From positions 1-64,000 of the forward strand of contig CAKNHF010000001.1 in NCBI GenBank assembly GCA_930972465.1: a stretch of 64,000 nt of DNA, read 5' to 3'. The notes below the pieces were generated by a model. The model searched no databases. It saw nothing but the letters and a program-made list of their open reading frames with translations, and was not told where the DNA came from. This document shows positions 1 to 64,000 of the stretch, piece after piece. This stretch comes from an uncultured Lachnospiraceae bacterium. GTDB taxonomy: Bacteria; Bacillota; Clostridia; Lachnospirales; Lachnospiraceae. The translations under genes were made by a program, and so were the position numbers. Each line of letters starts with the position of its first letter. Positions within the stretch are counted from its first letter, which is position 1.

Positions 1-2
1 GA

Positions 3-2153
3 GACGAAGTACGCATCATTCTTATTCTGTCATATGGCGTGTGTATGATCGGCTCTGCCTGGTTTTTGAATAAATGTATTGATATAGACAGAGGACTCCA
101 CAAGACGGCAGATAAGCTTCTCAAAATAAAGATCGAAGAAGCAAGGGAATTGCTTGGCACATTAAAGAAGAAACGTGATCATATGCTCTGGGACAGCTCG
201 TCCAATGAAAGTTTTGACGAGCTGATCGACCGGATAACGAGCGGGGCTGAAAGCACGGAAGCATGGCTTCAGATTGAGGATGAGACAGAAAAAAGCAGAA
301 TTAACAAAAAGAAATTTATCAACAGATTTTCAGAATGGGAAAAGATATTGTTTTGTCTCGCAGAGAATGGAGAGGGATTTTTGCACAGGCAGTCCATGGC
401 GGAAAGAGTGCGGTTTGCGGTAGAACATGGAGAGACTGTATATGGAGATACTGATGTGGAACAAAATGATGCCAAAGCTCATGCGTGGGGAAAGAATTCT
501 CCATATGAGGAAGTTTTCGGAATAAAGAAGGCGCTGAAAATAGACGGAGCAGGATTCTGCGATGCGTATTATCTTTTGTCGGAAATGCGGAATCTGCTCC
601 AGGTACAGATGGAGACGGCCCCGAGAAAAGAAACAGAGCCGCTGAAAGAAAATGAAATCGGAACACTTTTTTTGTTTTTCCTGATGCAGCTTTCCCTCTA
701 TGTTTTTTGTATGCTTCCTAAGCTGGAGGTCTTTTTCCCGTCGGGGAAATTCAGTTTTATTGACTTTTATGGTATCCGTTTTGAGACGTCGTCTTTCCGA
801 ACCTCTTTATTCGATTGCAGTCTTTTTGTGAGAAACCGGATAAAAGACTGCAATTTTGGTATGGCTTCTTTCAATAACTGTGAGTTTTATTATACCAGCA
901 GCGAGGACTGCTCATTTACGAATACGCTTTTTATGGACTGCTATTTTCAGAACGCGACATTTGAAAATGTCGATTTTACTGGGGCGGAGCTGAATGAATG
1001 TGACCTCAGGCGGGCGCAGTTTGAAGGTGTTGTTCTGGCAAATGTCAATCTTAAAAAAGCAGTGTTCGGGAAGAATAATTTTTCTGCTTCACGGCTTACA
1101 GATATAGAAATTGAACTTAAAGATGGTGCAGATACAAGAATGAGTGAGTGTGGTTTTGTATCATCTGTTCTGGAACGGATTAAACTGAAACTGTTTTCTG
1201 AAAAAGATTACCGTAAGGTGTTTCGGCTGATCTGGACAGAAGCCGGAGAAGAAAAAGCGGTTTTACTGAAAGAAAGAGCTTACTCCCATAGGGAAAGTAA
1301 ATATTTGCTGAAAAAAAGTTGGCAGAAAATAGCAGAAGCATCGACTTTTAAAATGGATCAAAGTGATTTTACACATGCTGAGCTGACAGACATTGTATTT
1401 TACAGAGTATGCATGGAACAGAGCGTATTTGTAAAAACGCAGATGGATTCGATCAAAATATATGCCTGTGACATGCACGGATGTATTATGGAACAGGCAA
1501 ATCTGCGCCAGGGAAGAATTTGTGCGACAGATTTCCGAAGCGCAGTTCTTGCGGATGCAATTTTCTATAAAAGCAGGTGCCGTCTGGTCAATTTTGAAGA
1601 TTCGGATATGAATAGGCTTCATGCATCCGCAGCAAGATTTAGTCTTTGCTCATTTGAGAGAAGTGACTGCAGCCGGATTGATCTGACAAAGGCCCGGGTA
1701 AATGCAAGTTCATTTAAAGATGTTATACTTACAGCAGCAGAATTGACAAGAGCATTTTTCAATAATGTTTCTTTCGTAAACTGCATTGCGGACGGGATGC
1801 TGTCATCTTACTCGACTTTTGAAAAATGTAGATTTAAAAATGCGTTTCTCGGGCAGTCCAGTTTTAATTATTCTGTATTTCGTAACTGCAATTTTGCTTT
1901 TGCCAGTTTTGCGGACAGTACGGTGTCCGGCGCTGAATTTGATGGCTGTGATTTTACAGAGACGAATTTTAATAATACGTGCTTTATCGGGGTAACATTC
2001 AAGAACAGTAAGAACCTGAAGGCGGATTCGTTTAAAGGAGCCAGATTTATTAATCCTGTATTCAAAGAAACGGATGAATTTTTTGACAGAATTCTGCTCA
2101 AGAATAAAATTGAAGTCAGGAGAACGGAAGAATCGGATACAGTCGAAGATTAA
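3..2153 (+). CDS. Pentapeptide-repeat membrane protein, 5' end outside the window
   Basis: The reading frame is open to the window edge, so the true start is probably upstream; a GTG at 39 is the first internal candidate. The visible N-terminus is hydrophobic, and a second hydrophobic segment lies around residues 215-235. From about residue 250 to the end the protein is a long run of degenerate pentapeptide repeats (A/C-D/N-L/F-x-x spacing with regular F, L and C), which fold as a quadrilateral beta-helix. A charged helical stretch interrupts the run near residues 395-430. No catalytic motif is visible. It ends 18 bases before the biosynthetic operon at 2172 and may be co-transcribed with it. 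Some pentapeptide proteins protect gyrase or serve as self-immunity factors in peptide antibiotic clusters, but this one is much larger than those and that role is only a guess. Confidence 0.8.
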   Translation, partial: DEVRIILILSYGVCMIGSAWFLNKCIDIDRGLHKTADKLLKIKIEEARELLGTLKKKRDHMLWDSSSNESFDELIDRITSGAESTEAWLQIEDETEKSRINKKKFINRFSEWEKILFCLAENGEGFLHRQSMAERVRFAVEHGETVYGDTDVEQNDAKAHAWGKNSPYEEVFGIKKALKIDGAGFCDAYYLLSEMRNLLQVQMETAPRKETEPLKENEIGTLFLFFLMQLSLYVFCMLPKLEVFFPSGKFSFIDFYGIRFETSSFRTSLFDCSLFVRNRIKDCNFGMASFNNCEFYYTSSEDCSFTNTLFMDCYFQNATFENVDFTGAELNECDLRRAQFEGVVLANVNLKKAVFGKNNFSASRLTDIEIELKDGADTRMSECGFVSSVLERIKLKLFSEKDYRKVFRLIWTEAGEEKAVLLKERAYSHRESKYLLKKSWQKIAEASTFKMDQSDFTHAELTDIVFYRVCMEQSVFVKTQMDSIKIYACDMHGCIMEQANLRQGRICATDFRSAVLADAIFYKSRCRLVNFEDSDMNRLHASAARFSLCSFERSDCSRIDLTKARVNASSFKDVILTAAELTRAFFNNVSFVNCIADGMLSSYSTFEKCRFKNAFLGQSSFNYSVFRNCNFAFASFADSTVSGAEFDGCDFTETNFNNTCFIGVTFKNSKNLKADSFKGARFINPVFKETDEFFDRILLKNKIEVRRTEESDTVED

Positions 2154-2171
2154 AGAAAGAGAGACAGAAAA

Positions 2172-3005
2172 TTGTTTTACATCGGAAAAACGATAGATAC
2201 CTTTTGTCCGGCTTTGAACCAGCTGATGGAATATGAGGAACTGCCAAAGATAAGCAGTCCTGACTGTATCAGTCTGCGGGCATTCGGATTCTGCGCAGAC
2301 GGCGGGGCAAAGGAATGGTTCCGGCCTTTGATCGATACGGAAAGTGCGGTCAGGAAGCTTGGAGAAGCGGCAGGGCTTCCACTTTCAGCAGTTTGCTTGG
2401 ATAAGGGATTCCGCATGCTGGAAATGCCGGAAGCTTTTGTCTTGGGTCCGGTGAAAAACGGAATTGCTGCGCCGGCGGTAAGTGACCGTTATTACAGAGG
2501 CAACGGAAGGTATTTGTTTGTACAGAAGAGGGAAAAGGAATATCAGGTATTTGATCCATGGGGATTTCCGGGGCTCTGGATGGCGCAGGAAGAGCTGCTG
2601 GCTCTGGCTGATTATCAGTCGGGCTGTTATATTACATATCTGCGGGAAGAGAGCGGTCATAGAAACCGTATGTCCCGGGAACTTCCCTGTGAAACGATAT
2701 TAAGGCGGGGCGTCGAGTATCATAAGGCAATAAGAGATCTTGAGGAGAGGAGCATAACAGGGGCTGCAGAACGATATGCAGGTTCACAGAGTGAAAGAAT
2801 TGCACTTCGGTATGGCATACTGAATATGATCCAGATGCTGGATAAGGTGTTTTTGCTTGCCGGAAAATGCGGACGCCAGGATATGATGACGGAGTATACC
2901 GAAAAGAAGCAGCGGCTGTATCGTATGGCAGAATCAGGAAATATCGGGGAGCTCCCCGGTATATTGACCTGTATATGGAGGAGTCTGGAGAAAGATGGAA
3001 GATAA
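2172..3005 (+). CDS. BtrH-like papain-fold protein, divergent paralogue
   Basis: The start is a TTG at 2172 with only a weak purine-rich upstream sequence. The 277-residue product resembles the N-terminal domain of BtrH (butirosin acyltransferase) and other C39-like papain folds. It has a Cys near the N-terminus (FCPALNQL), a central GPVKNG turn, a strand-rich segment with YLFVQ, and DPWGFPG where such folds carry their DP(W/A)G turn. The rest is helical. It shares layout with the product of 8020-8964, which has GPIDMG and DHYILL at matching places. Here the position of the likely catalytic His reads GRYLFV, so Arg replaces His; it may be inactive or act as a structural partner. It is the first gene of the operon and overlaps the decarboxylase gene by 11 bases. 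The family assignment is by pattern only. Confidence 0.6.
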   Translation: MFYIGKTIDTFCPALNQLMEYEELPKISSPDCISLRAFGFCADGGAKEWFRPLIDTESAVRKLGEAAGLPLSAVCLDKGFRMLEMPEAFVLGPVKNGIAAPAVSDRYYRGNGRYLFVQKREKEYQVFDPWGFPGLWMAQEELLALADYQSGCYITYLREESGHRNRMSRELPCETILRRGVEYHKAIRDLEERSITGAAERYAGSQSERIALRYGILNMIQMLDKVFLLAGKCGRQDMMTEYTEKKQRLYRMAESGNIGELPGILTCIWRSLEKDGR

Positions 3006-4245
3006 ATATGCTTTTTTTGATCCGATGGATAAAGAGTGGAAAGATGTCATGGACAGAATGAGAAAAACAGAACGGGAATGGGGCGCGCCATTTTATATTT
3101 TCCACGAAAATCTGTTTGTACGTAATCTGAATCTTCTGCGTGAATGTCTTGGCGGGAATGTCGGCATCGCTTATGCTATGAAAGCGAATCCCTGGCTGGT
3201 GAAGGCAGCGGCTGAAGCGGCAGAATATATTGAGGTGAGTACGGACGGAGAACTCCGGATGTGCCGGGAATATGGAATACCGGGCAGCAGGATCGTTCTG
3301 GATGGTGTGCTCAGAACAGAGGATATGCTTCGAAATGCCTTTGACATGGGCGTGAGGAGATTTTGCATTGATTCTGCAGAACAGGTGAGACAGATAACAG
3401 AACTATGCGATGCCGGGATGTCGGGAGAAAACTCTGTGGAATTGCTTCTGCGTCTTGGCAGCGGCGGCAGATTCGGTATGGATAAAGAGGAGGCAGTGCA
3501 GTGTATTCATATCTGTGATAAAAATATGTCGGCCAGGATTGTCGGGCTTCATTACTATCCCGGGACGCAGCGGAACGAAGTCGGGAAGCTGCGGAGGGAT
3601 CTGGAATATTTTCAGCAGGCCCTGAATGGCCTGTCTGAACTGCCGGGATTTGACATATCCGAAATACAGATCGGGTGCGGTATCGGATTTCCATATTTTG
3701 TCGGAGAAAAGAAAGAGAAATATGCGGTTGCTATGGATGAAGCCGCAATGTTTGTAAAGGAGCTTCGGAAAAAATTTAAAGTGATTTATGAAGCGGGACG
3801 ATGCGTCGCTTCTTCGGCCGGAGTCTATGTGACGAAGGTGTTTCAGATAAAAGACAGGGAGAATGAGAAGATCCTGTTCTGCCTCGGCGGGACAAATCAT
3901 CTTCAGTATCCGGGAGGAATGCTTGGCATACGGACGCCGCATATAGGTAATACCTGCAGGACGTCTTCAGGTAGAGTGGCGGGATGCATGATCTGCGGCT
4001 CGCTGTGTAATGAAGCAGATGTGCTCGCGCGCAGCGCGGCAGCAGATGAAGGCGTGCAGAGAGGTGATCTGCTGATCTTCTACGGCGCCGGAGCCTACAG
4101 CGCGACAGAGGCTCCGAATTTGTTTTTATCTATGGAAATGCCCTCTGTATTGGTGTATAATAAAATGGATAATGTGCATGCACAAGATATACGATGTGTA
4201 CGGGGGCATTCGTCAACATATAGACTTCTTGATGATAGGATGTGA
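2995..4245 (+). CDS. PLP-dependent decarboxylase, fold III (DAP/ornithine decarboxylase and BtrK type)
   Basis: This is a 416-residue member of the group IV decarboxylases: an alanine-racemase-like barrel followed by a beta domain. The PLP lysine is Lys63 in YAMKANP. Other family marks are GRFGMD, LHYYPGTQ (the HxHxGSQ position), EAGRCVAS, the dimer-active-site Cys338 in CGSLCNEAD, and GAGAYSATEAPN near the C-terminus. Such enzymes remove the alpha-carboxylate from diaminopimelate, ornithine, lysine or arginine; BtrK does so on glutamate held on a carrier protein. Lying between a BtrH-like gene and an ACP gene, it plausibly works on a carrier-bound amino acid. That is inference, and a free amino acid substrate is equally possible. 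The gene overlaps its upstream neighbour by 11 bases, which points to translational coupling. Confidence 0.85.
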   Translation: MEDKYAFFDPMDKEWKDVMDRMRKTEREWGAPFYIFHENLFVRNLNLLRECLGGNVGIAYAMKANPWLVKAAAEAAEYIEVSTDGELRMCREYGIPGSRIVLDGVLRTEDMLRNAFDMGVRRFCIDSAEQVRQITELCDAGMSGENSVELLLRLGSGGRFGMDKEEAVQCIHICDKNMSARIVGLHYYPGTQRNEVGKLRRDLEYFQQALNGLSELPGFDISEIQIGCGIGFPYFVGEKKEKYAVAMDEAAMFVKELRKKFKVIYEAGRCVASSAGVYVTKVFQIKDRENEKILFCLGGTNHLQYPGGMLGIRTPHIGNTCRTSSGRVAGCMICGSLCNEADVLARSAAADEGVQRGDLLIFYGAGAYSATEAPNLFLSMEMPSVLVYNKMDNVHAQDIRCVRGHSSTYRLLDDRM

Positions 4246-4252
4246 GTTGAAA

Positions 4253-4531
4253 ATGAATAGACCTGGCAGAGAAGAGACAGAGAACAGGATCATAGGGATA
4301 GTGACTGAGATGTTCCGTAATTCTGCCGGATATAATAAGGATGTAACAGTGAGCGCTGAGACACAGATCCAGGATGAATTAGGATTTGATTCGATCATGC
4401 TTATTGTGCTCCAGATCGATATAGAGGATGCGTTTCATATCAGGTTTGATCCTGTAGAAGAAGATCTTCAGCAGGTTTTTCTGTCGATACGGACATTAAC
4501 GGACTCTGTGCAGAGTCATATGGGAGTGTGA
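4253..4531 (+). CDS. Acyl carrier protein, stand-alone
   Basis: This is a 92-residue phosphopantetheine carrier. The attachment serine is Ser47 in DELGFDSIML, a good match to the (L/F)-G-x-D-S consensus, followed by the acidic helix IDIEDAF. The start is uncertain: an AGGA box at 4237-4240 sits 6 bases before a TTG at 4247 and 12 bases before the ATG at 4253, both in frame, so two extra residues are possible. It lies 7 bases after the decarboxylase stop and 3 bases before the radical SAM start. With the adenylation enzyme at 6587 it makes a minimal amino-acid loading pair. No phosphopantetheinyl transferase is seen in this window, so one would have to be supplied from elsewhere. Confidence 0.85.
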   Translation: MNRPGREETENRIIGIVTEMFRNSAGYNKDVTVSAETQIQDELGFDSIMLIVLQIDIEDAFHIRFDPVEEDLQQVFLSIRTLTDSVQSHMGV

Positions 4532-4534
4532 TAT

Positions 4535-5692
4535 ATGAATACGAATAACGTATTAAGGCAGATTACATATGAGATATATAAACAGCGGACGGTCATGCCG
4601 GAAAAGATGCGGACAAATTACAGAATAGAAAGAGCCAACGGAGGACTGCTTTGTGATCTGTGGTTTCTGACCGTCGGCTGTATCCATGACGCTCAGGGCG
4701 GCTGCGTGATGTGCAATTATGGAAAAGGAAGCGGAGTCGTACACTGGGATAAGATCCTCGGCGAGCTGAAGAAAATTGTGGAGCGCCTGCCATGGGAGTT
4801 TGAAGATTTCCTGTTAACGCCGAGCGGAAGCATGCTGGATGAGAGAGAAGTATCAAAATCCATGCGGGAGGATCTGTGCGGGATATTAAAAGGGATAAGA
4901 ACAAAACGTTTTATTATAGAATCAAGAGCAGATACGATATCAGAGGAAGGTCTTGATTTTGTAAAGAAGGCGGTTCCGGATGCTGAAAAATATATTGAGA
5001 TTGGCGTAGAGAGCAGTAATAACTGGATATTGAAGCACTGCATCAATAAGAATACAACTTATGAAATGTTTCAGGATGCAGTTCAGAAAATACATCAGGC
5101 CGGCATGTATGTGACTGCCAATATCGGTCTGGGTTATCCGTTTATGAGCGAGAAGGCGGCGATTATCAATACGGTTCGCTCGATAAAGGACGTACTGAAT
5201 GATGGGGCGGACAGTGTTGTTTTGTTCCCGTATCATATAAAAAAAGGTACGCTTCTTAACGTGCTTTCCGAAAATGGGATGTACAGATGTGTGTCGTTCT
5301 GGTCTCTGGCAGAAGTGCTGGGATATTTTTCGGAAACAGAATTAAGTAAGATACAGATATCCTGGTATAAGGATTATTTTGGTGAAGAAAAATCATATAT
5401 CTGCAGTTCTCCGGGCACCTGTCCGAACTGTGAAAGAAAAGTGTTGAAAGAGCTGGATGAATACCGTGAGACTCAGAATCCGGAAATTATCAGGAGACTG
5501 AGAGAATATCCATGTTCCTGCCATGCGGAATGGAAGCAACAGATGGACAGGGAAAACGGCCAGATCGATATAAAAAGGACAGAGGAAGAATATCGGAAGC
5601 TGGCGGAGATTTATAAAACAGACCGGCAGTTACTGGAGCAGGAAATCGGTATAATGAAGGATGAATTTATGAGGAGATATGGAAATGAATAA
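4535..5692 (+). CDS. Radical SAM enzyme, RaSEA/TIGR01210-like
   Basis: This is a 385-residue radical SAM protein. The cluster motif is Cys49-x7-Cys57-x2-Cys60 (GCIHDAQGGCVMCNYG), not the common CX3CX2C. Such expanded spacing occurs in the Elp3 and RaSEA (archaeosine synthase partner) groups. A barrel follows with the family's FIIESRADTI and EIGVESSNNWIL segments and ANIGLGYP. The C-terminus has further cysteines (CSSPGTCPNC and PCSC) that could hold a metal or a second cluster. RaSEA acts on a lysine-deazaguanine adduct in archaea. No deazaguanine genes are present here, so the enzyme has probably been recruited for another step in this pathway. The stop overlaps the next gene by 8 bases. The superfamily is near certain and the subfamily moderately so. 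Confidence 0.8.
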   Translation: MNTNNVLRQITYEIYKQRTVMPEKMRTNYRIERANGGLLCDLWFLTVGCIHDAQGGCVMCNYGKGSGVVHWDKILGELKKIVERLPWEFEDFLLTPSGSMLDEREVSKSMREDLCGILKGIRTKRFIIESRADTISEEGLDFVKKAVPDAEKYIEIGVESSNNWILKHCINKNTTYEMFQDAVQKIHQAGMYVTANIGLGYPFMSEKAAIINTVRSIKDVLNDGADSVVLFPYHIKKGTLLNVLSENGMYRCVSFWSLAEVLGYFSETELSKIQISWYKDYFGEEKSYICSSPGTCPNCERKVLKELDEYRETQNPEIIRRLREYPCSCHAEWKQQMDRENGQIDIKRTEEEYRKLAEIYKTDRQLLEQEIGIMKDEFMRRYGNE

Positions 5693-6587
5693 TTGGCTGG
5701 AAAATGATATAAATAAAGAAATCGCGAGAATCCAGACTTTCATCTGTAATTTTGTCCTTGATGGGGAGACGGTTGTCGTACCTGTTTCGGGAGGGCTTGA
5801 TTCAGACGTTGTTGCCCGCCTCTGCTGCAGGAGTCTCGGCAGCAGCAGGGTAAAGGCTTTTATTGTCATTCAAAGCGATATGGAGCCAAAGTTCCTGAAG
5901 AATGCGAAAAAACTGTGCGGTGAGCTGGAAATACCGCTTGCGGAGATCCATCTGGAGAATATGAATCAGGATCTGATGGAAGCATTGGAAGAATCTGAGT
6001 CTAAGACAATATTCAATACAGATATGATGCTGGATCCGGCAAAAGCGAAGTGTTCTGTCAGGTCCGCTGTAATTTCATGTTATCAGGACAAGGGGTTCCT
6101 GATAGCCGGAACGACAAACAGAACAGAAAAAGAGCTGGGATTTTTCCTTACCTTTGGAGATAATCTGGCCCACTTTAAACCGGTCGCACATCTTTACAAA
6201 TCAGAACTGAAAGAACTGGCGGCTGCTTTGGGAACTGAAAAAGAGGTTATCGACCAGGAACCGTCCGCCGGTTTCTGGTCCGGACAGACGGATTTGGAAG
6301 ATATTGCATATTGGATTGTAAATGACGGCCCGATTGTCATCCCCAGAGAATTTTCCGAACAGGAGATCATAAAAGCAGAGAACATTAAGGTTGCGCTGGA
6401 TTACCAAAAGATTGACAGCATTCTTGAACGGATTTCTTCCGGGGAGTCGATTGAAGAAATACGGGATAAAACGGATGTTTCAGCGGAAATTATATCAGGG
6501 CTGTATCATATTGTTGAGAAGGCAAAGCGGCTGAAAAGCAGAGAGATTATGGCAGAGCTGCCTGTTCATGTCATCGGAGGAATTTAA
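5685..6587 (+). CDS. NAD synthase-like ATP pyrophosphatase
   Basis: This 300-residue protein has the PP-loop SGGLDS (residues 35-40) and the NH3-dependent NAD synthase marks GTTNRTE, TFGDNLAHFKPVAHLYKS and PSAGFWSGQTD. ATG 5685 is preferred to 5679 because GAGGAG at 5671-5676 is 8 bases upstream of it. It has no nitrilase-type glutaminase domain, so it would use free ammonia or another amine. The family adenylates a carboxylate and releases pyrophosphate while forming an amide. It could be the cell's ordinary NadE, but its place inside a tightly coupled biosynthetic operon suggests a dedicated amide or amidine step. The downstream start overlaps its stop (TAATG). Confidence 0.8.
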   Translation: MNNWLENDINKEIARIQTFICNFVLDGETVVVPVSGGLDSDVVARLCCRSLGSSRVKAFIVIQSDMEPKFLKNAKKLCGELEIPLAEIHLENMNQDLMEALEESESKTIFNTDMMLDPAKAKCSVRSAVISCYQDKGFLIAGTTNRTEKELGFFLTFGDNLAHFKPVAHLYKSELKELAAALGTEKEVIDQEPSAGFWSGQTDLEDIAYWIVNDGPIVIPREFSEQEIIKAENIKVALDYQKIDSILERISSGESIEEIRDKTDVSAEIISGLYHIVEKAKRLKSREIMAELPVHVIGGI

Positions 6588-8023
6588 TGCTGTATTGGAA
6601 ATTAATTGAGTCACACTTGGCGGATCCGCGTATCATTATTTCGAATGGAAGTCAGGAATATACTTTCAGGCAGCTTCACGCAAGAGTCCGGTCATACGGC
6701 GCATTTTTCCGCAGCAGAGGACTGAAAGCGGGAGACCGTGTGCTCATAGTAGATCGTGAACCACTGGAAACAGTGGTTCTTCTTCTTGCCTGTATTTCGG
6801 AAGGCCTCGTGTTTGTTCCCGTTAACAGGCACATGAGACCAGAAGACAGGGATGAAATTGTAAAAAGCTGTACTCCGGCTCTTATTCTTGATGGTACGGT
6901 GGATCCTGCAGCTGAGGCGGTATGGAATGAAGAAACTTGTGTAGAAGACAGAAAGCAATACCCGGAGGACACACTGGTTTATATCATATATACATCAGGA
7001 ACCGGGGGAATGGCAAAAGGAGTCTGCGGCAGTCAGAAGCAGATTCTGTTCTGCAGCGATGCAATAAACCGAAGACTTGGAAATAACTCCGGAGACAGGA
7101 TATTGTGCAGCCTTCCGCTAACATTTGATTATGGACTCTATCAGGTGTTTTTGTCATTCATGAGCGGAGCGCAGCTGTATTTGAGTTCAGGGGAGATGCT
7201 CCAGCGCATCCCCTATCTTCTCAAAAAATGGAAGATAACCGCGTTTCCTACCCTGCCTACGGTGGCGGCGCTTCTTGTAAGAACAGGTTTTCTGGATCAT
7301 GCAGATAATTTTTATCTGCGGTATATTTCCTTTACGGGTGAAGTGCTGCCCCTTCCCTTGATACAGACGCTGAGAGAAGCGATGCCCCGGACGTCTGTTA
7401 TACCTATGTATGGTATGACAGAATGCAAGCGTGTGGCCATTATGCCGGCAGAAAGAATGGACAAGCTGATGGCAGGATCATGCGGGCTCCCTTTGGATGG
7501 CGTCAAAGTCTGGCTTATCAACAAAGAAGAAGATACAGGTATTGGAGAGCTGGTAGTTGAAGGACCTAATGTAATGGAGGGATATTGGGGAATCAGGGAT
7601 GAGGATTCCGGTGTTTTTGAGTCAGACAAGGAGAACGGGAAACGGAGAGTATACACCGGGGATCTTTTCCGTATTGACAGCGAAGGGTTCCTTTACTTCT
7701 GCGGACGCAGAAACGGAATTATCAAAATCCGCGGTTATAGAGTGAATGGTTTCCGGATTGAGGAAATGATGCGGAAGATTAGCGGGGTGAAGGAGGCGGC
7801 AGTGACCGGGCTGCCGGATCAGGTGACCGGAGAGCACGCCGCAGTCTTTATCTATGCAGATGACGCCGCCGTCAAGCGTGCAGTGGAAGAGACGATACGC
7901 CAGATGCCATTTTATCTTCAGAATACAGAAGTGTTTCTGCTTCATACACCGTTTCCGAGAAACAGGAACGGTAAAACAGATATAAAGAAATTGTGTGTGA
8001 TGGCAAGGGAGGGGCTGATTTGA
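6587..8023 (+). CDS. Stand-alone amino acid adenylation enzyme (ANL superfamily)
   Basis: This is a 478-residue AMP-forming ligase with the ordered adenylation core motifs. They are the phosphate loop TSGTGGMAKG (136-145), YGMTEC, YTGDLFRIDSEGFLYFCG, the hinge region GRRNGIIKIRGYRVN, and the C-terminal catalytic lysine segment NRNGKTDIKK. There is no fused carrier or condensation domain, so it resembles DltA or stand-alone NRPS A-domains that load a separate carrier. The obvious partner is the ACP at 4253-4531. Specificity cannot be read reliably by eye. The start shares a base with the previous stop, and its own stop overlaps the next start, so it belongs to the same operon. Confidence 0.88.
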   Translation: MLYWKLIESHLADPRIIISNGSQEYTFRQLHARVRSYGAFFRSRGLKAGDRVLIVDREPLETVVLLLACISEGLVFVPVNRHMRPEDRDEIVKSCTPALILDGTVDPAAEAVWNEETCVEDRKQYPEDTLVYIIYTSGTGGMAKGVCGSQKQILFCSDAINRRLGNNSGDRILCSLPLTFDYGLYQVFLSFMSGAQLYLSSGEMLQRIPYLLKKWKITAFPTLPTVAALLVRTGFLDHADNFYLRYISFTGEVLPLPLIQTLREAMPRTSVIPMYGMTECKRVAIMPAERMDKLMAGSCGLPLDGVKVWLINKEEDTGIGELVVEGPNVMEGYWGIRDEDSGVFESDKENGKRRVYTGDLFRIDSEGFLYFCGRRNGIIKIRGYRVNGFRIEEMMRKISGVKEAAVTGLPDQVTGEHAAVFIYADDAAVKRAVEETIRQMPFYLQNTEVFLLHTPFPRNRNGKTDIKKLCVMAREGLI

Positions 8024-8964
8024 GATTCTACGGAAATGAGATCTGCTGCGGGAGCTATGCATGCCTGAATGCGATGCAGGATCCGTCCATGGATCTGCAG
8101 CTGTTCGAGATCTCTACATCGACGCCTTTTGGAATTCGACATTATGAAAATGAGCATTTCGACAGGCTACTCACAACATATTGCGATCCGAACCAGGGGA
8201 TGGACCGTGCGCTGCGGCTATGGGGATATGCCGTAGAAACCGTCCGGACAGGTACTGCAGAAGAGGCGGTACAGGAGATCAGGCATCGGATCCGCCCTGA
8301 TTTTCATGTTATTGTTGGTCCGATCGATATGGGGAGACTCGGCTATCAGATCATGTCGGCTCTGCTGAGAAGAATGGATCATTATATTTTGCTGGAACAT
8401 TGTTCAGATACTGAGGCATACTGTACGGATTCAGAAGGATTCTTCCGGTACCGACTTACATATGAAGAGATTCGCGCGTATCTGTCAGCTGACTCTGTGC
8501 CGGAGGCGGACGGATGCATAACAGTTCGGCAGATAAAGAAAAAACAGGATTACAAAATGGAAGAAGTTTTGGAACAGTCGTTCAGATATGCGGCGGATAA
8601 TCTCCGCGCGGCAGAAGAAGACGGAGAGGGCTCACGGGCAATAATGAACTGCTGCAGATATTTGGAACAGTATAAGGAATACAAATGGCGGCTTCCGCTC
8701 ATGTACGATATTCAGTATCTGAAGCAGAGGAAAGTACTGATGTTATTTTTATTCGATAAGTTGGAACGAAACAGGAGATGCAGCAGAGAGCTGGCAGGAG
8801 AAATAAGGCAAATTGTAAATACACAGAATGATCTTCTGGGGAAAATATATGGAAATCTTCAGAAGGGGCTGGGGATAGAGAAAGGGAGCTTTGAGGAGAT
8901 GGCGCAGTGGGAGAGTCGACTGGCGAAAGTATTGTGCATAAGTTTTCCTCCTGTTCTTCCGTGA
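8020..8964 (+). CDS. BtrH-like papain-fold acyltransferase or peptidase
   Basis: I place the start at TTG 8020, which overlaps the preceding stop (TTGA) and has GGGAGGGG about 6 bases upstream; the product is 314 residues. The N-terminus reads NEICCGSYACLNAM, the Cys-containing helix start of the BtrH_N/C39-like fold. A GPIDMG turn and DHYILLEH supply a plausible catalytic His. The C-terminal half (from about residue 170) is helical and probably packs on the core. BtrH moves an acyl group from a carrier protein to an aminoglycoside amine. By analogy this protein may offload the product built on the ACP, but hydrolysis or cyclisation cannot be excluded. It is the last gene of the operon. I see no clear terminator before the IS remnant. 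Confidence 0.65.
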   Translation: MRFYGNEICCGSYACLNAMQDPSMDLQLFEISTSTPFGIRHYENEHFDRLLTTYCDPNQGMDRALRLWGYAVETVRTGTAEEAVQEIRHRIRPDFHVIVGPIDMGRLGYQIMSALLRRMDHYILLEHCSDTEAYCTDSEGFFRYRLTYEEIRAYLSADSVPEADGCITVRQIKKKQDYKMEEVLEQSFRYAADNLRAAEEDGEGSRAIMNCCRYLEQYKEYKWRLPLMYDIQYLKQRKVLMLFLFDKLERNRRCSRELAGEIRQIVNTQNDLLGKIYGNLQKGLGIEKGSFEEMAQWESRLAKVLCISFPPVLP

Positions 8965-9026
8965 GGGGGAACAATAAAGTTTTTCTCTTTTAAACGACGG
9001 AGCCTGGATATGCTGAGGCCTGTCCT

Positions 9027-9143
9027 TCACTTCAGATCTGCAAGATTGACTTTATCAAGGCAGAAATATTTGCCTTGTTCCTGCTTTATTTCGTTGATCG
9101 TTTGTGTTATGATTAAGTCATTACATCTAGCGTCTTCGTGCAT
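9027..9143 (-). pseudogene. IS21-family IstA transposase, N-terminal fragment
   Basis: Reading leftward from an ATG at 9143 gives 38 residues ending at a stop at 9027-9029. They include CNDLIITQTINEIKQEQG and CLDKVNLADL, which resemble the N-terminus of Clostridia IS21-type IstA transposases. The homologous protein would run for several hundred residues, so this is a truncated stub. The repeat-bearing element end lies just upstream (to the right), as expected for this family. The match is from memory of the family, not a search. Confidence 0.55.
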
Positions 9144-9285
9144 ATAAATACGCCTGATGTATTAACTTAGCATCTGTATAAGGATTTGAAGAACTATATG
9201 TAATGGCTTTTTTAATCTGATTGAAAGTGGTCATTTTAATCTGACGATAGGTGGCTATTTTAGCCCAACGCTAATAGCTGGAAAC
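9027..9285 (-). mobile_element. Remnant of an IS21-like element, left end plus istA start
   Basis: At 9222-9266 two related units, GTGGTCATTTTAATCTGA and GTGGCTATTTTAGCCCAA, stand in tandem about 25 bases apart. Multiple short repeats at the termini are typical of IS21 elements. Together with the istA stub pointing away from them, this gives the geometry of an element end. The rest of the element is gone. The exact outer boundary near 9270-9285 is a guess. Confidence 0.45.
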
Positions 9286-9288
9286 TGT

Positions 9289-9471
9289 ATGAAGAAACAG
9301 AATGGTTTAGAAGACTGTATTCGAGGAAGAGAAAGCAGAAAACTTATATGGGAAGATTCTAATGTCAGCAAAGGTGCCAAAGAAAGTTGCCAACGATTAC
9401 TTGACAGTAACTTATATGAAAATGTAGTTGAACAATATAATGTGATAAAGTATAATAAAAATAAGCAATGA
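9289..9471 (+). CDS. Small hypothetical protein, possibly a truncated 3' remnant
   Basis: This is a 60-residue Lys/Asn/Ser-rich frame whose stop codon lies inside the terminator hairpin at 9459-9503. The frame remains open upstream through the IS end, and no good ribosome binding site precedes ATG 9289. It may therefore be the tail of a gene cut by the insertion. I recognise no domain. The presence of a strong terminator directly at its end argues that something here was once transcribed. Confidence 0.35.
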   Translation: MKKQNGLEDCIRGRESRKLIWEDSNVSKGAKESCQRLLDSNLYENVVEQYNVIKYNKNKQ

Positions 9472-9503
9472 GGCTTTTAAGGAGCCTCGTTGCTTATTTT
9501 TTT
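9459..9503 (+). terminator. Rho-independent terminator
   Basis: The 17-base arms 9459-9475 and 9483-9499 pair with one G-T mismatch around a 7-base loop, followed by a T run to 9503. This is a strong intrinsic terminator just before the gene at 9523. Confidence 0.9.
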
Positions 9504-9522
9504 GAATGGAGGTATATAGTAT

Positions 9523-10590
9523 ATGACAAATTATGATGAAAAAATTTCAATGTTAGTAAACGAAACACAGATTACAACAGAGAACGTTGACGTGGATAAA
9601 CTTATAATTGATAATACTGCTCAGAAAAAAGCAGACGAAGCCGCAAGCAAATTATTTACTAGAATACAAACTATGTTGGAGAGCGAAGTGAACGCAATTC
9701 TTGCTCCTCGTTATACCTTTGAAAATGTTAGTGAGAGTGGAATAATGATTTGTGGTAAAGAAGGGAATATAGCATTAGCCAAGAGTACACTTTTTGAGAT
9801 ATTTACCGCGTTTAATAATGTATGTCCAATACAAAAGTTTGAAGAAGCTTTGTGGGTGGCGGGAAGAAGGTCAGCATTACATTTTTCTGATGATTTTAGA
9901 AAAGTAATGACCATTGATAATGTAACACAATTACCCAATTCGGAAGAGAAGTTTATGAATCTGTATTCAAAGTTCGATTACAGAAGCGCGTGGTGGGAAG
10001 CCCCTGTTGATTATTTTGAAGCTGGTACTGCCAATGACCCATATGTATCGGCTACAGTAAAAAAACCGTTTACCTCTTTTCCGTGGTCAGATGGGGATCT
10101 AAGAAAAAATAATGCGTTTTTACTTGGATATATCCAGACACTATATAATTGTAGTTCGGATATCTTGCGCGTAATAAGCGAAACACGAGGGATCAGAATG
10201 GGAGAACGGAAATTTGCATTAAAAATAGTTACAGATGATCAGCCTGATCAGGAGACGGAGTTTATTCAACTATATTATACTAAAACTTATATTCAAGAGT
10301 GGATTAGTGTAGACCAGATGATATATTATATTATTGCATTTTTGGTGTCGGCTGAAGTAAAGGAAGATATCATAGAGCTTGTTTCTATGTTTGGAGATTT
10401 AAAAGAAAGAATTTTAAGAATTACTGGAATTGTCGTTGAAAAGCAAACCGATTACGAAAATGTAATAAATAGTGTGAGAAAGTCTCTAAGAGATGTGAGT
10501 GCGAACAAGTTACGACTTCATTTCCTTTTAAATGACATACGTATTTTATATGAGGACTATCGAATTAAAAAATTAGAAGACGCTGAGTAG
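9523..10590 (+). CDS. Hypothetical protein, AT-rich island
   Basis: This 355-residue soluble protein has a good ribosome binding site (GGAGG at 9509-9513). I recognise no family. The composition is markedly AT-rich, unlike the operon to the left, which suggests recent transfer. The middle contains aromatic-rich segments (YRSAWWEAPVDYF and FTSFPWSDGDL), and the C-terminal third is helical with a charged coiled-coil feel (residues 285-355). No signal peptide or membrane segment is visible. It is followed 8 bases later by a membrane protein gene of the same composition, so the two probably act together. Confidence 0.6.
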   Translation: MTNYDEKISMLVNETQITTENVDVDKLIIDNTAQKKADEAASKLFTRIQTMLESEVNAILAPRYTFENVSESGIMICGKEGNIALAKSTLFEIFTAFNNVCPIQKFEEALWVAGRRSALHFSDDFRKVMTIDNVTQLPNSEEKFMNLYSKFDYRSAWWEAPVDYFEAGTANDPYVSATVKKPFTSFPWSDGDLRKNNAFLLGYIQTLYNCSSDILRVISETRGIRMGERKFALKIVTDDQPDQETEFIQLYYTKTYIQEWISVDQMIYYIIAFLVSAEVKEDIIELVSMFGDLKERILRITGIVVEKQTDYENVINSVRKSLRDVSANKLRLHFLLNDIRILYEDYRIKKLEDAE

Positions 10591-10598
10591 GCTGGCAA

Positions 10599-11177
10599 AT
10601 GATGAAACTGAAAGATATTCAAAGAGAAAAGCATGAAGTGCAGAGAAGGATTGATTTTCTTCAAAAATTAAATAAATTTGATACTTTAGACGACCTGGAA
10701 TTGCTAAAAGAAATGAAAATAGAGTTGCGGAGGAAAATGGATAATCTTTTGGCAGCCGAACGTAAAGCTAAAGTATATGAAGAAAAAAGACAGCATTTGG
10801 AGAAGGCTTCATCCAGAATATTACCGGTGTTTAGTACGGTGATTTTTGTTTTAATGTTTATTATGTATACATGTAATAGGAAGATTATTGATAACAATTT
10901 TTCTTTAGTTCTGGCGTTTTCTTTTATGATTAATTTGACTTTGCTTTGCATGAATATTTCAATATCGTATAGCGTTAAAAGAAAAAGTCTCCTAATATTG
11001 GTTATTTTGTTTTTGGTAGTATGCTATGTGATTCAATTTATAACAGGTTATAATCCACTAAAGTATGCAGGTGAATTATATATTACATTTGGTTTTTCAT
11101 TATTTTCTTTTCTTAATTCAATGATACGTGGAGATAAGAAAGATGATGCTATGAATTTTGAGAAAAAGCGTAAATAG
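10599..11177 (+). CDS. Hypothetical membrane protein with N-terminal coiled coil
   Basis: This is a 192-residue product. Residues 1-70 are highly charged and heptad-like, followed by four hydrophobic segments (about 74-90, 97-118, 125-143 and 150-167) and a short basic tail. ATGs at 10599 and 10602 are both possible starts. The pairing of a soluble protein (9523-10590) with a small multi-pass membrane protein resembles sensor/effector layouts in conflict systems, but no known family is recognised and the role is open. A strong terminator follows at 11247-11288. Confidence 0.55.
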   Translation: MMKLKDIQREKHEVQRRIDFLQKLNKFDTLDDLELLKEMKIELRRKMDNLLAAERKAKVYEEKRQHLEKASSRILPVFSTVIFVLMFIMYTCNRKIIDNNFSLVLAFSFMINLTLLCMNISISYSVKRKSLLILVILFLVVCYVIQFITGYNPLKYAGELYITFGFSLFSFLNSMIRGDKKDDAMNFEKKRK

Positions 11178-11246
11178 TTTAATTCGCCCTTCTACCTCGT
11201 TTTTCTTGTTGCAATAATACATGAATGATATTATGTCTATATGGTG

Positions 11247-11288
11247 GCAAAGTTTTCTTGGAATATTCGGGAAAACTTTGCTTTTTTT
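11247..11288 (+). terminator. Rho-independent terminator
   Basis: GCAAAGTTTTC (11247-11257) pairs perfectly with GAAAACTTTGC (11271-11281) and is followed by seven T. It ends the AT-rich gene pair. The arm sequence is closely related to the hairpin after glmS at 24016-24057. Confidence 0.9.
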
Positions 11289-11436
11289 ACAGTTTATTCG
11301 TGTGATTAGATAGTGGTAGAAGCTTTTCATTCAAAAATCTGACATGAGTGCAAGACGAATCGGTAACTGATATTAAAGAATGGTTTGCAGAATAGAAAGC
11401 TCAGATTGTTTCGTAAAAGATTGATGAGAGTTGGGG
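11284..11436 (+). repeat. 153-bp direct repeat, copy A
   Basis: This stretch matches 15281-15433 with only six substitutions over 153 bases. It begins inside the T run of the terminator and ends at TTGGGG. One forward frame reads protein-like (SVTDIKEWFAE, then KIDESWG) but is broken by stops, two of them shared with the other copy. It looks like a duplicated piece of an already decayed gene. The rest of the gene-free stretch 11437-11599 shows nothing further that I can support. Confidence 0.85.
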
Positions 11437-11599
11437 TATTAGAGTCGGGTTAAAATAACCATCTAGTGTGTGACGGGTTATACTTGCTTTATAATAGAAA
11501 GTGCATAGAAGGATTTATTTCTCTGGGAAATACTAAAGGTGATTATTACCTCATAGAATTTCTTGGGGCCGGCCGCCGGAGATTTGGCAGGGTATCCCC

Positions 11600-12028
11600 T
11601 CAATCTGTCTGGGCCAATATTTTTTCAAAAAGACTAACCAACTGAAAAATTTCTGGATATAGTATGCCCTTTTTTACAATAGCGAACGCATCGCTTATAA
11701 CTTGTCTTCTCAGCTTTTCTCCAAAAGCTGCACCATGTTTACTCTCGGAGAGCCCAAGATTTATTCCATTTATTTCTAAAGGTTTAAATCGTTTGAATGC
11801 TGTTTTGTAAAGTTTGTCCTCTTTTGAGTCATCAGAGGCATTAAGAAGCGTCGCTATTTCACTAAAGTAATCATTTATTCGCTGATATGCACCTTTGAAT
11901 TCGAGAACATCAGATACTTTCAAACGCATAAGGTTAATAAAAAATCTACTGTCATTATCTAGGACACAATCAAATACCCCCATTTTGTCCAATTCATCGT
12001 CTAAACCTAGATATTCTGAAACAAACAT
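11600..12028 (-). CDS. Hypothetical protein, probably C-terminally truncated, partner of Fic
   Basis: I start at ATG 12028 (MFVSEYLG) because TGGAGGTG lies 8 bases upstream; a longer frame to 12055 lacks such a site. The 142-residue product has no motif I can name, but its opening (FVSEYLG, GVFD-VLD, DSRFFINL) resembles the N-terminus of a much longer conserved hypothetical family. It stops abruptly after LVSLFEKILAQTD, so I suspect the C-terminal part was lost at the rearranged stretch near 11560-11600. It follows the Fic gene by 23 bases on the same strand. Confidence 0.5.
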   Translation of the reverse strand: MFVSEYLGLDDELDKMGVFDCVLDNDSRFFINLMRLKVSDVLEFKGAYQRINDYFSEIATLLNASDDSKEDKLYKTAFKRFKPLEINGINLGLSESKHGAAFGEKLRRQVISDAFAIVKKGILYPEIFQLVSLFEKILAQTD

Positions 12029-12051
12029 TCCCACACACCTCCACAATATTT

Positions 12052-12945
12052 TCATTCTTCCAACATTGCCAGATAGCTGTCTAACCTTGTATTCACATAC
12101 CCAGCAAACAACTTTTCCATCGCATTCAGATTATGATTTACATGATATTCATCAAAAGCATTGTAATAAGCAATCCGATCTGCAAACTTAATATCTATTG
12201 GAGGATACCCGGCTTTCATCAGTTCCAGATTCACAAGTAGTCTCCCCGTCCGGCCATTTCCATCGATAAAAGGATGGATACCCTCAAACTCAATATGAAA
12301 CCGGGCAAGCCGTGGAATAATATGCTCTGTACTGTTTCTATAATACTCCAGCAACTGCTCCATCTTAGGCTGAATCAGATAAGGCTGCACCGGTTCATGC
12401 TTTGCACCCATAATTCTTACCGGAACTCTTCTGTAAACCCCTCGGTCATCCTTTTTATCAGCCAATACCAAATAATGAATCTTCTTGATAATGCTCTCTG
12501 ATAACGATACCTGATCTTTCACTAAATTCTGCACAAAATCAAAAGCTTCTTTATGACCGACCGCTTCCATGTGATCTTTCAGCGGCTTCTGGTCAATCGT
12601 CAAGCCACGCAGCACCATATCTGTCTCTCGCAGCGTCAGCGTGTTTCCCTCAATCGCATTGGAATTATATGTGTATTCAACTACAAACTCCTCTGTCAGC
12701 CGCTCCACCTCTCCCTCTGTCAAAGGCCGTCTGGAATCCAGTTCAATTTTTTTCCTGTCAATCATTGCAAGCAGACTCTCGGCAGCTTTATACCTGCCGT
12801 CCTCCGGTTTCTTCGCATCTGCAGGAATCTTCCAACTGCGTCCATCCCTGGTAACACCTGGTATCTTCCCCTCTGAGCATAATATACGAACTCTTCTATC
12901 TGAAATGCCCCATTTTTCTGCTGTCTGCTTCACTGTCATGTACAT
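12052..12945 (-). CDS. Fic-family AMP transferase with N-terminal HTH domain
   Basis: This 297-residue protein starts at ATG 12945, with GAGGTG 7 bases upstream. Residues 1-50 form an excisionase/MerR-like DNA-binding domain (VKQTAEKWGISDRRVRILC). The Fic core carries HPFIDGNGRTGR, a full HxFx(D/E)GNGRxxR catalytic motif. Upstream, SNAIEGN matches the (S/T)xxxE(G/N) inhibitory helix, which makes it a class II, self-inhibited Fic. Such enzymes move AMP onto target proteins. The HTH domain and the repeated sites over its promoter suggest that the protein binds its own control region. Target and role (toxin-like or regulatory) are unknown. Confidence 0.88.
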   Translation of the reverse strand: MYMTVKQTAEKWGISDRRVRILCSEGKIPGVTRDGRSWKIPADAKKPEDGRYKAAESLLAMIDRKKIELDSRRPLTEGEVERLTEEFVVEYTYNSNAIEGNTLTLRETDMVLRGLTIDQKPLKDHMEAVGHKEAFDFVQNLVKDQVSLSESIIKKIHYLVLADKKDDRGVYRRVPVRIMGAKHEPVQPYLIQPKMEQLLEYYRNSTEHIIPRLARFHIEFEGIHPFIDGNGRTGRLLVNLELMKAGYPPIDIKFADRIAYYNAFDEYHVNHNLNAMEKLFAGYVNTRLDSYLAMLEE

Positions 12946-12970
12946 AAATCTACACCTCACTTCAAACAGT

Positions 12971-12999
12971 AGTATACCCTATTATCGGAACAATATCAA
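12971..12999 (-). promoter_or_regulatory. Sigma-A promoter of the fic gene
   Basis: On the minus strand TTGATA (12999-12994) and TATACT (12976-12971) are separated by exactly 17 bases, about 25 bases ahead of the fic start. One of the ATCGGAA repeats lies inside the spacer. Confidence 0.75.
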
Positions 13000-13038
13000 C
13001 GGTATCGGAATAATACTTCCTGCTGATCGGAATAATAC
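12984..13038. promoter_or_regulatory. Three operator-like repeats over the fic promoter
   Basis: ATCGGAA followed by (C/T)AATA(T/C) occurs at 12984-12996, 13004-13016 and 13026-13038, spaced 20 and 22 bases apart, about two helical turns. The first lies between the -35 and -10 boxes, so a protein bound there would block transcription. The HTH domain of the Fic protein is the natural candidate. Confidence 0.6.
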
Positions 13039-13127
13039 AAAAGCCCGAAAGATACCATTTTTCATTTCCCGGACCATTATTTTACACTTCTGATTTTAGT
13101 TTCCTCAATCCTAGTACCCTACCAGTC

Positions 13128-13302
13128 CTATTGCACCGGTTTGCGAGACATGTAATTGTCCTTAAGATCCCGGTCAGGCCATCCCGTGCAAGGGATCAGG
13201 ATATCCTTTACACCACGGTTTTTCAGCTCATTCAGGACAGCCAGTATTTAGAGCTTTCGTTATCCCCAACCTGAATAGTGTATCGCATCGATAAAGAGGA
13301 TC
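13128..13302 (-). pseudogene. IS256-family (Mutator-type) transposase fragment
   Basis: The minus strand encodes, in successive frames, ILFIDAIHYS, then GDNESSKYWLS, then LNELKNRGVKDILI and a possible DGLTG. In intact IS256 transposases these segments run in this order around the catalytic core. At least two frameshifts and a terminal stop are present, so the piece is dead. Confidence 0.7.
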
Positions 13303-13756
13303 GGTTATACTTCATCCAGAGGCCGGTTCTGCCAGTTCTCTATAAATATGATTAAGCTTAAAATGACATCATCTTGGAGGGGATGACCGGATAGAGGATG
13401 CGGCAGAAGTTGTATCTTGATTGCATATCATCGGATTGCTGGAGCCGAAGTGGTGAGCTTTGACAAAAATTAAATAAAAATCTGGAAAGATAATGGAATA
13501 GATTTAGAGACTTGGAACTCCTTCTGCATATGCTGTCTGCTGACATATGCAGAAGGAGTTTTACTTTTTTTCACAGCAATAGTAAGTGATCAGCCAGTCT
13601 GTTTCTGGATAGATCCGCTCAAATCCAGTTGTATACTGAGAGAAGGCCTGTTAATGACAGGCGGTATTTATTTTTCCTGACAGAGATTTAACATATCCTT
13701 TATGAAAACTTTTCACGGTTATATTAAAATTTTTCATGGAAAGTGAGGTTCTGATT
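13303..13756. other. Gene-free stretch between the IS256 fragment and the surface cluster
   Basis: I find no supported gene here. It contains one strong terminator (13516-13570) whose own gene appears to be lost, and the AT-rich upstream region of the gene at 13757. A short frame ending AGAEVVSFDKN near 13476 may be the tail of that lost gene. Confidence 0.5.
13516..13570 (+). terminator. Rho-independent terminator without an intact gene
   Basis: Arms 13516-13532 and 13544-13560 form a perfect 17-bp stem with an 11-base loop, followed by a T-rich tail to 13570. No intact forward gene precedes it. Confidence 0.85.
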
Positions 13757-14239
13757 TTGAAGAAAAAATATGTACTGATCGGAATTATTATATTGATTGT
13801 TCTTTTCGCAGGTATAGGTATTGGAGTTGCATTGAACAGAAGTAATACTGTTTCGAATGAAAATGCAGGGATTTCCATTGATAAGAACGCGCAGGAATAT
13901 GAAGATGAAGAAAGTGAGACGGAGAAAACAGCATCAATTCGATTCCCCGGTTATCCGGAGATTACAGTAAGCGAGGAGCAGAGTGATATACCGATTGTGC
14001 TGACGAATCCGGATGTGAATCCATGTTATTTTCAATTTACAGTCAGTCTGGATGACGGGGATCCTGTTTATGAGAGTGAGTGGGTGAAGCCGGGAGATGC
14101 AATCAGGGGATTTGAGATGGATGCGCCGCTGAATCCGGGCGATTACGAGATGAGTATTTCCATTGCTACGAAATCTCTGGACACGGAGCAGACTATGAAC
14201 GGAGGAAATGTCAAAACAACGCTTCATGTGACAGAATAA
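13757..14239 (+). CDS. Membrane-anchored extracytoplasmic protein, hypothetical
   Basis: I choose TTG 13757 (MKKKYVLIGI) since GTGAGG lies about 9 bases upstream and the product then begins with a standard signal anchor (residues 4-28). After an acidic linker (about residues 35-55) comes a beta-rich domain with ITVSEEQSDIPIVLTNPDVN and a GDYEMSISI strand near the end, an immunoglobulin-like pattern of about 100 residues. The 160-residue product probably sits outside the membrane with its domain facing the wall. It precedes two further surface-protein genes on the same strand and likely belongs with them. Confidence 0.65.
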   Translation: MKKKYVLIGIIILIVLFAGIGIGVALNRSNTVSNENAGISIDKNAQEYEDEESETEKTASIRFPGYPEITVSEEQSDIPIVLTNPDVNPCYFQFTVSLDDGDPVYESEWVKPGDAIRGFEMDAPLNPGDYEMSISIATKSLDTEQTMNGGNVKTTLHVTE

Positions 14240-14307
14240 GAGATATCTATATCCGCAGGGATATTGATATATAACATCAGACACAACCAGGAAAGGAGAA
14301 AAAGACG

Positions 14308-14847
14308 ATGAAACTGAGAAAAGTTATGTCATTAGCAGTAGTAGCAGCAACAGGAGTTATGCTGGCGGGGCAGACGGCCATGGCGGCAGAAGTAAGTGAA
14401 AATACTCCGGATCAGGATGTTCAGCAGAAGATTGTCCTTGAGAAAACAGAAGAAGTTGTACCTACATATACTGTAGATGTTCCGGCAACGGTTACTCTTT
14501 CAAAGGATGCGCAGAATCTGTCGTTTTCAATGAATCTTGAGAACCATGAGAATTTTATTCCGGACGGAAAGAAAATATCCGTAGTAATTGAAAGTGCAGG
14601 ATATCCCACAGAACTGAACAAATTTGCCGTATGGGACAGCAGGAATCTGCAGGAAGCATCATATGAAATCTATTATTCTGACGCAATGGCAGGCGGAAGA
14701 TACTCAATCGGAGATGAAATTGTATCCTGGGAAGGAAGTGACTGGGGAACTCAGAACAGAAGAATCAAAGCCCTGGACTATGACAACATTAAACCGGGAA
14801 ATTACTCAGGTGTGATCAATTACTCGATTTCTCTGACAGATAAATAA
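14308..14847 (+). CDS. Secreted beta-rich surface protein
   Basis: The 179-residue product has a clear Sec signal peptide (basic MKLRK, hydrophobic core, cleavage after MAA or AMA near residue 27) and a strong AAAGGAG site. The mature part is a beta-sandwich-like domain starting YTVDVPATVTLSKDAQNL and ending GVINYSISL, a layout common in small Lachnospiraceae surface or pilus-like proteins. No sorting signal is present, so it may rely on the next gene's product for wall attachment. The next gene starts 2 bases after its stop. Confidence 0.7.
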   Translation: MKLRKVMSLAVVAATGVMLAGQTAMAAEVSENTPDQDVQQKIVLEKTEEVVPTYTVDVPATVTLSKDAQNLSFSMNLENHENFIPDGKKISVVIESAGYPTELNKFAVWDSRNLQEASYEIYYSDAMAGGRYSIGDEIVSWEGSDWGTQNRRIKALDYDNIKPGNYSGVINYSISLTDK

Positions 14848-14849
14848 TC

Positions 14850-15152
14850 ATGAAAATGAAACGACGGATAAGTGCCGGATTAATCCTGCTGGCCTTATTG
14901 ACGTTTTGCGTTCTGCCATATCATCAGACGGTATGGGCGTCAGATATGGAGGCACAGACTGAAGTCCGTCTGCATATTGATGAAAATGAAAAGACAGCAG
15001 TTTCTGATTCGAATGATGATGGAAAAGCAGAGTGTGCAGGGGTACAGACCGGAGACAGTGAAAATATTATACTTTGGAGCTCAACAGTTGGAATAGGGTT
15101 ATTGGTAAGTATTTCAGCTATTTTGATCAGAAAAAAATCAAAGGAGCTTTAA
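14850..15152 (+). CDS. Small surface protein with sortase-like VQTGD tail
   Basis: This 100-residue protein has a signal peptide (residues 1-30, cut near VWA), a short acidic linker, and a C-terminal sorting-type signal: VQTGD at about residues 70-74, then a hydrophobic helix and the basic tail RKKSKEL. The motif departs from LPxTG but resembles the (V/N)xTGD forms used by clostridial sortases. There is almost no mature domain, so it looks like an anchor subunit or linker for the protein encoded just upstream. No sortase gene is seen in the window. Confidence 0.65.
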   Translation: MKMKRRISAGLILLALLTFCVLPYHQTVWASDMEAQTEVRLHIDENEKTAVSDSNDDGKAECAGVQTGDSENIILWSSTVGIGLLVSISAILIRKKSKEL

Positions 15153-15203
15153 GGTAAGAATGTCTTTTCAGGATGATCAGGTTAGGAACAGTAATTTATA
15201 AGG

Positions 15204-15254
15204 AGAGAATTATCCTTCTGTAGAATTTGGAGGATAGTTCTCTTCTTTGGTTTT
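15204..15254 (+). terminator. Probable terminator of the surface cluster
   Basis: AGAGAATTATCCT (15204-15216) pairs with AGGATAGTTCTCT (15231-15243) with a single G-T pair. The tail is only moderately T-rich. Confidence 0.6.
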
Positions 15255-15280
15255 ATACAATGTTCAAGGCTGCTGCTGTG

Positions 15281-15433
15281 TTTTTACAGTTTATTCGTGT
15301 GATTAGATAGTGGCAGAAGCTTTTCGTTCAAAAATCTGACACGAGTGCAGGACGAATCGGTAACTGATATTAAAGAATGGTTTGCCGAATAGAACGCTCA
15401 GATTGTTTCGTAAAAGATTGATGAGAGTTGGGG
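15281..15433 (+). repeat. 153-bp direct repeat, copy B
   Basis: Partner of 11284-11436 (six differences in 153 bases). It ends just before the decayed gene at 15442, so this may be the original setting and copy A the transplanted one. Confidence 0.85.
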
Positions 15434-15441
15434 ACAGAGAG

Positions 15442-15990
15442 ATGAAGCATATTATATATAAATGCCGCAAGATACATTCCGAAATGAAAAAATGGTTAAA
15501 TGACAATAAAATATATTTTGAAACCATGGTAATGCTGATTCTGAGCATTACAGGGATAATAATATCCTATATGGGAGTTTCGGTAAGCAAAACAGCAAAT
15601 AAATTATCATATCAGGCCAATGAGCTTGACAGAATTACTTTGGAATTGACACAAAATGAAATGCTGCCGATTTTAGGTCGTGTTGAGCGTGAGTATGATG
15701 ATATGTTCGGCGACAGGTACTTTCCTGCTATCAAGAAGATGTTGAGATATTGACCGACCAGTTTAAAGATTTATTCAAAGAGGTACCAAAAGAATATTAC
15801 GAGATAGAAATTCACTGAAAAACCTAGTGAGTCTGTTATAAAAGATCTTATATTGACCGGAGCGGTGGCTTCTTCTTGAAAAAACTGCCGGCAATTATCA
15901 TTGCACAGTATACGTAGCTTGATGTAGAATGACGGAAGAGAAAACTTTCTCGAAAAGACAATAGAAGGAACAGTGCGAGACGCACAATAA
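15442..15990 (+). pseudogene. Decayed membrane protein gene
   Basis: From ATG 15442 the first frame gives a protein with one membrane segment (about residues 30-50, MLILSITGIIISYMGVSV) and then stops at 15753. Coding continues in other frames as EDVEILTDQFKDLFKEV, then SESVIKDLILTGAVASS, then LKKLPAIIIAQYT and a tail ENFLEKTIEGTVRDAQ ending at 15990. At least three frameshifts or stops break it. It sits directly upstream of the STAND NTPase cluster and may be a former member of that system. Confidence 0.65.
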
Positions 15991-16022
15991 GAGAATCGGA
16001 AGGAAAATAAGGAGAACATTCC

Positions 16023-16640
16023 ATGAAAGAGGACAAACATAACAGAGAAAAAACGATTAGTATTGAAGAATATAATAAACATATTGATATGCTTAAGTTT
16101 ATCGATACAACAAGGAATACATTACTTACATTTGCGTTTACTTCCGTACTTGCGGTAGTGGGTATAGCGATTGGGACCGAAAAGGAAAAATTCAATCCAT
16201 GGTTGTGTCTGCTGCCGTTTTTTCTGATCATACCGTTTACGGCCCGGATATCATATTACAGACTTTCCTCTGCGCATATAAACAGTTTTCTGGAAGTGTT
16301 TGCAGAAGACAAGATGTGTTTTATGAAAGGAACAAAGGACGTGCCGGAACGCTATGGCCGAGTGTATAAAGTGACTGCATTTCTGGTTAATCATGAGATG
16401 CTGTGTCTCAGTATAGCTGTATTTGTTGCATTTGGAATTACAATGTGGGAGTCAGAAGAGAAGTGGAAGATATATGAATTTCTTCTGACGCTTATAGTGC
16501 CGCTGGTATTGTGTTTTATCGTTTTTCTTATATCTTTTTCAACATACAATTATAAAAAAATGCTGGAGTATTATGGTGGCAGGTGGGAAAAATACTATAA
16601 GAAATTCTGTGAGGAATGCGAAGAGATAGAGAGAAAATAA
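16023..16640 (+). CDS. Four-pass membrane protein, hypothetical
   Basis: The 205-residue product has a charged 35-residue N-terminus, then membrane segments at about 36-54, 60-82, 122-140 and 150-172, and a charged C-terminus (EEIERK). A plausible AAGGAGAA site precedes the ATG. I recognise no named family. It lies 43 bases before a giant STAND NTPase gene on the same strand. With the SLATT-like gene on the other side it forms a three-gene set, which makes a membrane effector or anchor role plausible. Confidence 0.6.
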   Translation: MKEDKHNREKTISIEEYNKHIDMLKFIDTTRNTLLTFAFTSVLAVVGIAIGTEKEKFNPWLCLLPFFLIIPFTARISYYRLSSAHINSFLEVFAEDKMCFMKGTKDVPERYGRVYKVTAFLVNHEMLCLSIAVFVAFGITMWESEEKWKIYEFLLTLIVPLVLCFIVFLISFSTYNYKKMLEYYGGRWEKYYKKFCEECEEIERK

Positions 16641-16683
16641 AAATTCAGTTCGGGGACAGACTACATTTTTACAAGAGGAACTC

Positions 16684-19600
16684 ATGATGAAAACTTTTTT
16701 TGTATCAAGCACATTTAAGGATATGCAGTTTGAAAGAGATATTCTTCATAAATATGTTATCCCGGAAATTAATTCAAGGGCGGGGGAGTATGGTGAGGAA
16801 GCAGATGTATGTGATTTGCGGTGGGGCATAAATACAGAAAGTATGGATGATGAAAGCAGAGCACGAAAAGTTCTTTCCGTCTGCATGGATGAAATCGATA
16901 ACTGTGCGCCGTATATGATTGTTTTATTAGGCCAGAGATACGGGTGGATACCGGAAAAGGAAATTGTGCAGAGTGCAGCGGAAAGAGGAGGAATGGAGCT
17001 GGATGATCTTGACAAAAGTGTGACAGAGCTGGAAATAGAGTATGGTGCGTTACAAAATCCGGAGAGAGCAAAAAATGTATTGTTCTATTTCAGAAATTTT
17101 GTCGGATTCTGTCCGTCATTTTGCACTGTGGAAAATGCTGAGAAATCACAAAAACTTGCTGAATTGAAGGCCAGAATCCGGAAACTTCCGGGGGCTCATA
17201 TCAGAGAGTATACAGTCTGGTGGAATGAGACAAATCACAGACTGATGGGGCTGGAGCATCTGGCAGGAATGATGATTGAAGACGTGACAGAACTTCTTCA
17301 GGATGAGTGGAAGAAAATATTATCATTGCCGAAGGGGGAGAAAGTACGTTGCCGACAGTGGCACATTGCGGAACAAAAGGCAAAAGAATACAGGGGGAAA
17401 ATTACAGATGCTGAATATCTGATCAGGAGACTGGATTCAGGAGAAAAGCTGCTCCTTATTCAAGGACAGAAAGGAAGCGGTAAAAGCTGTCTTTCGGGAT
17501 ATCTGGCAGAGCGCCTGAAACAGAAGGGGTACCAGGTACTGCCGTTTTTTTGCGGACGGGAGGGGCGAATATACAATGCATTTCAGGCGGCGATTTATGT
17601 TTTGGAGTTCCTTGAAGTTTTAACAGGGCTTCCTCATTTCGAACCTCATAAATTTAATGGAGCATATCAGATTCTGTCGAAACTGATGCCTGCTGTGGGA
17701 AATGAACAGGAAGAATATGATTATACTGACTTGCATGAAACATTGACAAAAATGGCAGAGTTTTATACGGATCACAATGAAAAAAAGCTTTTGATTATTA
17801 TCGACGGTGCAGACCTCCTGAAAGATGATGAGATGCGCAAAAGGCTGCTGTTTATACCAGGGCGTCTGTCAGAAAAGATACAGATAGTGATGACGTGCAG
17901 TCAGATGTTTGATATTGAGATGCTGAGTATTCAGGAGTCAATAAGGGAAAATTTAGACAGACCGGTCTGTTGGAAGTATTTTAATGAGTCTGAAAGAAAA
18001 GAAGCTCTTGAGTCGGTACTTCAGAATAAAAAACGGGAGCTGGGAAAAGATGTAAAAGACCGTATTTATCTGAAAAAGGAAGCCGGAAAACCGCTTTACC
18101 TGAAATTACTTATTCAGCGGCTCGCTATGATGGATAAAAGTGATTTTGATAAAATATCACTGCTGGGAGGCGGTATTGACTCAGTTAATCGATATCAGCT
18201 TGCGCTTGTAGAGAAAGCTGCAGATACGATTGGAGGGATATGCAGAGAGATTCTTGATGAAGCTGCTGACAAATTGGGGGGATATTCTATAAAAAGAGCC
18301 CTGTCATATATTGCCGTGTCGCAATATGGTCTGCGGGAAAAGGATATTTTTGTACTGCTGCGAAAAAAAGGCGTTAACTGGAATGCCCTTAACTTTTCAC
18401 TTTTTGCAAAGTATATGGACGTGTTTTTTTCACGACGGGATGACGGAAGGTACTGCATATCGTATAATGATCTGAAAAAAGAAATCCTGGATGAATCCTC
18501 TGAAGCCTTCGGGATACACAGAGAGTTTCTTGCATATATAGCAGAGCTTCCTGCTCATGACAGAGTCAGAATGGAGGAGATGCCTGGCCAGTGCTTCTTC
18601 TGTAATGACGAGAACCGTCTGACTGATTACTTGACCGGGTATGGGGATGATCCGCTGGTTGAAAAGTATACAGTTGCTGAACTTCAATATATTTCGGAAC
18701 ATGGAGGCGCGGAGTGGATTTGCGACCTGATCGGGAATGCGGCAGTGAACGGAGCCGGAACAGGATTCCTTCATTGTCTGGTATCCCATCTGCTGATTGA
18801 ATCATATAAGGGGCTTATAGGAGTATATAAAGGAACAGAATATCTGAATTTATTAAAGAACAGTCTGTCAGAACTGTTTCAGTATATGTTTTCCGTGAAA
18901 ATACATGATACGGGTATAATTGAGGAGTGGGAGAGGTTCTGCATCGGCTGTGTATATATCTGTCAAAAACAGGGGGATTTTCAGCAGGCCTTGTCATATA
19001 CAGAGCAGAGAACAAAAGCGGACAGATATTTGTTGAGAATCAGAGGAACCACTGATGATAAGCGGAGAATGATAGAGTCCCTCATATCTCAGGGGGAGAT
19101 GAATTTAGGATATTCCGGCAACAGAGCCGGAGAAGCATTCAGAGAGGCATTGGAAATTCTGGATACGGTTTCACCACAGGCGTCAGGTACAGACGATTAT
19201 AACCACCTTTATTGGCGGACTCATATATATAATCTTGTTTCTAAATCTGCACAGTTGTTCATGGAGCCGGCAGCCGTGAAATACCGCGTAGGACTGGAGA
19301 ATAATTTAGAAGTACTGGAGAAAGTGGACAGGGCTGTCACAGAGAATGAAGATATGCAGGAATTTTTATGGTATCTTCCTTATATATATATCTTGAACGG
19401 CAGACTGCTGCAGAGATATTCCGATCAGGCTGAGATGCAGAGAACCATGGAATTGTATATTAGGGCAGAAAGTATAAGAAAACAAAGTCGGATGGAATAC
19501 TTTCTGGTTATGTTAAATCTAAAACTGAAGATATATATTAATTCTTCAATAGCGAAGATCTATGAAACGTCAGAAGATTCGGGCAATTTGAAAACAGCCC

Positions 19601-20784
19601 TTGCATACTGTCAAAATAATTACAGGATTCTGTCTGAGATGGAAAAATGGAAAGGTACTCAGAAGGATTTCTGCACTTTATGGTCTGCGGTTTATCAGCA
19701 GCTGGCAGAGATCTACGATTCTATTGGAAGTATGAGTGATTTACATAAATCTGCCGAACTCTATTATAAAACGGCAGAAATGTCAGAGCGGGCGGCAGAG
19801 ATATCGGGCAGGCCTGAAGACTATCAAACCTGGGCTTTATTACTGCAGAAAGCTGCCGGCCATCCCATGGCGGATCCCCTGATGAGCCGAAAATATGCAG
19901 GACAGATTGTGAAAGCATATGACAGAGGCAGGCTTCCTGATAATGATAGATGTGGGGCCGTTTTAGGATGGGCGATGGATGAGATCTATCTGCAGGGGAG
20001 AGAAAAATACCATCTTGCGAATAAGCCGCTGGCTCAAATAAAAGTGCCACGCTTTCATCCATACAGGGCAGAAAAGAGAGTAGATCTGTTTCTGCTGCCT
20101 GTTATGAACGCTGCGGAATATTATTGGAAAAATGCCAGTATTGATCAGCTGAAAAATCAAAAATGTGAATTGATTACCGAAATGATTGCGGGAACAGAAA
20201 CTCTTGAATGGATGCAGAGATGCTGTCAGAAGCTGCTTCATTACAGAACGAGGACGAAAAACGGCATATGGGAAACAGGTTATCTGTTTTATGCAGATTT
20301 TGCACTTTACCTAAGAGGAATGTGGGAGTTATTCCCTGGAAAAAACCTTCTGAAAACAACAGAGGGATGCTTAAATCCGGCCGAATACATTTTGAACTGG
20401 GAGATGAAGGAAGTATCAAATGATCTGTTGGAACGGAGTAGTTTTATTTACAGAACGTATATGCTGACGTCTCTTGTACTGTGGCCATCCCGGATATCAA
20501 AAAACTCATGTCTGCCTGAGGAGGAGAAGCAGTCTTATTCGGCTGGAGCTCTGAACCTGATTATTGCAATGAGTTCGGCGGCAGAGCTGTTTGTTAATAT
20601 TGCGAAAAGATTTTTGAAAATATTTGTTGTTACTGACGAGATGAAGACCCAGTTACGCCAATATGCAGAAACGGTAAAAAATAAAGTGCTCCATCATTAT
20701 AAATATCTTTGCACGCAGCGAATTTTTATGCCTGCATCAGTGATTAACGTGATACAGGGAATGATTGATTCTGTCAATCTATAA
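16684..20784 (+). CDS. DUF4062-STAND (NACHT-like) NTPase with helical repeat C-terminus
   Basis: This is a 1366-residue protein. Residues 1-110 form a DUF4062-type domain (KTFFVSSTFKDMQFERD, then DLRWGIN and ILLGQRYGWIP), a TIR-related fold found at the N-terminus of eukaryotic NPHP3/TEP1-like and bacterial NLR-like proteins. A P-loop NTPase follows, with Walker A GQKGSGKSCLSG near residues 258-270 and Walker B LLIIIDGADLL near 368-378. A winged-helix/ARM-like region and a long helical, TPR-like segment (about 750-1366) complete the STAND layout. Such proteins usually sense a ligand through the repeats and then oligomerise. Placement between two membrane protein genes suggests an anti-phage conflict system, which is inference. 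The start has AGAGGAAC upstream and ATGs at 16684 and 16687. Confidence 0.8.
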   Translation: MMKTFFVSSTFKDMQFERDILHKYVIPEINSRAGEYGEEADVCDLRWGINTESMDDESRARKVLSVCMDEIDNCAPYMIVLLGQRYGWIPEKEIVQSAAERGGMELDDLDKSVTELEIEYGALQNPERAKNVLFYFRNFVGFCPSFCTVENAEKSQKLAELKARIRKLPGAHIREYTVWWNETNHRLMGLEHLAGMMIEDVTELLQDEWKKILSLPKGEKVRCRQWHIAEQKAKEYRGKITDAEYLIRRLDSGEKLLLIQGQKGSGKSCLSGYLAERLKQKGYQVLPFFCGREGRIYNAFQAAIYVLEFLEVLTGLPHFEPHKFNGAYQILSKLMPAVGNEQEEYDYTDLHETLTKMAEFYTDHNEKKLLIIIDGADLLKDDEMRKRLLFIPGRLSEKIQIVMTCSQMFDIEMLSIQESIRENLDRPVCWKYFNESERKEALESVLQNKKRELGKDVKDRIYLKKEAGKPLYLKLLIQRLAMMDKSDFDKISLLGGGIDSVNRYQLALVEKAADTIGGICREILDEAADKLGGYSIKRALSYIAVSQYGLREKDIFVLLRKKGVNWNALNFSLFAKYMDVFFSRRDDGRYCISYNDLKKEILDESSEAFGIHREFLAYIAELPAHDRVRMEEMPGQCFFCNDENRLTDYLTGYGDDPLVEKYTVAELQYISEHGGAEWICDLIGNAAVNGAGTGFLHCLVSHLLIESYKGLIGVYKGTEYLNLLKNSLSELFQYMFSVKIHDTGIIEEWERFCIGCVYICQKQGDFQQALSYTEQRTKADRYLLRIRGTTDDKRRMIESLISQGEMNLGYSGNRAGEAFREALEILDTVSPQASGTDDYNHLYWRTHIYNLVSKSAQLFMEPAAVKYRVGLENNLEVLEKVDRAVTENEDMQEFLWYLPYIYILNGRLLQRYSDQAEMQRTMELYIRAESIRKQSRMEYFLVMLNLKLKIYINSSIAKIYETSEDSGNLKTALAYCQNNYRILSEMEKWKGTQKDFCTLWSAVYQQLAEIYDSIGSMSDLHKSAELYYKTAEMSERAAEISGRPEDYQTWALLLQKAAGHPMADPLMSRKYAGQIVKAYDRGRLPDNDRCGAVLGWAMDEIYLQGREKYHLANKPLAQIKVPRFHPYRAEKRVDLFLLPVMNAAEYYWKNASIDQLKNQKCELITEMIAGTETLEWMQRCCQKLLHYRTRTKNGIWETGYLFYADFALYLRGMWELFPGKNLLKTTEGCLNPAEYILNWEMKEVSNDLLERSSFIYRTYMLTSLVLWPSRISKNSCLPEEEKQSYSAGALNLIIAMSSAAELFVNIAKRFLKIFVVTDEMKTQLRQYAETVKNKVLHHYKYLCTQRIFMPASVINVIQGMIDSVNL

Positions 20785-20811
20785 GGGGCGCTTGAGAATG
20801 AGAGGATAAAA

Positions 20812-21345
20812 ATGGGAAAAGCAAATATAAAAACGATCAATGAAAGAAATGAAAGTCTTGAAAAATGGGTAGAAGCTTTAACAAATGAAAACACTCGTAA
20901 TTATATTGAAATCAGGGTAATACCCCAGATGGGCTATTACAGCAAAGCCAGCAGAAAATATAAAAAGAAATATTTTCGTATTAAAATTCTGATAATCGTA
21001 TTGGGTGCGATGATCCCAATTGCAACATTGTTCTGCGATTACAGTATATTTATAAAAGCTTTTATTGCCCTTTTAGGGGCATCGGTAAGCGCGCTGACGG
21101 CATATCTTGAACTGGAGAATTCTCAGGCTTTGTGGCAGTCTTATCGTGCGAAGCGGGAACAAATACTAAGTCTCTTAATGTGGTATTTTACCGATACAGG
21201 AATTTTTGCAGATATTTCGGATCAGAAGATCAAAGACAGGATGATGATCGAAACATGCGAGCAGTATCTGTCCGAAGAGCATCAATACTGGAAAGAGATT
21301 TCCGGTAAGGCGAATGGTCAGGAGAAAAAGGAAGAGAAACAGTGA
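20812..21345 (+). CDS. SLATT/DUF4231-like two-helix membrane protein
   Basis: The 177-residue product has an N-terminal helical region, two adjoining membrane helices (about residues 62-80 and 84-105, with a short acidic turn) and a cytoplasmic helix holding ALWQSYRAKREQIL. This is the layout of SLATT/DUF4231 proteins, which are predicted to open membrane pores in nucleotide-dependent conflict systems. The gene starts 27 bases after the STAND NTPase stop and is probably co-transcribed. It would be a natural effector for that sensor. The pairing is inferred from position and fold only. Confidence 0.7.
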   Translation: MGKANIKTINERNESLEKWVEALTNENTRNYIEIRVIPQMGYYSKASRKYKKKYFRIKILIIVLGAMIPIATLFCDYSIFIKAFIALLGASVSALTAYLELENSQALWQSYRAKREQILSLLMWYFTDTGIFADISDQKIKDRMMIETCEQYLSEEHQYWKEISGKANGQEKKEEKQ

Positions 21346-21403
21346 AATGTGTCTGAAAATTTCTGCCGGATACAGATTCCTCTCTCCGTCAATACTATCA
21401 TTA

Positions 21404-21412
21404 TGTTATAAT
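21404..21412 (+). promoter_or_regulatory. Extended -10 promoter before the isochorismatase-like gene
   Basis: TGTTATAAT fits an extended -10 (TGnTATAAT), 18 bases before ATG 21431. The -35 region is poor. Confidence 0.45.
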
Positions 21413-21430
21413 TTCCCGGGAGGTCTCAAT

Positions 21431-22006
21431 ATGCAGAATATACTTTTCTTAATTATTGACATGCAGAAAGGATTCATTAATAATTTCACAGCCCCGCTCA
21501 TTGAAGATATACGTGATTTTCAGAAAAAGATTTCACCGTACTGCGTTACGGCAGGAACACGATATGTGAACCACGAGCATACGGCATGCTATGTGTTTGA
21601 AGGCTGGACAAGCTGTATGAAGGGCACGGAAGAAGCGGAGATTGTGCCGGAGCTTGGTGACTGTATGGCAAAAATATTCGACAAGGATAAGTACAGCTGC
21701 TGGAATGAAGAGTTGCAAAGCTTTGTTCATGACAATGAGATAAATAAAATATATTTTGCAGGTGTCAATACGGGATGCTGTGTGCTGAATAGTGTCCTTG
21801 ACTGCTACAACGATCTCGTTGACTGTGCGGTTATTGAAGATCTGTGCGGTTCTACGTCGGGCCGGGAGGAGCATGAAGCGGCATTGACCGTTCTGAAAAG
21901 CTGCATCACGGAAAAACGAGTAATTACAGCAGAACAGGCGTACAGAGAAATATGTGAAAGAAACCGCCGGAACTTCCGGACGGCCGTTTATGCAGAAAAG
22001 TATTGA
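21431..22006 (+). CDS. Isochorismatase-like cysteine hydrolase
   Basis: The 191-residue protein starts at ATG 21431 behind GGGAGG. The triad of the isochorismatase/nicotinamidase fold is visible: Asp in LIIDMQKG near the N-terminus, Lys in FDKDKYSCW, and the nucleophile Cys in GVNTGCCVL. The cis-peptide segment before the Cys is also as expected. The family hydrolyses amides, ureido groups or isochorismate, and the sequence does not settle the substrate. It seems to be a single-gene unit; the glmS promoter begins at its stop codon. Confidence 0.85.
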   Translation: MQNILFLIIDMQKGFINNFTAPLIEDIRDFQKKISPYCVTAGTRYVNHEHTACYVFEGWTSCMKGTEEAEIVPELGDCMAKIFDKDKYSCWNEELQSFVHDNEINKIYFAGVNTGCCVLNSVLDCYNDLVDCAVIEDLCGSTSGREEHEAALTVLKSCITEKRVITAEQAYREICERNRRNFRTAVYAEKY

Positions 22007-22031
22007 CAGATACACACATTTTCACGATAAT
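22003..22031 (+). promoter_or_regulatory. Probable sigma-A promoter of glmS
   Basis: TTGACA (22003-22008) and GATAAT (22026-22031) are 17 bases apart, overlapping the previous stop codon. The leader to glmS is about 80 bases, too short and without the conserved core for a glmS ribozyme. Confidence 0.55.
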
Positions 22032-22116
22032 ATTTCTGTATTACATGTAAAACAGCAGGTCTGCCGGCATATGTAATATAAACAGTGGGCGGCAGGTTTA
22101 ACAGAAAGGTAAGGCT

Positions 22117-23955
22117 ATGTGTGGAATTGTAGGATATGTAGGCAGTGAACAGGCTGCACCGATTTTATTAAAAGGACTTGAGAAACTGGAATACCGCGGA
22201 TATGATTCCGCAGGAATTGCAGTGTTCAACGAGGCTACGGGAAAAACGGAGATCGTGAAGGCGAAAGGGCGCCTGAAGATTCTCTCCGAGAAGACAGACG
22301 GAGGCGCAGCGGTGCCGGGAACATGCGGTATCGGTCACACCCGCTGGGCGACTCACGGTGAGCCGTCGGAGACGAATGCGCATCCTCACTGTACGGATGA
22401 CAGATCCATCATTATGGTGCATAACGGAATCATAGAGAACTATCAGGAGATCAAGGAAAAGCTGCTGAAATCAGGATATTCGTTCTATTCTCAGACGGAC
22501 ACGGAGATCGCGGTCAAACTTGTGGACTATTACTATAAGAAAACAGGAACCCCGCTGGAGGCTCTTACCAGATCCATGCTGAGGATCAGAGGATCTTATG
22601 CTCTGGGCGTGATGTTCCAGGATTATCCGGGAAAACTGTTCGCGGCCCGTAAAGACAGCCCGCTTATAATCGGTAAGAGTGAAAAGGGAAGCCTGATTGC
22701 CTCAGATGTTCCGGCTATACTGGACAGGACAAGGAACGTCTATTATATTGATAACCTTGAGATAGCTGAAATGTCCCCGGATGAGATTCATTTTTATAAC
22801 ATTGACCGGGAAGAGATTCAGAAAGATATGACTGAGATCAAGTGGGATGCGGAGTCCGCTGAAAAGGACGGATATGAGCATTTCATGCTGAAGGAGATCC
22901 ACGAGCAGCCGAAAGCCGTTCAGGATACCGTGGGAGCTTATGTGAAGGATGGAAAGATCGATCTTGCTGAAACAGGACTTGACGATGAGGTATTGAAGGA
23001 TCTGGAGCGCATTTATATTGTGGCCTGCGGATCTGCCTATCATGTAGGTATGGTGGGAAAATATGTGCTGGAAGATCTGGCGGATATCCCTGTGGAAGTG
23101 GATCTGGCTTCGGAGTTCCGTTACAGGAATCCAAAACTTGTTGAGAATTCAATTGTAGTCGTGGTATCACAGTCCGGCGAGACTGCCGACAGTCTTGCTG
23201 CACTCCGGCTTGCGAAGGATCGCGGCATACCGGTTCTCGGCATCGTAAACGTTGTCGGATCAAGCATTGCGCGCGAAAGCGATTACATTCTCTATACGTA
23301 TGCAGGGCCGGAAATCTCTGTCGCAACAACCAAAGCATACAGCACGCAGCTGATTGCGGTTTATCTTCTGGCGATAGAGACAGCGAAAGTGAAAGGCTTA
23401 ATCGATGACAGCCGCTATTCTGAACTGATTGCAGAACTGAAACGGCTGCCGGAGAAGATTCAGAAAGCTTTGGACGACAAAGAGCGGATTCAGTGGTTCG
23501 CCAGCAAATATGCAAATGCGAAGGACATCTTTTTCATCGGCCGTGGAATCGACTATGCAATCAGCATGGAAGGCAGCCTGAAGATGAAGGAGATCAGTTA
23601 CATCCACTCGGAGGCTTATGCGGCAGGTGAGCTGAAGCATGGAACGATCAGCCTGATTGAGGACGGCATTCTTGTTGTCGGAGTCGCAACGCAGCAGGCT
23701 CTGTTCGAGAAGACGGTCAGCAACATGGTGGAGGTGAAGAGCCGCGGCGCATATCTGATGGGGCTTACTCTTTACGGAAACTACAGCATCGAAGACACGG
23801 CGGATTTCTCCGTGTATGTGCCTAAGACAGAGCAGTATTTCACAACCAGTCTGGCCATTATCCCTCTGCAGCTGATGGGATACTATGTCAGTGTCGCGAA
23901 AGGTCTGGATGTGGATAAGCCGAGGAACCTTGCGAAGTCAGTGACGGTGGAGTAA
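22117..23955 (+). CDS. glmS: Glutamine-fructose-6-phosphate aminotransferase (isomerising)
   Basis: This 612-residue enzyme makes glucosamine 6-phosphate from fructose 6-phosphate and glutamine, the first step toward UDP-GlcNAc for cell wall. The N-terminal glutaminase begins MCGIVGYVG, with Cys2 as nucleophile, and has HTRWATHG. Two SIS sugar-isomerase domains follow (VVSQSGETADSL and IGRGIDYAISMEGSLKMKE), and the C-terminus ends KSVTVE as in the family. It is full length. It is a core gene sitting within the accessory region, with its own promoter and terminator. Confidence 0.97.
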   Translation: MCGIVGYVGSEQAAPILLKGLEKLEYRGYDSAGIAVFNEATGKTEIVKAKGRLKILSEKTDGGAAVPGTCGIGHTRWATHGEPSETNAHPHCTDDRSIIMVHNGIIENYQEIKEKLLKSGYSFYSQTDTEIAVKLVDYYYKKTGTPLEALTRSMLRIRGSYALGVMFQDYPGKLFAARKDSPLIIGKSEKGSLIASDVPAILDRTRNVYYIDNLEIAEMSPDEIHFYNIDREEIQKDMTEIKWDAESAEKDGYEHFMLKEIHEQPKAVQDTVGAYVKDGKIDLAETGLDDEVLKDLERIYIVACGSAYHVGMVGKYVLEDLADIPVEVDLASEFRYRNPKLVENSIVVVVSQSGETADSLAALRLAKDRGIPVLGIVNVVGSSIARESDYILYTYAGPEISVATTKAYSTQLIAVYLLAIETAKVKGLIDDSRYSELIAELKRLPEKIQKALDDKERIQWFASKYANAKDIFFIGRGIDYAISMEGSLKMKEISYIHSEAYAAGELKHGTISLIEDGILVVGVATQQALFEKTVSNMVEVKSRGAYLMGLTLYGNYSIEDTADFSVYVPKTEQYFTTSLAIIPLQLMGYYVSVAKGLDVDKPRNLAKSVTVE

Positions 23956-24015
23956 GGGAATCTGTTTTTCTGTACTTGTTAGTATTAATTAAATATGCTA
24001 CAATTTTTTCAGTGG

Positions 24016-24061
24016 TGGCAAAGTTTCTCATGATTGGCAGTATGAGAAACTTTGCCATTTT
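24016..24061 (+). terminator. Terminator after glmS
   Basis: A perfect 16-bp stem (24016-24031 with 24042-24057) with a 10-base loop is followed by a short T run. It shares its TGGCAAAGTTT arm with the terminator at 11247. Confidence 0.8.
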
Positions 24062-24143
24062 GCATATGGTAAATGCCTGAAAGAAAATATGCCCTGTTTT
24101 GGAAATGAAGACCATACAGACAGAAATGAGGAGGATAGATATT

Positions 24144-24605
24144 ATGAAAGAGAAATTAAAGTTTTTTGCTGCTAACGGAAAAGAGCGTACAGTTTATACG
24201 GTGACAGAAATCGGGGCGAATGAGTATAAAATACAAATTACTATGGAGCCGAACAGATTAAGACCGGATATTCCGGAATTTGCCGGTCTGTATTATGAAT
24301 TTGATGAGTCGCTGGATCTTGGCAGAAAACAGAAACTGGCTGTGGATATAGAATTTCTGGATGCAGGGCTAAAAGTGCTGAATCTGGAGCTGAAATGTAA
24401 AAATGATCTTTCAAAAAAATATACGTATTATGTAAAGAATGACGTGCCGGGGCAAAGAACGGTAAAGAAATTTGATCTGGCGGACTGTGATTATGAGGTG
24501 CGCAGGAATGTGGGGCAGATTGTGTTAGCTACATTTCCTACTGATTTCAGCGATATGAATATGCTTAGTGCAGAGTTTATATTGCATGGCATAACATTTG
24601 AATAA
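24144..24605 (+). CDS. Hypothetical beta-rich protein paired with KAP NTPase
   Basis: ATG 24144 is chosen for its GAGGAGGA site; an earlier in-frame ATG at 24099 lacks one. The 153-residue product has alternating polar/hydrophobic strands (YKIQITMEPN, KLAVDIEFLDAGLKVLNLEL, AEFILHGITF), probably a beta-sandwich. There is no signal peptide, so it is cytoplasmic. It is not a family I recognise. It lies 24 bases before the KAP NTPase gene, and the two are likely one unit, where it could be a recognition or regulatory subunit. Confidence 0.6.
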   Translation: MKEKLKFFAANGKERTVYTVTEIGANEYKIQITMEPNRLRPDIPEFAGLYYEFDESLDLGRKQKLAVDIEFLDAGLKVLNLELKCKNDLSKKYTYYVKNDVPGQRTVKKFDLADCDYEVRRNVGQIVLATFPTDFSDMNMLSAEFILHGITFE

Positions 24606-24629
24606 TGCTGAGGAGATGGGGAGAGAGGG

Positions 24630-26030
24630 ATGTATGTGCAGAAGACAGATATTCTGAATCGGGGAGAAATAGTAAAAAATCTTCTTATGATTACGGAAGG
24701 ACTCAGCAGCAGAAATGCAGCTTCCGTATTCGCGCTTAACGGAGACTGGGGATCGGGCAAGACATTTATACTACGCCTGTTTGAAGATGAGGCGTCGAAA
24801 CTGAAAAAAGATGACAGGAAAACGAATAAGTATTTTATTTTTCATTATGACTGCTGGCAGTATGATTACTATGATGAACCGCTGATCGCCATTGTTGCAG
24901 CCATGCTTGATACGATTAAAGACGGGGGACTGCTTTCCGGAGAGATGGAAGATACAGTAAAGGCTGCAGGGCAGACTGTCATAGGAGCTGTGGAGGATAT
25001 TGCCAGGGAGGTTGTAAAGAATAAACTAGGGGTAGATGTTATAGGCATGCTGCATACGGCTTCCGATAAAAAAGAGGAGACGAAAAAGGAAAATGAGGAA
25101 TATGACAGTCTGTATTCTTTTAAAAGGACTTTGGAATTTGCCAGAAAAAGGATTCGGAAAATTGCAAAAACAAAAAACATTATTTTTGTCGTGGACGAGC
25201 TGGACAGATGTCTGCCGGAATATGAGATGAAAGTGCTGGAGCGGATACATCATCTGTTTGTTGATATTCCGAATGTTACTGTAATTGTTGCAATGGATAA
25301 GAGGCAGCTGACATATTCGATTCGCCAGATTTTTGGAGAAATGACCGATGTTGATCAGTATCTGAGAAAGTTTATTGATTTTACGATTACAATAGACCGG
25401 GGACGTGTTTCATCAGGATTTCAGGAGAAATATAAGGAATACATACAGATGTTTCAACAGATGGATTGTGATGACCGGAAAGAGTTTGAGGAGATGTTCT
25501 GTAAGCTTTTCAGTGATACTGAGATCCGGACACAGGAAAAACTGTTGGAAAAGGCGGAATGTATTCATAAAATTGTGAGAGGTCAGGCTCCACAGCATCC
25601 GTTTCTTATGTGCTTTGAAATGATGTGGATCAGACTGAGCTCCGCCTGCAGAAGCACGGACTTAACCTGGATCATGGACACGGGAAGAGGTGATATGTCA
25701 GTCATAAGGGAAGCTGTGGGCAGTGAGCTGTTCACGTATTTGCAGGAACTTATTAACGGGATCAGTGAATCATCTGTGGCATCCAAGAAGCTCCGCGTGT
25801 TTATTAAGGAAAAGGTTATCTGGATATTTGATGTTCTATGCAGGGCGGAGAACAGCCCGGGCGGGCTGGATGAGTTTTTGTCGGGAAAAGAGTCGGGCGC
25901 TTCGCTTCGAAAGGGAATGCGTTATGACTGGAATGAGGATGTAAAACAGTTCCGCAGTGAACTGGAGAGCGCGGCAAAATTTGTCAGGCTTAGTTCGATG
26001 ATGATCGATCAGGATGCATTCCGCAACTGA
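24630..26030 (+). CDS. KAP-family P-loop NTPase
   Basis: The 466-residue protein has Walker A GDWGSGKTF (about residues 40-48), the KAP-typical FHYDCWQYDYYDEPL stretch just after it, and Walker B IIFVVDELDRC near residue 190, followed by VTVIVAMDKRQL. Many KAP NTPases carry membrane helices inserted after Walker A; none is obvious here. KAP proteins are frequent in phage-defence neighbourhoods. The gene is preceded by a small partner gene and followed by the remains of a dnd locus, which supports a conflict role without proving it. Confidence 0.85.
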   Translation: MYVQKTDILNRGEIVKNLLMITEGLSSRNAASVFALNGDWGSGKTFILRLFEDEASKLKKDDRKTNKYFIFHYDCWQYDYYDEPLIAIVAAMLDTIKDGGLLSGEMEDTVKAAGQTVIGAVEDIAREVVKNKLGVDVIGMLHTASDKKEETKKENEEYDSLYSFKRTLEFARKRIRKIAKTKNIIFVVDELDRCLPEYEMKVLERIHHLFVDIPNVTVIVAMDKRQLTYSIRQIFGEMTDVDQYLRKFIDFTITIDRGRVSSGFQEKYKEYIQMFQQMDCDDRKEFEEMFCKLFSDTEIRTQEKLLEKAECIHKIVRGQAPQHPFLMCFEMMWIRLSSACRSTDLTWIMDTGRGDMSVIREAVGSELFTYLQELINGISESSVASKKLRVFIKEKVIWIFDVLCRAENSPGGLDEFLSGKESGASLRKGMRYDWNEDVKQFRSELESAAKFVRLSSMMIDQDAFRN

Positions 26031-26108
26031 CAGAACCCCGGCCCTGCCCATGGAAAATATTTCCCATATTCCCCTTGTATTCCCCCACTGTTTCATTTAT
26101 CATTATGA

Positions 26109-26864
26109 CCAGAGGACAACGAGGATGAATCAGGCGGCGGCGCCTTCGGCTCCGCTGCCGAAAGTATTTTAAGCGTTATGGGATACGACAGATGGGAACA
26201 TCAGGATGAAGCGGTACGCTGCTTCATGAAAAGAGAAAAAGGGATTTTGGAGATGGCCACCGGTACAGGGAAAACCAGGACGGCCATTCGTATTATTCAG
26301 GAGCTTTATGACAGAAGAGAAGTCGATCAGGTTCTGGTGATCACATACGGGAATGATCTTCTTGACCAGTGGTACAGGGAGCTTCTGATGCGGTGCACGG
26401 AAGCGCTTCTGTTCCGGTGGTACGGAGAACACAATGAATTTTCGCGTTTCATGCTGACGGAGGGAGCGCAGAAGATCCTTCTTGTCTCCAGGGACGGGGA
26501 GAGGATACGGTCTGTGCTCAGGAGGATGAGGCGTCAGGGAGAGCGGACGCTGCTCATATTTGACGAGGTCCACGGAGCCGGTTCGGCGGCGTTCCGGGAG
26601 ATAGCCGGACCGGAGCTGCAGAACTTTCGTTTTCGGCTCGGCCTGAGCGCAACGCCGATCCGTGAATTTGACGAGGCGGGAACAGAGTTCCTGGAGCGGG
26701 AGATCGGGCCCGTTATTTTCCGGTTCGGACTGGCGGACGCAATCAGGAAAGGGATCCTGTGCAGTTTCAGATATGTTCCTCTGTATTCTGAAGCAGTTTC
26801 CTCAGCTCTACGGGGAATATTCCGAGGGAAAAGAATGGGATCCCGGGCTTCAGGGATTTCTTGA
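26109..26864 (+). pseudogene. Superfamily II helicase fragment of a phosphorothioation restriction type
   Basis: The open frame starts after a stop at 26106; the first ATG (26178) has no ribosome binding site. It encodes HQDEAV, Walker A MATGTGKT, the DEVHGAGS box and LGLSATP, that is helicase motifs I, II and III. The second RecA domain is absent, and after RYVPLY (about 26790) the sequence switches to the dndD frame. DEAD/DEAH helicases of this type accompany dnd loci as restriction factors, so I think one deletion joined helicase to dndD. The N-terminal part also appears to be lost. Confidence 0.7.
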
Positions 26865-27777
26865 ATCGGTCAGGAAACGGATCACAGATGACGGGGACAG
26901 ATACAGTCTGGATGAGGACACTCTTGCGCGTCTCTCGGAACTGCCGGATATACTGAAGGATGAGTCGAACCGGTGCAGGGAACTGATCCGGGAGAAGCAG
27001 AAGCTGAACAGCAGGGAAGAGGAGATCAATAATTACCTTGCCGTGGAGGTAGAGGATGAGCAGATAAAAGACCTTCACCGGCGTCTGTCCGAGAACGGTT
27101 ACCGGATCGGACAGGCCGAGTCGGGATATGAGATCATCGGCCGGGAATATGAGGAACTGCAGAACGGTCTTGAGGTCCTCAGGAGAAACCGGAAGCAGAT
27201 CCTTGAGAATGTTGTGAAAGAGCAGGAGGAGTATGACGAGAATCTGCGGATTGTAACCTATGCTCAGATGCAGATCGAGCTCATGGAGAACTACCGGAAG
27301 AAACTGCAGGCGCTGAAAGCGGATGATCTGGCCGAACAGATGGCAGAGTGCTTCCAGAAGATCATCGCCAAGAAAGGGCTGATACAGAAAATCCGGATTG
27401 ACCATGAAACACTGGAATTCTCCTATTTTAACAAGAACGGGCAGAAGGTCGATCACCAGATGCTCTCTTCCGGCGAAAAGCAGATCCTGGTGATCGCCAT
27501 GCTGTGGGCGCTCGGAATCTGTTCAAAGGCGGAGTTCCCTCTGATCATCGATACGCCTCTGGCGCGTCTGGATTCTGTGCACCGCACAAGCCTGATAGAG
27601 AATTATTTTCCGAAGGCAAGCGACCAGGTGATCATCCTGTCCACTGACCAGGAGATCACGGAAAAGGATTACAGGGAGCTGAAGAAATATGTCGGAAGAG
27701 AATACACGCTGGTGTACGATGTGGAGACTATGAGCTCGTCGATCCGGCCGGGATACTTTGGAGGAAACAGAACATGA
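26794..27777 (+). pseudogene. dndD: 3' part of dndD (DNA phosphorothioation ATPase)
   Basis: About 327 residues of the DndD C-terminal half remain: a long coiled coil, then MLSSGEKQILVIAMLWAL (ABC signature region), PLIIDTPLARLDS (Walker B/D-loop) and QVIILSTDQEI (His-switch region replaced by STD, as in DndD). The N-terminal Walker A half is missing, so it cannot bind ATP as an SMC-like enzyme. The frame is entered from the helicase fragment around 26790 and has no start of its own there. The end is intact and overlaps the dndE start (ATGA). Confidence 0.8.
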
Positions 27778-28187
27778 TTGTGAAACAGATCCGTTTATCA
27801 GTGCAGGACAAGGAGAAGCTGTCCCGTCTGAAGGGAAGGACGGGAATCCAGAACTGGAATGTACTGTGCCGCTGGGCGCTGTGCTGTTCTCTCAGGGAAA
27901 AATCCATTCCCATGGAGCTCCCTCAGGGGGAGGAAAGCAATGTAGAGATCAGCTGGTTTACCTTTGGCGGAGAGAATTATAAACTGTATGAGGCGCTGAT
28001 CCGTGCGAGATGCATCCGGGACGGTCTGGGGACGGACGACACGACGCTGGCGAAGTATTTTAATCTTCATCTGAGCCGCGGGATCGCATATCTGTCGGGC
28101 ACGAACTACATCAGATCTCTGGAAGATCTGCTCGGTCTGGCGCTGAAGGCAGAGGAGGAAGAAAATGGGAGCGTATCTGGACTATAA
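27774..28187 (+). CDS. dndE: DNA sulfur modification protein DndE
   Basis: This 137-residue protein matches DndE in size and pattern: VKQIRLSVQDKEKLSRLKGRTG at the N-terminus, NVLCRWALC, then ISWFTFGGE and a helical C-terminus with GIAYLSG. DndE is a small nicked-DNA-binding subunit of the Dnd modification complex. It looks intact, and it overlaps dndD by 4 bases and dndA by 23 bases. With dndB, dndC and the ATPase half of dndD missing, it probably has no working complex. Confidence 0.85.
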   Translation: MIVKQIRLSVQDKEKLSRLKGRTGIQNWNVLCRWALCCSLREKSIPMELPQGEESNVEISWFTFGGENYKLYEALIRARCIRDGLGTDDTTLAKYFNLHLSRGIAYLSGTNYIRSLEDLLGLALKAEEEENGSVSGL

Positions 28188-29316
28188 CGCATCGACTCCG
28201 GTCGATGAAAGAGTTCTGGAAAAAATGACAGATATATACCGGAATCATTTCGGCAATGCAGACAGCAGAACGCACCGGTTCGGAAGCGACGCAAAGAGCA
28301 TTGTGGAAGACGCCCGGATGAAGGTGGCGGGACTGCTCGGAACAGCGGACGAATTTGTGTTTTTTACGAGCGGGTCCACAGAGAGCAATAATATGGCTGT
28401 GCTGGGGCTTGAAGAATACGGAATACGTTCCGGAAAGCGGCATATCGTCACCACCGCCATTGAACACAAGTCCATCCTGGAGCCCTGCAGACATCTTGAG
28501 AAAAAGGGATTTGAGATCGAGTATGTGCTTCCCCATGAAGACGGGCGGGTTCATGCGGAGGATGTGGTGGGACGCGTGCGCCCGGACACCCTTCTGGTGA
28601 GCGTCATGCATGTGAACAATGAGACGGGAACGATACAGCCGGTGGAGGAAATCGGGAAAGCGCTGGAGGGGACAGAGGTTTACTTTCACATTGACGCTTC
28701 CCAGAGCTGCGGAAAGCTGGTGGAGGAACTGCGGCGGCTCCGGTATGACCTGCTCTCCGCCTCGGCTCATAAGATGTACGGCCCGCAGGGAGTCGGCGTT
28801 CTGGTCATCAGGAATAAGAACGGCAGAAGATCGGAGCTGCGCCCTATCATGTACGGAGGCGGCCAGGAGAGAGGAATGCGTCCCGGAACCCTGCCGGCCG
28901 CTCTGATCGGAGGAATGGGGGAGGCCGCGGCGATTCTTGAGAAGGAGTATGCCGCTGACAGGGAGAAATGCGGGGAAAACCGCAGGATGATATTTGAGGT
29001 GCTCCGGGAAAGCGGGGTTCGCTTCCGGATCAACGGAGATCCTGCTCTGAGCCTGAATAATACACTGAATATCAGTTTTGACGGCTATGATTCGGAGGCG
29101 CTTATGCTGGCCATGGAAATGGAAGGACTGGGCGGTATCTCCAACGGTTCTGCCTGCACATCCCACAGCTATGAGCCAAGCTATGTGCTTCGGGCCATGG
29201 GTCTGGACGACGAGAGGATCTCCTGCGCGGTCCGGATCAGCTGGGGCCGGGAACCGGTGGACAGGCAGGCTGTTGCCGGTATGACAGAGCTTGTAAAAGC
29301 CTGGCAGGGTGAGTGA
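28165..29316 (+). CDS. dndA: Cysteine desulfurase, DndA/IscS-type
   Basis: The 383-residue PLP enzyme has YLDYNASTPVD at the start, SGSTESNN, the PLP lysine in SASAHKMYGP, and the persulfide Cys in ISNGSACTS near residue 328. In dnd loci it supplies sulfur for phosphorothioate bonds. The gene is complete, with GAGGAGGAA upstream, and is coupled to dndE. Since the rest of the pathway is broken here, it may survive as a general sulfur donor. It could instead be an IscS-like housekeeping enzyme, but its coupling to dndE favours the dnd origin. Confidence 0.9.
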   Translation: MGAYLDYNASTPVDERVLEKMTDIYRNHFGNADSRTHRFGSDAKSIVEDARMKVAGLLGTADEFVFFTSGSTESNNMAVLGLEEYGIRSGKRHIVTTAIEHKSILEPCRHLEKKGFEIEYVLPHEDGRVHAEDVVGRVRPDTLLVSVMHVNNETGTIQPVEEIGKALEGTEVYFHIDASQSCGKLVEELRRLRYDLLSASAHKMYGPQGVGVLVIRNKNGRRSELRPIMYGGGQERGMRPGTLPAALIGGMGEAAAILEKEYAADREKCGENRRMIFEVLRESGVRFRINGDPALSLNNTLNISFDGYDSEALMLAMEMEGLGGISNGSACTSHSYEPSYVLRAMGLDDERISCAVRISWGREPVDRQAVAGMTELVKAWQGE

Positions 29317-29317
29317 C

Positions 29318-30007
29318 ATGCCGGGCTATATCCTGCATCTGACCGCCGCGAAGATGTACCTTGACCTTCTGCCGGCCGGGGATCCTCTGCGCATCGATCC
29401 GGAAAAGCAGAATGAATTTTACATAGGGAACCTCCTCCCGGATACCGTGAAAGAAAAATCAGCCTCACACTTCCGGGATCCCCGGTACCGGGACAGGTTC
29501 ATGGAATGGCCGCATCTGAAACGCTTTCTGGATAAGTACCGGGAACGGCTGAGTGAACCGGCATATCGGGGATACGGTCTCCACCTGTATATTGACAGAT
29601 GGTTCTTCCGGGATTATATCCCGAAGGCGGCGGCATTTTACGACTCTGCAGGGCGGGAGACGGAGCAAAGAGCCGGGATCAGCTGTGTGCTGGTCAGAAA
29701 GTCCGGCGAGAGAATCCCTGTGTCGCGGTACCTGTCGGAGGAGTATTATTATGGAGATTATACGAAGATGAACACGTGGCTGTGTGAGCGGTATGACCTC
29801 CCGGAAGCTCTGGAACCCGGCCGGGATCCGGAGATCGGGGAGGCAGACTTCTCACGTGTGGGGAAGATCCTCCGGGAGATAAAAGAGTACAGGAAGATTC
29901 CGGCAGATGCGGTGAGAGGACTGAAGGTATTCGATGCGGAGGAACTGACAGAGGCCATGGAGAAGGCGGTAGCCTTGCTATTTCCCCTGCCCGGTGATAA
30001 AATATAG
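29318..30007 (+). CDS. Hypothetical protein, zinc-dependent phospholipase C-like fold
   Basis: I start at ATG 29318 (MPGYILHLTAAKMY), immediately after dndA. The 229-residue product shows FYIGNLLPDTV, SHFRDP and GYGLHLYIDRWFF. This spacing of His and Asp residues matches the S1/P1-nuclease and zinc-dependent phospholipase C group that occurs widely in Clostridia as proteins of unknown role. No signal peptide is evident. It lies between the dnd remnant and the subtilisin gene and has no clear link to either. Confidence 0.6.
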   Translation: MPGYILHLTAAKMYLDLLPAGDPLRIDPEKQNEFYIGNLLPDTVKEKSASHFRDPRYRDRFMEWPHLKRFLDKYRERLSEPAYRGYGLHLYIDRWFFRDYIPKAAAFYDSAGRETEQRAGISCVLVRKSGERIPVSRYLSEEYYYGDYTKMNTWLCERYDLPEALEPGRDPEIGEADFSRVGKILREIKEYRKIPADAVRGLKVFDAEELTEAMEKAVALLFPLPGDKI

Positions 30008-30036
30008 TCCAACACCACATCAAGGGGGAATGACTT

Positions 30037-33000
30037 ATGAAGATATGCAGAAACTGCGGGCATGAGAATTCGGATCATGCCCGTTTTTGTCGGAACTGCG
30101 GAACAAGATTTGAGGACGGCACGGCCGGTGCTCCACGCCCGGCGCCTCCGCAGCCGAAGAAGAAAAGGCCGTGGCTGCTGCCCCTGATTATTCTGATCAT
30201 AGCGACAGTGCTTATCATAGCCGCCGGGATTCTGGTCTTGGTGAAGAGCGGCATCTTCTCCCGGGACAGGATGGAGACGGAGGAGTATGAGGCATACTGC
30301 CGGCCGCTGACAGAGGAAGACGTGGCGGCGGAAGACGGGGTCTATTATGCCGATTCTCAGCTGCTTCTCACCGCCGCGGAAAACGCGTCTTTTGACGACA
30401 TCGAGAAACTGGCGGCGGAATACGGCGGGGAGATCGTGGGCTACATTTCCGTGACAGACGATTATCAGATTCTGTTTGAAGACGGCATGTCATATCAGGA
30501 GCTGGAGAGCACGGCGGAAGAGCTGAATGACAGCCGCCTTGTTGAGACAGCCACCATCTCCTACGTTGCAGAGGTAAACATGGACTCTGTTGATTATGCG
30601 AAAGATCCGTGGATCGACGGGTACGACGCAGAGGATCTTTCCGGACAGGAGTGGAACATACAGAATCCATCCGGCAAGAACTGGTGGGCGGAAGCTGTAA
30701 ATATGCCCACGGTCTGGAACATGGATTTTGATACTGAGACGGTAAAGGCCGGTATTATCGATTCCGTGTTTGACACGACGAATGAGGATATTGATGAGAA
30801 CGTCTTTGCGAAGACCTGGAACAATCCGGCCGATGAAGAGGGGAACTGTTCGGTGACGGAGCTTTACAGACAGGCGTATCAGCATTTGACGGATATCGCC
30901 GGATCGGGAGACGAGGATGCCATTGAGGCCGCGGCAGCTGAATGCACTTCGTATTCTCACGGCACGCATGTGGCCGGCCTGATAGCAGCTCAGGGCGGCA
31001 ACGGATTCGGGATAACCGGAGTCAGCCAGAATGCAGAGCTTTACGGATATGCAATGGGATCGGACGAAGCAGCGGAGACACAGGCTTCCAGGTGGAGTGA
31101 TGTCTTTGAAGTGAAATACGCGATGTCCCTGATGCTGAATGAAGGAACGAAAGTGATCAACATTTCCATGGGATTTTCGAATGCGCTGAAGGGAGCTCAG
31201 CATGGGGATAAGGCATATGAAAAGTTCGTGGATACAAACAGCATTCTGATGGAGGATTTCCTGAAAAAATATATTGATGCGGGATACGATTTCCTTATAT
31301 GCAAGTCGGCAGGGAATGACAGCACCAGTCAGGAGACATTTGATGCCTCGTATGATTACCTGGGGGCCATCGCAGACGAGGAAGTGGCAGACCGGATTAT
31401 TATTGTGGGTGCCGCGGAGTATGATTCCGGGGAAGGAACTTTCCGCCGGGTATCTTTCAGCAACGGAGGAGACCGGGTAAATGTATATGCTCCGGGAGTG
31501 GATGTGCTCAGTGATATGCCCACGAATATCACTTCGGTGAAAAGCGGGACTTCCATGGCGACTCCGATTGTGTCTGGACTGGCAACGCTGATTTGGGGGA
31601 TCAACCCGGATCTGAGCCCGGAACAGGTGAAAATGATAATTGAGACATCCACATGGGCTAATTTTCTTAGTCCTGAAGAGCGGCCTTGGATATCAGAATG
31701 GGCAGAAAACGTGGCAGACTTTGCGCAGATTGTGAATGCATATACCTGTGTGGACATGGCGCTGAGTATAGCCGGAACAGAAGATGCGGCGGCCCATGAA
31801 CTGGGGACAGTGACCGGTGTGATTTATTCCAAGTCCGGAGAAGACAGCTATGCGAATCTGGATGTGACCTCTGTTGCTGTGTATAACGAAAACGGGGATA
31901 AGGTGTCGGAGACGGACCCGGCGAAGATCGGCTTGCATGAAGAAGATGAGGGAACCTACATTCTGCCGTGCTATACGCTTCTTCTGGAAGCCGGAAACTA
32001 TACGCTGGAAGTCGGCGGAGATAATTTTAATACGCAGACCAGGGAGATCACAGTCGAGGCAAACGAAGTGAATATCGTCGATATCGAGATACCGGCATCG
32101 GAGATCATTCATGAGGCGGATCAGCTGGCCGGCGAGGTTGTCTCCGGCACAGACGGAACAGTCTACTACTGGAAATACGGCCCGGACAGCTTCGAAGATT
32201 CTGCGGCCGGAGCTCAGTTCCAGCCTGTTGTCGGAGCAGTGAACCAGCTGACGGCAAGGGATCCGGAAGGAAATGAGACGGTTGTTCTTGAGACGGCGGG
32301 AGACGGAAAACTTCTGCTGGAAGGAAACAGGATCTTCTATGAGCGGACCGTGGATGACATGAGCGGCAGCGCGGTATGCAGCTACGATATGGATACCGGA
32401 GAACAAAAAGACTGGGGAGAGGGAAAGCTTCAGGCCGGCGCCGGGAACAGGGTCATCTGTTCAGACAATACGTACAGCCGGATTGATGTGATCGACCCGG
32501 AGACGGGAGAGCGAAGAGAACTTGTCTCCGGCAGATTCCTGACAGCCGACGGAGAGAGCATTTACTATCAGCCGCCCGAGAGTGATGCGGAGGCAGCAGG
32601 GAAAGGCAGAGTGACTCTGGCGGTGATCCAGGCAGGCGGATCCGGTCAGAAGAATCTGTATACCACCGGGCCGGATCTGTATCCGGATGATGATTTTATG
32701 GGAGACGCGGTGATCACATTTATGGTCATTAAGGAAAATGATATATATTTCTCCTATGGAAGCTATTCCGGCAGTTCGGTTTCCTTCTCGGGAGGAAAGA
32801 TTGTCCGTGTGTCAAAGGACGGATCATCCGGAGAAGTTGTGGCCGGAAATGACGGCCTTCAGGACGCGATATTTACTGTAAATGATGACGGAACGGTGAC
32901 AGGCACATCCATTGAGTCAGGCGGAAGCATATATATTGAGCCCATGGACAGATATTATACGAAGGACGGAGAGATCGGATTTTTCAATGAAGAGAACGGA

Positions 33001-33267
33001 AATCCGGAGATACTGATCAGTCGGTCTGATTATGCTTCGGCGGGAAGTGAACCGTGCGGCCAGATGGGCGGAGAGAGCGCGCTGAGCGTACGATATGCCG
33101 TGAGAGTGGGCGACGATGTATACTTTATGCTGGATCACGCTGTCATGGATACGGAGAATTTTTCGGGATGGCGGACTTCCTATATCCATGACAGGAGCAC
33201 AATGCTAAAGAAGAACCTGACTTCAGGGGAAGTGCAGTCCATATATGAATATCAGGCGGGAAATTAA
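30037..33267 (+). CDS. Zinc-ribbon, membrane-anchored subtilisin-like (S8) protease
   Basis: This is a 1076-residue protein. A zinc ribbon (Cys4, Cys7, Cys18, Cys21) faces the cytoplasm, a Pro/Lys linker leads to one membrane helix (about 46-70), and the rest is outside. A propeptide-like region precedes the S8 domain with Asp242 (GIIDS), His308 (SHGTHVAG) and Ser506 (SGTSMATP), a complete triad. A carboxypeptidase-regulatory-like beta domain follows (about 590-690), then a propeller-like C-terminal domain like that of Clostridial DUF5050 proteins. The start has AAGGGGGAA upstream. It may shed or trim surface proteins. Coupling of an intracellular zinc ribbon to an outside protease is unusual for the S8 family but recurs in Lachnospiraceae. 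Confidence 0.85.
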   Translation: MKICRNCGHENSDHARFCRNCGTRFEDGTAGAPRPAPPQPKKKRPWLLPLIILIIATVLIIAAGILVLVKSGIFSRDRMETEEYEAYCRPLTEEDVAAEDGVYYADSQLLLTAAENASFDDIEKLAAEYGGEIVGYISVTDDYQILFEDGMSYQELESTAEELNDSRLVETATISYVAEVNMDSVDYAKDPWIDGYDAEDLSGQEWNIQNPSGKNWWAEAVNMPTVWNMDFDTETVKAGIIDSVFDTTNEDIDENVFAKTWNNPADEEGNCSVTELYRQAYQHLTDIAGSGDEDAIEAAAAECTSYSHGTHVAGLIAAQGGNGFGITGVSQNAELYGYAMGSDEAAETQASRWSDVFEVKYAMSLMLNEGTKVINISMGFSNALKGAQHGDKAYEKFVDTNSILMEDFLKKYIDAGYDFLICKSAGNDSTSQETFDASYDYLGAIADEEVADRIIIVGAAEYDSGEGTFRRVSFSNGGDRVNVYAPGVDVLSDMPTNITSVKSGTSMATPIVSGLATLIWGINPDLSPEQVKMIIETSTWANFLSPEERPWISEWAENVADFAQIVNAYTCVDMALSIAGTEDAAAHELGTVTGVIYSKSGEDSYANLDVTSVAVYNENGDKVSETDPAKIGLHEEDEGTYILPCYTLLLEAGNYTLEVGGDNFNTQTREITVEANEVNIVDIEIPASEIIHEADQLAGEVVSGTDGTVYYWKYGPDSFEDSAAGAQFQPVVGAVNQLTARDPEGNETVVLETAGDGKLLLEGNRIFYERTVDDMSGSAVCSYDMDTGEQKDWGEGKLQAGAGNRVICSDNTYSRIDVIDPETGERRELVSGRFLTADGESIYYQPPESDAEAAGKGRVTLAVIQAGGSGQKNLYTTGPDLYPDDDFMGDAVITFMVIKENDIYFSYGSYSGSSVSFSGGKIVRVSKDGSSGEVVAGNDGLQDAIFTVNDDGTVTGTSIESGGSIYIEPMDRYYTKDGEIGFFNEENGNPEILISRSDYASAGSEPCGQMGGESALSVRYAVRVGDDVYFMLDHAVMDTENFSGWRTSYIHDRSTMLKKNLTSGEVQSIYEYQAGN

Positions 33268-33268
33268 A

Positions 33269-34612
33269 ATGAAAAAGCTGAATTTCAGAGAAATAATAAC
33301 AGTAGCGAGCATGCTTTTCGGCATGTTTTTCGGGGCGGGGAATCTCATATTCCCCGCGTCCATGGGACAGCTTGCCGGAGCGGACATGTGGAAGGCGGCA
33401 GCCGGATTCCTGATCACAGGAGTCGGGCTGCCGCTTCTTGCCGTTGCGGCTCTGGGGATCAGCCGTGAAAACGGGCTTCTGGAGCTGGGGAGCAGAGTGG
33501 GAAAGGGGTACGGACTTTTCTTTACCTGTGCGCTGTACCTGACCATCGGACCGTTTTTTGCCATTCCCAGATGTGCCACGGTTTCCTATACAGTGGGGAT
33601 AGAGAGGATCCTTCCGGGAACAGGACAGAGCCTGGGGCTGGCGGTCTTCTCCCTGCTCTTCTTCGGAGCGGTTCTGTTCTTTTCCCTCAGACCGGGAGAG
33701 ATCCTGACATGGATCGGGAAAGTGCTGAATCCTCTCTTCCTCTGCTTTCTCGGAATCCTGGTAGTGAGGGCGCTTCTGTCTCCCATGGGAGACATCGGGG
33801 AGGCGGCTCCTTCGGGAGCCTACGCGGGCGGAGCGTTTTTCACGGGGCTTCTGGAGGGATATAACACGATGGATGCGCTGGCGGGGCTGGCGTTCGGCAT
33901 CATTGTGGTGGAAGTGATCCGGAATCTGGGCGTGAAGGAGCCCGGAAAAGTTGCGGGATATACGGTGAGGGCAGGTCTGTTCAGTTCGGCGCTCATGGCG
34001 CTGATCTATGTTCTGGTCACTGTCATGGGCGCGCAGAGCAGGGGATTGCTGGAGGCGTCGGACAATGGCGGGGAGGCTCTGGCTCAGATCGCGGAACATT
34101 ATTTCGGACCGGCCGGCGCTGTCATACTGGCGGTCACGGTTACAGTGGCCTGCCTGAAGACGGCGGTGGGTCTGATCACCAGCTGCGGGGAGACATTTGT
34201 GAAAATATTTTCCAAAGGGCCTTCCTATCATTTCTGGGCAGCAGCCTTCTGTATTCTGTCCTTTCTGATCGCCAATCTCGGACTGGACGCGATCATCGCG
34301 TATTCTATGCCTGTGCTTATGTTCCTGTATCCTCTGGCGATTGTGCTGATCCTGCTCACTCTGGGCGGCCGGTTTTTCGGAAACAACAGGGGAGTTCTGC
34401 GGTGGACCGCAGGGGCTACGTCCGCTGCCGCCCTGTTTGATCTGCTCCGGGCGCTGCCGGAAGCCGCGAGGGCAGCGCTTCATACGGAATGGCTGACGGA
34501 GAAGGCGGCACATATTCTTCCGTTTTCGGACAGGGGGTTCGGATGGGTGTGCCCTGCTCTTGCGGGATTTGTCACAGGCATGGCGGTATATCTCTGGAAA
34601 AAGAGAAAATAA
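33269..34612 (+). CDS. brnQ: Branched-chain amino acid carrier, BrnQ family
   Basis: This is a 447-residue, twelve-helix transporter. The start at ATG 33269 follows the protease stop by one base. The N-terminal hallmark GMFFGAGNLIFPASMGQ and the later GYNTMDALAGLAFG are typical of LIVCS/BrnQ carriers, which import leucine, isoleucine and valine with Na+ or H+. It is full length. Its tight spacing to the protease gene makes co-transcription likely, though a functional link is not obvious. Confidence 0.93.
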   Translation: MKKLNFREIITVASMLFGMFFGAGNLIFPASMGQLAGADMWKAAAGFLITGVGLPLLAVAALGISRENGLLELGSRVGKGYGLFFTCALYLTIGPFFAIPRCATVSYTVGIERILPGTGQSLGLAVFSLLFFGAVLFFSLRPGEILTWIGKVLNPLFLCFLGILVVRALLSPMGDIGEAAPSGAYAGGAFFTGLLEGYNTMDALAGLAFGIIVVEVIRNLGVKEPGKVAGYTVRAGLFSSALMALIYVLVTVMGAQSRGLLEASDNGGEALAQIAEHYFGPAGAVILAVTVTVACLKTAVGLITSCGETFVKIFSKGPSYHFWAAAFCILSFLIANLGLDAIIAYSMPVLMFLYPLAIVLILLTLGGRFFGNNRGVLRWTAGATSAAALFDLLRALPEAARAALHTEWLTEKAAHILPFSDRGFGWVCPALAGFVTGMAVYLWKKRK

Positions 34613-34623
34613 TTTCCACAATG

Positions 34624-34652
34624 TTGACATTTTAAAAATTTTGTACTATATT
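34624..34652 (+). promoter_or_regulatory. Strong sigma-A promoter of the mcsA-like/clpC operon
   Basis: A perfect TTGACA (34624-34629) and TATATT (34647-34652) stand 17 bases apart in an AT-rich setting. Transcription would begin near 34659, giving a leader of about 140 bases. Confidence 0.8.
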
Positions 34653-34687
34653 ATTAAAAACTTAACTATTAAGCATTTGAATAATGG

Positions 34688-34767
34688 CGGGGCAGTCCCG
34701 GCGATACATCGTGTCTGCTGAGCCTGCCCCGTTCTGCAGCGACAGGGGCAAAATACTTTTTGACCCC
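34688..34767 (+). promoter_or_regulatory. Leader with competing hairpins upstream of clpC operon
   Basis: Three stems share arms. CGGGGCAG (34688-34695) pairs with CTGCCCCG (34724-34731), TGCCCC (34725-34730) pairs with GGGGCA (34745-34750), and GGGGCAAAA (34745-34753) pairs imperfectly with TTTTTGACCCC (34757-34767). The second stem excludes both the first and the third, a layout expected of a switching leader. No U-run follows, so control of translation is more likely than attenuation. It matches no riboswitch class I know. Confidence 0.45.
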
Positions 34768-34799
34768 GGCATCATAATATAGTATGAGAGGTGATTTGA

Positions 34800-35168
34800 A
34801 TGAAATGTCAGTTCTGTAACAGAGATAAGTCAGACAGAGTTTTCTATATAAACTGGATGGGAACTGTCTATCAGGTGCCTGTCTGTGAAGACTGCCTGCA
34901 GAAGATGTGGCAGAGAGCCCTCTCTTCGGGACAGGCGGAAGCCTTTAAGAATTATACCGGCTGGTGGCCGGGAAAGAGGGAGCCGCGCAGGCTCGGAGAT
35001 CGTGCCTTTCCGGAGACTGCTGTGGACGGACTGGTCAAGCGCAGGAAGCTTGCGGCTCTCCGCGTCCGTCTGAGCGAGGCTGCAGAGAGGGAGAATTATG
35101 AGGAGGCGGCGAGGATCCGTGATGATATCGCAACCATAGAAAAGGAGGTGTGCACCCATGGAAATTAA
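34800..35168 (+). CDS. McsA-like zinc-ribbon protein with UVR motif
   Basis: The 122-residue protein has two CxxC pairs (Cys3/Cys6 and Cys29/Cys32), a Trp-rich middle (TGWWPGKR) and a C-terminal UvrB/UvrC coiled-coil motif (ERENYEEAARIRDDIATIEKE). McsA proteins activate the McsB arginine kinase and tune ClpC and CtsR in Bacilli. Here no mcsB or ctsR is adjacent, so it may act directly on ClpC, which has its own UVR motif. It overlaps the clpC start by 11 bases. Confidence 0.75.
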   Translation: MKCQFCNRDKSDRVFYINWMGTVYQVPVCEDCLQKMWQRALSSGQAEAFKNYTGWWPGKREPRRLGDRAFPETAVDGLVKRRKLAALRVRLSEAAERENYEEAARIRDDIATIEKEVCTHGN

Positions 35169-37623
35169 TCTGAATCTGTTCGGAAAAAGGATGATGAAGG
35201 TGTTTCAGTCCGCGCTTCGGTTTGTATCTTATATGGGGCACGGTTTTATCGGGAGCGAACATCTTCTCTGGGCGCTGTCCCAGGATACGGGCGCGGCAGG
35301 CCGGGCCCTGAGGCGAAACGGCCTGGACAGAAATCTGATCGAAGAATATCTTCGCCAGTATGATTTTGACGCGAATGCAGGCGGAAGTTTCCACGGAGTT
35401 CAGGTCTCGGGGGAAGCGGAGGAAGTCCTGCATCTTGCCGAGCAAAGAGCGAAGGCGCAGGGCCATGAAAACGTGGAGCCCGAGGATCTGCTCCGCGGGA
35501 TTCTGGATGCAGGAGAATGCGCGGCGTCTCAGCTCATCCTCTCCCTGAAGGCGGATCCGGAAGAGATACGCAGCGATCTGGGGCCGGGAAACACTCCGGT
35601 GATCCCGGAGACGGCGGATGGCGTCTCTGAGGAAGGGGAAGAACAGGAAGAAGAAAAGGTGCTTGAGAAGTTCGGGACAGATGTCACCCGGAAAGCCCGG
35701 GAGGGAAAATATGATCCCATGATCGGCCGGGAGGACGTCATTGAACGGATGATCCAGGTGCTGTCCCGGCGCACCAAGAATAATCCGGTGCTTACGGGAG
35801 AACCGGGCGTAGGCAAGACTGCCGTGGTGGAAGGACTGGCTCAGCGGATCGCCGAGGGGCGCGTCCCCGCCAACCTGAAGGACAAAAAGATCATCTCCCT
35901 TGATCTTGTAGGAATGCTCTCCGGCGCAAGATTCCGGGGAGACTTCGAAGAGCGGATGAAGACATTTCTGGAGGAAGCGGAGCGGGACGGGAATGTTATC
36001 CTGTTTATCGACGAGCTCCATATGATCATGGGGGCAGGCGCAGGCGCCAGCGAGACCATGGATGCGGCGAATATTCTCAAGCCGGTTCTGGCCAGGGGAG
36101 GACTTCAGGTTATCGGAGCCACCACGCTGAAAGAGTACCGCAGGCATATTGAGAAGGACGCCGCGTTTGAACGGCGCTTCCAGCCGGTTACGGTGGAGGA
36201 GCCGGATAAAGAGGATGCGGTCCGCATCCTGATGGGCCTGAAAGGCCGGTATGAGGCCTACCACGGACTTACGATCACGGAGGAAGCGGTACGTGCGGCC
36301 GTGGAACTGTCGGACAGATATATCCAGGACCGGTTTCTTCCGGACAAGGCGGTGGACCTGATGGATGAGGCGGCTTCCAGGATCAAGACAAGGGGAATGA
36401 CCACGCCCCCCTGTCTTCTTCAGCTGGAGGATGAGATACGCGCCACGGAGAAGGAGAAGAAGAAAGCGGCAGACGCCCAGGAATATGAGAAGGCGGCCGT
36501 CCTGCGCGACCGCCAGAATGAACTCTCGAAGGATCTGGCCGACCGGCAGGAGCAGTGGAAGAAGGAACAGTGCAGCCGTGTGGATGCGGAGGACATTGCG
36601 AAGGTGGTTTCCGCATGGACGAAGATACCGGTTACCATGCTCACAGAGGATGAGAGCGAGCGGCTGCGTACACTGGAGAACACGCTGCACCGGCGTGTGA
36701 TCGGGCAGGATGAGGCCGTATCCGCCGTTGCGAGAGCGATACGCCGGGGACGTACAGGAGTGGCGGATCCGGAGAGACCCATCGGGTCATTCCTGTTCCT
36801 CGGACCTACCGGTGTGGGCAAGACAGAACTGTGCCGGGCTATCGCTCAGGTGATGTTCCACGATGAAGACGCAATGATCCGGCTTGACATGTCGGAGTAC
36901 ATGGAACAGTACACGGTGTCCAAGCTGATCGGATCGCCTCCGGGATATGTGGGGTATGACGAGGGCGGCCAGCTCACGGAGATGGTGCGCAGGAAACCGT
37001 ACAGTATCATTCTTTTTGATGAGATTGAGAAGGCGCACCCGGATGTCTGGAATACGCTTCTTCAGATCCTGGATGACGGACGGCTTACCGACGCCCAGGG
37101 GCGCACGGTAAGCTTCAAGAATACAATCATTGTTATGACCTCCAATATCGGAGCACGGGAGATCACAGGAAAGAGTTCTCTGGGATTTGCCCGGAACGAG
37201 GAAAATGAGGAGGACAGACGTGAACAGAACATTAGAAGCCGTGTTATGGAGGCGGTGAAGATGACATTCCGGCCGGAATTCATCAACCGTCTGGATGAGG
37301 TCATTGTCTTCCATCCGCTGAAGCAGGAGGATGTGCGGAAAATTGCATATCTGCAGGTGGAGAAGCTGTCAGAGAGAATGCGCAGGCAGGGGATCCGTCT
37401 GAAAGTGGAGGAGAGCGCCGTGGAACTGCTGGCGGAGAAGGGATATGATCCTGCTTACGGGGCAAGGCCTCTTAAGAGGACGATCCAGTCCATGCTGCAG
37501 AATGCCGTGGCGGATGAGATTCTTGAGGCGAAACCCTCGGACCGGGATGAACTGGTCGTGACCGGCGGAGACGGCCGGGTGAAAGTGACCGTTCAGAAAG
37601 AGCCGGAATATGCTCTGCCGTAA
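35158..37623 (+). CDS. clpC: AAA+ unfoldase ClpC
   Basis: This is an 821-residue Hsp100 protein. It has an N-terminal Clp repeat domain (residues 1-140), the first AAA module with Walker [14 protein letters not shown] near 215 and [14 protein letters not shown], a UVR motif (about 420-456, [19 protein letters not shown]), and the second AAA module with [13 protein letters not shown] near 550. It ends in a small D2 C-terminal domain. With ClpP, encoded elsewhere, it degrades misfolded and regulatory proteins. The ribosome binding site AAAGGAGGTG is exceptionally good. The UVR motif and overall size separate it from ClpB. Confidence 0.93.
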
Positions 37624-37645
37624 AAAGAAAACAGAAAGTGAAAAG

Positions 37646-37683
37646 CGGAGGATACCGATGTGATTTCGGCGTCCTCCGTTTTG
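37646..37683 (+). terminator. Terminator after clpC
   Basis: CGGAGGA (37646-37652) and TCCTCCG (37672-37678), with an inner CCG/CGG pairing, are followed by TTTT. Confidence 0.75.
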
Positions 37684-37783
37684 TGCGATACGTCCTGCAA
37701 GCGGCTGCCGTGAGCTGCCCGTGGGATCGCGGGGGACAGGGGAAGGGAATCTTACCCTATCCGATTCTGTCAGAACATGATTT

Positions 37784-38230
37784 TTATCTGCCGGATTCCT
37801 CGTAGAGCTCGTCCAGGCTGCGGATCAGGTCAATGAGCTGACGCATGTTGTCTTCCCCGAACCGGGACAGGATCCCGGACCAGATCTCATCGTATCTCTT
37901 CATGGATTCCTCCGCGGCGGCCCTGCCTTCGGGAGTTGCGCTGATAGAGACTTTCCTGCGGTCCTTCGGATCGATCTCCCGGGTGATATAATTCTTCTTC
38001 TCAAGCCCGTTCAGTATGTAGGAGATGGCAGGCTTTGAGATATGCAGCTTCTTCTGTATTTTCGGAACATCGAGATTCATGCACGGGCATTCGCGGCAGC
38101 AGGTGCCGGCAATGCTGTGAAGAATCACCATCTCGTTCATCTGCATCTCACATTCTGAAGAAAGGGCGGATTCCAGTTTTCTGAAGTGCAGGATCGATGT
38201 GAAAAACTGTTCTCTCAACTCGTCGCTCAT
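37784..38230 (-). CDS. MarR-family transcriptional regulator with Cys cluster
   Basis: The 148-residue winged-helix protein has KLHISKPAISYILNGLEKK as recognition helices and DPKDRRKVSISATPEG as the wing, both standard for MarR. Just before the DNA-binding part it carries CCRECPC (Cys44, 45, 48, 50), a compact cluster absent from most MarR proteins, which could sense metal or redox state. The AT-rich upstream region 38231-38275, with repeated TTAA motifs, likely holds its own promoter and operator. Targets are unknown; hyp or neighbouring genes are possible. Confidence 0.85.
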   Translation of the reverse strand: MSDELREQFFTSILHFRKLESALSSECEMQMNEMVILHSIAGTCCRECPCMNLDVPKIQKKLHISKPAISYILNGLEKKNYITREIDPKDRRKVSISATPEGRAAAEESMKRYDEIWSGILSRFGEDNMRQLIDLIRSLDELYEESGR

Positions 38231-38309
38231 ATCGTTAACTCCTTAATTAATAAATATTTAATAGAAGTATACACCAGCCGGTCCGGGAATTCAAGGGCGG
38301 AGGCGTGAT

Positions 38310-39320
38310 TCAGCATATCCGCGGAAGCTGCATGCCGCTCAGTTTGGACAGGATGCGTCTTCCTCCGATGGGAGTCCTGAGAAGAACTTTTCCCGGCATG
38401 GATTCTGTGACGGTTCCGATCCGGGCGGCATTTTCTCCTCCGGGAACCGCTCTTACCGCGCGCAGTATATCGTCGGCGGCCTCCCTGTCGCACACGGCCA
38501 GCATGCGGCCTTCACAGGCACAGTAGAGCGGGTCCAGCCCCAGCATGTCGCAGGCGGCTTCCACAGCCGGATCTGCAGGGATGCTGCTTTCATCCAGCTC
38601 GATGGAGAAGGGCATACCCTCCGTAAACTCGTTGAGTGTGGTCGCAAGGCCGCCTCTTGTGGGATCGCGGAGAATGCGGACGTCTCCTTCGTCTGCCGCG
38701 TCCAGAGCGGCGGAGGAGATAAGATGGAGCGGACGGCAGTCGGAGCAGAGCGGGCTGTCCTCCCGGAGAAGACCGGAGCGGGCCATCATGACTGCGGCTC
38801 CATGGCATCCGGCAGTCCCGCTGACAAGGACGGCGTCTCCGGGTTTGATCCCGGATTTTCCGGGAAGTACGGTGCGCTGAAAACCGATGCCCGCGGTGTT
38901 GATATAGATTCCGTCCCCTTTTCCGGAATCGACCACTTTGGTGTCTCCGGTGACAATCATTACTCCGGCTTCTTTTGCTTCCTTCGCGATGGAAGCGACG
39001 ATCTGCCGGAAATCAGAAAACAGGAAGCCTTCTTCCAGAATAAAAGAGAGGCTCAGATACCTGGGAGTGCCGCCGGCCATGCACAGATCATTGACTGTGC
39101 CGCAGACAGAAAGTTTTCCGATGTCTCCTCCGGGAAATTTCCAGGGGGAGACAACGAAACTGTCGGTGGAAAAGACAAGTTTCTGACTTCCGTCAAGGAC
39201 AGCGCCGTCTCCGAGCTGGGAAAGAGCGGGATTGTCGAATGCGGGAAGCAGGATGGAATCGATCAGTTCGGATGTCTTCAGTCCTCCGCTCCCATAGTCC
39301 AGTGTGATTCTGTCGTTCAT
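38310..39320 (-). CDS. hypE: Hydrogenase maturation protein HypE
   Basis: HypE dehydrates a carbamoyl group on its own C-terminal cysteine to make the cyanide ligand of [NiFe] hydrogenase. The 336-residue protein has LDYGSGGLKTSELID at the start, the ATP-binding segment with GDGAVLDGS and VTGDTKVV, and ends in LPRIC, where the last Cys is the carbamoyl acceptor. It is the last gene of the hyp operon, transcribed away from ech. Confidence 0.95.
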   Translation of the reverse strand: MNDRITLDYGSGGLKTSELIDSILLPAFDNPALSQLGDGAVLDGSQKLVFSTDSFVVSPWKFPGGDIGKLSVCGTVNDLCMAGGTPRYLSLSFILEEGFLFSDFRQIVASIAKEAKEAGVMIVTGDTKVVDSGKGDGIYINTAGIGFQRTVLPGKSGIKPGDAVLVSGTAGCHGAAVMMARSGLLREDSPLCSDCRPLHLISSAALDAADEGDVRILRDPTRGGLATTLNEFTEGMPFSIELDESSIPADPAVEAACDMLGLDPLYCACEGRMLAVCDREAADDILRAVRAVPGGENAARIGTVTESMPGKVLLRTPIGGRRILSKLSGMQLPRIC

Positions 39321-39347
39321 TTTTATTCCCTCCGTTTTACTTCTTGT

Positions 39348-40442
39348 TCAGACCGTGTACTGAAACGCCGCGGCACATGCCCCTTCGCCGGAAACCATGC
39401 ATGGCCCCACCGGATTTTCCGGCGTGCAGACTCTGCGGAAAAGGGGGCAGCCGTCAGGGCTCAGAACGCCGCGTATGACCTGAGCGCAGCGGCAGCCGGG
39501 GATCTCTGCCGCCGGCGCGGGGGAGAGTCGGAATTTTCCTGCCGCGTCCCACTGCGCGTACTCCTCTCTTATTGCAAAGCCGCTGTCTTCGATATGCCCC
39601 AGGCCCCTCCAGTCTGAGGAGGCCGGACAGAAGACTTTTTCCATGAGGGCCAGTGCGGCCGGATTTCCCTCCGGCCGCACAAGCCGGGTGTATTCGTTCA
39701 TAAGCCCGGGCTGACCTGCGGCGATCATCCTCATAAGTTCCAGCACGGAGGCGAGCAGATCCGCCGGTTCAAAGCCGCTCACCACACCCGGCAGGCCGTA
39801 TTCTTCCGGGAGAAACGAGAAGGCGCGGGAACCGGTGACCGCGGCTACGTGACCGGGACAGAGGAATCCGCTGACGGCGAAGTCGTCGGCTTCGATCAGG
39901 GAGCGGAGAGCCGGGGCGGTCTGCTTCAGAAGGCACAGCACGGAAAAGTTGGAAATCTTCCGGGAAGCGGCTTCCAGGATGCACGCGGCAGTTCCGGGAG
40001 CCGTAGTCTCGAATCCTACTCCCAGAAATATGACTTCAAGCTCCGGGTGGGCCGCGGCGATCTCGATAGCATCCACGGGGGAGTATACCGGTTCCACTTT
40101 TCCGCCCAGGGCTTTTCTGCGCAGCAGGCTGTCTCCCTGCCGGGATCCGGGCACACGCAGCAGATCGCCGTAGCTGGCGATCATTACGCCGGGACGCTGA
40201 GAGAGATCAAGAATCATATCGATGACGCCGGCAGGGGTGACGCACACCGGGCAGCCGGGGCCGGAGAGAAGCTGCACGGATTCCGGCAGGATGGTCTTCA
40301 GCCCGCTGCGGGCAATGGCCATGGTATGTGTGCCGCAGACCTCCATGAGACGAACCGGACCGGTCTGTCCGGCCAGCTGCCGGATCTTTTCCAGGATGAC
40401 AGGCACATCTTCCGGATTTTTAAAACGGTTTTCATAAAGCAT
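39348..40442 (-). CDS. hypD: Hydrogenase maturation protein HypD
   Basis: HypD holds a [4Fe-4S] cluster and, with HypC, carries the Fe(CN)2CO unit. The 364-residue protein shows MEVCGTHTMAIARSGL, LSGPGCPVCVTP, the GFETTAP segment and a cysteine-rich C-terminus (CRCAQVIRG, CPLF). Start ATG 40442 follows a GGAGGAGA site and overlaps the hypC end by 11 bases. Confidence 0.95.
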   Translation of the reverse strand: MLYENRFKNPEDVPVILEKIRQLAGQTGPVRLMEVCGTHTMAIARSGLKTILPESVQLLSGPGCPVCVTPAGVIDMILDLSQRPGVMIASYGDLLRVPGSRQGDSLLRRKALGGKVEPVYSPVDAIEIAAAHPELEVIFLGVGFETTAPGTAACILEAASRKISNFSVLCLLKQTAPALRSLIEADDFAVSGFLCPGHVAAVTGSRAFSFLPEEYGLPGVVSGFEPADLLASVLELMRMIAAGQPGLMNEYTRLVRPEGNPAALALMEKVFCPASSDWRGLGHIEDSGFAIREEYAQWDAAGKFRLSPAPAAEIPGCRCAQVIRGVLSPDGCPLFRRVCTPENPVGPCMVSGEGACAAAFQYTV

Positions 40443-40650
40443 CTCTGATCTCCTCCAGAAGTTCCAGATTCTCAAGGGCCTCTTTCTCGGTCATCTTTTC
40501 AATGGCGAAGCCTGCGTGGACCATCAGATAGTCTCCGGGACGGGCGTCGCTGACGAAGTCAATGCGGACCTTCTGGGTGAGACCTCCCGCTTCGCAGTCC
40601 GCGGAATTTCCATCGATATTTTTAATCTTCATTGGCATTGCTAAACACAT
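40432..40650 (-). CDS. hypC: Hydrogenase maturation chaperone HypC
   Basis: This is a 72-residue protein starting MCLAMPMKI at ATG 40650, with AAGGAG 8 bases upstream inside the hypF 3' end. Cys2 is the iron-ligating residue and GDYLMVHAGFAI is the usual HypC/HupF core. It shuttles the iron centre from HypD to the large subunit EchE. It overlaps hypF by 29 bases and hypD by 11. Confidence 0.95.
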   Translation of the reverse strand: MCLAMPMKIKNIDGNSADCEAGGLTQKVRIDFVSDARPGDYLMVHAGFAIEKMTEKEALENLELLEEIRDAL

Positions 40651-43051
40651 GATTGATACTCCTTTTCTTCCGGGCGACGGCAAGCTGTCCGAGACAGATG
40701 CCCTCGTCATTCGTCGATACGCGCCGGTGCGTGTAAACGGTGAAGCCGTTTTCCCTCAGAAGGGAGGTTATGCCGGAGAGGAGAAAACGGTTCTGAAACA
40801 CGCCGCCGGACAATACCACGGGATATTTCCCGGGATTCAGTGCCAGACACTGATCCAGTGCCATGCGGCACAGAGACGCCATGAACCGGACCGCAATCCG
40901 GGAGGCGCCCAGGCCGTTCTCAAGGTCTTCCAGAATCCCGCGGATCACCGGCCGGGTGTCGAAGACTCGTACTCCGTCTTTTTGGTAAAAGGAAAGCGGA
41001 TAAGACAGTCCGGCCAGAGAATCTCCTGTTGCATCCGGCGTTTCCGCGGGAGAGAGCGCCTCTACCAGAGCGGCGCCCTCTCCTTCGTAGTCGGCTGCGG
41101 CCCGGCCAAGTATGAGCGCGCACACACCGTCAAAAAGACGGCCTATGCTGCTGGCGGCCGGGGACAGCGGGGAATCCGAAAGCCCGGCAAGCAGCGCGCA
41201 TTTTTCATCCGGAAGCGGAACCCGGCTGTAATCACTCAGTCCGGCGTCGCGCACAAGAGAGAGGGCGATGCGGCCGATCTCGCGAACCGCCCGGTCTCCG
41301 CCCGGGAGACGCACCGGACGGACAGTTCCCTTCCGGGTAAAATGTTCAAGATCTCCTTCCAGAAATTCTCCTCCCCAGATCGTTCCGTCTGTTCCCAGTC
41401 CGGTTCCGTCCCAGATAATTCCGAAGCAGGTCCGGTCCAGATGATTGTCTTCCATGCAGGAAGCCATGTGAGCCCAGTGATGCTGTACCTTAATAAGAGG
41501 GACGCCTTCCTCTGCAGAGGCCCGCGCGGCTTCCTGTGCCGACAGGTAATCCGGATGCAGATCGCAGACGTACAGCGACGGCTTGAGACGGAACAGATCC
41601 CGGTATGTCTTCAGAGACTCTGTATAGTGGGCGAAGGTCTCGGCATTCTTCAGATCTCCGATGTGGGAGCTGAGGAAAACGGAACGGCCCCGCCCAAGGG
41701 CGAAAGAGGCCTTCTGCTCAGCGCCCATGGCAAAGATTCCGTCTGAATTCTCCGCAGCTCTGACAGGGCGGGGGACATATCCCCGGCTTCTGCGGAGAAA
41801 ATAGGGCAAGCCCTCCCACTCTGTGACAAGGGAGTCATCGCAGCGGTTCCGGATCCTGCGATTATGCAGGAGGAATCCGTCGGCCGTGCCGCTGAGCGCC
41901 GCGAGAGCCTCTTCATTGTCTGTGATGACGGGACAGCCGGGGATATTTCCGCTTGTCATGACTACCATATCGGGGCCTCCGTAAGTTCCGTCCAGGAGGA
42001 GCAGATGCAGCGGCGTGTAGGGCAGCATGACGCCGAGCCGCGGGCTGAAGCTGAGTTCGGGAAAGCTTCCCGGTTCCTTTTTTGAGAGCAGGACGATGGG
42101 GCGGGCGGGATCTGTGAGAAGACGCGCTTCCGCCTCGGATATGCGGCAGATCTGCCGTGCCGACTCAAGGGAACGGCACATAACTGCCAGAGGCTTTTCC
42201 GCCCGGTGTTTCCCTGCGCGGAGACGCTTTACCGCATCCGCGTTCCTCCCGTCGCAGGCCAGATGGATGCCTCCGATTCCCTTTACAGCCAGGATTCCTC
42301 CCCGGGCCAGCAGTTTCTGAGCCGTACGGAACGGATCCGCAGTTTCCGCGCCGTCAGGATCCGGTTCTGATCCGAACGGGCGGAGAGCAGAAGCCGCGGA
42401 AGCTGCGGCGTAGAAAGCGTGAGGCCCGCACGCGGGGCAGCAGTCCGGCTGGGCATGATACCGGCGGTCACGGATATCGCTGTACTCGGCCCTGCAGGGA
42501 GCGCACATGCGAAAGTCTTTCATTACGGTGCGGCTCCGGTCATAGGGGAGAGATTCGATGATCGTGTATCTTGGCCCGCAGTTGGTACAGTTGATAAAGG
42601 GATAGCGGTATCGGCGGTCCGACGGGGTAAAGAGCTCCTTTTCGCACGCGGGGCATATGGAGATATCCGGTGATATAAGGGTGGATCCGGGATTCATATG
42701 GCTGTCCAGTATGGAGAAGCCCTCAGACCCTTCCGATGTTTTTTCAGGGATCACGGTTACATTTTCCACCGCTGCCATGGGAGGCGGGGATGTTTTAAGC
42801 TCTGACAGAAAATTCTGCAGGGCCGCCGTCTGTCCTTCCAGCCGGCCTTCCAGTCCGGAAGAAGTGTTGCGGACCCAGCCGCGGATATGATGTTTTTCAG
42901 CAAGCCGGTGCAGGAAAGGACGGAATCCGACGCCCTGCACGATGCCTTCTATATGAATGCGGATGCTCCGGCTGATCTCATCACTGTCTGCGGCGCCGAT
43001 TTTTCGAATGCTTTCCGGCGTATGGTCTCCGCCCGGAATATTTCCGCTCAT
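40622..43051 (-). CDS. hypF: Carbamoyltransferase HypF
   Basis: HypF makes the carbamoyl-AMP that is passed to HypE. The 809-residue protein has all domains in order: acylphosphatase (about 28-115, GIVQGVGFRPFLHRLA), two zinc-finger pairs (CPACEKELF, CTNCGPRYTI, CAPCRAEY, CCPACGPH), a YrdC-type domain (about 230-400) and the C-terminal O-carbamoyltransferase with KVQHHWAHMASCMEDN and SGGVFQNRFL. The start overlaps the hypB stop (ATGA). Confidence 0.95.
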   Translation of the reverse strand: MSGNIPGGDHTPESIRKIGAADSDEISRSIRIHIEGIVQGVGFRPFLHRLAEKHHIRGWVRNTSSGLEGRLEGQTAALQNFLSELKTSPPPMAAVENVTVIPEKTSEGSEGFSILDSHMNPGSTLISPDISICPACEKELFTPSDRRYRYPFINCTNCGPRYTIIESLPYDRSRTVMKDFRMCAPCRAEYSDIRDRRYHAQPDCCPACGPHAFYAAASAASALRPFGSEPDPDGAETADPFRTAQKLLARGGILAVKGIGGIHLACDGRNADAVKRLRAGKHRAEKPLAVMCRSLESARQICRISEAEARLLTDPARPIVLLSKKEPGSFPELSFSPRLGVMLPYTPLHLLLLDGTYGGPDMVVMTSGNIPGCPVITDNEEALAALSGTADGFLLHNRRIRNRCDDSLVTEWEGLPYFLRRSRGYVPRPVRAAENSDGIFAMGAEQKASFALGRGRSVFLSSHIGDLKNAETFAHYTESLKTYRDLFRLKPSLYVCDLHPDYLSAQEAARASAEEGVPLIKVQHHWAHMASCMEDNHLDRTCFGIIWDGTGLGTDGTIWGGEFLEGDLEHFTRKGTVRPVRLPGGDRAVREIGRIALSLVRDAGLSDYSRVPLPDEKCALLAGLSDSPLSPAASSIGRLFDGVCALILGRAAADYEGEGAALVEALSPAETPDATGDSLAGLSYPLSFYQKDGVRVFDTRPVIRGILEDLENGLGASRIAVRFMASLCRMALDQCLALNPGKYPVVLSGGVFQNRFLLSGITSLLRENGFTVYTHRRVSTNDEGICLGQLAVARKKRSINHVFSNANED

Positions 43052-43704
43052 GAAACGGCGCTCCCGGCCTTCTGCGCGATGAAGCCGGCCAGTTCATCCA
43101 GTCCGTTTCCGGTTCTGCTGCTGATCCGGAAGAGCGGCGCTTCCGGATTGACGGTCTGATAGTTGGCGCAGACCCTCTCCTCGTCGAAATCAAAATAAGG
43201 AAGCATGTCATATTTATTCAGCACAAGGCAGTCTGTGTCCGTGAACATGAGCGGGTATTTTTCCACTTTATCGTCTCCCTCGGGTATGCTCAGCAGAGTA
43301 ATCCGCAGTGATTCGCCGATGCGGAACTCGGCAGGGCACACCAGATTCCCGATGTTCTCCACAAAGATGAGGTCCAGATCCTCCAGCGGCAGGCAGGGAA
43401 GGATATGCTGAATACTCATGGCCTCAATGTGGCAGGCGCCGTCTGTGTTCAGCTGGACCGTGGGGATGCCGAGCTCTGCGATGCGGTCCGCGTCCACCTG
43501 TCCTGCGATGTCTCCCTCGATAACTCCGATGCGGAAACGGTCCTTCAGTTTCCCGATAAGAGAAGTGATCATGCTTGTCTTTCCCGCTCCGGGACTTCCC
43601 ATTACGTTGATCATACATATTTTATGTGATGCCAGTGTGGCTTTTACTTCTTCACTCACATCCTCGTTCCAGTCCATGATCTGATGCAGTACTTTTATTT
43701 CCAT
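43048..43704 (-). CDS. hypB: Hydrogenase nickel-insertion GTPase HypB
   Basis: The 218-residue GTPase has Walker A GSPGAGKTS, IEGDIAGQVDADRI, the metal-binding segment TDGACHIEA and NKYDMLPYFDF. It lacks the N-terminal CxxCGC or His-rich nickel store of some homologues. With HypA it loads nickel into the EchE active site. It overlaps hypA by 53 bases. Confidence 0.95.
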   Translation of the reverse strand: MEIKVLHQIMDWNEDVSEEVKATLASHKICMINVMGSPGAGKTSMITSLIGKLKDRFRIGVIEGDIAGQVDADRIAELGIPTVQLNTDGACHIEAMSIQHILPCLPLEDLDLIFVENIGNLVCPAEFRIGESLRITLLSIPEGDDKVEKYPLMFTDTDCLVLNKYDMLPYFDFDEERVCANYQTVNPEAPLFRISSRTGNGLDELAGFIAQKAGSAVS

Positions 43705-44047
43705 CGATGTCTACCTCCAGGCTTTTGATATAGAATTCTTTTCCGGACAGAAGTTTAAGATTCAGACTTCCGCAGTGAGGGCAGCACAGGCGATGAGGAG
43801 TGATCTCCCCCTCCTGTCCGCAGTCGCGGCACTGTACCTTTACGGGAAGAAATTCGGCTTCGATTTGGGCTCCCTCCGCCACGGTCCCCTCTGAGAGCAT
43901 GTCCAGATAGATCTGGATGCAGTCCGGAACGATGCCTCTGAGCTGTCCGATGCAGAGACGGATGACGCGTATCCGGGATGCGTTCCGGCTCTTTGCCTCG
44001 CTGATACAATGTTCAAGCAGATGTTCTGTGATACTTAATTCATGCAT
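43652..44047 (-). CDS. hypA: Hydrogenase nickel metallochaperone HypA
   Basis: The 131-residue protein begins MHELSIT, where His2 binds nickel, and has a zinc finger CRDCGQEG...CCPHCGS. The C-terminal extension after about residue 113 is unusual and reflects the large overlap with hypB. It is the first gene of the hyp operon and diverges from ech, with about 345 bases between the two starts. Confidence 0.93.
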   Translation of the reverse strand: MHELSITEHLLEHCISEAKSRNASRIRVIRLCIGQLRGIVPDCIQIYLDMLSEGTVAEGAQIEAEFLPVKVQCRDCGQEGEITPHRLCCPHCGSLNLKLLSGKEFYIKSLEVDIDGNKSTASDHGLERGCE

Positions 44048-44230
44048 ATCTTTCTCTCCCTGCAGTGCTGTCCGGAAGACAGTTTTTAACTCATGTCAAC
44101 AATCTACATTTTATCATATCTGTCAAGTGAAAAAAACGGAAAATATTCCTTTTTGTACATGCTCCGGAACGAATCCGCTTCCTGCTTATGTGTGATTTGA
44201 AACAAAAAAGAGAAAAAATAAAGTCAAGTC

Positions 44231-44259
44231 TTGTAAAATCTGTGGAACGGGATTATAAC
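44231..44259 (+). promoter_or_regulatory. Probable promoter of the ech operon
   Basis: TTGTAA (44231-44236) and TATAAC (44254-44259) are 17 bases apart, leaving a leader of about 125 bases. The rest of the 345-base divergent region is AT-rich and likely holds the hyp promoter on the other strand, but no clear box pair stands out there. Confidence 0.5.
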
Positions 44260-44392
44260 TGATATGTGGCTTTGTTTTGCAGATGTTCCGCATCGGGAGA
44301 ACGGAAGGAAGAATGTATTTCCCCGGAGAGCGGAGATTTGTGAATGAAGAAGAGATACATAAAATTACAACGGAAGAGAGGAAGGGCAGACT

Positions 44393-46285
44393 ATGACAAT
44401 GATACCATTTCTTATTGGAATTCCGGCAGTGTTCGCACTGATTTTTCCCTTTGTCAGAGACCAGAAGGCGAGAGGGGTTATTGTGTATACAGGCGCCGGA
44501 GTCATTATGCTTACAACGGTCGTATTTACAGCCCGCTGGATCGCAGACGGCTCGCAGGTTATGATGCTTTATCCGGAGACGGAGACTGTGGACCATCTGA
44601 TGTCGGTGGGGGACATCGCTCTGATGTGTCTCATTATTTATATGGGAGCAAAGTACCGCAGAATCGTCCCGATTCTACTCTCTGTGGCGCAGACAGCCCT
44701 GCTGCTGTATACAGAGTTTACGACAGAAGTCGCCGCGGGACCGCACATGGTGGTAGACTGGTTTACGATCCTGATGTTCATTATCATTGCGTTTATCGGC
44801 GGTTTCATCTGTATCTATACAGTGGGTTATATGAAGGGATATCACTCCCATCACAAGGATGTGCAGGACAGACAGCCGTTCTTCTTTTCCATGCTTTTTC
44901 TGTTCCTGGCCGCAATGTTCGGTCTGGTACTCTCCCAGAACATGATCTGGATGTACTTTTTCTGGGAGATCACCAGTGTGATCTCATTCCTGATGATCGG
45001 ATATACGCGCTCTGAGGAAGCGGTGAACAACAGTTTCTGCGCGTTGTGGATGAACCTTCTCGGAGGTCTCGGATTCGCGGTGGCGATCGCATGGATGGCG
45101 AAGGTGAGCGGAACGGTGCAGCTGCAGGATGTTGTCAGCGCGGGGGCCATGCTTCCGCTGATGTGCCTTGCGCTGGCCGGACTTACCAAGTCGGCGCAGC
45201 TTCCCTTCTCCACATGGCTTCTGGGCGCCATGGTGGCGCCGACTCCGTCCAGCGCGCTGCTCCACAGCGCCACGATGGTGAAGGCGGGAGTGTATCTGCT
45301 GCTGCGTATTTCGCCGGCTTTTTCCGGAAACCTTGTGGGAATCATCGTTTCCAGTATCGGCGGATTTACCTTTATCATGGCAAGTATGATGGCCATAGCG
45401 CAGAATGACGGGAAGAAGGTTCTTGCCTTCTCGACCATATCCAATCTCGGACTGATCGTGGGCTGCGCCGGAATCGGCGCGGAGGAGACGGTCTGGGCAG
45501 CGGTGTTCCTGATGATCTTCCATTCGGTCAGCAAGTCCATGCTGTTCCAGTCTGTCGGAGCCACGGAGAACACACTGGGTTCCCGTGACATTGAGGACAT
45601 GCACGGCCTGATCATCCGGGTTCCTAAGCTTGCATATATTATGGGAATCGGAATCGCAGGAATGTATCTGGCTCCCTTCGGAATGCTGATCTCCAAGTGG
45701 GTGGCTCTGAAGGCCTTTGTGGATTCAGGCAACTTCGTACTGGTTCTGTGTATTGCCTACGGAAGCGCTTCGACAATGTTCTACTGGACAAAATGGCTGG
45801 CCAAGCTGCTGTGCTATCATATTCCGAGAGAGACAGTGAAAGATGTGACGCGCAAAGATGAATATGTTTCCATGATATTCCATGCGGCGACCATGCTTCT
45901 GCTTTGTCTGCTCCTTCCGCTTGTAGCGGTATGGGTGGTGAACCCTATCGTGCAGGAACTGTTCGGAAATGCGAAGGACGTCATCTCCATGAGTGTGCTG
46001 ACGACGATGGCGATCATGCTTGTCTCCATTTTCATTGTGCCGGCCGCCATGTTTTTTATCAGCCGGCGGTCCCACAGAGAGCTTGTGCCGATCTATATGA
46101 ACGGCATCAACGAGGGGGACAACCGTTTCTTTACGAACAGCTTCGGAGAAAAGGAACATCTGTATCTGAGCAACTGGTATCTGCGCTTTGAGTTCGGCAG
46201 GCGTCATCTGAGGATACCGTCCCTTATCATAGCGGCGGCCGCGCTCGTGCTTGGATTCTGTATTGTGATCGGAGGTGCTGTATAG
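44393..46285 (+). CDS. echA: Ech-type hydrogenase subunit A, proton-pumping membrane subunit (NuoL-like)
   Basis: This 630-residue, many-helix protein is of the NuoL/MrpA antiporter family. It shows WTFFWEITSV-type sequence (WMYFFWEITSVISFLMIGYT), the pump lysine region LAGLTKSAQLPFSTWLLGAM, and SALLHSATMVKAGVYLL. It drives ion translocation in the energy-converting hydrogenase. It heads a six-gene operon with short spacings, opposite the hyp genes. Confidence 0.92.
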   Translation: MTMIPFLIGIPAVFALIFPFVRDQKARGVIVYTGAGVIMLTTVVFTARWIADGSQVMMLYPETETVDHLMSVGDIALMCLIIYMGAKYRRIVPILLSVAQTALLLYTEFTTEVAAGPHMVVDWFTILMFIIIAFIGGFICIYTVGYMKGYHSHHKDVQDRQPFFFSMLFLFLAAMFGLVLSQNMIWMYFFWEITSVISFLMIGYTRSEEAVNNSFCALWMNLLGGLGFAVAIAWMAKVSGTVQLQDVVSAGAMLPLMCLALAGLTKSAQLPFSTWLLGAMVAPTPSSALLHSATMVKAGVYLLLRISPAFSGNLVGIIVSSIGGFTFIMASMMAIAQNDGKKVLAFSTISNLGLIVGCAGIGAEETVWAAVFLMIFHSVSKSMLFQSVGATENTLGSRDIEDMHGLIIRVPKLAYIMGIGIAGMYLAPFGMLISKWVALKAFVDSGNFVLVLCIAYGSASTMFYWTKWLAKLLCYHIPRETVKDVTRKDEYVSMIFHAATMLLLCLLLPLVAVWVVNPIVQELFGNAKDVISMSVLTTMAIMLVSIFIVPAAMFFISRRSHRELVPIYMNGINEGDNRFFTNSFGEKEHLYLSNWYLRFEFGRRHLRIPSLIIAAAALVLGFCIVIGGAV

Positions 46286-46286
46286 T

Positions 46287-47150
46287 ATGAAGCCAGTGAT
46301 TTTTGTTCTTGCATATCTGATCCTTGCTCCCTTTGTCGGCGCGCTGCTGGACGGGATCGACAGGATTGTGAGCGCGCGCATGCAGCGGAGAAAAGGACCG
46401 AGCCTGATGCAGCCGTTTTATGATCTGGGCAAACTGTTTTCAAAAGAGATGATCGCGGTAAACAATGTGCAGCTCCTGCTGAACTTAAGTTATCTGGTGA
46501 TCCTGATGATCGCGGGATCCATGCTGTTTGCCGGAGCGGATCTTCTGATGGTGCTCTTTATCCTGAGCACCGCGGATATGTTTCTGATTATGGCGGCTTC
46601 CAGCGATTCTTCGCCCTTTGCAAACATGGGAGCGAGCCGTGAGATGCTCCAGATGATGGCGTATGAGCCCCTGACCCTTCTTGTGGCGGTGGGCTTCTAC
46701 CTGACTACAGGTTCCTTCCAGGTATCGGATTTTCTCACGCGGGACTACAGCGCCGTGATATGGATGCCGGGACTGTTGTTCGGGTTTATGTTCACAACGG
46801 CCATCAAATTCAGAAAATCTCCTTTCGATCTGTCCACAAGCCATCACGCGCATCAGGAGATGGTCAAGGGAATTACGACGGAGATGTCCGGCACCACGCT
46901 TGCGATCATGAATATTGCGGAATATTATGAGATGATTCTGCTTCTTGGCATCTTCTTCCTGTTCTTTGTCAACAGCACATGGTGGAGCTGGATCGTGGCG
47001 TTCGTGGTCTGTGCGCTGATCTTCTTTATGGAGACACTGTGGGACAATGTGAGCGCCCGCGTGAAATGGAAGACGCTGCTCTACAGCTGCTGGGTGGTAA
47101 CCCTGGTTGCCGGGGGCGTGAACATACTGATTCTGATGTTGATTAAGTAA
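46287..47150 (+). CDS. echB: Ech-type hydrogenase subunit B (NuoH-like membrane subunit)
   Basis: The 287-residue protein (start ATG 46287, behind GGAGGTG) is a NuoH/HycD homologue with about eight helices. It contains ARMQRRKGPSLMQPFYDLGKLFSKE, the loop that contacts the soluble arm, FDLSTSHHAHQEMVKG and a C-terminal WDNVSARVKW. It joins the hydrogenase module to the ion-pumping module. Confidence 0.93.
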   Translation: MKPVIFVLAYLILAPFVGALLDGIDRIVSARMQRRKGPSLMQPFYDLGKLFSKEMIAVNNVQLLLNLSYLVILMIAGSMLFAGADLLMVLFILSTADMFLIMAASSDSSPFANMGASREMLQMMAYEPLTLLVAVGFYLTTGSFQVSDFLTRDYSAVIWMPGLLFGFMFTTAIKFRKSPFDLSTSHHAHQEMVKGITTEMSGTTLAIMNIAEYYEMILLLGIFFLFFVNSTWWSWIVAFVVCALIFFMETLWDNVSARVKWKTLLYSCWVVTLVAGGVNILILMLIK

Positions 47151-47168
47151 GCGGGAGGATGGTCTGTT

Positions 47169-47606
47169 ATGAATAAAGTTTCAAAATCACCGTGGCTGCT
47201 CCACTATGATGCAAGCAGCTGCAACGGATGCGACATCGAAGTGCTGGACTGCCTGACGCCGAAATATGATATTGAACGGTTCGGGATCATCAATACAGGG
47301 GATCCCTTTCAGGCGGATATCTTGCTGATCACCGGCGGGGTCAACAGCCAGACCGAGAGCGTGGTAAAGCAGCTCTACAGTCAGATGCCTGACCCGAAGG
47401 TCGTGGTCGCGGTGGGGATCTGTGCCTGTACAGGCGGTGTGTTCAAGGAGTGCTATAATATAAAAGGCGGGATCGACACCGTGATCCCGGTGGACGTCTA
47501 TGTGCCGGGCTGCGCGGCCCGTCCGGAATCGATCATCGACGGCGTTGTCAGGGCGCTGAAGGTGCTGGACGAGAAGCAGGCGGCGATGAAGAAGGACGGG
47601 AGGTGA
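47169..47606 (+). CDS. echC: Ech-type hydrogenase small subunit (NuoB-like)
   Basis: This 145-residue protein has Cys18 and Cys21 (SSCNGCDIE) plus GICACTGG and VPGCAARPE, together ligating the proximal [4Fe-4S] cluster next to the nickel site of EchE. It lacks the extra clusters of uptake hydrogenase small subunits, as expected for group 4 enzymes. Confidence 0.95.
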   Translation: MNKVSKSPWLLHYDASSCNGCDIEVLDCLTPKYDIERFGIINTGDPFQADILLITGGVNSQTESVVKQLYSQMPDPKVVVAVGICACTGGVFKECYNIKGGIDTVIPVDVYVPGCAARPESIIDGVVRALKVLDEKQAAMKKDGR

Positions 47607-47611
47607 CAGCG

Positions 47612-47959
47612 ATGGATGGCAAAAATGAGATCAGGAAAATTTCTCTGGCGGGATTCTTCCCGGCAGTGGTGGCAATGAAGGCGGAAGACTGGAGACTGGT
47701 CCAGATCTGTGCCGTTACCGTGGACGACGGATATGAGATGAGTTATTCTTTCAGCAAAGGGTATGATATGGTCACCCTCAGGCTGGAAGTGGATGAGAAC
47801 GAGGAGATCGCGAGCATCACGCATATTTACCCGTGCGCGTTCCTTCAGGAGAATGAGGCGGAGGAGCTTTTCGGAGTGAAGATCGGACACATTGAGCCGG
47901 ATTATCATGACAAGCTGTACCGGATCGATGAGGAAACACCGTTTAAGAAAAAGGAGTAG
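47612..47959 (+). CDS. echD: Ech-type hydrogenase subunit D (NuoC-like)
   Basis: The 115-residue protein is a short NuoC-like subunit. ATG 47612 is preferred to the upstream GTG 47603 because GGGAGGTG is 6-7 bases ahead of it. The segment EEIASITHIYPCAFLQENEAEELFGVKIG is reminiscent of the NuoC signature, and the C-terminus is basic. It supports assembly of the large subunit. Confidence 0.88.
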   Translation: MDGKNEIRKISLAGFFPAVVAMKAEDWRLVQICAVTVDDGYEMSYSFSKGYDMVTLRLEVDENEEIASITHIYPCAFLQENEAEELFGVKIGHIEPDYHDKLYRIDEETPFKKKE

Positions 47960-47965
47960 AAGAGA

Positions 47966-49045
47966 ATGGCAAAAAGAAGTATTGTACCTTTCGGTCCTCA
48001 GCATCCTGTCCTGCCGGAGCCGGTTCACCTGGATCTTGTGCTGGAGGATGAGACTGTGGTGGGGGCGATCCCGAGCATCGGCTATATCCACAGAGGACTT
48101 GAAAAACTGGTTGAGAAAAGAGATTTCAAGCAGTATCCGTATGTTGCCGAGAGAATCTGCGGGATCTGCAGCTGCGGACACGGTCTTGGCTACTGCATGG
48201 CAGTGGAAGAGATCATGAATATCCAGGTGCCCGACCGGGCCAATTATCTGCGGACGATATGGGTTGAGATGAGCCGTATCCACAGCCATCTCCTCTGGCT
48301 CGGGCTGCTGGCGGACGCCATGGGATTTGAGAGTCTGTTCATGGAGAGCTGGCGACTGAGAGAGAAGATTCTGGATATGTTCGACGAGACGACAGGCGGA
48401 AGGATCATCCATTCCGTCAATCAGGTGGGCGGAGTTCAGAAGGATATGGACAGTACCATGCTGAATGATATTCTCAGCGCCATCAAGGACATCGAAAGCC
48501 AGCTCAAGCCGATCATCAATACATTCCTTCAGGATTATACGGTTCAGAGCCGTCTGAAGGGAGCCGGCGTACTGAGCAGGGAAGATGCGATTTCGCTCGG
48601 AGCCGTGGGACCGATGCTGCGGGCCAGCGGCGAGCCGTATGATGTAAGGATGCTGGGATACGGGGCATATAAAGACCTGTCTGTGGAACCCATCATATCG
48701 ACGGACTGTGATTCCTACGCGAGATGTGAGGTGCGTCTGAAGGAACTGCTTCAGTCCTTCGAACTGATCCGCGAGGCCATCGGAAAGATCCCGGACGGAC
48801 CGATCAGCGTTCCTGTAAAGGGGAATCCGGCCGGAGAGTATTTCGTACGGATCGAGCAGCCAAGAGGGGAAGCGATCTACTATGTGAAAGCCAACGGGAC
48901 GAAGTATCTTGACCGGTTCAGGCTGCGCACTCCGACCACCAGCAATATTCCGCCGATGGTAGAGATGCTCAAAGGATGCCAGCTGGCGGATGTGCCCATC
49001 CTGATCCTTACCATAGACCCGTGTGTGAGCTGTACGGAACGATAG
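47966..49045 (+). CDS. echE: Ech-type [NiFe] hydrogenase large subunit (NuoD-like)
   Basis: This 359-residue catalytic subunit has the L1 motif RICGICSCGH (Cys65, Cys68) and the L2 motif DPCVSCTER (Cys353, Cys356), together the four nickel ligands. The protein ends exactly with this motif, so it has no C-terminal peptide to be removed by an endopeptidase, as reported for Ech and CooH enzymes. Maturation needs only the hyp genes next door. It makes or takes up H2 with ferredoxin as electron partner. Confidence 0.96.
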   Translation: MAKRSIVPFGPQHPVLPEPVHLDLVLEDETVVGAIPSIGYIHRGLEKLVEKRDFKQYPYVAERICGICSCGHGLGYCMAVEEIMNIQVPDRANYLRTIWVEMSRIHSHLLWLGLLADAMGFESLFMESWRLREKILDMFDETTGGRIIHSVNQVGGVQKDMDSTMLNDILSAIKDIESQLKPIINTFLQDYTVQSRLKGAGVLSREDAISLGAVGPMLRASGEPYDVRMLGYGAYKDLSVEPIISTDCDSYARCEVRLKELLQSFELIREAIGKIPDGPISVPVKGNPAGEYFVRIEQPRGEAIYYVKANGTKYLDRFRLRTPTTSNIPPMVEMLKGCQLADVPILILTIDPCVSCTER

Positions 49046-49064
49046 GCAGCGGAGGAGTGATAGC

Positions 49065-49628
49065 ATGGAAAGAACAAGATTTTTTACATTTACCCGCAGG
49101 ATCATAGGCAATCTTTTCCGGAAGCCGGCCACGGTCGGGTATCCCTATGAGCCTGTCGAATATCCGGAGCGGATGCGCGGGCATGTTGAGATAAATATAG
49201 AAGACTGCATTACCTGCGGCCTGTGCGCGCGGTCCTGTCCGTCGCAGGCAATCCGGGTGGACCGGAAGGCGGGAACATGGACAATCAGCCGGTTTGACTG
49301 TGTTCAGTGCGGAAGCTGTGTGCTTGCATGTCCGAAAAAGTGCCTTTTCATGAAAAAAGGTTATACCGAGCCGGATGTGACCAAGAAGAGCGATACATAC
49401 ACAAAGCCCCATGACGAGGAAAAGGACGGAAAGCGGGGAGAAGAAAAGCCGGTTATGAATGTGGAGAAATGTATGTACTGTACGCTCTGCGCGAAGAAAT
49501 GTCCCCAGGGAGCGCTTGAGGTGAACCGGAAGGAACTGACCTGGAAGGTGGACAAGGAGAAATGCATTGGCTGCGCGGTCTGTGCGCTTGCATGTCCGAA
49601 GAAGGCGATTCATATGGAAAAAGGGTAG
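49065..49628 (+). CDS. echF: Ech-type hydrogenase ferredoxin-like subunit, four Fe-S motifs
   Basis: The 187-residue protein has four CxxCxxCxxxCP sets: CITCGLCARSCP and CVQCGSCVLACP, then CMYCTLCAKKCP and CIGCAVCALACP, separated by a charged linker (about residues 105-130). EchF of methanogens usually has two clusters, so this protein appears to be a duplicated form with four. It would wire soluble ferredoxin to the small subunit. It is the last gene of the operon and is followed by a terminator. Confidence 0.93.
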   Translation: MERTRFFTFTRRIIGNLFRKPATVGYPYEPVEYPERMRGHVEINIEDCITCGLCARSCPSQAIRVDRKAGTWTISRFDCVQCGSCVLACPKKCLFMKKGYTEPDVTKKSDTYTKPHDEEKDGKRGEEKPVMNVEKCMYCTLCAKKCPQGALEVNRKELTWKVDKEKCIGCAVCALACPKKAIHMEKG

Positions 49629-49645
49629 AATATAAGAGAGAGCTG

Positions 49646-49672
49646 AGAGGATGGAAAACCATCCTCTTTTTG
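49646..49672 (+). terminator. Terminator of the ech operon
   Basis: AGAGGATGG (49646-49654) and CCATCCTCT (49659-49667) form a perfect stem with a 4-base loop and a T run. Confidence 0.9.
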
Positions 49673-49728
49673 TTTGATAAGCCCGGATATCCTGAAAGCG
49701 GAAGAATCGCGAGCGAGTCCTGAAAAAG

Positions 49729-49776
49729 TTGACACGCCCGGTAAAACGCGGTATTGTATTAAGCAGATAATACAAT
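49729..49776 (+). promoter_or_regulatory. Promoter with overlapping palindromic operator
   Basis: TTGACA (49729-49734) and TATTGT (49752-49757) are 17 bases apart. A perfect 9-base inverted repeat, ATTGTATTA (49753-49761) and TAATACAAT (49768-49776), overlaps the -10 box. This is the usual placement for a repressor site. Confidence 0.65.
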
Positions 49777-49792
49777 CAGGAGGGCAAAGCAG

Positions 49793-51472
49793 ATGATTAC
49801 GGCCTTACTTGTAATTCTGGTTTTACTTATTTTTATGGAAGTTAACCGGCTGTTGTCCCGCAGATCCTGGAAGCAGCGGCTGAAAATTTATATCCATGAG
49901 AAATTCGGCGCGGTGCCGAAAGAGAAAGAGTGGAACGACAAGGTAAAGGAGTACTGGAAACTGACCGGGGATGATGATGGGCTGGATGATATTACATGGA
50001 ACGATCTGTCCATGAACGGGATGTTCAACCGGATCAATAACTGTGATACGTCCGCGGGAGAAGAGATCCTTTACTGGAAACTGCGAAGGAACGATATGGA
50101 GGATGAGGAGCGGGAAATCTTTGAGAAGAGAGTGTCTGTTTTCGGCAGAGACGAAAAGCTCAGAGAAGAGACAGAGAATATTCTCTGCAATATCGGGAAG
50201 GAATCCGCGTCCTACTATATTCCTTCCTATATGGACGGGATCGGGGAGTACCGTCTGAAATATGGATGGCTCTGCCGGGTGCTTCAGATCCTGCTTGTAC
50301 TCTCCCTGATCGCTGCTGCGGCAACGCGGACAAGCGCGGCGGAGTTCGCGTGCCTGGCGGTGTGCGTGGTCAATCTGGTGCTGTACATGATGACAAAGAT
50401 GAAGTATGAGGTCGAGCTGGGCTTAAGCGACCCGGCGATCCAGATTCTGGAGGCCGGGAAGAAGCTGTCTGAGAAGGAGAAGATACGGGAACTTTTTCCT
50501 GTCCTTTCTGAGGAGACGGCCGGATTTAAGAAGGTGCTGCGGGGATCCAGGTTCCTGCGGACTCAGAGGGCCAACACAGCTGCCGGAGATGTGGGAGCAC
50601 TGCTGCTGGATTATCTGATGGGAATCACACTCTGGCAGCTGACCGTCTATGACAGCATGGTGCGGAGACTGAGCGAAAAGGCGGAGGAGTATCTGGAAGT
50701 GTACCGGGAGATCGGAGAGATGGACGCGGCGGTCAGTACAGCTTCATTCCGGCAGAGCCTGCCATGGTACTGTGTGCCGGAGTTTGGGGAAGAGAATGGA
50801 CCGGATGGGAATGGAAGAAATATTTTCATGGAAGATGTCTATCATCCGCTGATCGACGACCCGGTGGAAAATACACTGGAACTGAACAGAGGCTGTCTGA
50901 TTACCGGCTCCAACGCTTCGGGAAAATCCACGTTTATCAAGGCTGTCGCAGTGAACGTGGTTCTTGCGCAGGCGTTCAATACATGTGCGGCGGGAAAAAT
51001 GCGCATGCCCCATGTACAGGTTCTCACTTCCATGGCTGTGAGAGACGATCTTATGGCGGGAGAGAGCTACTTTATCCGGGAGATCCGGTACCTGAAGCGA
51101 ATCCTGGATCATCTGAACGACAGGAAGGTTACGCTTTGCGTTATCGACGAGATCCTCCGGGGAACAAACACCGGAGAGCGCATACGTGCCTCACATGCGA
51201 TCCTGGAATATCTGGCGGGGAAGAACTGCATTCCTCTGATCGCCTCCCATGACAAGGAACTGACAGTACTCCTGGACAGACTGTATGACAACTATCATTT
51301 CAGCGAGGAGATGGGAGAGGGGGATATCTCTTTCAGCTATAAGATCATGAAGGGACCGGCCACGTCGCAGAATGCGGTGAAGCTGCTGAAGATCGCCGGA
51401 TTCCCGGAGGAAATACTGGAAAAGTGTGAAGAGACAGATGAAACACTGGAAAAATCAATGATTTCCTGCTAA
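49793..51472 (+). CDS. Membrane-anchored MutS-type ATPase
   Basis: The 559-residue protein has an N-terminal membrane helix (about 2-17) and two more helices (about 163-180 and 184-201). It then has a MutS core and ATPase (domain V) with Walker A ITGSNASGKSTFIKAV near residue 370, CVIDEILRGTNTGER (Walker B) and LIASHDKEL. It lacks the mismatch-recognition and connector domains, so it is not a repair MutS. Related membrane MutS-like proteins are common in Clostridia, and their function is unknown. It stands as a single gene between ech and dapL, with its own promoter. Confidence 0.85.
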   Translation: MITALLVILVLLIFMEVNRLLSRRSWKQRLKIYIHEKFGAVPKEKEWNDKVKEYWKLTGDDDGLDDITWNDLSMNGMFNRINNCDTSAGEEILYWKLRRNDMEDEEREIFEKRVSVFGRDEKLREETENILCNIGKESASYYIPSYMDGIGEYRLKYGWLCRVLQILLVLSLIAAAATRTSAAEFACLAVCVVNLVLYMMTKMKYEVELGLSDPAIQILEAGKKLSEKEKIRELFPVLSEETAGFKKVLRGSRFLRTQRANTAAGDVGALLLDYLMGITLWQLTVYDSMVRRLSEKAEEYLEVYREIGEMDAAVSTASFRQSLPWYCVPEFGEENGPDGNGRNIFMEDVYHPLIDDPVENTLELNRGCLITGSNASGKSTFIKAVAVNVVLAQAFNTCAAGKMRMPHVQVLTSMAVRDDLMAGESYFIREIRYLKRILDHLNDRKVTLCVIDEILRGTNTGERIRASHAILEYLAGKNCIPLIASHDKELTVLLDRLYDNYHFSEEMGEGDISFSYKIMKGPATSQNAVKLLKIAGFPEEILEKCEETDETLEKSMISC

Positions 51473-51508
51473 AATGGGGAACGTAAATGCAGGAAAGGAG
51501 AAAAGACG

Positions 51509-52705
51509 ATGCCAAAATTAAACGAGAACTATCAGAACTTGGAAGAGAGCTACCTGTTTGCAGAGATCGCAAGACGGGTTAAGGTATATGAGGAGTCCCA
51601 TCCGGACAACAAGATCATCCGTCTCGGGATCGGCGATGTGACAAAGCCGCTGACAAAGAAAGTGATCGCCGCGCTCCACGAGGCAGTGGACATGCAGGCG
51701 GTACCGGAGACATTCAAGGGATACGGTCCGGAGAAGGGATATGATTTCCTCAGAAACGCGATCTCCGATTATTATAGAAGAAACGGCGCGGAGGTGGATC
51801 CGGATACGATTTTTATCTCCGACGGAGCGAAGAGCGATACGGGAAATATCACGGATCTGTTTGCAAAGGATAATGTAGTGCTGGTGCCGGATCCGGTATA
51901 CCCGGTATATGTGGACACGAATATGATGGACGGCAGAAAGATCGTCTACATGAACGGCACGGCGGAGAACAACTTCCTGCCCATGCCGGACGATTCCGTA
52001 AAGGCGGACATGATCTACCTGTGTTCCCCGAACAACCCGACGGGAGCGTGCTATGACAAAGAGCAGCTGAAAGTGTGGGTTGACTATGCGCTGAAGAACA
52101 ACGCGGTCATCATGTTTGACGCGGCTTACGAGGCGTTCGTATCCGATCCGGAGCTTCCGAGGAGCATCTATGAGATCGAGGGCGCGAAGAAGTGCGCGAT
52201 CGAGTTCTGCTCCCTCTCAAAGACAGCAGGATTTACAGGGACACGCTGCTCCTATACCGTGATCCCGAAGGAACTGGTATTCACAGCTTCCAACGGAAAA
52301 GAGATGTCTTTAAACGAGATGTGGAACAGAAGGCACTCCACAAAGTTCAACGGAACCCCTTACATTGTTCAGTATGCGGCTGCAGCCGTATTCACGGAAG
52401 AGGGTATGGCGGAATGCATGGAAAACATCAACTATTACAGAGAGAACGCGAAGATCATCGCGGACGTCCTGAAGAAAAAGAACATTCCGTTTACAGGCGG
52501 AGTAAATTCACCGTATATCTGGTTCCAGTGCCCGAACGGCATGGAGTCCTGGGAGTTCTTTGACTATCTGCTCAACAATGCGGAAGTGGTGGGGACACCG
52601 GGAGCGGGATTCGGCGAGAATGGAAAATATTTCTTCCGTCTGACCGCGTTCGGACAGCATGAGAGCACGAAGGAAGCGATGAGAAGATTCGACGAGCTGT
52701 TCTAA
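51509..52705 (+). CDS. dapL: LL-diaminopimelate aminotransferase
   Basis: DapL converts tetrahydrodipicolinate to LL-diaminopimelate in one step for lysine and cell wall. The 398-residue protein has the fold-I PLP lysine in SLSKTAGFTGTRC, SPNNPTG, GIGDVTKPL and FKGYGPEKGYDFLR, all typical of DapL. The start follows AAAGGAGAAAAG. It is complete and is followed by a terminator. Confidence 0.95.
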   Translation: MPKLNENYQNLEESYLFAEIARRVKVYEESHPDNKIIRLGIGDVTKPLTKKVIAALHEAVDMQAVPETFKGYGPEKGYDFLRNAISDYYRRNGAEVDPDTIFISDGAKSDTGNITDLFAKDNVVLVPDPVYPVYVDTNMMDGRKIVYMNGTAENNFLPMPDDSVKADMIYLCSPNNPTGACYDKEQLKVWVDYALKNNAVIMFDAAYEAFVSDPELPRSIYEIEGAKKCAIEFCSLSKTAGFTGTRCSYTVIPKELVFTASNGKEMSLNEMWNRRHSTKFNGTPYIVQYAAAAVFTEEGMAECMENINYYRENAKIIADVLKKKNIPFTGGVNSPYIWFQCPNGMESWEFFDYLLNNAEVVGTPGAGFGENGKYFFRLTAFGQHESTKEAMRRFDELF

Positions 52706-52734
52706 TTGAATAGAGAATTGTGATTATTGTTGAA

Positions 52735-52771
52735 AGAGGATGTCTGAAAGACAGGTGCATCCTCTTTTTTT
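52735..52771 (+). terminator. Terminator after dapL
   Basis: AGAGGATG (52735-52742) pairs with CATCCTCT (52758-52765) and is followed by a run of T. A small inner TGTC/GACA pairing extends the stem. Confidence 0.9.
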
Positions 52772-52942
52772 AATGACTGAAAATATTCCGGCAGATTTTT
52801 TGGAATTATCCTGCATTTCTTTAAAAAGCATCGGGGAAATATTACATATCTTTAACATTTGATTGGTGAGCATTTTACAATCGAACAGTATAATGAACTC
52901 TGCAAGTCAAAAAAACGAAACAAAAGAAAAGGGAGAACAGGA

Positions 52943-54043
52943 ATGAAAAAAAGAATTATAAGTGCGCTGCTGCTTGTCTGTACGACAACGGTTCTTGCTG
53001 CCGGATGTGGATCTGATGAGCCGTTTGAGGCAGTGGACCTGAACAGCATGACGCTGGAAGAAATTGAAGCACAGGCAAAGGAAGAGGGGGAACTGGAGTC
53101 TGCCGCCATGCCGGATACATGGGCAAACTGGGGAGAAACCTGGCAGGAGTACTCTGATCTCTACGGTATCTCGCATGTAGATACGGATATGTCTTCCGCG
53201 GAAGAGATCTCACTGTTTGAGACAGAGGGCGAGGACGCGACAAAGGACATCGGTGATGTGGGACAGGCGTTCGGCCCGGTTGCTGAAGAGCAGGATGTAA
53301 CGCTGCCTTATAAGACAAGCTACTGGGATTCCGTTCCGGACTGGGCAAAAGATGATGACGGAGACTGGATCATCGGCTATTACGGAACAATGTCCGTTAT
53401 TGTGAACAATAAGATTGTGAAGGACACTCCGACCTCTTTTGAAGATATTCTGAATGGAGATTACATGGTGGCGGTAGGAGACGTCCAGGCAGCCACACAG
53501 GCACAGTATGCTGTGCTTGCCGCAGCCATCGCTTACGGCGGAGACGAGAGCAATATCCAGCCGGGGCTGGACTACTTCAGACAGATCGCGGAACAGGGCA
53601 GACTTGACCTTGGTGAATTTACACAGGCGCGTATCGAGAAGGGCGAAGTCGGAGTGGCTTTCCTCTGGGATTTCAATGCGCTCGGGTACAGAGAGCAGTT
53701 CGTCGAGAACAATCCGGATGCGGACTTCTCCGTATTTATCCCGTCTGAAGCTTCGATCCAGACAGGATATGCGACGATCATCAACAAGTACGCGAAACAT
53801 CCGTGCGCGGCTGCGCTTGCAAGAGAGTATATTTTAAGTGACGAGGGACAGATCAATCTTGCGAAGGGATATGCGACGCCGATCCGTGAAGATGTGGAAC
53901 TTCCGGAGGACGTTGCATCCAAGCTTCTGGATGACAGCCAGTATGTAAACGCCAGAATGGTGGAGGATCAGGATGCGTGGGATGAAACCGCGACAACGAT
54001 CGGAACACTGTGGCAGGAAGAGGTTGTAGCTTACGCACAGTAA
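52943..54043 (+). CDS. ABC transporter substrate-binding lipoprotein
   Basis: This 366-residue lipoprotein starts at ATG 52943 (GGGAGAA upstream). It has a lipobox LAAGC at about residue 20-24, an acidic linker, and a periplasmic-binding fold of the PotD/AfuA/ThiB type (YYGTMSVIVNNKIV, TSFEDILNGDYM, VAFLWDFNALGYR). The ligand cannot be told from the sequence; spermidine, thiamine, iron and phosphonates are all carried by this group. It heads an operon with two permeases, an ATPase and a PHP phosphoesterase. Confidence 0.88.
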   Translation: MKKRIISALLLVCTTTVLAAGCGSDEPFEAVDLNSMTLEEIEAQAKEEGELESAAMPDTWANWGETWQEYSDLYGISHVDTDMSSAEEISLFETEGEDATKDIGDVGQAFGPVAEEQDVTLPYKTSYWDSVPDWAKDDDGDWIIGYYGTMSVIVNNKIVKDTPTSFEDILNGDYMVAVGDVQAATQAQYAVLAAAIAYGGDESNIQPGLDYFRQIAEQGRLDLGEFTQARIEKGEVGVAFLWDFNALGYREQFVENNPDADFSVFIPSEASIQTGYATIINKYAKHPCAAALAREYILSDEGQINLAKGYATPIREDVELPEDVASKLLDDSQYVNARMVEDQDAWDETATTIGTLWQEEVVAYAQ

Positions 54044-54062
54044 TCAGAACTTGACAGACAAC

Positions 54063-54090
54063 CGGGCTGCTGCATGAATGCGGCGGCCCG
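54063..54090 (+). other. Intercistronic stem-loop after the binding protein gene
   Basis: CGGGCTGCTGCAT (54063-54075) and ATGCGGCGGCCCG (54078-54090) form a GC-rich stem with two G-T pairs and a tiny loop. Such hairpins often protect the binding protein mRNA and let it exceed the permease level. Confidence 0.6.
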
Positions 54091-54114
54091 CTTTACGTAA
54101 TGGGTGAGGTTGAG

Positions 54115-54960
54115 ATGAAAACACAAAAGAAAACTTACTTAATTGCTCTGGCGCCGTTCCTTCTGCTCTGCATTCTTTTTGAGATCATCCCGGTGATCTA
54201 CACGGTCGTCAGAAGCTTCTTCCCTGAAGGGGGAGATATCGGATTTACACTTGAAAACTATATCAATATTTTTACCGGAAAGCTGTATCAGCAGGCGATC
54301 ATCAACAGTCTTCTGATCTCGGTTCTTTCTTCCGCGATCGGTCTGGCCGTGGCATTTATCGGAGCCAAGGCCGTTCACGAAGAAAAGGGAAAGCTCAAGA
54401 CTGTGTTCATGAGCATCCTGAACATGGTTTCCAATTTTTCCGGTGTCCCGCTGGCGTTTGCCTACATTATCATGTTCGGAAACATCGGCGTTATGACAAT
54501 GATAGGTGCAAATTACGGGATCGGGTTCCTGGCAGAATTTCCGCTCTACTCGGTGTGGGGACTTCTTCTGATCTATGTATACTTCCAGATCCCGCTGTCC
54601 ACGCTGCTGCTGATTCCGGCCTTTGATTCAATCCGGAAAGAGTGGAAAGAGGCAGTTGCGCTTCTTGGCGGAAGTTCTATGACTTTCTGGAGAAAGGTGG
54701 GAATCCCGGTTCTGATGCCGAGTATCCTTGGAACATTTTCTGTATTGTTTGCCAATGCTCTTGCAGCGTATGCATCTGCTTATGCGCTCCTGATGAACAA
54801 TGTTTCTCTTCTTCCGATCCGTCTGTCGGAACAGTTTGTCGGAGATATCATTCAGAGACCGGAGTTCGGAAGCGCTATCGCGGTAGTCATGATGGTATTT
54901 ATGGTAGCGGCCATCGCAGTCCAGAACCGGATGACGCCTAAGAAAGGAGGAAGACGCTGA
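54115..54960 (+). CDS. ABC transporter permease 1
   Basis: This 281-residue BPD-type permease has six helices. Start ATG 54115 is favoured by GGTGAGG 5 bases upstream. The EAA loop reads EWKEAVALLGGSSMTFWRKV (about residues 180-199), which docks on the ATPase. The last codon's TGA overlaps the next gene's ATG. Confidence 0.9.
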   Translation: MKTQKKTYLIALAPFLLLCILFEIIPVIYTVVRSFFPEGGDIGFTLENYINIFTGKLYQQAIINSLLISVLSSAIGLAVAFIGAKAVHEEKGKLKTVFMSILNMVSNFSGVPLAFAYIIMFGNIGVMTMIGANYGIGFLAEFPLYSVWGLLLIYVYFQIPLSTLLLIPAFDSIRKEWKEAVALLGGSSMTFWRKVGIPVLMPSILGTFSVLFANALAAYASAYALLMNNVSLLPIRLSEQFVGDIIQRPEFGSAIAVVMMVFMVAAIAVQNRMTPKKGGRR

Positions 54961-55766
54961 TGAATGCAGAAAAGAAGAAAAGACATGTCGGGGCGAAGAT
55001 TGCGATTATTGTGATCATAGCATACCTTCTTCTTCCCCTTGTGATGACACTGATCTATTCTCTGTTCCAGGAGTGGATTGACGTGATGCCGACCGGTTTT
55101 ACGCTGGGCGCCTATACCGAGCTGTTCACGGATCCTCTGTTCTGGCAGTCAGTAGGACGGACGGTGATTATCTCCATCGTGCCGATCGTTCTGTGTACGG
55201 TGTTTGTCCTTCTGGCCATGTATGTTGTGGTCGTCTATCATCCGGAATGGGACAGGATGATCCAGATTCTGTGCACCATTCCCTATGCCATTCAGGGAGT
55301 TATCCTTCCGATCTGCGTGCTTTCTCTCTACAGCAGTGCGCCGGAACCGTTCGGGGACAGGATGTTCATGCTGGTGGCAACTTACATGGTGGTTATCCTG
55401 CCGTATGTATATCAGGGGATCCGCAACAATCTGAACGGCGTAGGAGCCTCGAGGCTGATCGAGGCGGCTCAGATGCTCGGAGCAAGCAAGTTTTACGCGT
55501 TCTTCCGTGTTGTAATCCCGAATATCATGGGAGGAGTTACAATTTCTGTAATGCTCGCCATGGCGATTGTATTCGGTGATTTCGTTATCATCAATACTCT
55601 GGCGGGCGGACATTTTATGACAGCGCAGATGTACCTGTATGACGTGATGAAGAAATCCGGTCAGAGAACCTGTGCGGTTATCGTCATACTGTTCCTCGTA
55701 ACACTGATTATCTCGGCATGTGCGTTTTTCCTGCAGTCGAGAGGGAAAGACAGAAAGGATAGATAA
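54960..55766 (+). CDS. ABC transporter permease 2
   Basis: This 268-residue permease is paired with the preceding one. It has six hydrophobic helices and the EAA loop RLIEAAQMLGASKFYAFFRV (about 161-180). It starts on the overlapping ATGA, so it is translationally coupled. It would complete the importer with the binding protein and the ATPase that follows. Confidence 0.9.
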   Translation: MNAEKKKRHVGAKIAIIVIIAYLLLPLVMTLIYSLFQEWIDVMPTGFTLGAYTELFTDPLFWQSVGRTVIISIVPIVLCTVFVLLAMYVVVVYHPEWDRMIQILCTIPYAIQGVILPICVLSLYSSAPEPFGDRMFMLVATYMVVILPYVYQGIRNNLNGVGASRLIEAAQMLGASKFYAFFRVVIPNIMGGVTISVMLAMAIVFGDFVIINTLAGGHFMTAQMYLYDVMKKSGQRTCAVIVILFLVTLIISACAFFLQSRGKDRKDR

Positions 55767-55771
55767 AGAAA

Positions 55772-56776
55772 ATGGCTTATATAGAGTTTAAAAATATAGA
55801 TAAATTTTATGGAGACAATCACGTATTAAAAGGGATTAATCTTGAAATAAACAAAGGAGATTTTGTTACGCTGCTCGGACCTTCCGGATGCGGAAAAAGT
55901 ACACTGCTGCGCTGTCTTGCGGGGCTGGAGCAGATTTCGGGCGGCCAGATCATGCTGGACGGAGAGGATATTACCAACAAGGACCCGAAGGACCGCAATA
56001 TCGGAATGGTATTCCAGCAGTACAGTCTTTTCCCGAACATGACGGTGGAAGAGAATCTGTCTTTTGGACTTAAGCTTCAGAAGCTGGATCCTGCAGAAAT
56101 CCGCAGACGTGTAACAGATGCGATTGATATGGTGGAACTGAAGGGGAAGGAGAAAGAATATCCTGCAAATCTTTCCGGCGGACAGCAGCAGAGAGTTGCG
56201 CTTGCCAGGGGAATCGTCATGCAGCCGAAGGTGCTTCTTCTGGATGAACCTCTGAGCGCCATCGACGCCAAGCTGAGAAAGTCCCTTCAGACGAGTATCA
56301 GGAGAATTCATAAAGATCTGGGGCTTACGTCCGTATTTGTAACGCATGATCAGGACGAGGCCATGGTCATGTCCGACGTAATCCATCTGTTTCACGACGG
56401 AAGAATAGAGCAGTCCGGAAGTCCGGTGGAAGTCTACACGAAACCGGTGACCTCATTTGCGGCGGGCTTTATCGGAAATTATAATATCCTGGATTCCCGC
56501 GCGATGGAGCTGATTACGGGAAAGAAATGGAAGGACGGCCAGATTGCGATCCGTCCGGAGACCTTTTTCCTGTCGAGGAATCCTATCACAACAGAAGACT
56601 ACTGCATGCAGGGAACGATCAGAGATTCTGTGCCCCGCGGGAACGTGCTCCGCTATACCATTGACATTAATAATGTAGAAGTATACGCAGATGTTCTCTT
56701 CAGGAGCACTTCGATGTATAATATCGGTGACAGACTCAATATCGGAGTTTCTGATCACAACTGTGTACGCCTGTAA
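55772..56776 (+). CDS. ABC transporter ATP-binding protein, PotA-like
   Basis: The 334-residue ATPase has Walker A GPSGCGKST (about 36-44), Q-loop FQQYSLFPNM, signature LSGGQQQR, Walker B VLLLDEPLS and the switch His in FVTHDQDEA. A C-terminal TOBE-like domain (about 240-334) is of the type seen in PotA and AfuC. It powers the importer encoded just upstream. Confidence 0.92.
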   Translation: MAYIEFKNIDKFYGDNHVLKGINLEINKGDFVTLLGPSGCGKSTLLRCLAGLEQISGGQIMLDGEDITNKDPKDRNIGMVFQQYSLFPNMTVEENLSFGLKLQKLDPAEIRRRVTDAIDMVELKGKEKEYPANLSGGQQQRVALARGIVMQPKVLLLDEPLSAIDAKLRKSLQTSIRRIHKDLGLTSVFVTHDQDEAMVMSDVIHLFHDGRIEQSGSPVEVYTKPVTSFAAGFIGNYNILDSRAMELITGKKWKDGQIAIRPETFFLSRNPITTEDYCMQGTIRDSVPRGNVLRYTIDINNVEVYADVLFRSTSMYNIGDRLNIGVSDHNCVRL

Positions 56777-56808
56777 AGACACGGGATACGGATGACGGAG
56801 GTATAAAA

Positions 56809-57801
56809 TTGGACAAGAAGACAATCCGGGGATTTTCGGAAAATGGAAACTGGTACAAGGGAAATCTGCACAGCCATACGGTGAATTCTGACGGCAGACT
56901 CACGCCGGAGGAGGCGGTAAAACTGTTTAAGGAGCACGGATATCATTTCCTGTGTTTCTCGGAACACGATCGGTATACAGATTATCGGGAACAGTTTGAC
57001 AGCGATGATTTTATCATACTTCCGGGGGTCGAGGCTTCCGCAGTCCTCTGTGAGGAAGACGGATCCGGACTTCGGAAAAAAGTTCATCATATTCACGGGA
57101 TTCTGGGCACGGAAGAGATGGTGAGCAATGCGCCCCTCCCGCCCTACCGGCACAATGAGATTCATCCGGTGCCGAAATATTACGGAGAGTGGGACGGCGC
57201 TGCCGTGGCGCAGAGTCTTGTGGATGAGATGACGCAGAGGGGGATGATAGCGACTTATAACCACCCGATTTGGTCAAGGGTGAGAGAGTCGGAGTTTATC
57301 GACACGGAAGGAATCTGGGCGCTGGAGATATTTAACTATAATACGGTGAATGAGAGCAATACGGGATACGACGAGACGTACTGGGATGTGATGCTGCGTG
57401 AAGGAAAGAGGATATTTGCTTTTGCGTCGGATGACAATCACAATGGGGGGCTGTTCGATGATGCATGCGGCGGCTGGATCGTTGTGAAATCGGAGCGTCT
57501 GACCCATGAAGATATTCTCCGGAACATGATGGACGGAAATTATTATTCTTCATCGGGACCGGAGATCTATGACTGGGGGATCCGGGACGGAGCGGCATAT
57601 GTGGACTGCAGTGAGGTATACAGGATTGATTTCATTGCGGGAAACTGTGTCAACGATGGCACATCCTGTGTATGCGGATCCTTTGAGGAGACGATGAAAC
57701 ACGGTGAATACGCGCTCAAAGGGCATGAAACATATGTCAGAGTGAAGTGTACGGATAAAAACGGAAAGACCGCATGGAGCAATCCGATCTTTCTGAAATA
57801 A
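56809..57801 (+). CDS. PHP-domain metal-dependent phosphoesterase
   Basis: The start is TTG 56809, 8 bases after GGAGG. The 330-residue protein begins with the PHP metal site (NLHSHTVNSDG, FSEHDRYTDY), continues with YNHPIWSR and FASDDNHNGG, and ends in a beta domain (about 245-330) like the CehA/McbA group. It is 32 bases after the ABC ATPase gene and is probably in the same operon. The imported compound may therefore be a phosphoester or phosphodiester that this enzyme cleaves. That link is inference. Confidence 0.8.
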   Translation: MDKKTIRGFSENGNWYKGNLHSHTVNSDGRLTPEEAVKLFKEHGYHFLCFSEHDRYTDYREQFDSDDFIILPGVEASAVLCEEDGSGLRKKVHHIHGILGTEEMVSNAPLPPYRHNEIHPVPKYYGEWDGAAVAQSLVDEMTQRGMIATYNHPIWSRVRESEFIDTEGIWALEIFNYNTVNESNTGYDETYWDVMLREGKRIFAFASDDNHNGGLFDDACGGWIVVKSERLTHEDILRNMMDGNYYSSSGPEIYDWGIRDGAAYVDCSEVYRIDFIAGNCVNDGTSCVCGSFEETMKHGEYALKGHETYVRVKCTDKNGKTAWSNPIFLK

Positions 57802-57841
57802 AGATCCCGTTTTCTGAATACAATATCAGGGATATCGCATG

Positions 57842-57895
57842 GACTATCCGAAAACTGTCCGGGACAGGAACAGTTTCCGGATAGTCTGTCTTTTT
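57842..57895 (+). terminator. Terminator after the importer/PHP operon
   Basis: A 17-base stem (57842-57858 with 57870-57886, one mismatch) is followed by TTTTT. Confidence 0.85.
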
Positions 57896-57906
57896 GTCAG
57901 ATACTT

Positions 57907-57915
57907 TGTTATAAT
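57907..57915 (+). promoter_or_regulatory. Extended -10 promoter for the second PHP gene
   Basis: TGTTATAAT fits TGnTATAAT and lies about 50 bases before ATG 57968. No good -35 is present. Confidence 0.45.
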
Positions 57916-57967
57916 AATATGAATATGAGCAGAAATCAGGAAAATCAGATACAGGAGGTACAGGCAT

Positions 57968-58783
57968 ATGATACAGAGCGACTGCCACATGCACACAGAA
58001 TTTTCCACGGACAGCGAGGCGCCGGTGAGAACCATGATCGAGGCGGCCATACAGAAAGGTCTGAAGGAAATCTGTCTTACGGACCATTATGATAAGGATT
58101 ACCCGGCTGTGCCGGACATAGAAGGGACAGCGTTTGTCTTTGACCCGGATGAATACTGCCGGACTCTGGCAGAGCTGAAAAAGGAGTATGAAGGCAAGAT
58201 CACGGTCAGAAGAGGTATTGAGATCGGACTTCAGCCTCATCTCGGAAGTTTCTACAGAGATATGGTACAGAAGTATCCGTTTGATTTCGTGATCGGCTCT
58301 GTTCATCTGATCCATGGAATGGATCCCTATTACGGGGAAATTTTCGAAGGGAGAACAGATGAAGAAGTATACGCCGAGACATTCCGGCTCACGCTGGAGA
58401 ACCTGGACAAAATCGATGACTTCGACGTGCTGGGGCATATCGATTATGTGGTCCGGTACGGAAAAGAGAAGGCGGCGCACTATTCTTACCGTAAATTTGC
58501 CGACCAGATTGACGAGATCCTGAGGAAGGTTATTGATATGGGGAAGGGAATTGAGCTGAACACAGGAGGATTCAAGTACGGGCTGGGATTCTGCAATCCT
58601 CATCCGGATATTATAAGAAGATACCGGGAACTGGGAGGCGAGATCATTACCGTGGGGGCGGATGCACATCGGCCGGAACACGTCGCTTATGACTTCGGCA
58701 AGGCGGATAAGATACTCAGGGACTGCGGATTCAGGTATTATACCGTGTTCGAGGGACGCAGGCCCGTCTTCCGCAATCTCTGA
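57968..58783 (+). CDS. Histidinol-phosphatase-like PHP protein (HisJ family)
   Basis: The 271-residue PHP protein has DCHMHTEFSTDSE, LTDHYDKDY, FVIGSVHLIHGMDPYY, GHIDYVVRYG and VGADAHRPEHV, the full set of metal ligands of the HisJ group. It could be the histidine-pathway phosphatase, but no other his genes lie nearby, and related proteins act on other phosphoesters. It is followed 23 bases later by an M20 amidohydrolase gene. Confidence 0.88.
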   Translation: MIQSDCHMHTEFSTDSEAPVRTMIEAAIQKGLKEICLTDHYDKDYPAVPDIEGTAFVFDPDEYCRTLAELKKEYEGKITVRRGIEIGLQPHLGSFYRDMVQKYPFDFVIGSVHLIHGMDPYYGEIFEGRTDEEVYAETFRLTLENLDKIDDFDVLGHIDYVVRYGKEKAAHYSYRKFADQIDEILRKVIDMGKGIELNTGGFKYGLGFCNPHPDIIRRYRELGGEIITVGADAHRPEHVAYDFGKADKILRDCGFRYYTVFEGRRPVFRNL

Positions 58784-58806
58784 GACAGCAGGAAGGAGAG
58801 GGTGTA

Positions 58807-60069
58807 ATGAGACAGGAAATTCTGAATAAAATGAAGCAGACAGCGAACTATATTTTCTGCCATCCGGAGGTGGCGGAGCAGGAGAAGGAATCTTCCCGCG
58901 CTCTGGCGGAATTTCTCTTGGGAGAGGGATTTGATGTTCACTGGGGAACAGGGGGATTCGATACAGCGTTTCTGGCGGAATGGGGAGAAGGAAAGCCGGT
59001 GGTCGGATTTCTCGCGGAATATGATGCGCTTCCCGGGCTGGGGCAGAACGTATGCAGTGAGTACAGCCCTACGGGAGGTCCGGGACACGGCTGCGGTCAC
59101 AATCTTCTCGGAACCGCCTGCGCGGGAGCCGCGTGTGCGCTGAAGGACCGGATGGCAGCGGAAGGGCTGCACGGGACGATCCGCGTCTACGGCTGTCCGG
59201 CTGAGGAGACTGTCATCGGAAAGATCCGGATGAACGAAGCCGGCGTGTTCGACGATCTTTCGGCCGCGGTCACATGGCATCCTTTTGACCGGAACCGGGT
59301 CAGCTATGATATCTGGCAGGCTCAGGACATTAAGAACTACAGATTCTACGGAACCGCGGCTCATGCTTCCAGGCATCCCGAGATGGGGCGAAGCGCGCTG
59401 GATGCGGCGGAACTGATGAATGTGGGCGTGAATTATCTGAGAGAACATGTTGCGGATGATGTGAGGATGCATTACACTTATACGAATACGGACGGACCGG
59501 CGAATATTGTTCCGCCCTTCGCGTCAACCAATTATTTCATCCGTTCCTCCAAATGGGAGCGGACGAAAGATGCGTCGGAGCGGGTGGACGAATGCGCCAG
59601 GGGAGCGGCCATTATGACCGGAACCCGGGTGGAGATTGAGCGGGTCACCTGTAATAAAGAGATGAAAGTAAACCGCGCTCTTGCGGAGACATTCTACGAG
59701 GAGATGCAGAAGATACCGGCGCCGTCCTACACGGAAGAAGAGCTCCGGTTCGCGGCGGAAATCTCGGACCGGGCAGGATTTGACAACGGCGGTGTATATT
59801 TTACCGGGCTTGAGCCCCTGGAGGAGTCCCCGGTACCGCTGTCCATAGGGACTGATGTGTCCGATGTAAGCCATACCGTGCCCACGATCATGCTCAGCGC
59901 TGCGGCCATGTGCAAAGGGACGCCCCTGCATCACTGGGCGGCGACGGCACAGGCAGGAATGAGCATCGGCGAGAAAGGCATGGACTATGCGGCAGAGTGC
60001 ATGGCAGCAGGCGCGTACCGCCTGGTGAAAGAGCCGGAGATCCTCAGGCGGGCATGGGAAGAATTTTAA
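58807..60069 (+). CDS. M20-family amidohydrolase, AbgB-like
   Basis: The 420-residue metallohydrolase has GFLAEYDALPGLGQN, GHGCGHNLLG (metal ligands), GCPAEET, GTAAHASRHPEMGRSALDA and DVSDVSHTVPT. These are features of the p-aminobenzoyl-glutamate hydrolase/AbgB branch of M20D. It cleaves an amide bond of an acylated amino acid. It probably shares a transcript with the PHP gene upstream, since no terminator separates them. Confidence 0.9.
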   Translation: MRQEILNKMKQTANYIFCHPEVAEQEKESSRALAEFLLGEGFDVHWGTGGFDTAFLAEWGEGKPVVGFLAEYDALPGLGQNVCSEYSPTGGPGHGCGHNLLGTACAGAACALKDRMAAEGLHGTIRVYGCPAEETVIGKIRMNEAGVFDDLSAAVTWHPFDRNRVSYDIWQAQDIKNYRFYGTAAHASRHPEMGRSALDAAELMNVGVNYLREHVADDVRMHYTYTNTDGPANIVPPFASTNYFIRSSKWERTKDASERVDECARGAAIMTGTRVEIERVTCNKEMKVNRALAETFYEEMQKIPAPSYTEEELRFAAEISDRAGFDNGGVYFTGLEPLEESPVPLSIGTDVSDVSHTVPTIMLSAAAMCKGTPLHHWAATAQAGMSIGEKGMDYAAECMAAGAYRLVKEPEILRRAWEEF

Positions 60070-60071
60070 AA

Positions 60072-60139
60072 GGGGTCAGGCCCCTTTGCGCACCGTTTTC
60101 AGAATATTCAGAATACGGTGCTCACAGGGGCCTGACCCC
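60072..60139. repeat. REP-like palindromic hairpin element
   Basis: GGGGTCAGGCCCCT (60072-60085) is the exact reverse complement of AGGGGCCTGACCCC (60126-60139). A second pair, GCACCG and CGGTGC, lies inside, and the tip carries a TTCAGAATA tandem duplication (60099-60116). No T run follows, so it is not a normal terminator. The GGGGTCAGGCCCC core resembles dispersed REP-type palindromes. Confidence 0.8.
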
Positions 60140-60160
60140 CATGAACAGAAAGGACTGGAA

Positions 60161-60754
60161 ATGGGCAAGAAGATCATTCTCGGATCTGCTTCGCCGAGGC
60201 GCAGAGAGCTGCTTGCGCAGATCGGCGTGGAATTTGAGATAAGGGTAAGCGATAAGGAAGAAATATACCACAGTGAAAGGCCGGAGGATATTGTCTGTGA
60301 GCTTGCGATGATGAAGGCGGAGAATGTGGCCTCGGAGCTGAGTGAGGAGGAGCGGCAGGATTCTGTGGTGATCGGGGCTGATACGGTGGTTGTTCTGGAC
60401 GGAAAGATCCTGGGCAAACCGGCAGATGCGGAGGATGCCGTGCGCATGCTGTCATCTCTTCAGGGGAGAAGCCATGAAGTGTATACCGGAGTGGCTGTGA
60501 CAGCGTTCAGCGGGAACGTGGAGACGCAAAGGGAGAATTATGCCGTAGAGACGAAAGTGTATGTCAATCCGATGACGGAGCAGGAGATACGGGACTACGC
60601 GGCCACAGGCGAACCTCTGGACAAAGCGGGGAGCTATGGAATACAGGGAAGATTTGCCGCCTGCATCGATCGGATCGAGGGCGACTATTATAATGTAGTG
60701 GGACTGCCGGTGTCACGTGTATACAGGACTCTGAAAGAGATGAATGCACTGTAA
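60161..60754 (+). CDS. maf: Maf nucleoside triphosphate pyrophosphatase
   Basis: The 197-residue protein starts at ATG 60161 behind AAAGGA. It shows the Maf signature ILGSASPRRRELL, GADTVVVLDG, GRSHEVYTGV and DKAGSYGIQGRFA. Maf proteins hydrolyse non-canonical nucleotides such as dTTP/UTP analogues and influence septation. It is complete and converges with the metallopeptidase gene at 60788. Confidence 0.93.
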   Translation: MGKKIILGSASPRRRELLAQIGVEFEIRVSDKEEIYHSERPEDIVCELAMMKAENVASELSEEERQDSVVIGADTVVVLDGKILGKPADAEDAVRMLSSLQGRSHEVYTGVAVTAFSGNVETQRENYAVETKVYVNPMTEQEIRDYAATGEPLDKAGSYGIQGRFAACIDRIEGDYYNVVGLPVSRVYRTLKEMNAL

Positions 60755-60787
60755 AGAGAGTGTGAAAATCCGGGAAAGCATCTGACT

Positions 60788-61342
60788 TCAGCATCTGTCC
60801 CAGAGAGAGCTGCCATGGTCGCGGAGCCATCTGCGGGAGGTTCTGTAATCGGGAAGTACGGATTCCACAATGTCATAGAAGGCTCTGGAGTGGTTCATTT
60901 CTTTCCTGTGGGCCAGCTCGTGAACGACCACGTAGTCCAGGACGGATTCGGGCGCGAAAATGAGACGCCAGTTGAAGTTGAGATTACCGGCGCTGCTGCA
61001 GCTGCCCCAGCGGGTCTTCTGCTCACGGATGGATATGCGGCCATATGTAACGCCCATGATCCGGGCATAGTAAGCAGCCTTCTGTGTGAAGACAGAACGG
61101 GCGGTCTCCACATAGAGACGGCGCTTCTCCCCGGACAGAGCGGGCCGTTCTTTGGGCGGATGGAGTCTGATCTCTTCCAGGTGTCTGAGAATCCAGTCTT
61201 CTCTGGAATGAAGGAAAGAGTCGATAAAGGAACGGGGACATCCGTAAGGGGCGCGCACCGTGACCTTGCCGTCGCGGCTTATCTGTATGGCGGCTGTTTT
61301 CCGGCGGCTGTATATGATCTCGTATGTAAATGGAAACTTCAT
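60788..61342 (-). CDS. YgjP-type (DUF45) zinc metallopeptidase
   Basis: The 184-residue protein has the family core TRWGSCSSAGNLNFNWRL and the zinc motif HELAHRKEMNHS (HExxH plus a following His), as in YgjP/WLM proteins. It is cytoplasmic with no signal peptide. The physiological substrate of this group is not known. It is transcribed divergently from the membrane protein at 61392. Confidence 0.9.
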   Translation of the reverse strand: MKFPFTYEIIYSRRKTAAIQISRDGKVTVRAPYGCPRSFIDSFLHSREDWILRHLEEIRLHPPKERPALSGEKRRLYVETARSVFTQKAAYYARIMGVTYGRISIREQKTRWGSCSSAGNLNFNWRLIFAPESVLDYVVVHELAHRKEMNHSRAFYDIVESVLPDYRTSRRWLRDHGSSLWDRC

Positions 61343-61391
61343 GTTATCACCTCGAAGACAAGTGTAACATAAACAGAACGTGAGGAAAAGA

Positions 61392-62351
61392 ATGAAAGAA
61401 AATAAGAAAAACAGGCAAAACTGGTTTAAAAATATGGGAGACGCCCTTCATATGGAGCTGAGGGAACACAGGAGTTCGTTCATCGTATATTTCATACTCC
61501 GCATTCTTGTTATCGTGATGATGATCCTTCAGCTGATGAATCAGAATTACGAGAACGTCTTTCTGTGTGTGCTGACTCTCGTTCTGCTGGTGGGACCCAG
61601 TTTTATTCAGGTGACCTTCCGGGTGGAGCTTCCCACCCTGCTGGAGATTATCATACTGATATTTATTTTTGCTGCGGAGATTCTGGGGGAGATCAGCGAA
61701 TTCTATCTGATGTTTCCGTTCTGGGATACAGTTCTGCATACGCTCAACGGGTTTCTGGCGGCGGTCATCGGCTTTTCGCTGGTTGATCTGCTCAACCGCA
61801 GTGAGAAGACCGTGTTCAACCTGTCTCCGCTGTTTATGGCCATAGTGGCATTCTGTTTTTCCATGACGATCGGGGTGCTGTGGGAGTTCTTTGAGTTCGG
61901 AATGGATCAGATTGCGGGATATGACATGCAGAAAGATACCGTTGTCCATATGATCCGGTCCGTGACTCTTGACCCGGCGGGGCGGAATGTCCCCTATGTG
62001 ATCCGGGATATCACCGAGACTGCCGTAAACGGAAATGAGCTGGGACTCGGCGGTTATCTGGATATCGGGCTGATTGATACAATGCAGGATCTGATCGTAA
62101 ATTTTATCGGTGCGTTTGTCTTTTCCATCATCGGGTTCTTATATGTGAAAAACCGGGGCAAAGGCGGACTGGTGAACAGACTGGTGCCGCGGAGAAAGCG
62201 GGCGGACCGGGACTTCCTGCGTATCGCGGCGGAAAAATCAGTGCTTGAAGAAGCGGGCGAAGAGCATCCAGGCGAGAAAGAGAAGAAACGCGCCCAGAAT
62301 CGTGGCGGCGATGTAGAGAAAAATGGCGGGAAGATTTCCGATCAGAAATGA
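61392..62351 (+). CDS. Membrane protein, DUF2238-like
   Basis: ATG 61392 follows GTGAGGAAAAG. The 319-residue product has a basic N-terminus, about six membrane segments between residues 30 and 245 (for example FILRILVIVMMILQL and GFLAAVIGFSLVDLL), conserved-looking DTVLHTLNGF and GVLWEFFEFGMDQ, and then a long polar tail. The last 37 residues are charged, low-complexity sequence that lies over the 3' end of the opposite-strand gene. They may be an extension gained by loss of an earlier stop. Function unknown. Confidence 0.7.
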   Translation: MKENKKNRQNWFKNMGDALHMELREHRSSFIVYFILRILVIVMMILQLMNQNYENVFLCVLTLVLLVGPSFIQVTFRVELPTLLEIIILIFIFAAEILGEISEFYLMFPFWDTVLHTLNGFLAAVIGFSLVDLLNRSEKTVFNLSPLFMAIVAFCFSMTIGVLWEFFEFGMDQIAGYDMQKDTVVHMIRSVTLDPAGRNVPYVIRDITETAVNGNELGLGGYLDIGLIDTMQDLIVNFIGAFVFSIIGFLYVKNRGKGGLVNRLVPRRKRADRDFLRIAAEKSVLEEAGEEHPGEKEKKRAQNRGGDVEKNGGKISDQK

Positions 62352-62918
62352 GAGGTCATGGAAAAGGATCTGCTGCATTCGGTAGTCCGGATTGATATAG
62401 AACATATTGATGGTTCCCAGCCGGTCGAATGAAAGATTTATGATCTCTGCGGCGAGACAGCAGAGAAGATACAGCCCTGTGCTGCCTGCAAAGGCGCGCA
62501 GGGCTGATCTGTTTCCGAAGGATTTTATGCACACTGTTCCTGAAAAGATCCCGAGAAGAATCAGAAGAATGTGCCACAGATAGGAGTGCAGGGTAAGGGA
62601 AGGCAGGGAGTAATGCAGCCCGCTCGTGTCTGCGAACACGGCGATCCCTCCGAGAAGGGAATAGCACATGAGAAAAGTCAGGAGCACATGCCGGATTCGT
62701 TCCCTGCGGATCCAGGGATAGGCAAGGAGAATGTACATGGGAATGCTGCAGAGCTGAAAGGGGAAATACCACCAGTTGTACTGTCCGCGGCCAAGCTGAA
62801 AGGTCAGTGTCAGCTGCTTCCAGATCTCGCTTCCCAGCATGAGAAGTCCGCACAGGAAGAAAAGCCTGTCTGTGCGTGCCGGAAAGTATCTGTTCCCTGA
62901 ATTCTGAAAACGTTTCAT
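62238..62918 (-). CDS. YwaF/TMEM164-like membrane protein
   Basis: The 226-residue protein has about seven membrane segments with the family's WWYFPFQLCSIPMYIL and LHSYLWHILLILLG stretches. These proteins (TIGR02206/YwaF group) are distantly related to eukaryotic TMEM164; their bacterial role is not established. Its 3' 114 bases overlap the opposite-strand gene. Since the overlapped part here encodes a proper final membrane helix, this gene is the more likely owner of that sequence. Confidence 0.75.
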   Translation of the reverse strand: MKRFQNSGNRYFPARTDRLFFLCGLLMLGSEIWKQLTLTFQLGRGQYNWWYFPFQLCSIPMYILLAYPWIRRERIRHVLLTFLMCYSLLGGIAVFADTSGLHYSLPSLTLHSYLWHILLILLGIFSGTVCIKSFGNRSALRAFAGSTGLYLLCCLAAEIINLSFDRLGTINMFYINPDYRMQQILFHDLSFLIGNLPAIFLYIAATILGAFLLFLAWMLFARFFKH

Positions 62919-63264
62919 AATCTGCCTCCTGCCGGGAAATCCGCGTCATTATTTCCGATATTACGGCTTCTTTTCTATATATTATAGCTCAAATAATAAA
63001 AAATAAAAGAAAATGAGCAGTATTGCTGAAAACAGATCCTTTGATTGTATAAAAATGCATACATCTATGTGCAGAATCGACAAAATATAAATAATTAGTG
63101 ATAAATTTTACATAAAAAGATGTTTCGGAAAACCTGTAAACCGGCGTTTGCGAAAATAAATAGATGAAAAATGAATAAAAATAGAAAAAAGGTGAGATGA
63201 AACGAGGGCAAATTGAAATAAAAAACGGCCTGAAAGACGACAGAAAACATTAAAATAGGAAATG

Positions 63265-63293
63265 TTGACAAACAAAAAAATCGGGAGTAATAT
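63265..63293 (+). promoter_or_regulatory. Sigma-A promoter of the ATP synthase operon
   Basis: TTGACA (63265-63270) and TAATAT (63288-63293) are 17 bases apart. The surrounding gene-free stretch 62919-63498 is otherwise AT-rich to the left, with a leader of about 200 bases to the right. The leader holds an imperfect hairpin near 63360-63391 that ends in a T run, a possible attenuator. Confidence 0.75.
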
Positions 63294-63498
63294 TTAGTCA
63301 ACTTTTCGGGGAGAAATTCGGGAAGAGAAAAGAATAGATGCCTGAAAAGCGGCAAGGGTTCAAGGGGTTCGATGGGGAACAGCTCCTTTTTTTGTGCAAA
63401 AAATTACCCGGTTTCGGCCGGCGGCTGATTTGCGTGTCCCCTCATAACCACACCATGCACCCGCATCAATCAGAAAAGGAGGGAGTAATACGGGAAAT

Positions 63499-64000
63499 TT
63501 GGCAGACACACTTATGGAAGAACTGAACTGTGAGACAGTCTTCACACTTCCGGTTCTTGGAGGGATCTCAGAGTCTGTGGTCGTCACCTGGATCATTATG
63601 GCGGTACTTGTCCTTTTATCCATCATACTGGTGAGGAACCTGAAAGTTGAGAATCCCGGCAAAGTGCAGCTCGCACTGGAAGCCGGCATCGGCTGGGCGC
63701 AGGATTTCTTTGAGGGAATCATCGGGAAAGAGAACAGAAGATACGTTCCGTATCTGATCACAGTACTTCTCTATCTCGCTTTCTCGAATACCATTGCACC
63801 CCTGTTTGGCTTCAAACCGCCGACAAAAGATCTGAATGTGACGGCGGGACTGGCGATCATGAGCATGTGCCTGATCGAGTATTCGGGCATTCATAAAAAC
63901 GGACTGAAGCACTGGGTAAAACATTTTGCCAGTCCGGTACCTGTGGTCGCACCGATCATGATCCTTGAAATCGTGATCAGACCCTTGTCGCTGTGTATGC
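63499..64000 (+). CDS. atpB: ATP synthase F0 subunit a, 3' end outside the window
   Basis: The frame runs to the window edge. TTG 63499 and ATG 63514 are candidate starts; AGGAGGG at 63478-63484 is far from both, so the start is uncertain. The product shows WIIMAVLVLLSIILVRNL, GWAQDFFEGIIG, YLITVLLYLAFSNT and PTKDLNVTAGLAIM, the order of subunit a helices. The proton-channel Arg and C-terminal helices lie beyond the window, apart from a possible start of that segment (EIVIRPLSL, with the essential Arg in I-R-P). It heads the atp operon. Confidence 0.9.
   Translation, partial: MADTLMEELNCETVFTLPVLGGISESVVVTWIIMAVLVLLSIILVRNLKVENPGKVQLALEAGIGWAQDFFEGIIGKENRRYVPYLITVLLYLAFSNTIAPLFGFKPPTKDLNVTAGLAIMSMCLIEYSGIHKNGLKHWVKHFASPVPVVAPIMILEIVIRPLSLCM

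Follow-up and report, generated by a model that had tools for sequence, protein, structure and literature searches.

An eight-gene operon proposed to build a small molecule on a single carrier protein in an uncultured Lachnospiraceae bacterium

Introduction

In butirosin biosynthesis (BtrI/BtrJ/BtrK/BtrH) an acidic amino acid is loaded onto an acyl carrier protein (ACP) by an ATP-grasp enzyme and decarboxylated by BtrK, and the transferase BtrH hands the acyl group on to an amine. AziU3/AziU2 belong to azinomycin biosynthesis and are linked to aziridine formation. Other pathways use an ANL ligase as the loader. In the vicenistatin set VinN/VinL/VinO, VinN is described as loading 3-methylaspartate via its side chain, after which VinO decarboxylates it on the ACP (PMC11284099); in the account of AFC-BC11, AfcQ/AfcK/AfcP do the same with aspartate, and AfcP decarboxylates the ACP-bound Asp (PMC12186527). 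BolO/BolC/BolN has been proposed as a further set of ANL ligase, ACP and PLP decarboxylase. Closthioamide (CtaC, CtaE, CtaG) is reported to arise in an anaerobe by NRPS-independent carrier chemistry, from beta-alanine units and with an ATP-using modifier, and to target gyrase (PMC6772006). RaSEA, finally, is described as the enzyme that turns preQ0-Lys into archaeosine (PMC11298593).

Here we analyse an operon at the start of a 64,000-nucleotide stretch of contig CAKNHF010000001.1 from an uncultured Lachnospiraceae bacterium (the window). With VinN/VinL/VinO and AfcQ/AfcK/AfcP it shares an ANL ligase (side-chain-loading in the known systems), a free ACP and a PLP decarboxylase; unlike them it has no PKS, fatty acyl ligase or desaturase, and it adds a BtrH pair, a RaSEA-like radical SAM enzyme (rSAM) and a NadE-like enzyme. 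ANL loading with on-carrier decarboxylation is thus already known, and the replacement of BtrJ by an ANL ligase, which the first-pass annotation had pointed out, is precedented in both systems as they are described. As in butirosin, there are a BtrK-type decarboxylase and a BtrH-type transferase, and we propose an ACP-bound acidic amino acid; the differences are the ANL ligase in place of the ATP-grasp loader, an extra inactive BtrH paralogue and an operon without aminoglycoside genes. Closthioamide resembles the operon in its NRPS-independent carrier logic, its CtaG fold (BtrH2 here) and its ATP-using modifier, with beta-alanine and gyrase as conjectured parallels, whereas the window has an ANL ligase for the ATP-grasp CtaD, a NadE-like protein for the Fe-S enzyme CtaC, and the rSAM in addition. 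Among the papers listed by literature searches, none showed a pathway that, as this operon does, joins the known loading trio to a NadE-like enzyme, a RaSEA-like rSAM and both an active and an inactive BtrH.

Results and Discussion

Seven open reading frames, all on the + strand, overlap or nearly touch between positions 2172 and 8964, at distances in gene order of -11, +7, +3, -14, -1 and -4 bases (minus for overlap, plus for gap) once two starts are corrected. For the ACP, ATG 4253 is the more probable start, and for BtrH2 TTG 8020 is preferred over 7993 because its homologues begin there. Pfam family calls agree with those first listed for the decarboxylase, ACP, rSAM, NAD synthase and ANL ligase. 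An eighth gene, for a pentapeptide-repeat protein (3..2153, +; Pfam Pentapeptide families, 1e-27 to 1e-28), ends 18 bases upstream of the seven; no exporter gene was recognised within the operon. We give slightly better than even chances to the reading that these eight genes make a small molecule on one carrier, without NRPS or PKS modules, by the steps set out below.

The first-pass annotation had read the seven genes as an operon for a carrier-bound product and had looked to their co-occurrence elsewhere as its test. That test comes out in favour of the reading. Besides the window, operon genes are present at 15 further loci; the carriers are gut bacteria and other anaerobes, among which are Lachnospiraceae, Vallitalea and a gammaproteobacterium, Marichromatium gracile. 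Of the 16 loci, eleven hold all seven genes in one shared order (BtrH2 is cut short in L022), and ligase, ACP and decarboxylase stand together at all 14 loci that reach all three, the contigs of L019 and L027 ending ahead of the decarboxylase. Neither L011 nor L026 has the NadE-like gene, and the rSAM gene of L011 stands elsewhere. The operon is no chance assembly, since the set recurs in other genomes and dN/dS against locus L020 is 0.125-0.253 across the seven genes. The set is rare and patchy: in a sample of 392 genomes of the order, 3 carry it, the window's own included. A DNA search of plasmids and a search of phages with the rSAM protein gave no match, and viral contigs searched with BtrH2 no confirmed one. 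Since one of the carriers is a named strain, Marichromatium gracile DSM 203, the product could be looked for directly.

The ligase (6587..8023, +; AMP-binding 9.8e-62) has VinN as its closest solved structure (3wvn, 5.5e-58). Its D181, Y182, T250, K281 and R282 align with VinN D230, F231, S299, K330 and R331, so that D230, K330 and R331 are kept while S299 is replaced by T and F231 by Y. The K-R pair is also found at 64 of 66 other ANL loci, the majority of which lack a decarboxylase; it therefore does not fix the substrate, and we rejected the shared code as proof of aspartate loading. In the ligase tree those of the operon fall into a single group (support 91), and the tree gave no verdict on whether they are nearer to decarboxylase-adjoining ligases or to the rest. 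The free-standing ACP (4253..4531, +; PP-binding 3.1e-5) carries its pantetheine Ser47 at 4391-4393, invariant in 15 of 15 members. In the PLP-dependent decarboxylase (2995..4245, +; Pfam Orn_Arg_deC_N 1.4e-17), of the BtrK/VinO/DAP-decarboxylase fold, the KxNP lysine and GxxCxxxD cysteine, which we take to be the catalytic Lys and Cys of a BtrK-like PLP decarboxylase, and the GAYxxT tyrosine are kept in the alignment rows covering them.

This trio is best read, as first proposed, as loading an amino acid and then decarboxylating it on the ACP. Judging from the ligase residues and relatives, the VinN-type enzyme would load an acidic amino acid (L-aspartate being the likeliest) via its side-chain carboxyl, and by analogy with VinO and AfcP the PLP enzyme would then strip the alpha-carboxyl, making beta-alanyl-ACP the likely first product. 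It is unlikely that the decarboxylase instead acts on a free amino acid to supply an amine acceptor, for example a diamine, with the ligase loading a different amino acid through the alpha-carboxyl. In the PDB the decarboxylase does find diaminopimelate decarboxylases first (2p3e, 9e-32, against 8.6e-21 for BtrK, 2j66), and closthioamide is reported to require diaminopropane, proposed to come from aspartate (PMC6772006); however, the ligase is nearest to VinN with K330/R331 kept, and ligase, ACP and decarboxylase co-occur at every locus that extends over all three, as they do in VinN/L/O and AfcQ/K/P.

After on-carrier decarboxylation, chain growth or capping would take place on the ACP. The two end proteins of the seven genes are BtrH1 (2172..3005, +, TTG start) and BtrH2 (8020..8964, +). 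Their assignment needed family alignments and a structure model, as single-sequence Pfam searches gave nothing useful: neither protein alone matched a family at E<=0.01, and at E<=10 one unrelated chance match was all that appeared. At E<=0.1, Pfam BtrH_N matches 5 of 14 BtrH2 members (best 2.2e-7), the window's BtrH2 not among them, and none of 13 BtrH1 members. We call both BtrH-like because of these homologue matches, the predicted structure of BtrH2 and the match between the BtrH1 and BtrH2 family profiles (hhalign 98.2%, E 5.3e-14).

The AF2 model of BtrH2 (pLDDT 90.4) has a papain fold, and Foldseek relates it to AziU3/U2 (8.9e-7, the best match, but at 10% identity), CtaG (best E 5.5e-6, TM 0.58-0.61) and CcbD (8.4e-5). 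The putative triad C10 (8047), H121 (8380) and D137 (8428) parallels the C11/H128/D144 named in CtaG PDB titles; its Cys is present in 16 of 16 members, and His and Asp in 14 of the 14 reaching them. The link to CtaG, AziU3 and CcbD holds at the level of the fold only, because the BtrH2 profile has no real relative among PDB sequences, neither CtaG nor AziU3. We saw no sign of aziridine formation for the window operon. BtrH1 is not equivalent: in the joint alignment its family has the Cys in 0 of 13 members, the His in 1 (L029) and the Asp in 8, the window's protein having a Cys two residues on from the catalytic position, and its model (pLDDT 84.3) has no PDB match at E<=0.001, with weak papain-like matches only. 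The earlier idea of BtrH-like offloading suits BtrH2, whose predicted triad and fold fit an acyl transferase; the two proteins are not interchangeable. BtrH2, possibly together with BtrH1 as its inactive partner, would pass the acyl group on to an amine, as BtrH does and as CtaG is proposed to do.

The radical SAM enzyme (4535..5692, +; Pfam radical SAM 1.4e-7) has a CX7CX2C motif at 4679-4714 and four C-terminal Cys; Cys49, 57, 60, 296, 299, 327 and 329 are invariant in 16 sequences. It matches TIGR01210 (RaSEA) at 3.8e-46 with 157.8 bits, below the curated cut-off of 212.15, and its profile, though not the single sequence, finds queuine lyase in the PDB (6p78, 8.9e-15). Unlike these relatives it stands in a carrier-protein context and not in one of tRNA or queuine.

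What the product may act on is suggested by genes linked to the clusters. The pentapeptide gene is truncated here, its N-terminus lost at the contig edge, since its frame is open to contig base 3 (the window begins at contig base 1) and its L020 homologue, which immediately precedes the operon, has 854 aa; others occur in L021 and L022, and dN/dS against L020 is 0.148. Among the 13 well-covered loci (L019, L024 and L027 are cut by contig ends and left out of the counts), a pentapeptide gene shares the contig with the cluster at six, and at six there is a UvrA-like gene that lacks the UvrB-binding domain, so that a resistance-type gene is linked at 12 of 13 and two unrelated kinds swap places. 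In clusters of the UvrA-like kind the gene is linked in 6 of 7, that of Marichromatium lying on another contig; none of these seven proteins matches PF17760, which a long UvrA does in 6 of the 7 genomes. Of the 13 genomes, 12 encode a pentapeptide protein at some place, and UvrA-like proteins of 795-851 aa are also found outside clusters in G000, G716 and G718.

The link between the gene set and these markers is new, and neither the pentapeptide gene, nor the UvrA-like marker of the sister clusters, nor the closthioamide-like logic appeared in the first-pass annotation. Because pentapeptide-repeat and UvrA-like genes accompany this operon and its sister clusters, we infer that the product is directed at DNA or gyrase, with the pentapeptide-repeat protein possibly shielding the producer. 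The swapping of two unrelated markers thereby yields a testable target prediction ahead of any compound. The same linkage is why we rank lower, as improbable, a plain role in modifying a cell-surface polymer or tRNA, with no secreted antibiotic and with the pentapeptide gene an unrelated neighbour. Such a role would suit the exosortase-associated and Dlt ligases among the ligase relatives, the characterised rSAM relatives that act on queuine or tRNA, the related ANL-NadE pairs in other contexts and the commonness of pentapeptide genes in carrier genomes, but a set so patchily spread is ill-suited to a core modification, and this role sits badly with the interchanging resistance-type genes.

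The NAD-synthase-like PP-loop ATPase (5679..6587, +; Pfam NAD_synthase 3.3e-37; SGGLDS at 5787-5804) scores 114 bits against TIGR00552, above the cut-off of 63.65; it is probably not the housekeeping NadE, and a second NadE is present in 8 of 8 searched genomes carrying the gene. Returning to the small-molecule pathway, it may activate a carbonyl with ATP and add a nitrogen nucleophile, after which the rSAM might trim the donor; nitrogen stays on the product in the reactions of its relatives, RaSEA and queuine lyase. That the protein inserts sulfur instead, to give a closthioamide-like thioamide, is quite improbable: carrier logic, CtaG-like fold and gyrase link are all as in closthioamide, whose CtaC is reported to be an adenine nucleotide alpha-hydrolase-type thioamide synthetase (PMC6772006), Cys125 is invariant (14 of 14) where 2e18 has no Cys, and LarE is a weak profile match, as are the MnmA and ThiI families for the Vallitalea protein, but NH3-dependent NAD synthetases are much nearer to the window's protein (1.9e-36), Cys125 is its sole invariant Cys against the three given for the CtaC Fe-S cluster in that source, and the radical SAM enzyme would be left unexplained.

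A more specific form of the nitrogen pathway, which we regard as a long shot, is that the NadE-like enzyme joins the nitrogen of an amino acid to a beta-alanine chain at a carbonyl activated by ATP and the rSAM cuts the donor C-N bond, as ArcS and RaSEA do in archaeosine, leaving an amidine. The product would be a beta-alanyl amidine that binds DNA as netropsin does but is made along an entirely separate path, from anaerobes protected by a pentapeptide-repeat or UvrA-like protein.

Two sets of outlying matches deserve mention. Three distant BtrH2-like proteins in other Bacillota (L104-L106) were rejected as operons, their partner genes being absent nearby save for one rSAM match in L106, a weak one of 34 bits. 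RaSEA-like rSAM matches also turn up in G176, G188 and G201, further genomes of the family, where the surrounding 12 kb, 12 kb and 3.4 kb hold no other operon enzyme gene; in G176 a pentapeptide gene lies near the match.

Results and Discussion

The seven-gene set proposed by the first-pass annotation at 2172–8964 (+) was indeed borne out: BtrH1, a PLP decarboxylase, an ACP, a radical SAM enzyme (rSAM), an NAD-synthase-like protein (NadE-like), an ANL ligase and BtrH2 follow each other head to tail in this order, BtrH1 and BtrH2 being two BtrH-like proteins. Five of the seven genes have direct Pfam support, and comparison with homologues shifted the ACP start to 4253 and the BtrH2 start to a TTG at 8020. 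Directly upstream, a pentapeptide-repeat gene runs up to the contig edge, at which the window lies; the same gene takes first place in three loci of other genomes (L020, L021 and L022). Compared with L020, dN/dS is 0.148 for this gene and 0.125–0.253 for the seven operon genes, and hence all of them look to be under purifying selection.

The operon is found in 3 of 392 sampled genomes of the order, the window's own counted (ligase profile, E≤1e-65). The rSAM gave matches in 5 of 397 genomes of the family, own included (E≤1e-15), and only one of the four non-self genomes, G315 (locus L011), holds the operon. BtrH2 matched in 4 of 398 genomes of the phylum, again with the own genome (E≤1e-8), and the operon is absent from all three others; among 146 genomes around Marichromatium gracile (L049), the single BtrH2 match was the Marichromatium genome itself. 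A ligase scan of 84,980 species genomes confirmed 568 loci, and we kept the best 80 of these. Operon genes are present in 14 of the 80 (L019–L031 and L049; nine are metagenome bins by title, and L029 is by length and content the contig of G470), which gives, with the window and G315, at least 16 loci. The gene set is therefore found together in other genomes, which goes in favour of the first-pass annotation: 11 of the 16 loci carry all seven genes in one relative order (BtrH2 of L022 is shortened), three are incomplete at a contig end (L019, L024, L027), and L011 and L026 are without NadE, the rSAM of L011 preceding BtrH1. In the 66 non-operon loci of the best 80, neither BtrH nor rSAM gave a match at E≤1e-3, and a decarboxylase is present in six. 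Among the top matches listed from openly licensed literature, no description of this gene set was found. A KAS III-like gene follows BtrH2 in L023, L025, L028, L029, L030, L031 and L049, our seven well-covered KAS-bearing loci; in six of them our profile detected one more gene, placed between rSAM and NadE, while the L049 gene at this position matches neither that profile nor any Pfam family.

In the ligase tree a single branch (support 91) separates the 16 operon ligases from the rest; several rows are long, which makes their placement unsure. The other 66 form groups of eight (six adjoining a decarboxylase) and 58, either of which may be the nearer to the operon ligases. The closest PDB match of the window ligase is VinN (3wvn, 5.5e-58). 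VinN loads 3-methylaspartate via the side-chain carboxyl; D230 binds the amino group, and the alpha-carboxyl is considered to be bound by S299 together with R331 (PMC7756342, PMC12186527, PMC11253843). The window counterparts are D181 (D230), T250 (S299), R282 (R331) and K281 (K330). The K-R pair is present in 16/16 operon ligases but is shared by 64 of the 66 others, so it supports side-chain loading without proving it. ANL loading ahead of carrier-bound decarboxylation is already known, which corrects the first-pass annotation: the amino acid is carrier-bound when VinO, and more directly AfcP, decarboxylate it (PMC11284099, PMC12186527). By this analogy, our best guess is that aspartate would be converted into beta-alanine on the ACP. 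Related ANL ligases of many phyla share their locus with an NAD-synthase homologue (38 of the 66 non-operon loci; examples within L034–L098 are L046 7996–12869, L077 149–2704 and L080 1915–5938); inspection by eye added, in some, an asparagine-synthetase-like gene plus an ACP.

The BtrH2 structure model is confident (pLDDT 90.4), and among solved folds it comes closest to AziU3/U2, CtaG and CcbD. The BtrH2 triad C10/H121/D137 corresponds to C11, H128 and D144 of CtaG, residues varied in PDB titles, with identical His-Asp spacing. In a joint alignment, BtrH2 keeps the Cys in 16/16 sequences and the His and Asp in all 14 reaching them. BtrH1 is homologous (hhalign E 5.3e-14) but has the Cys in 0/13, the His in 1/13 and the Asp in 8/13 sequences; a role as conserved partner or scaffold is thus more likely for it than an enzymatic one like that of BtrH2.

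A CX7CX2C motif and four further invariant Cys characterise the rSAM family. It matches the RaSEA profile with a score under the cut-off, and the profile search against the PDB gave queuine lyase (8.9e-15), which like RaSEA cuts a C-N bond. The NadE-like protein is nearest to NH3-dependent NAD synthetases; all eight searched genomes carrying its gene have a second NadE, and the ninth, G315, without the operon copy, has one NadE elsewhere. RaSEA converts preQ0-Lys into archaeosine (PMC11298593). We infer from these sequence relationships that the NadE-like protein and the rSAM may perform nitrogen chemistry at a carrier-bound carbonyl; sulfur chemistry is a rival reading. RaSEA-like rSAMs occur elsewhere too: L013 (2644–4509) encodes one, close to a QueD-like gene, whose long C-terminal extension looks by eye similar to a FolE2-type domain, and in L012 (311–5926) a further cluster combines a pentapeptide-repeat gene with a RaSEA-like rSAM (both by search matches), together with an ATP-grasp/radical SAM-looking protein and a nitroreductase-like gene (named by eye).

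The pentapeptide-repeat gene is on the cluster contig in six KAS-less loci (window, L011, L020, L021, L022, L026), none of which gave a UvrA match on that contig. The seven well-covered KAS-bearing loci showed no pentapeptide-repeat gene on theirs, and six have a UvrA-like protein there: directly after KAS in L023, L025, L028 and L030 (744–763 aa), upstream of the cluster in L029 (L107), and joined within a single reading frame to two RaSEA-like rSAM domains in L031 (3–4445). In Marichromatium it is on a separate 3.5 kb contig. None of these seven proteins matched the UvrB-binding domain, which a long UvrA matched in six of the seven genomes. Organisms that make DNA-binding drugs are protected by Ecm16 and other UvrA-like proteins of the same build (PMC10192343, PMC10413001), and the resistance gene named for the gyrase inhibitor speirobactin encodes a pentapeptide protein (PMC12406682). 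By analogy with these roles, the linked genes make it likely that the product acts on DNA or gyrase. Against this reading, a pentapeptide gene occurs somewhere in 12 of 13 genomes, and G000, G716 and G718 hold UvrA-like proteins of 795–851 aa outside clusters.

The operon is a variant of carrier-based, module-free biosynthesis, whose substrate, product and target we infer. The nearest pathway in logic is that of closthioamide, a gyrase inhibitor made without NRPS from carrier-borne beta-alanine, with the transferase CtaG and the thioamide synthetase CtaC (PMC6772006). However, loader, modifier and rSAM differ, and the operon is thus not a member of the closthioamide pathway.

GC is 0.34–0.49 at 1–26000 of the window versus 0.47–0.59 farther right, and this contrast may mark an acquired island. 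Defence-like neighbours stand at 12052–26864: a Fic-type protein, a DUF4062/NPHP3_N NTPase, a KAP NTPase matching PADLOC PDC-S20 (1.1e-128) and a brief stretch of helicase with a match to PbeA.
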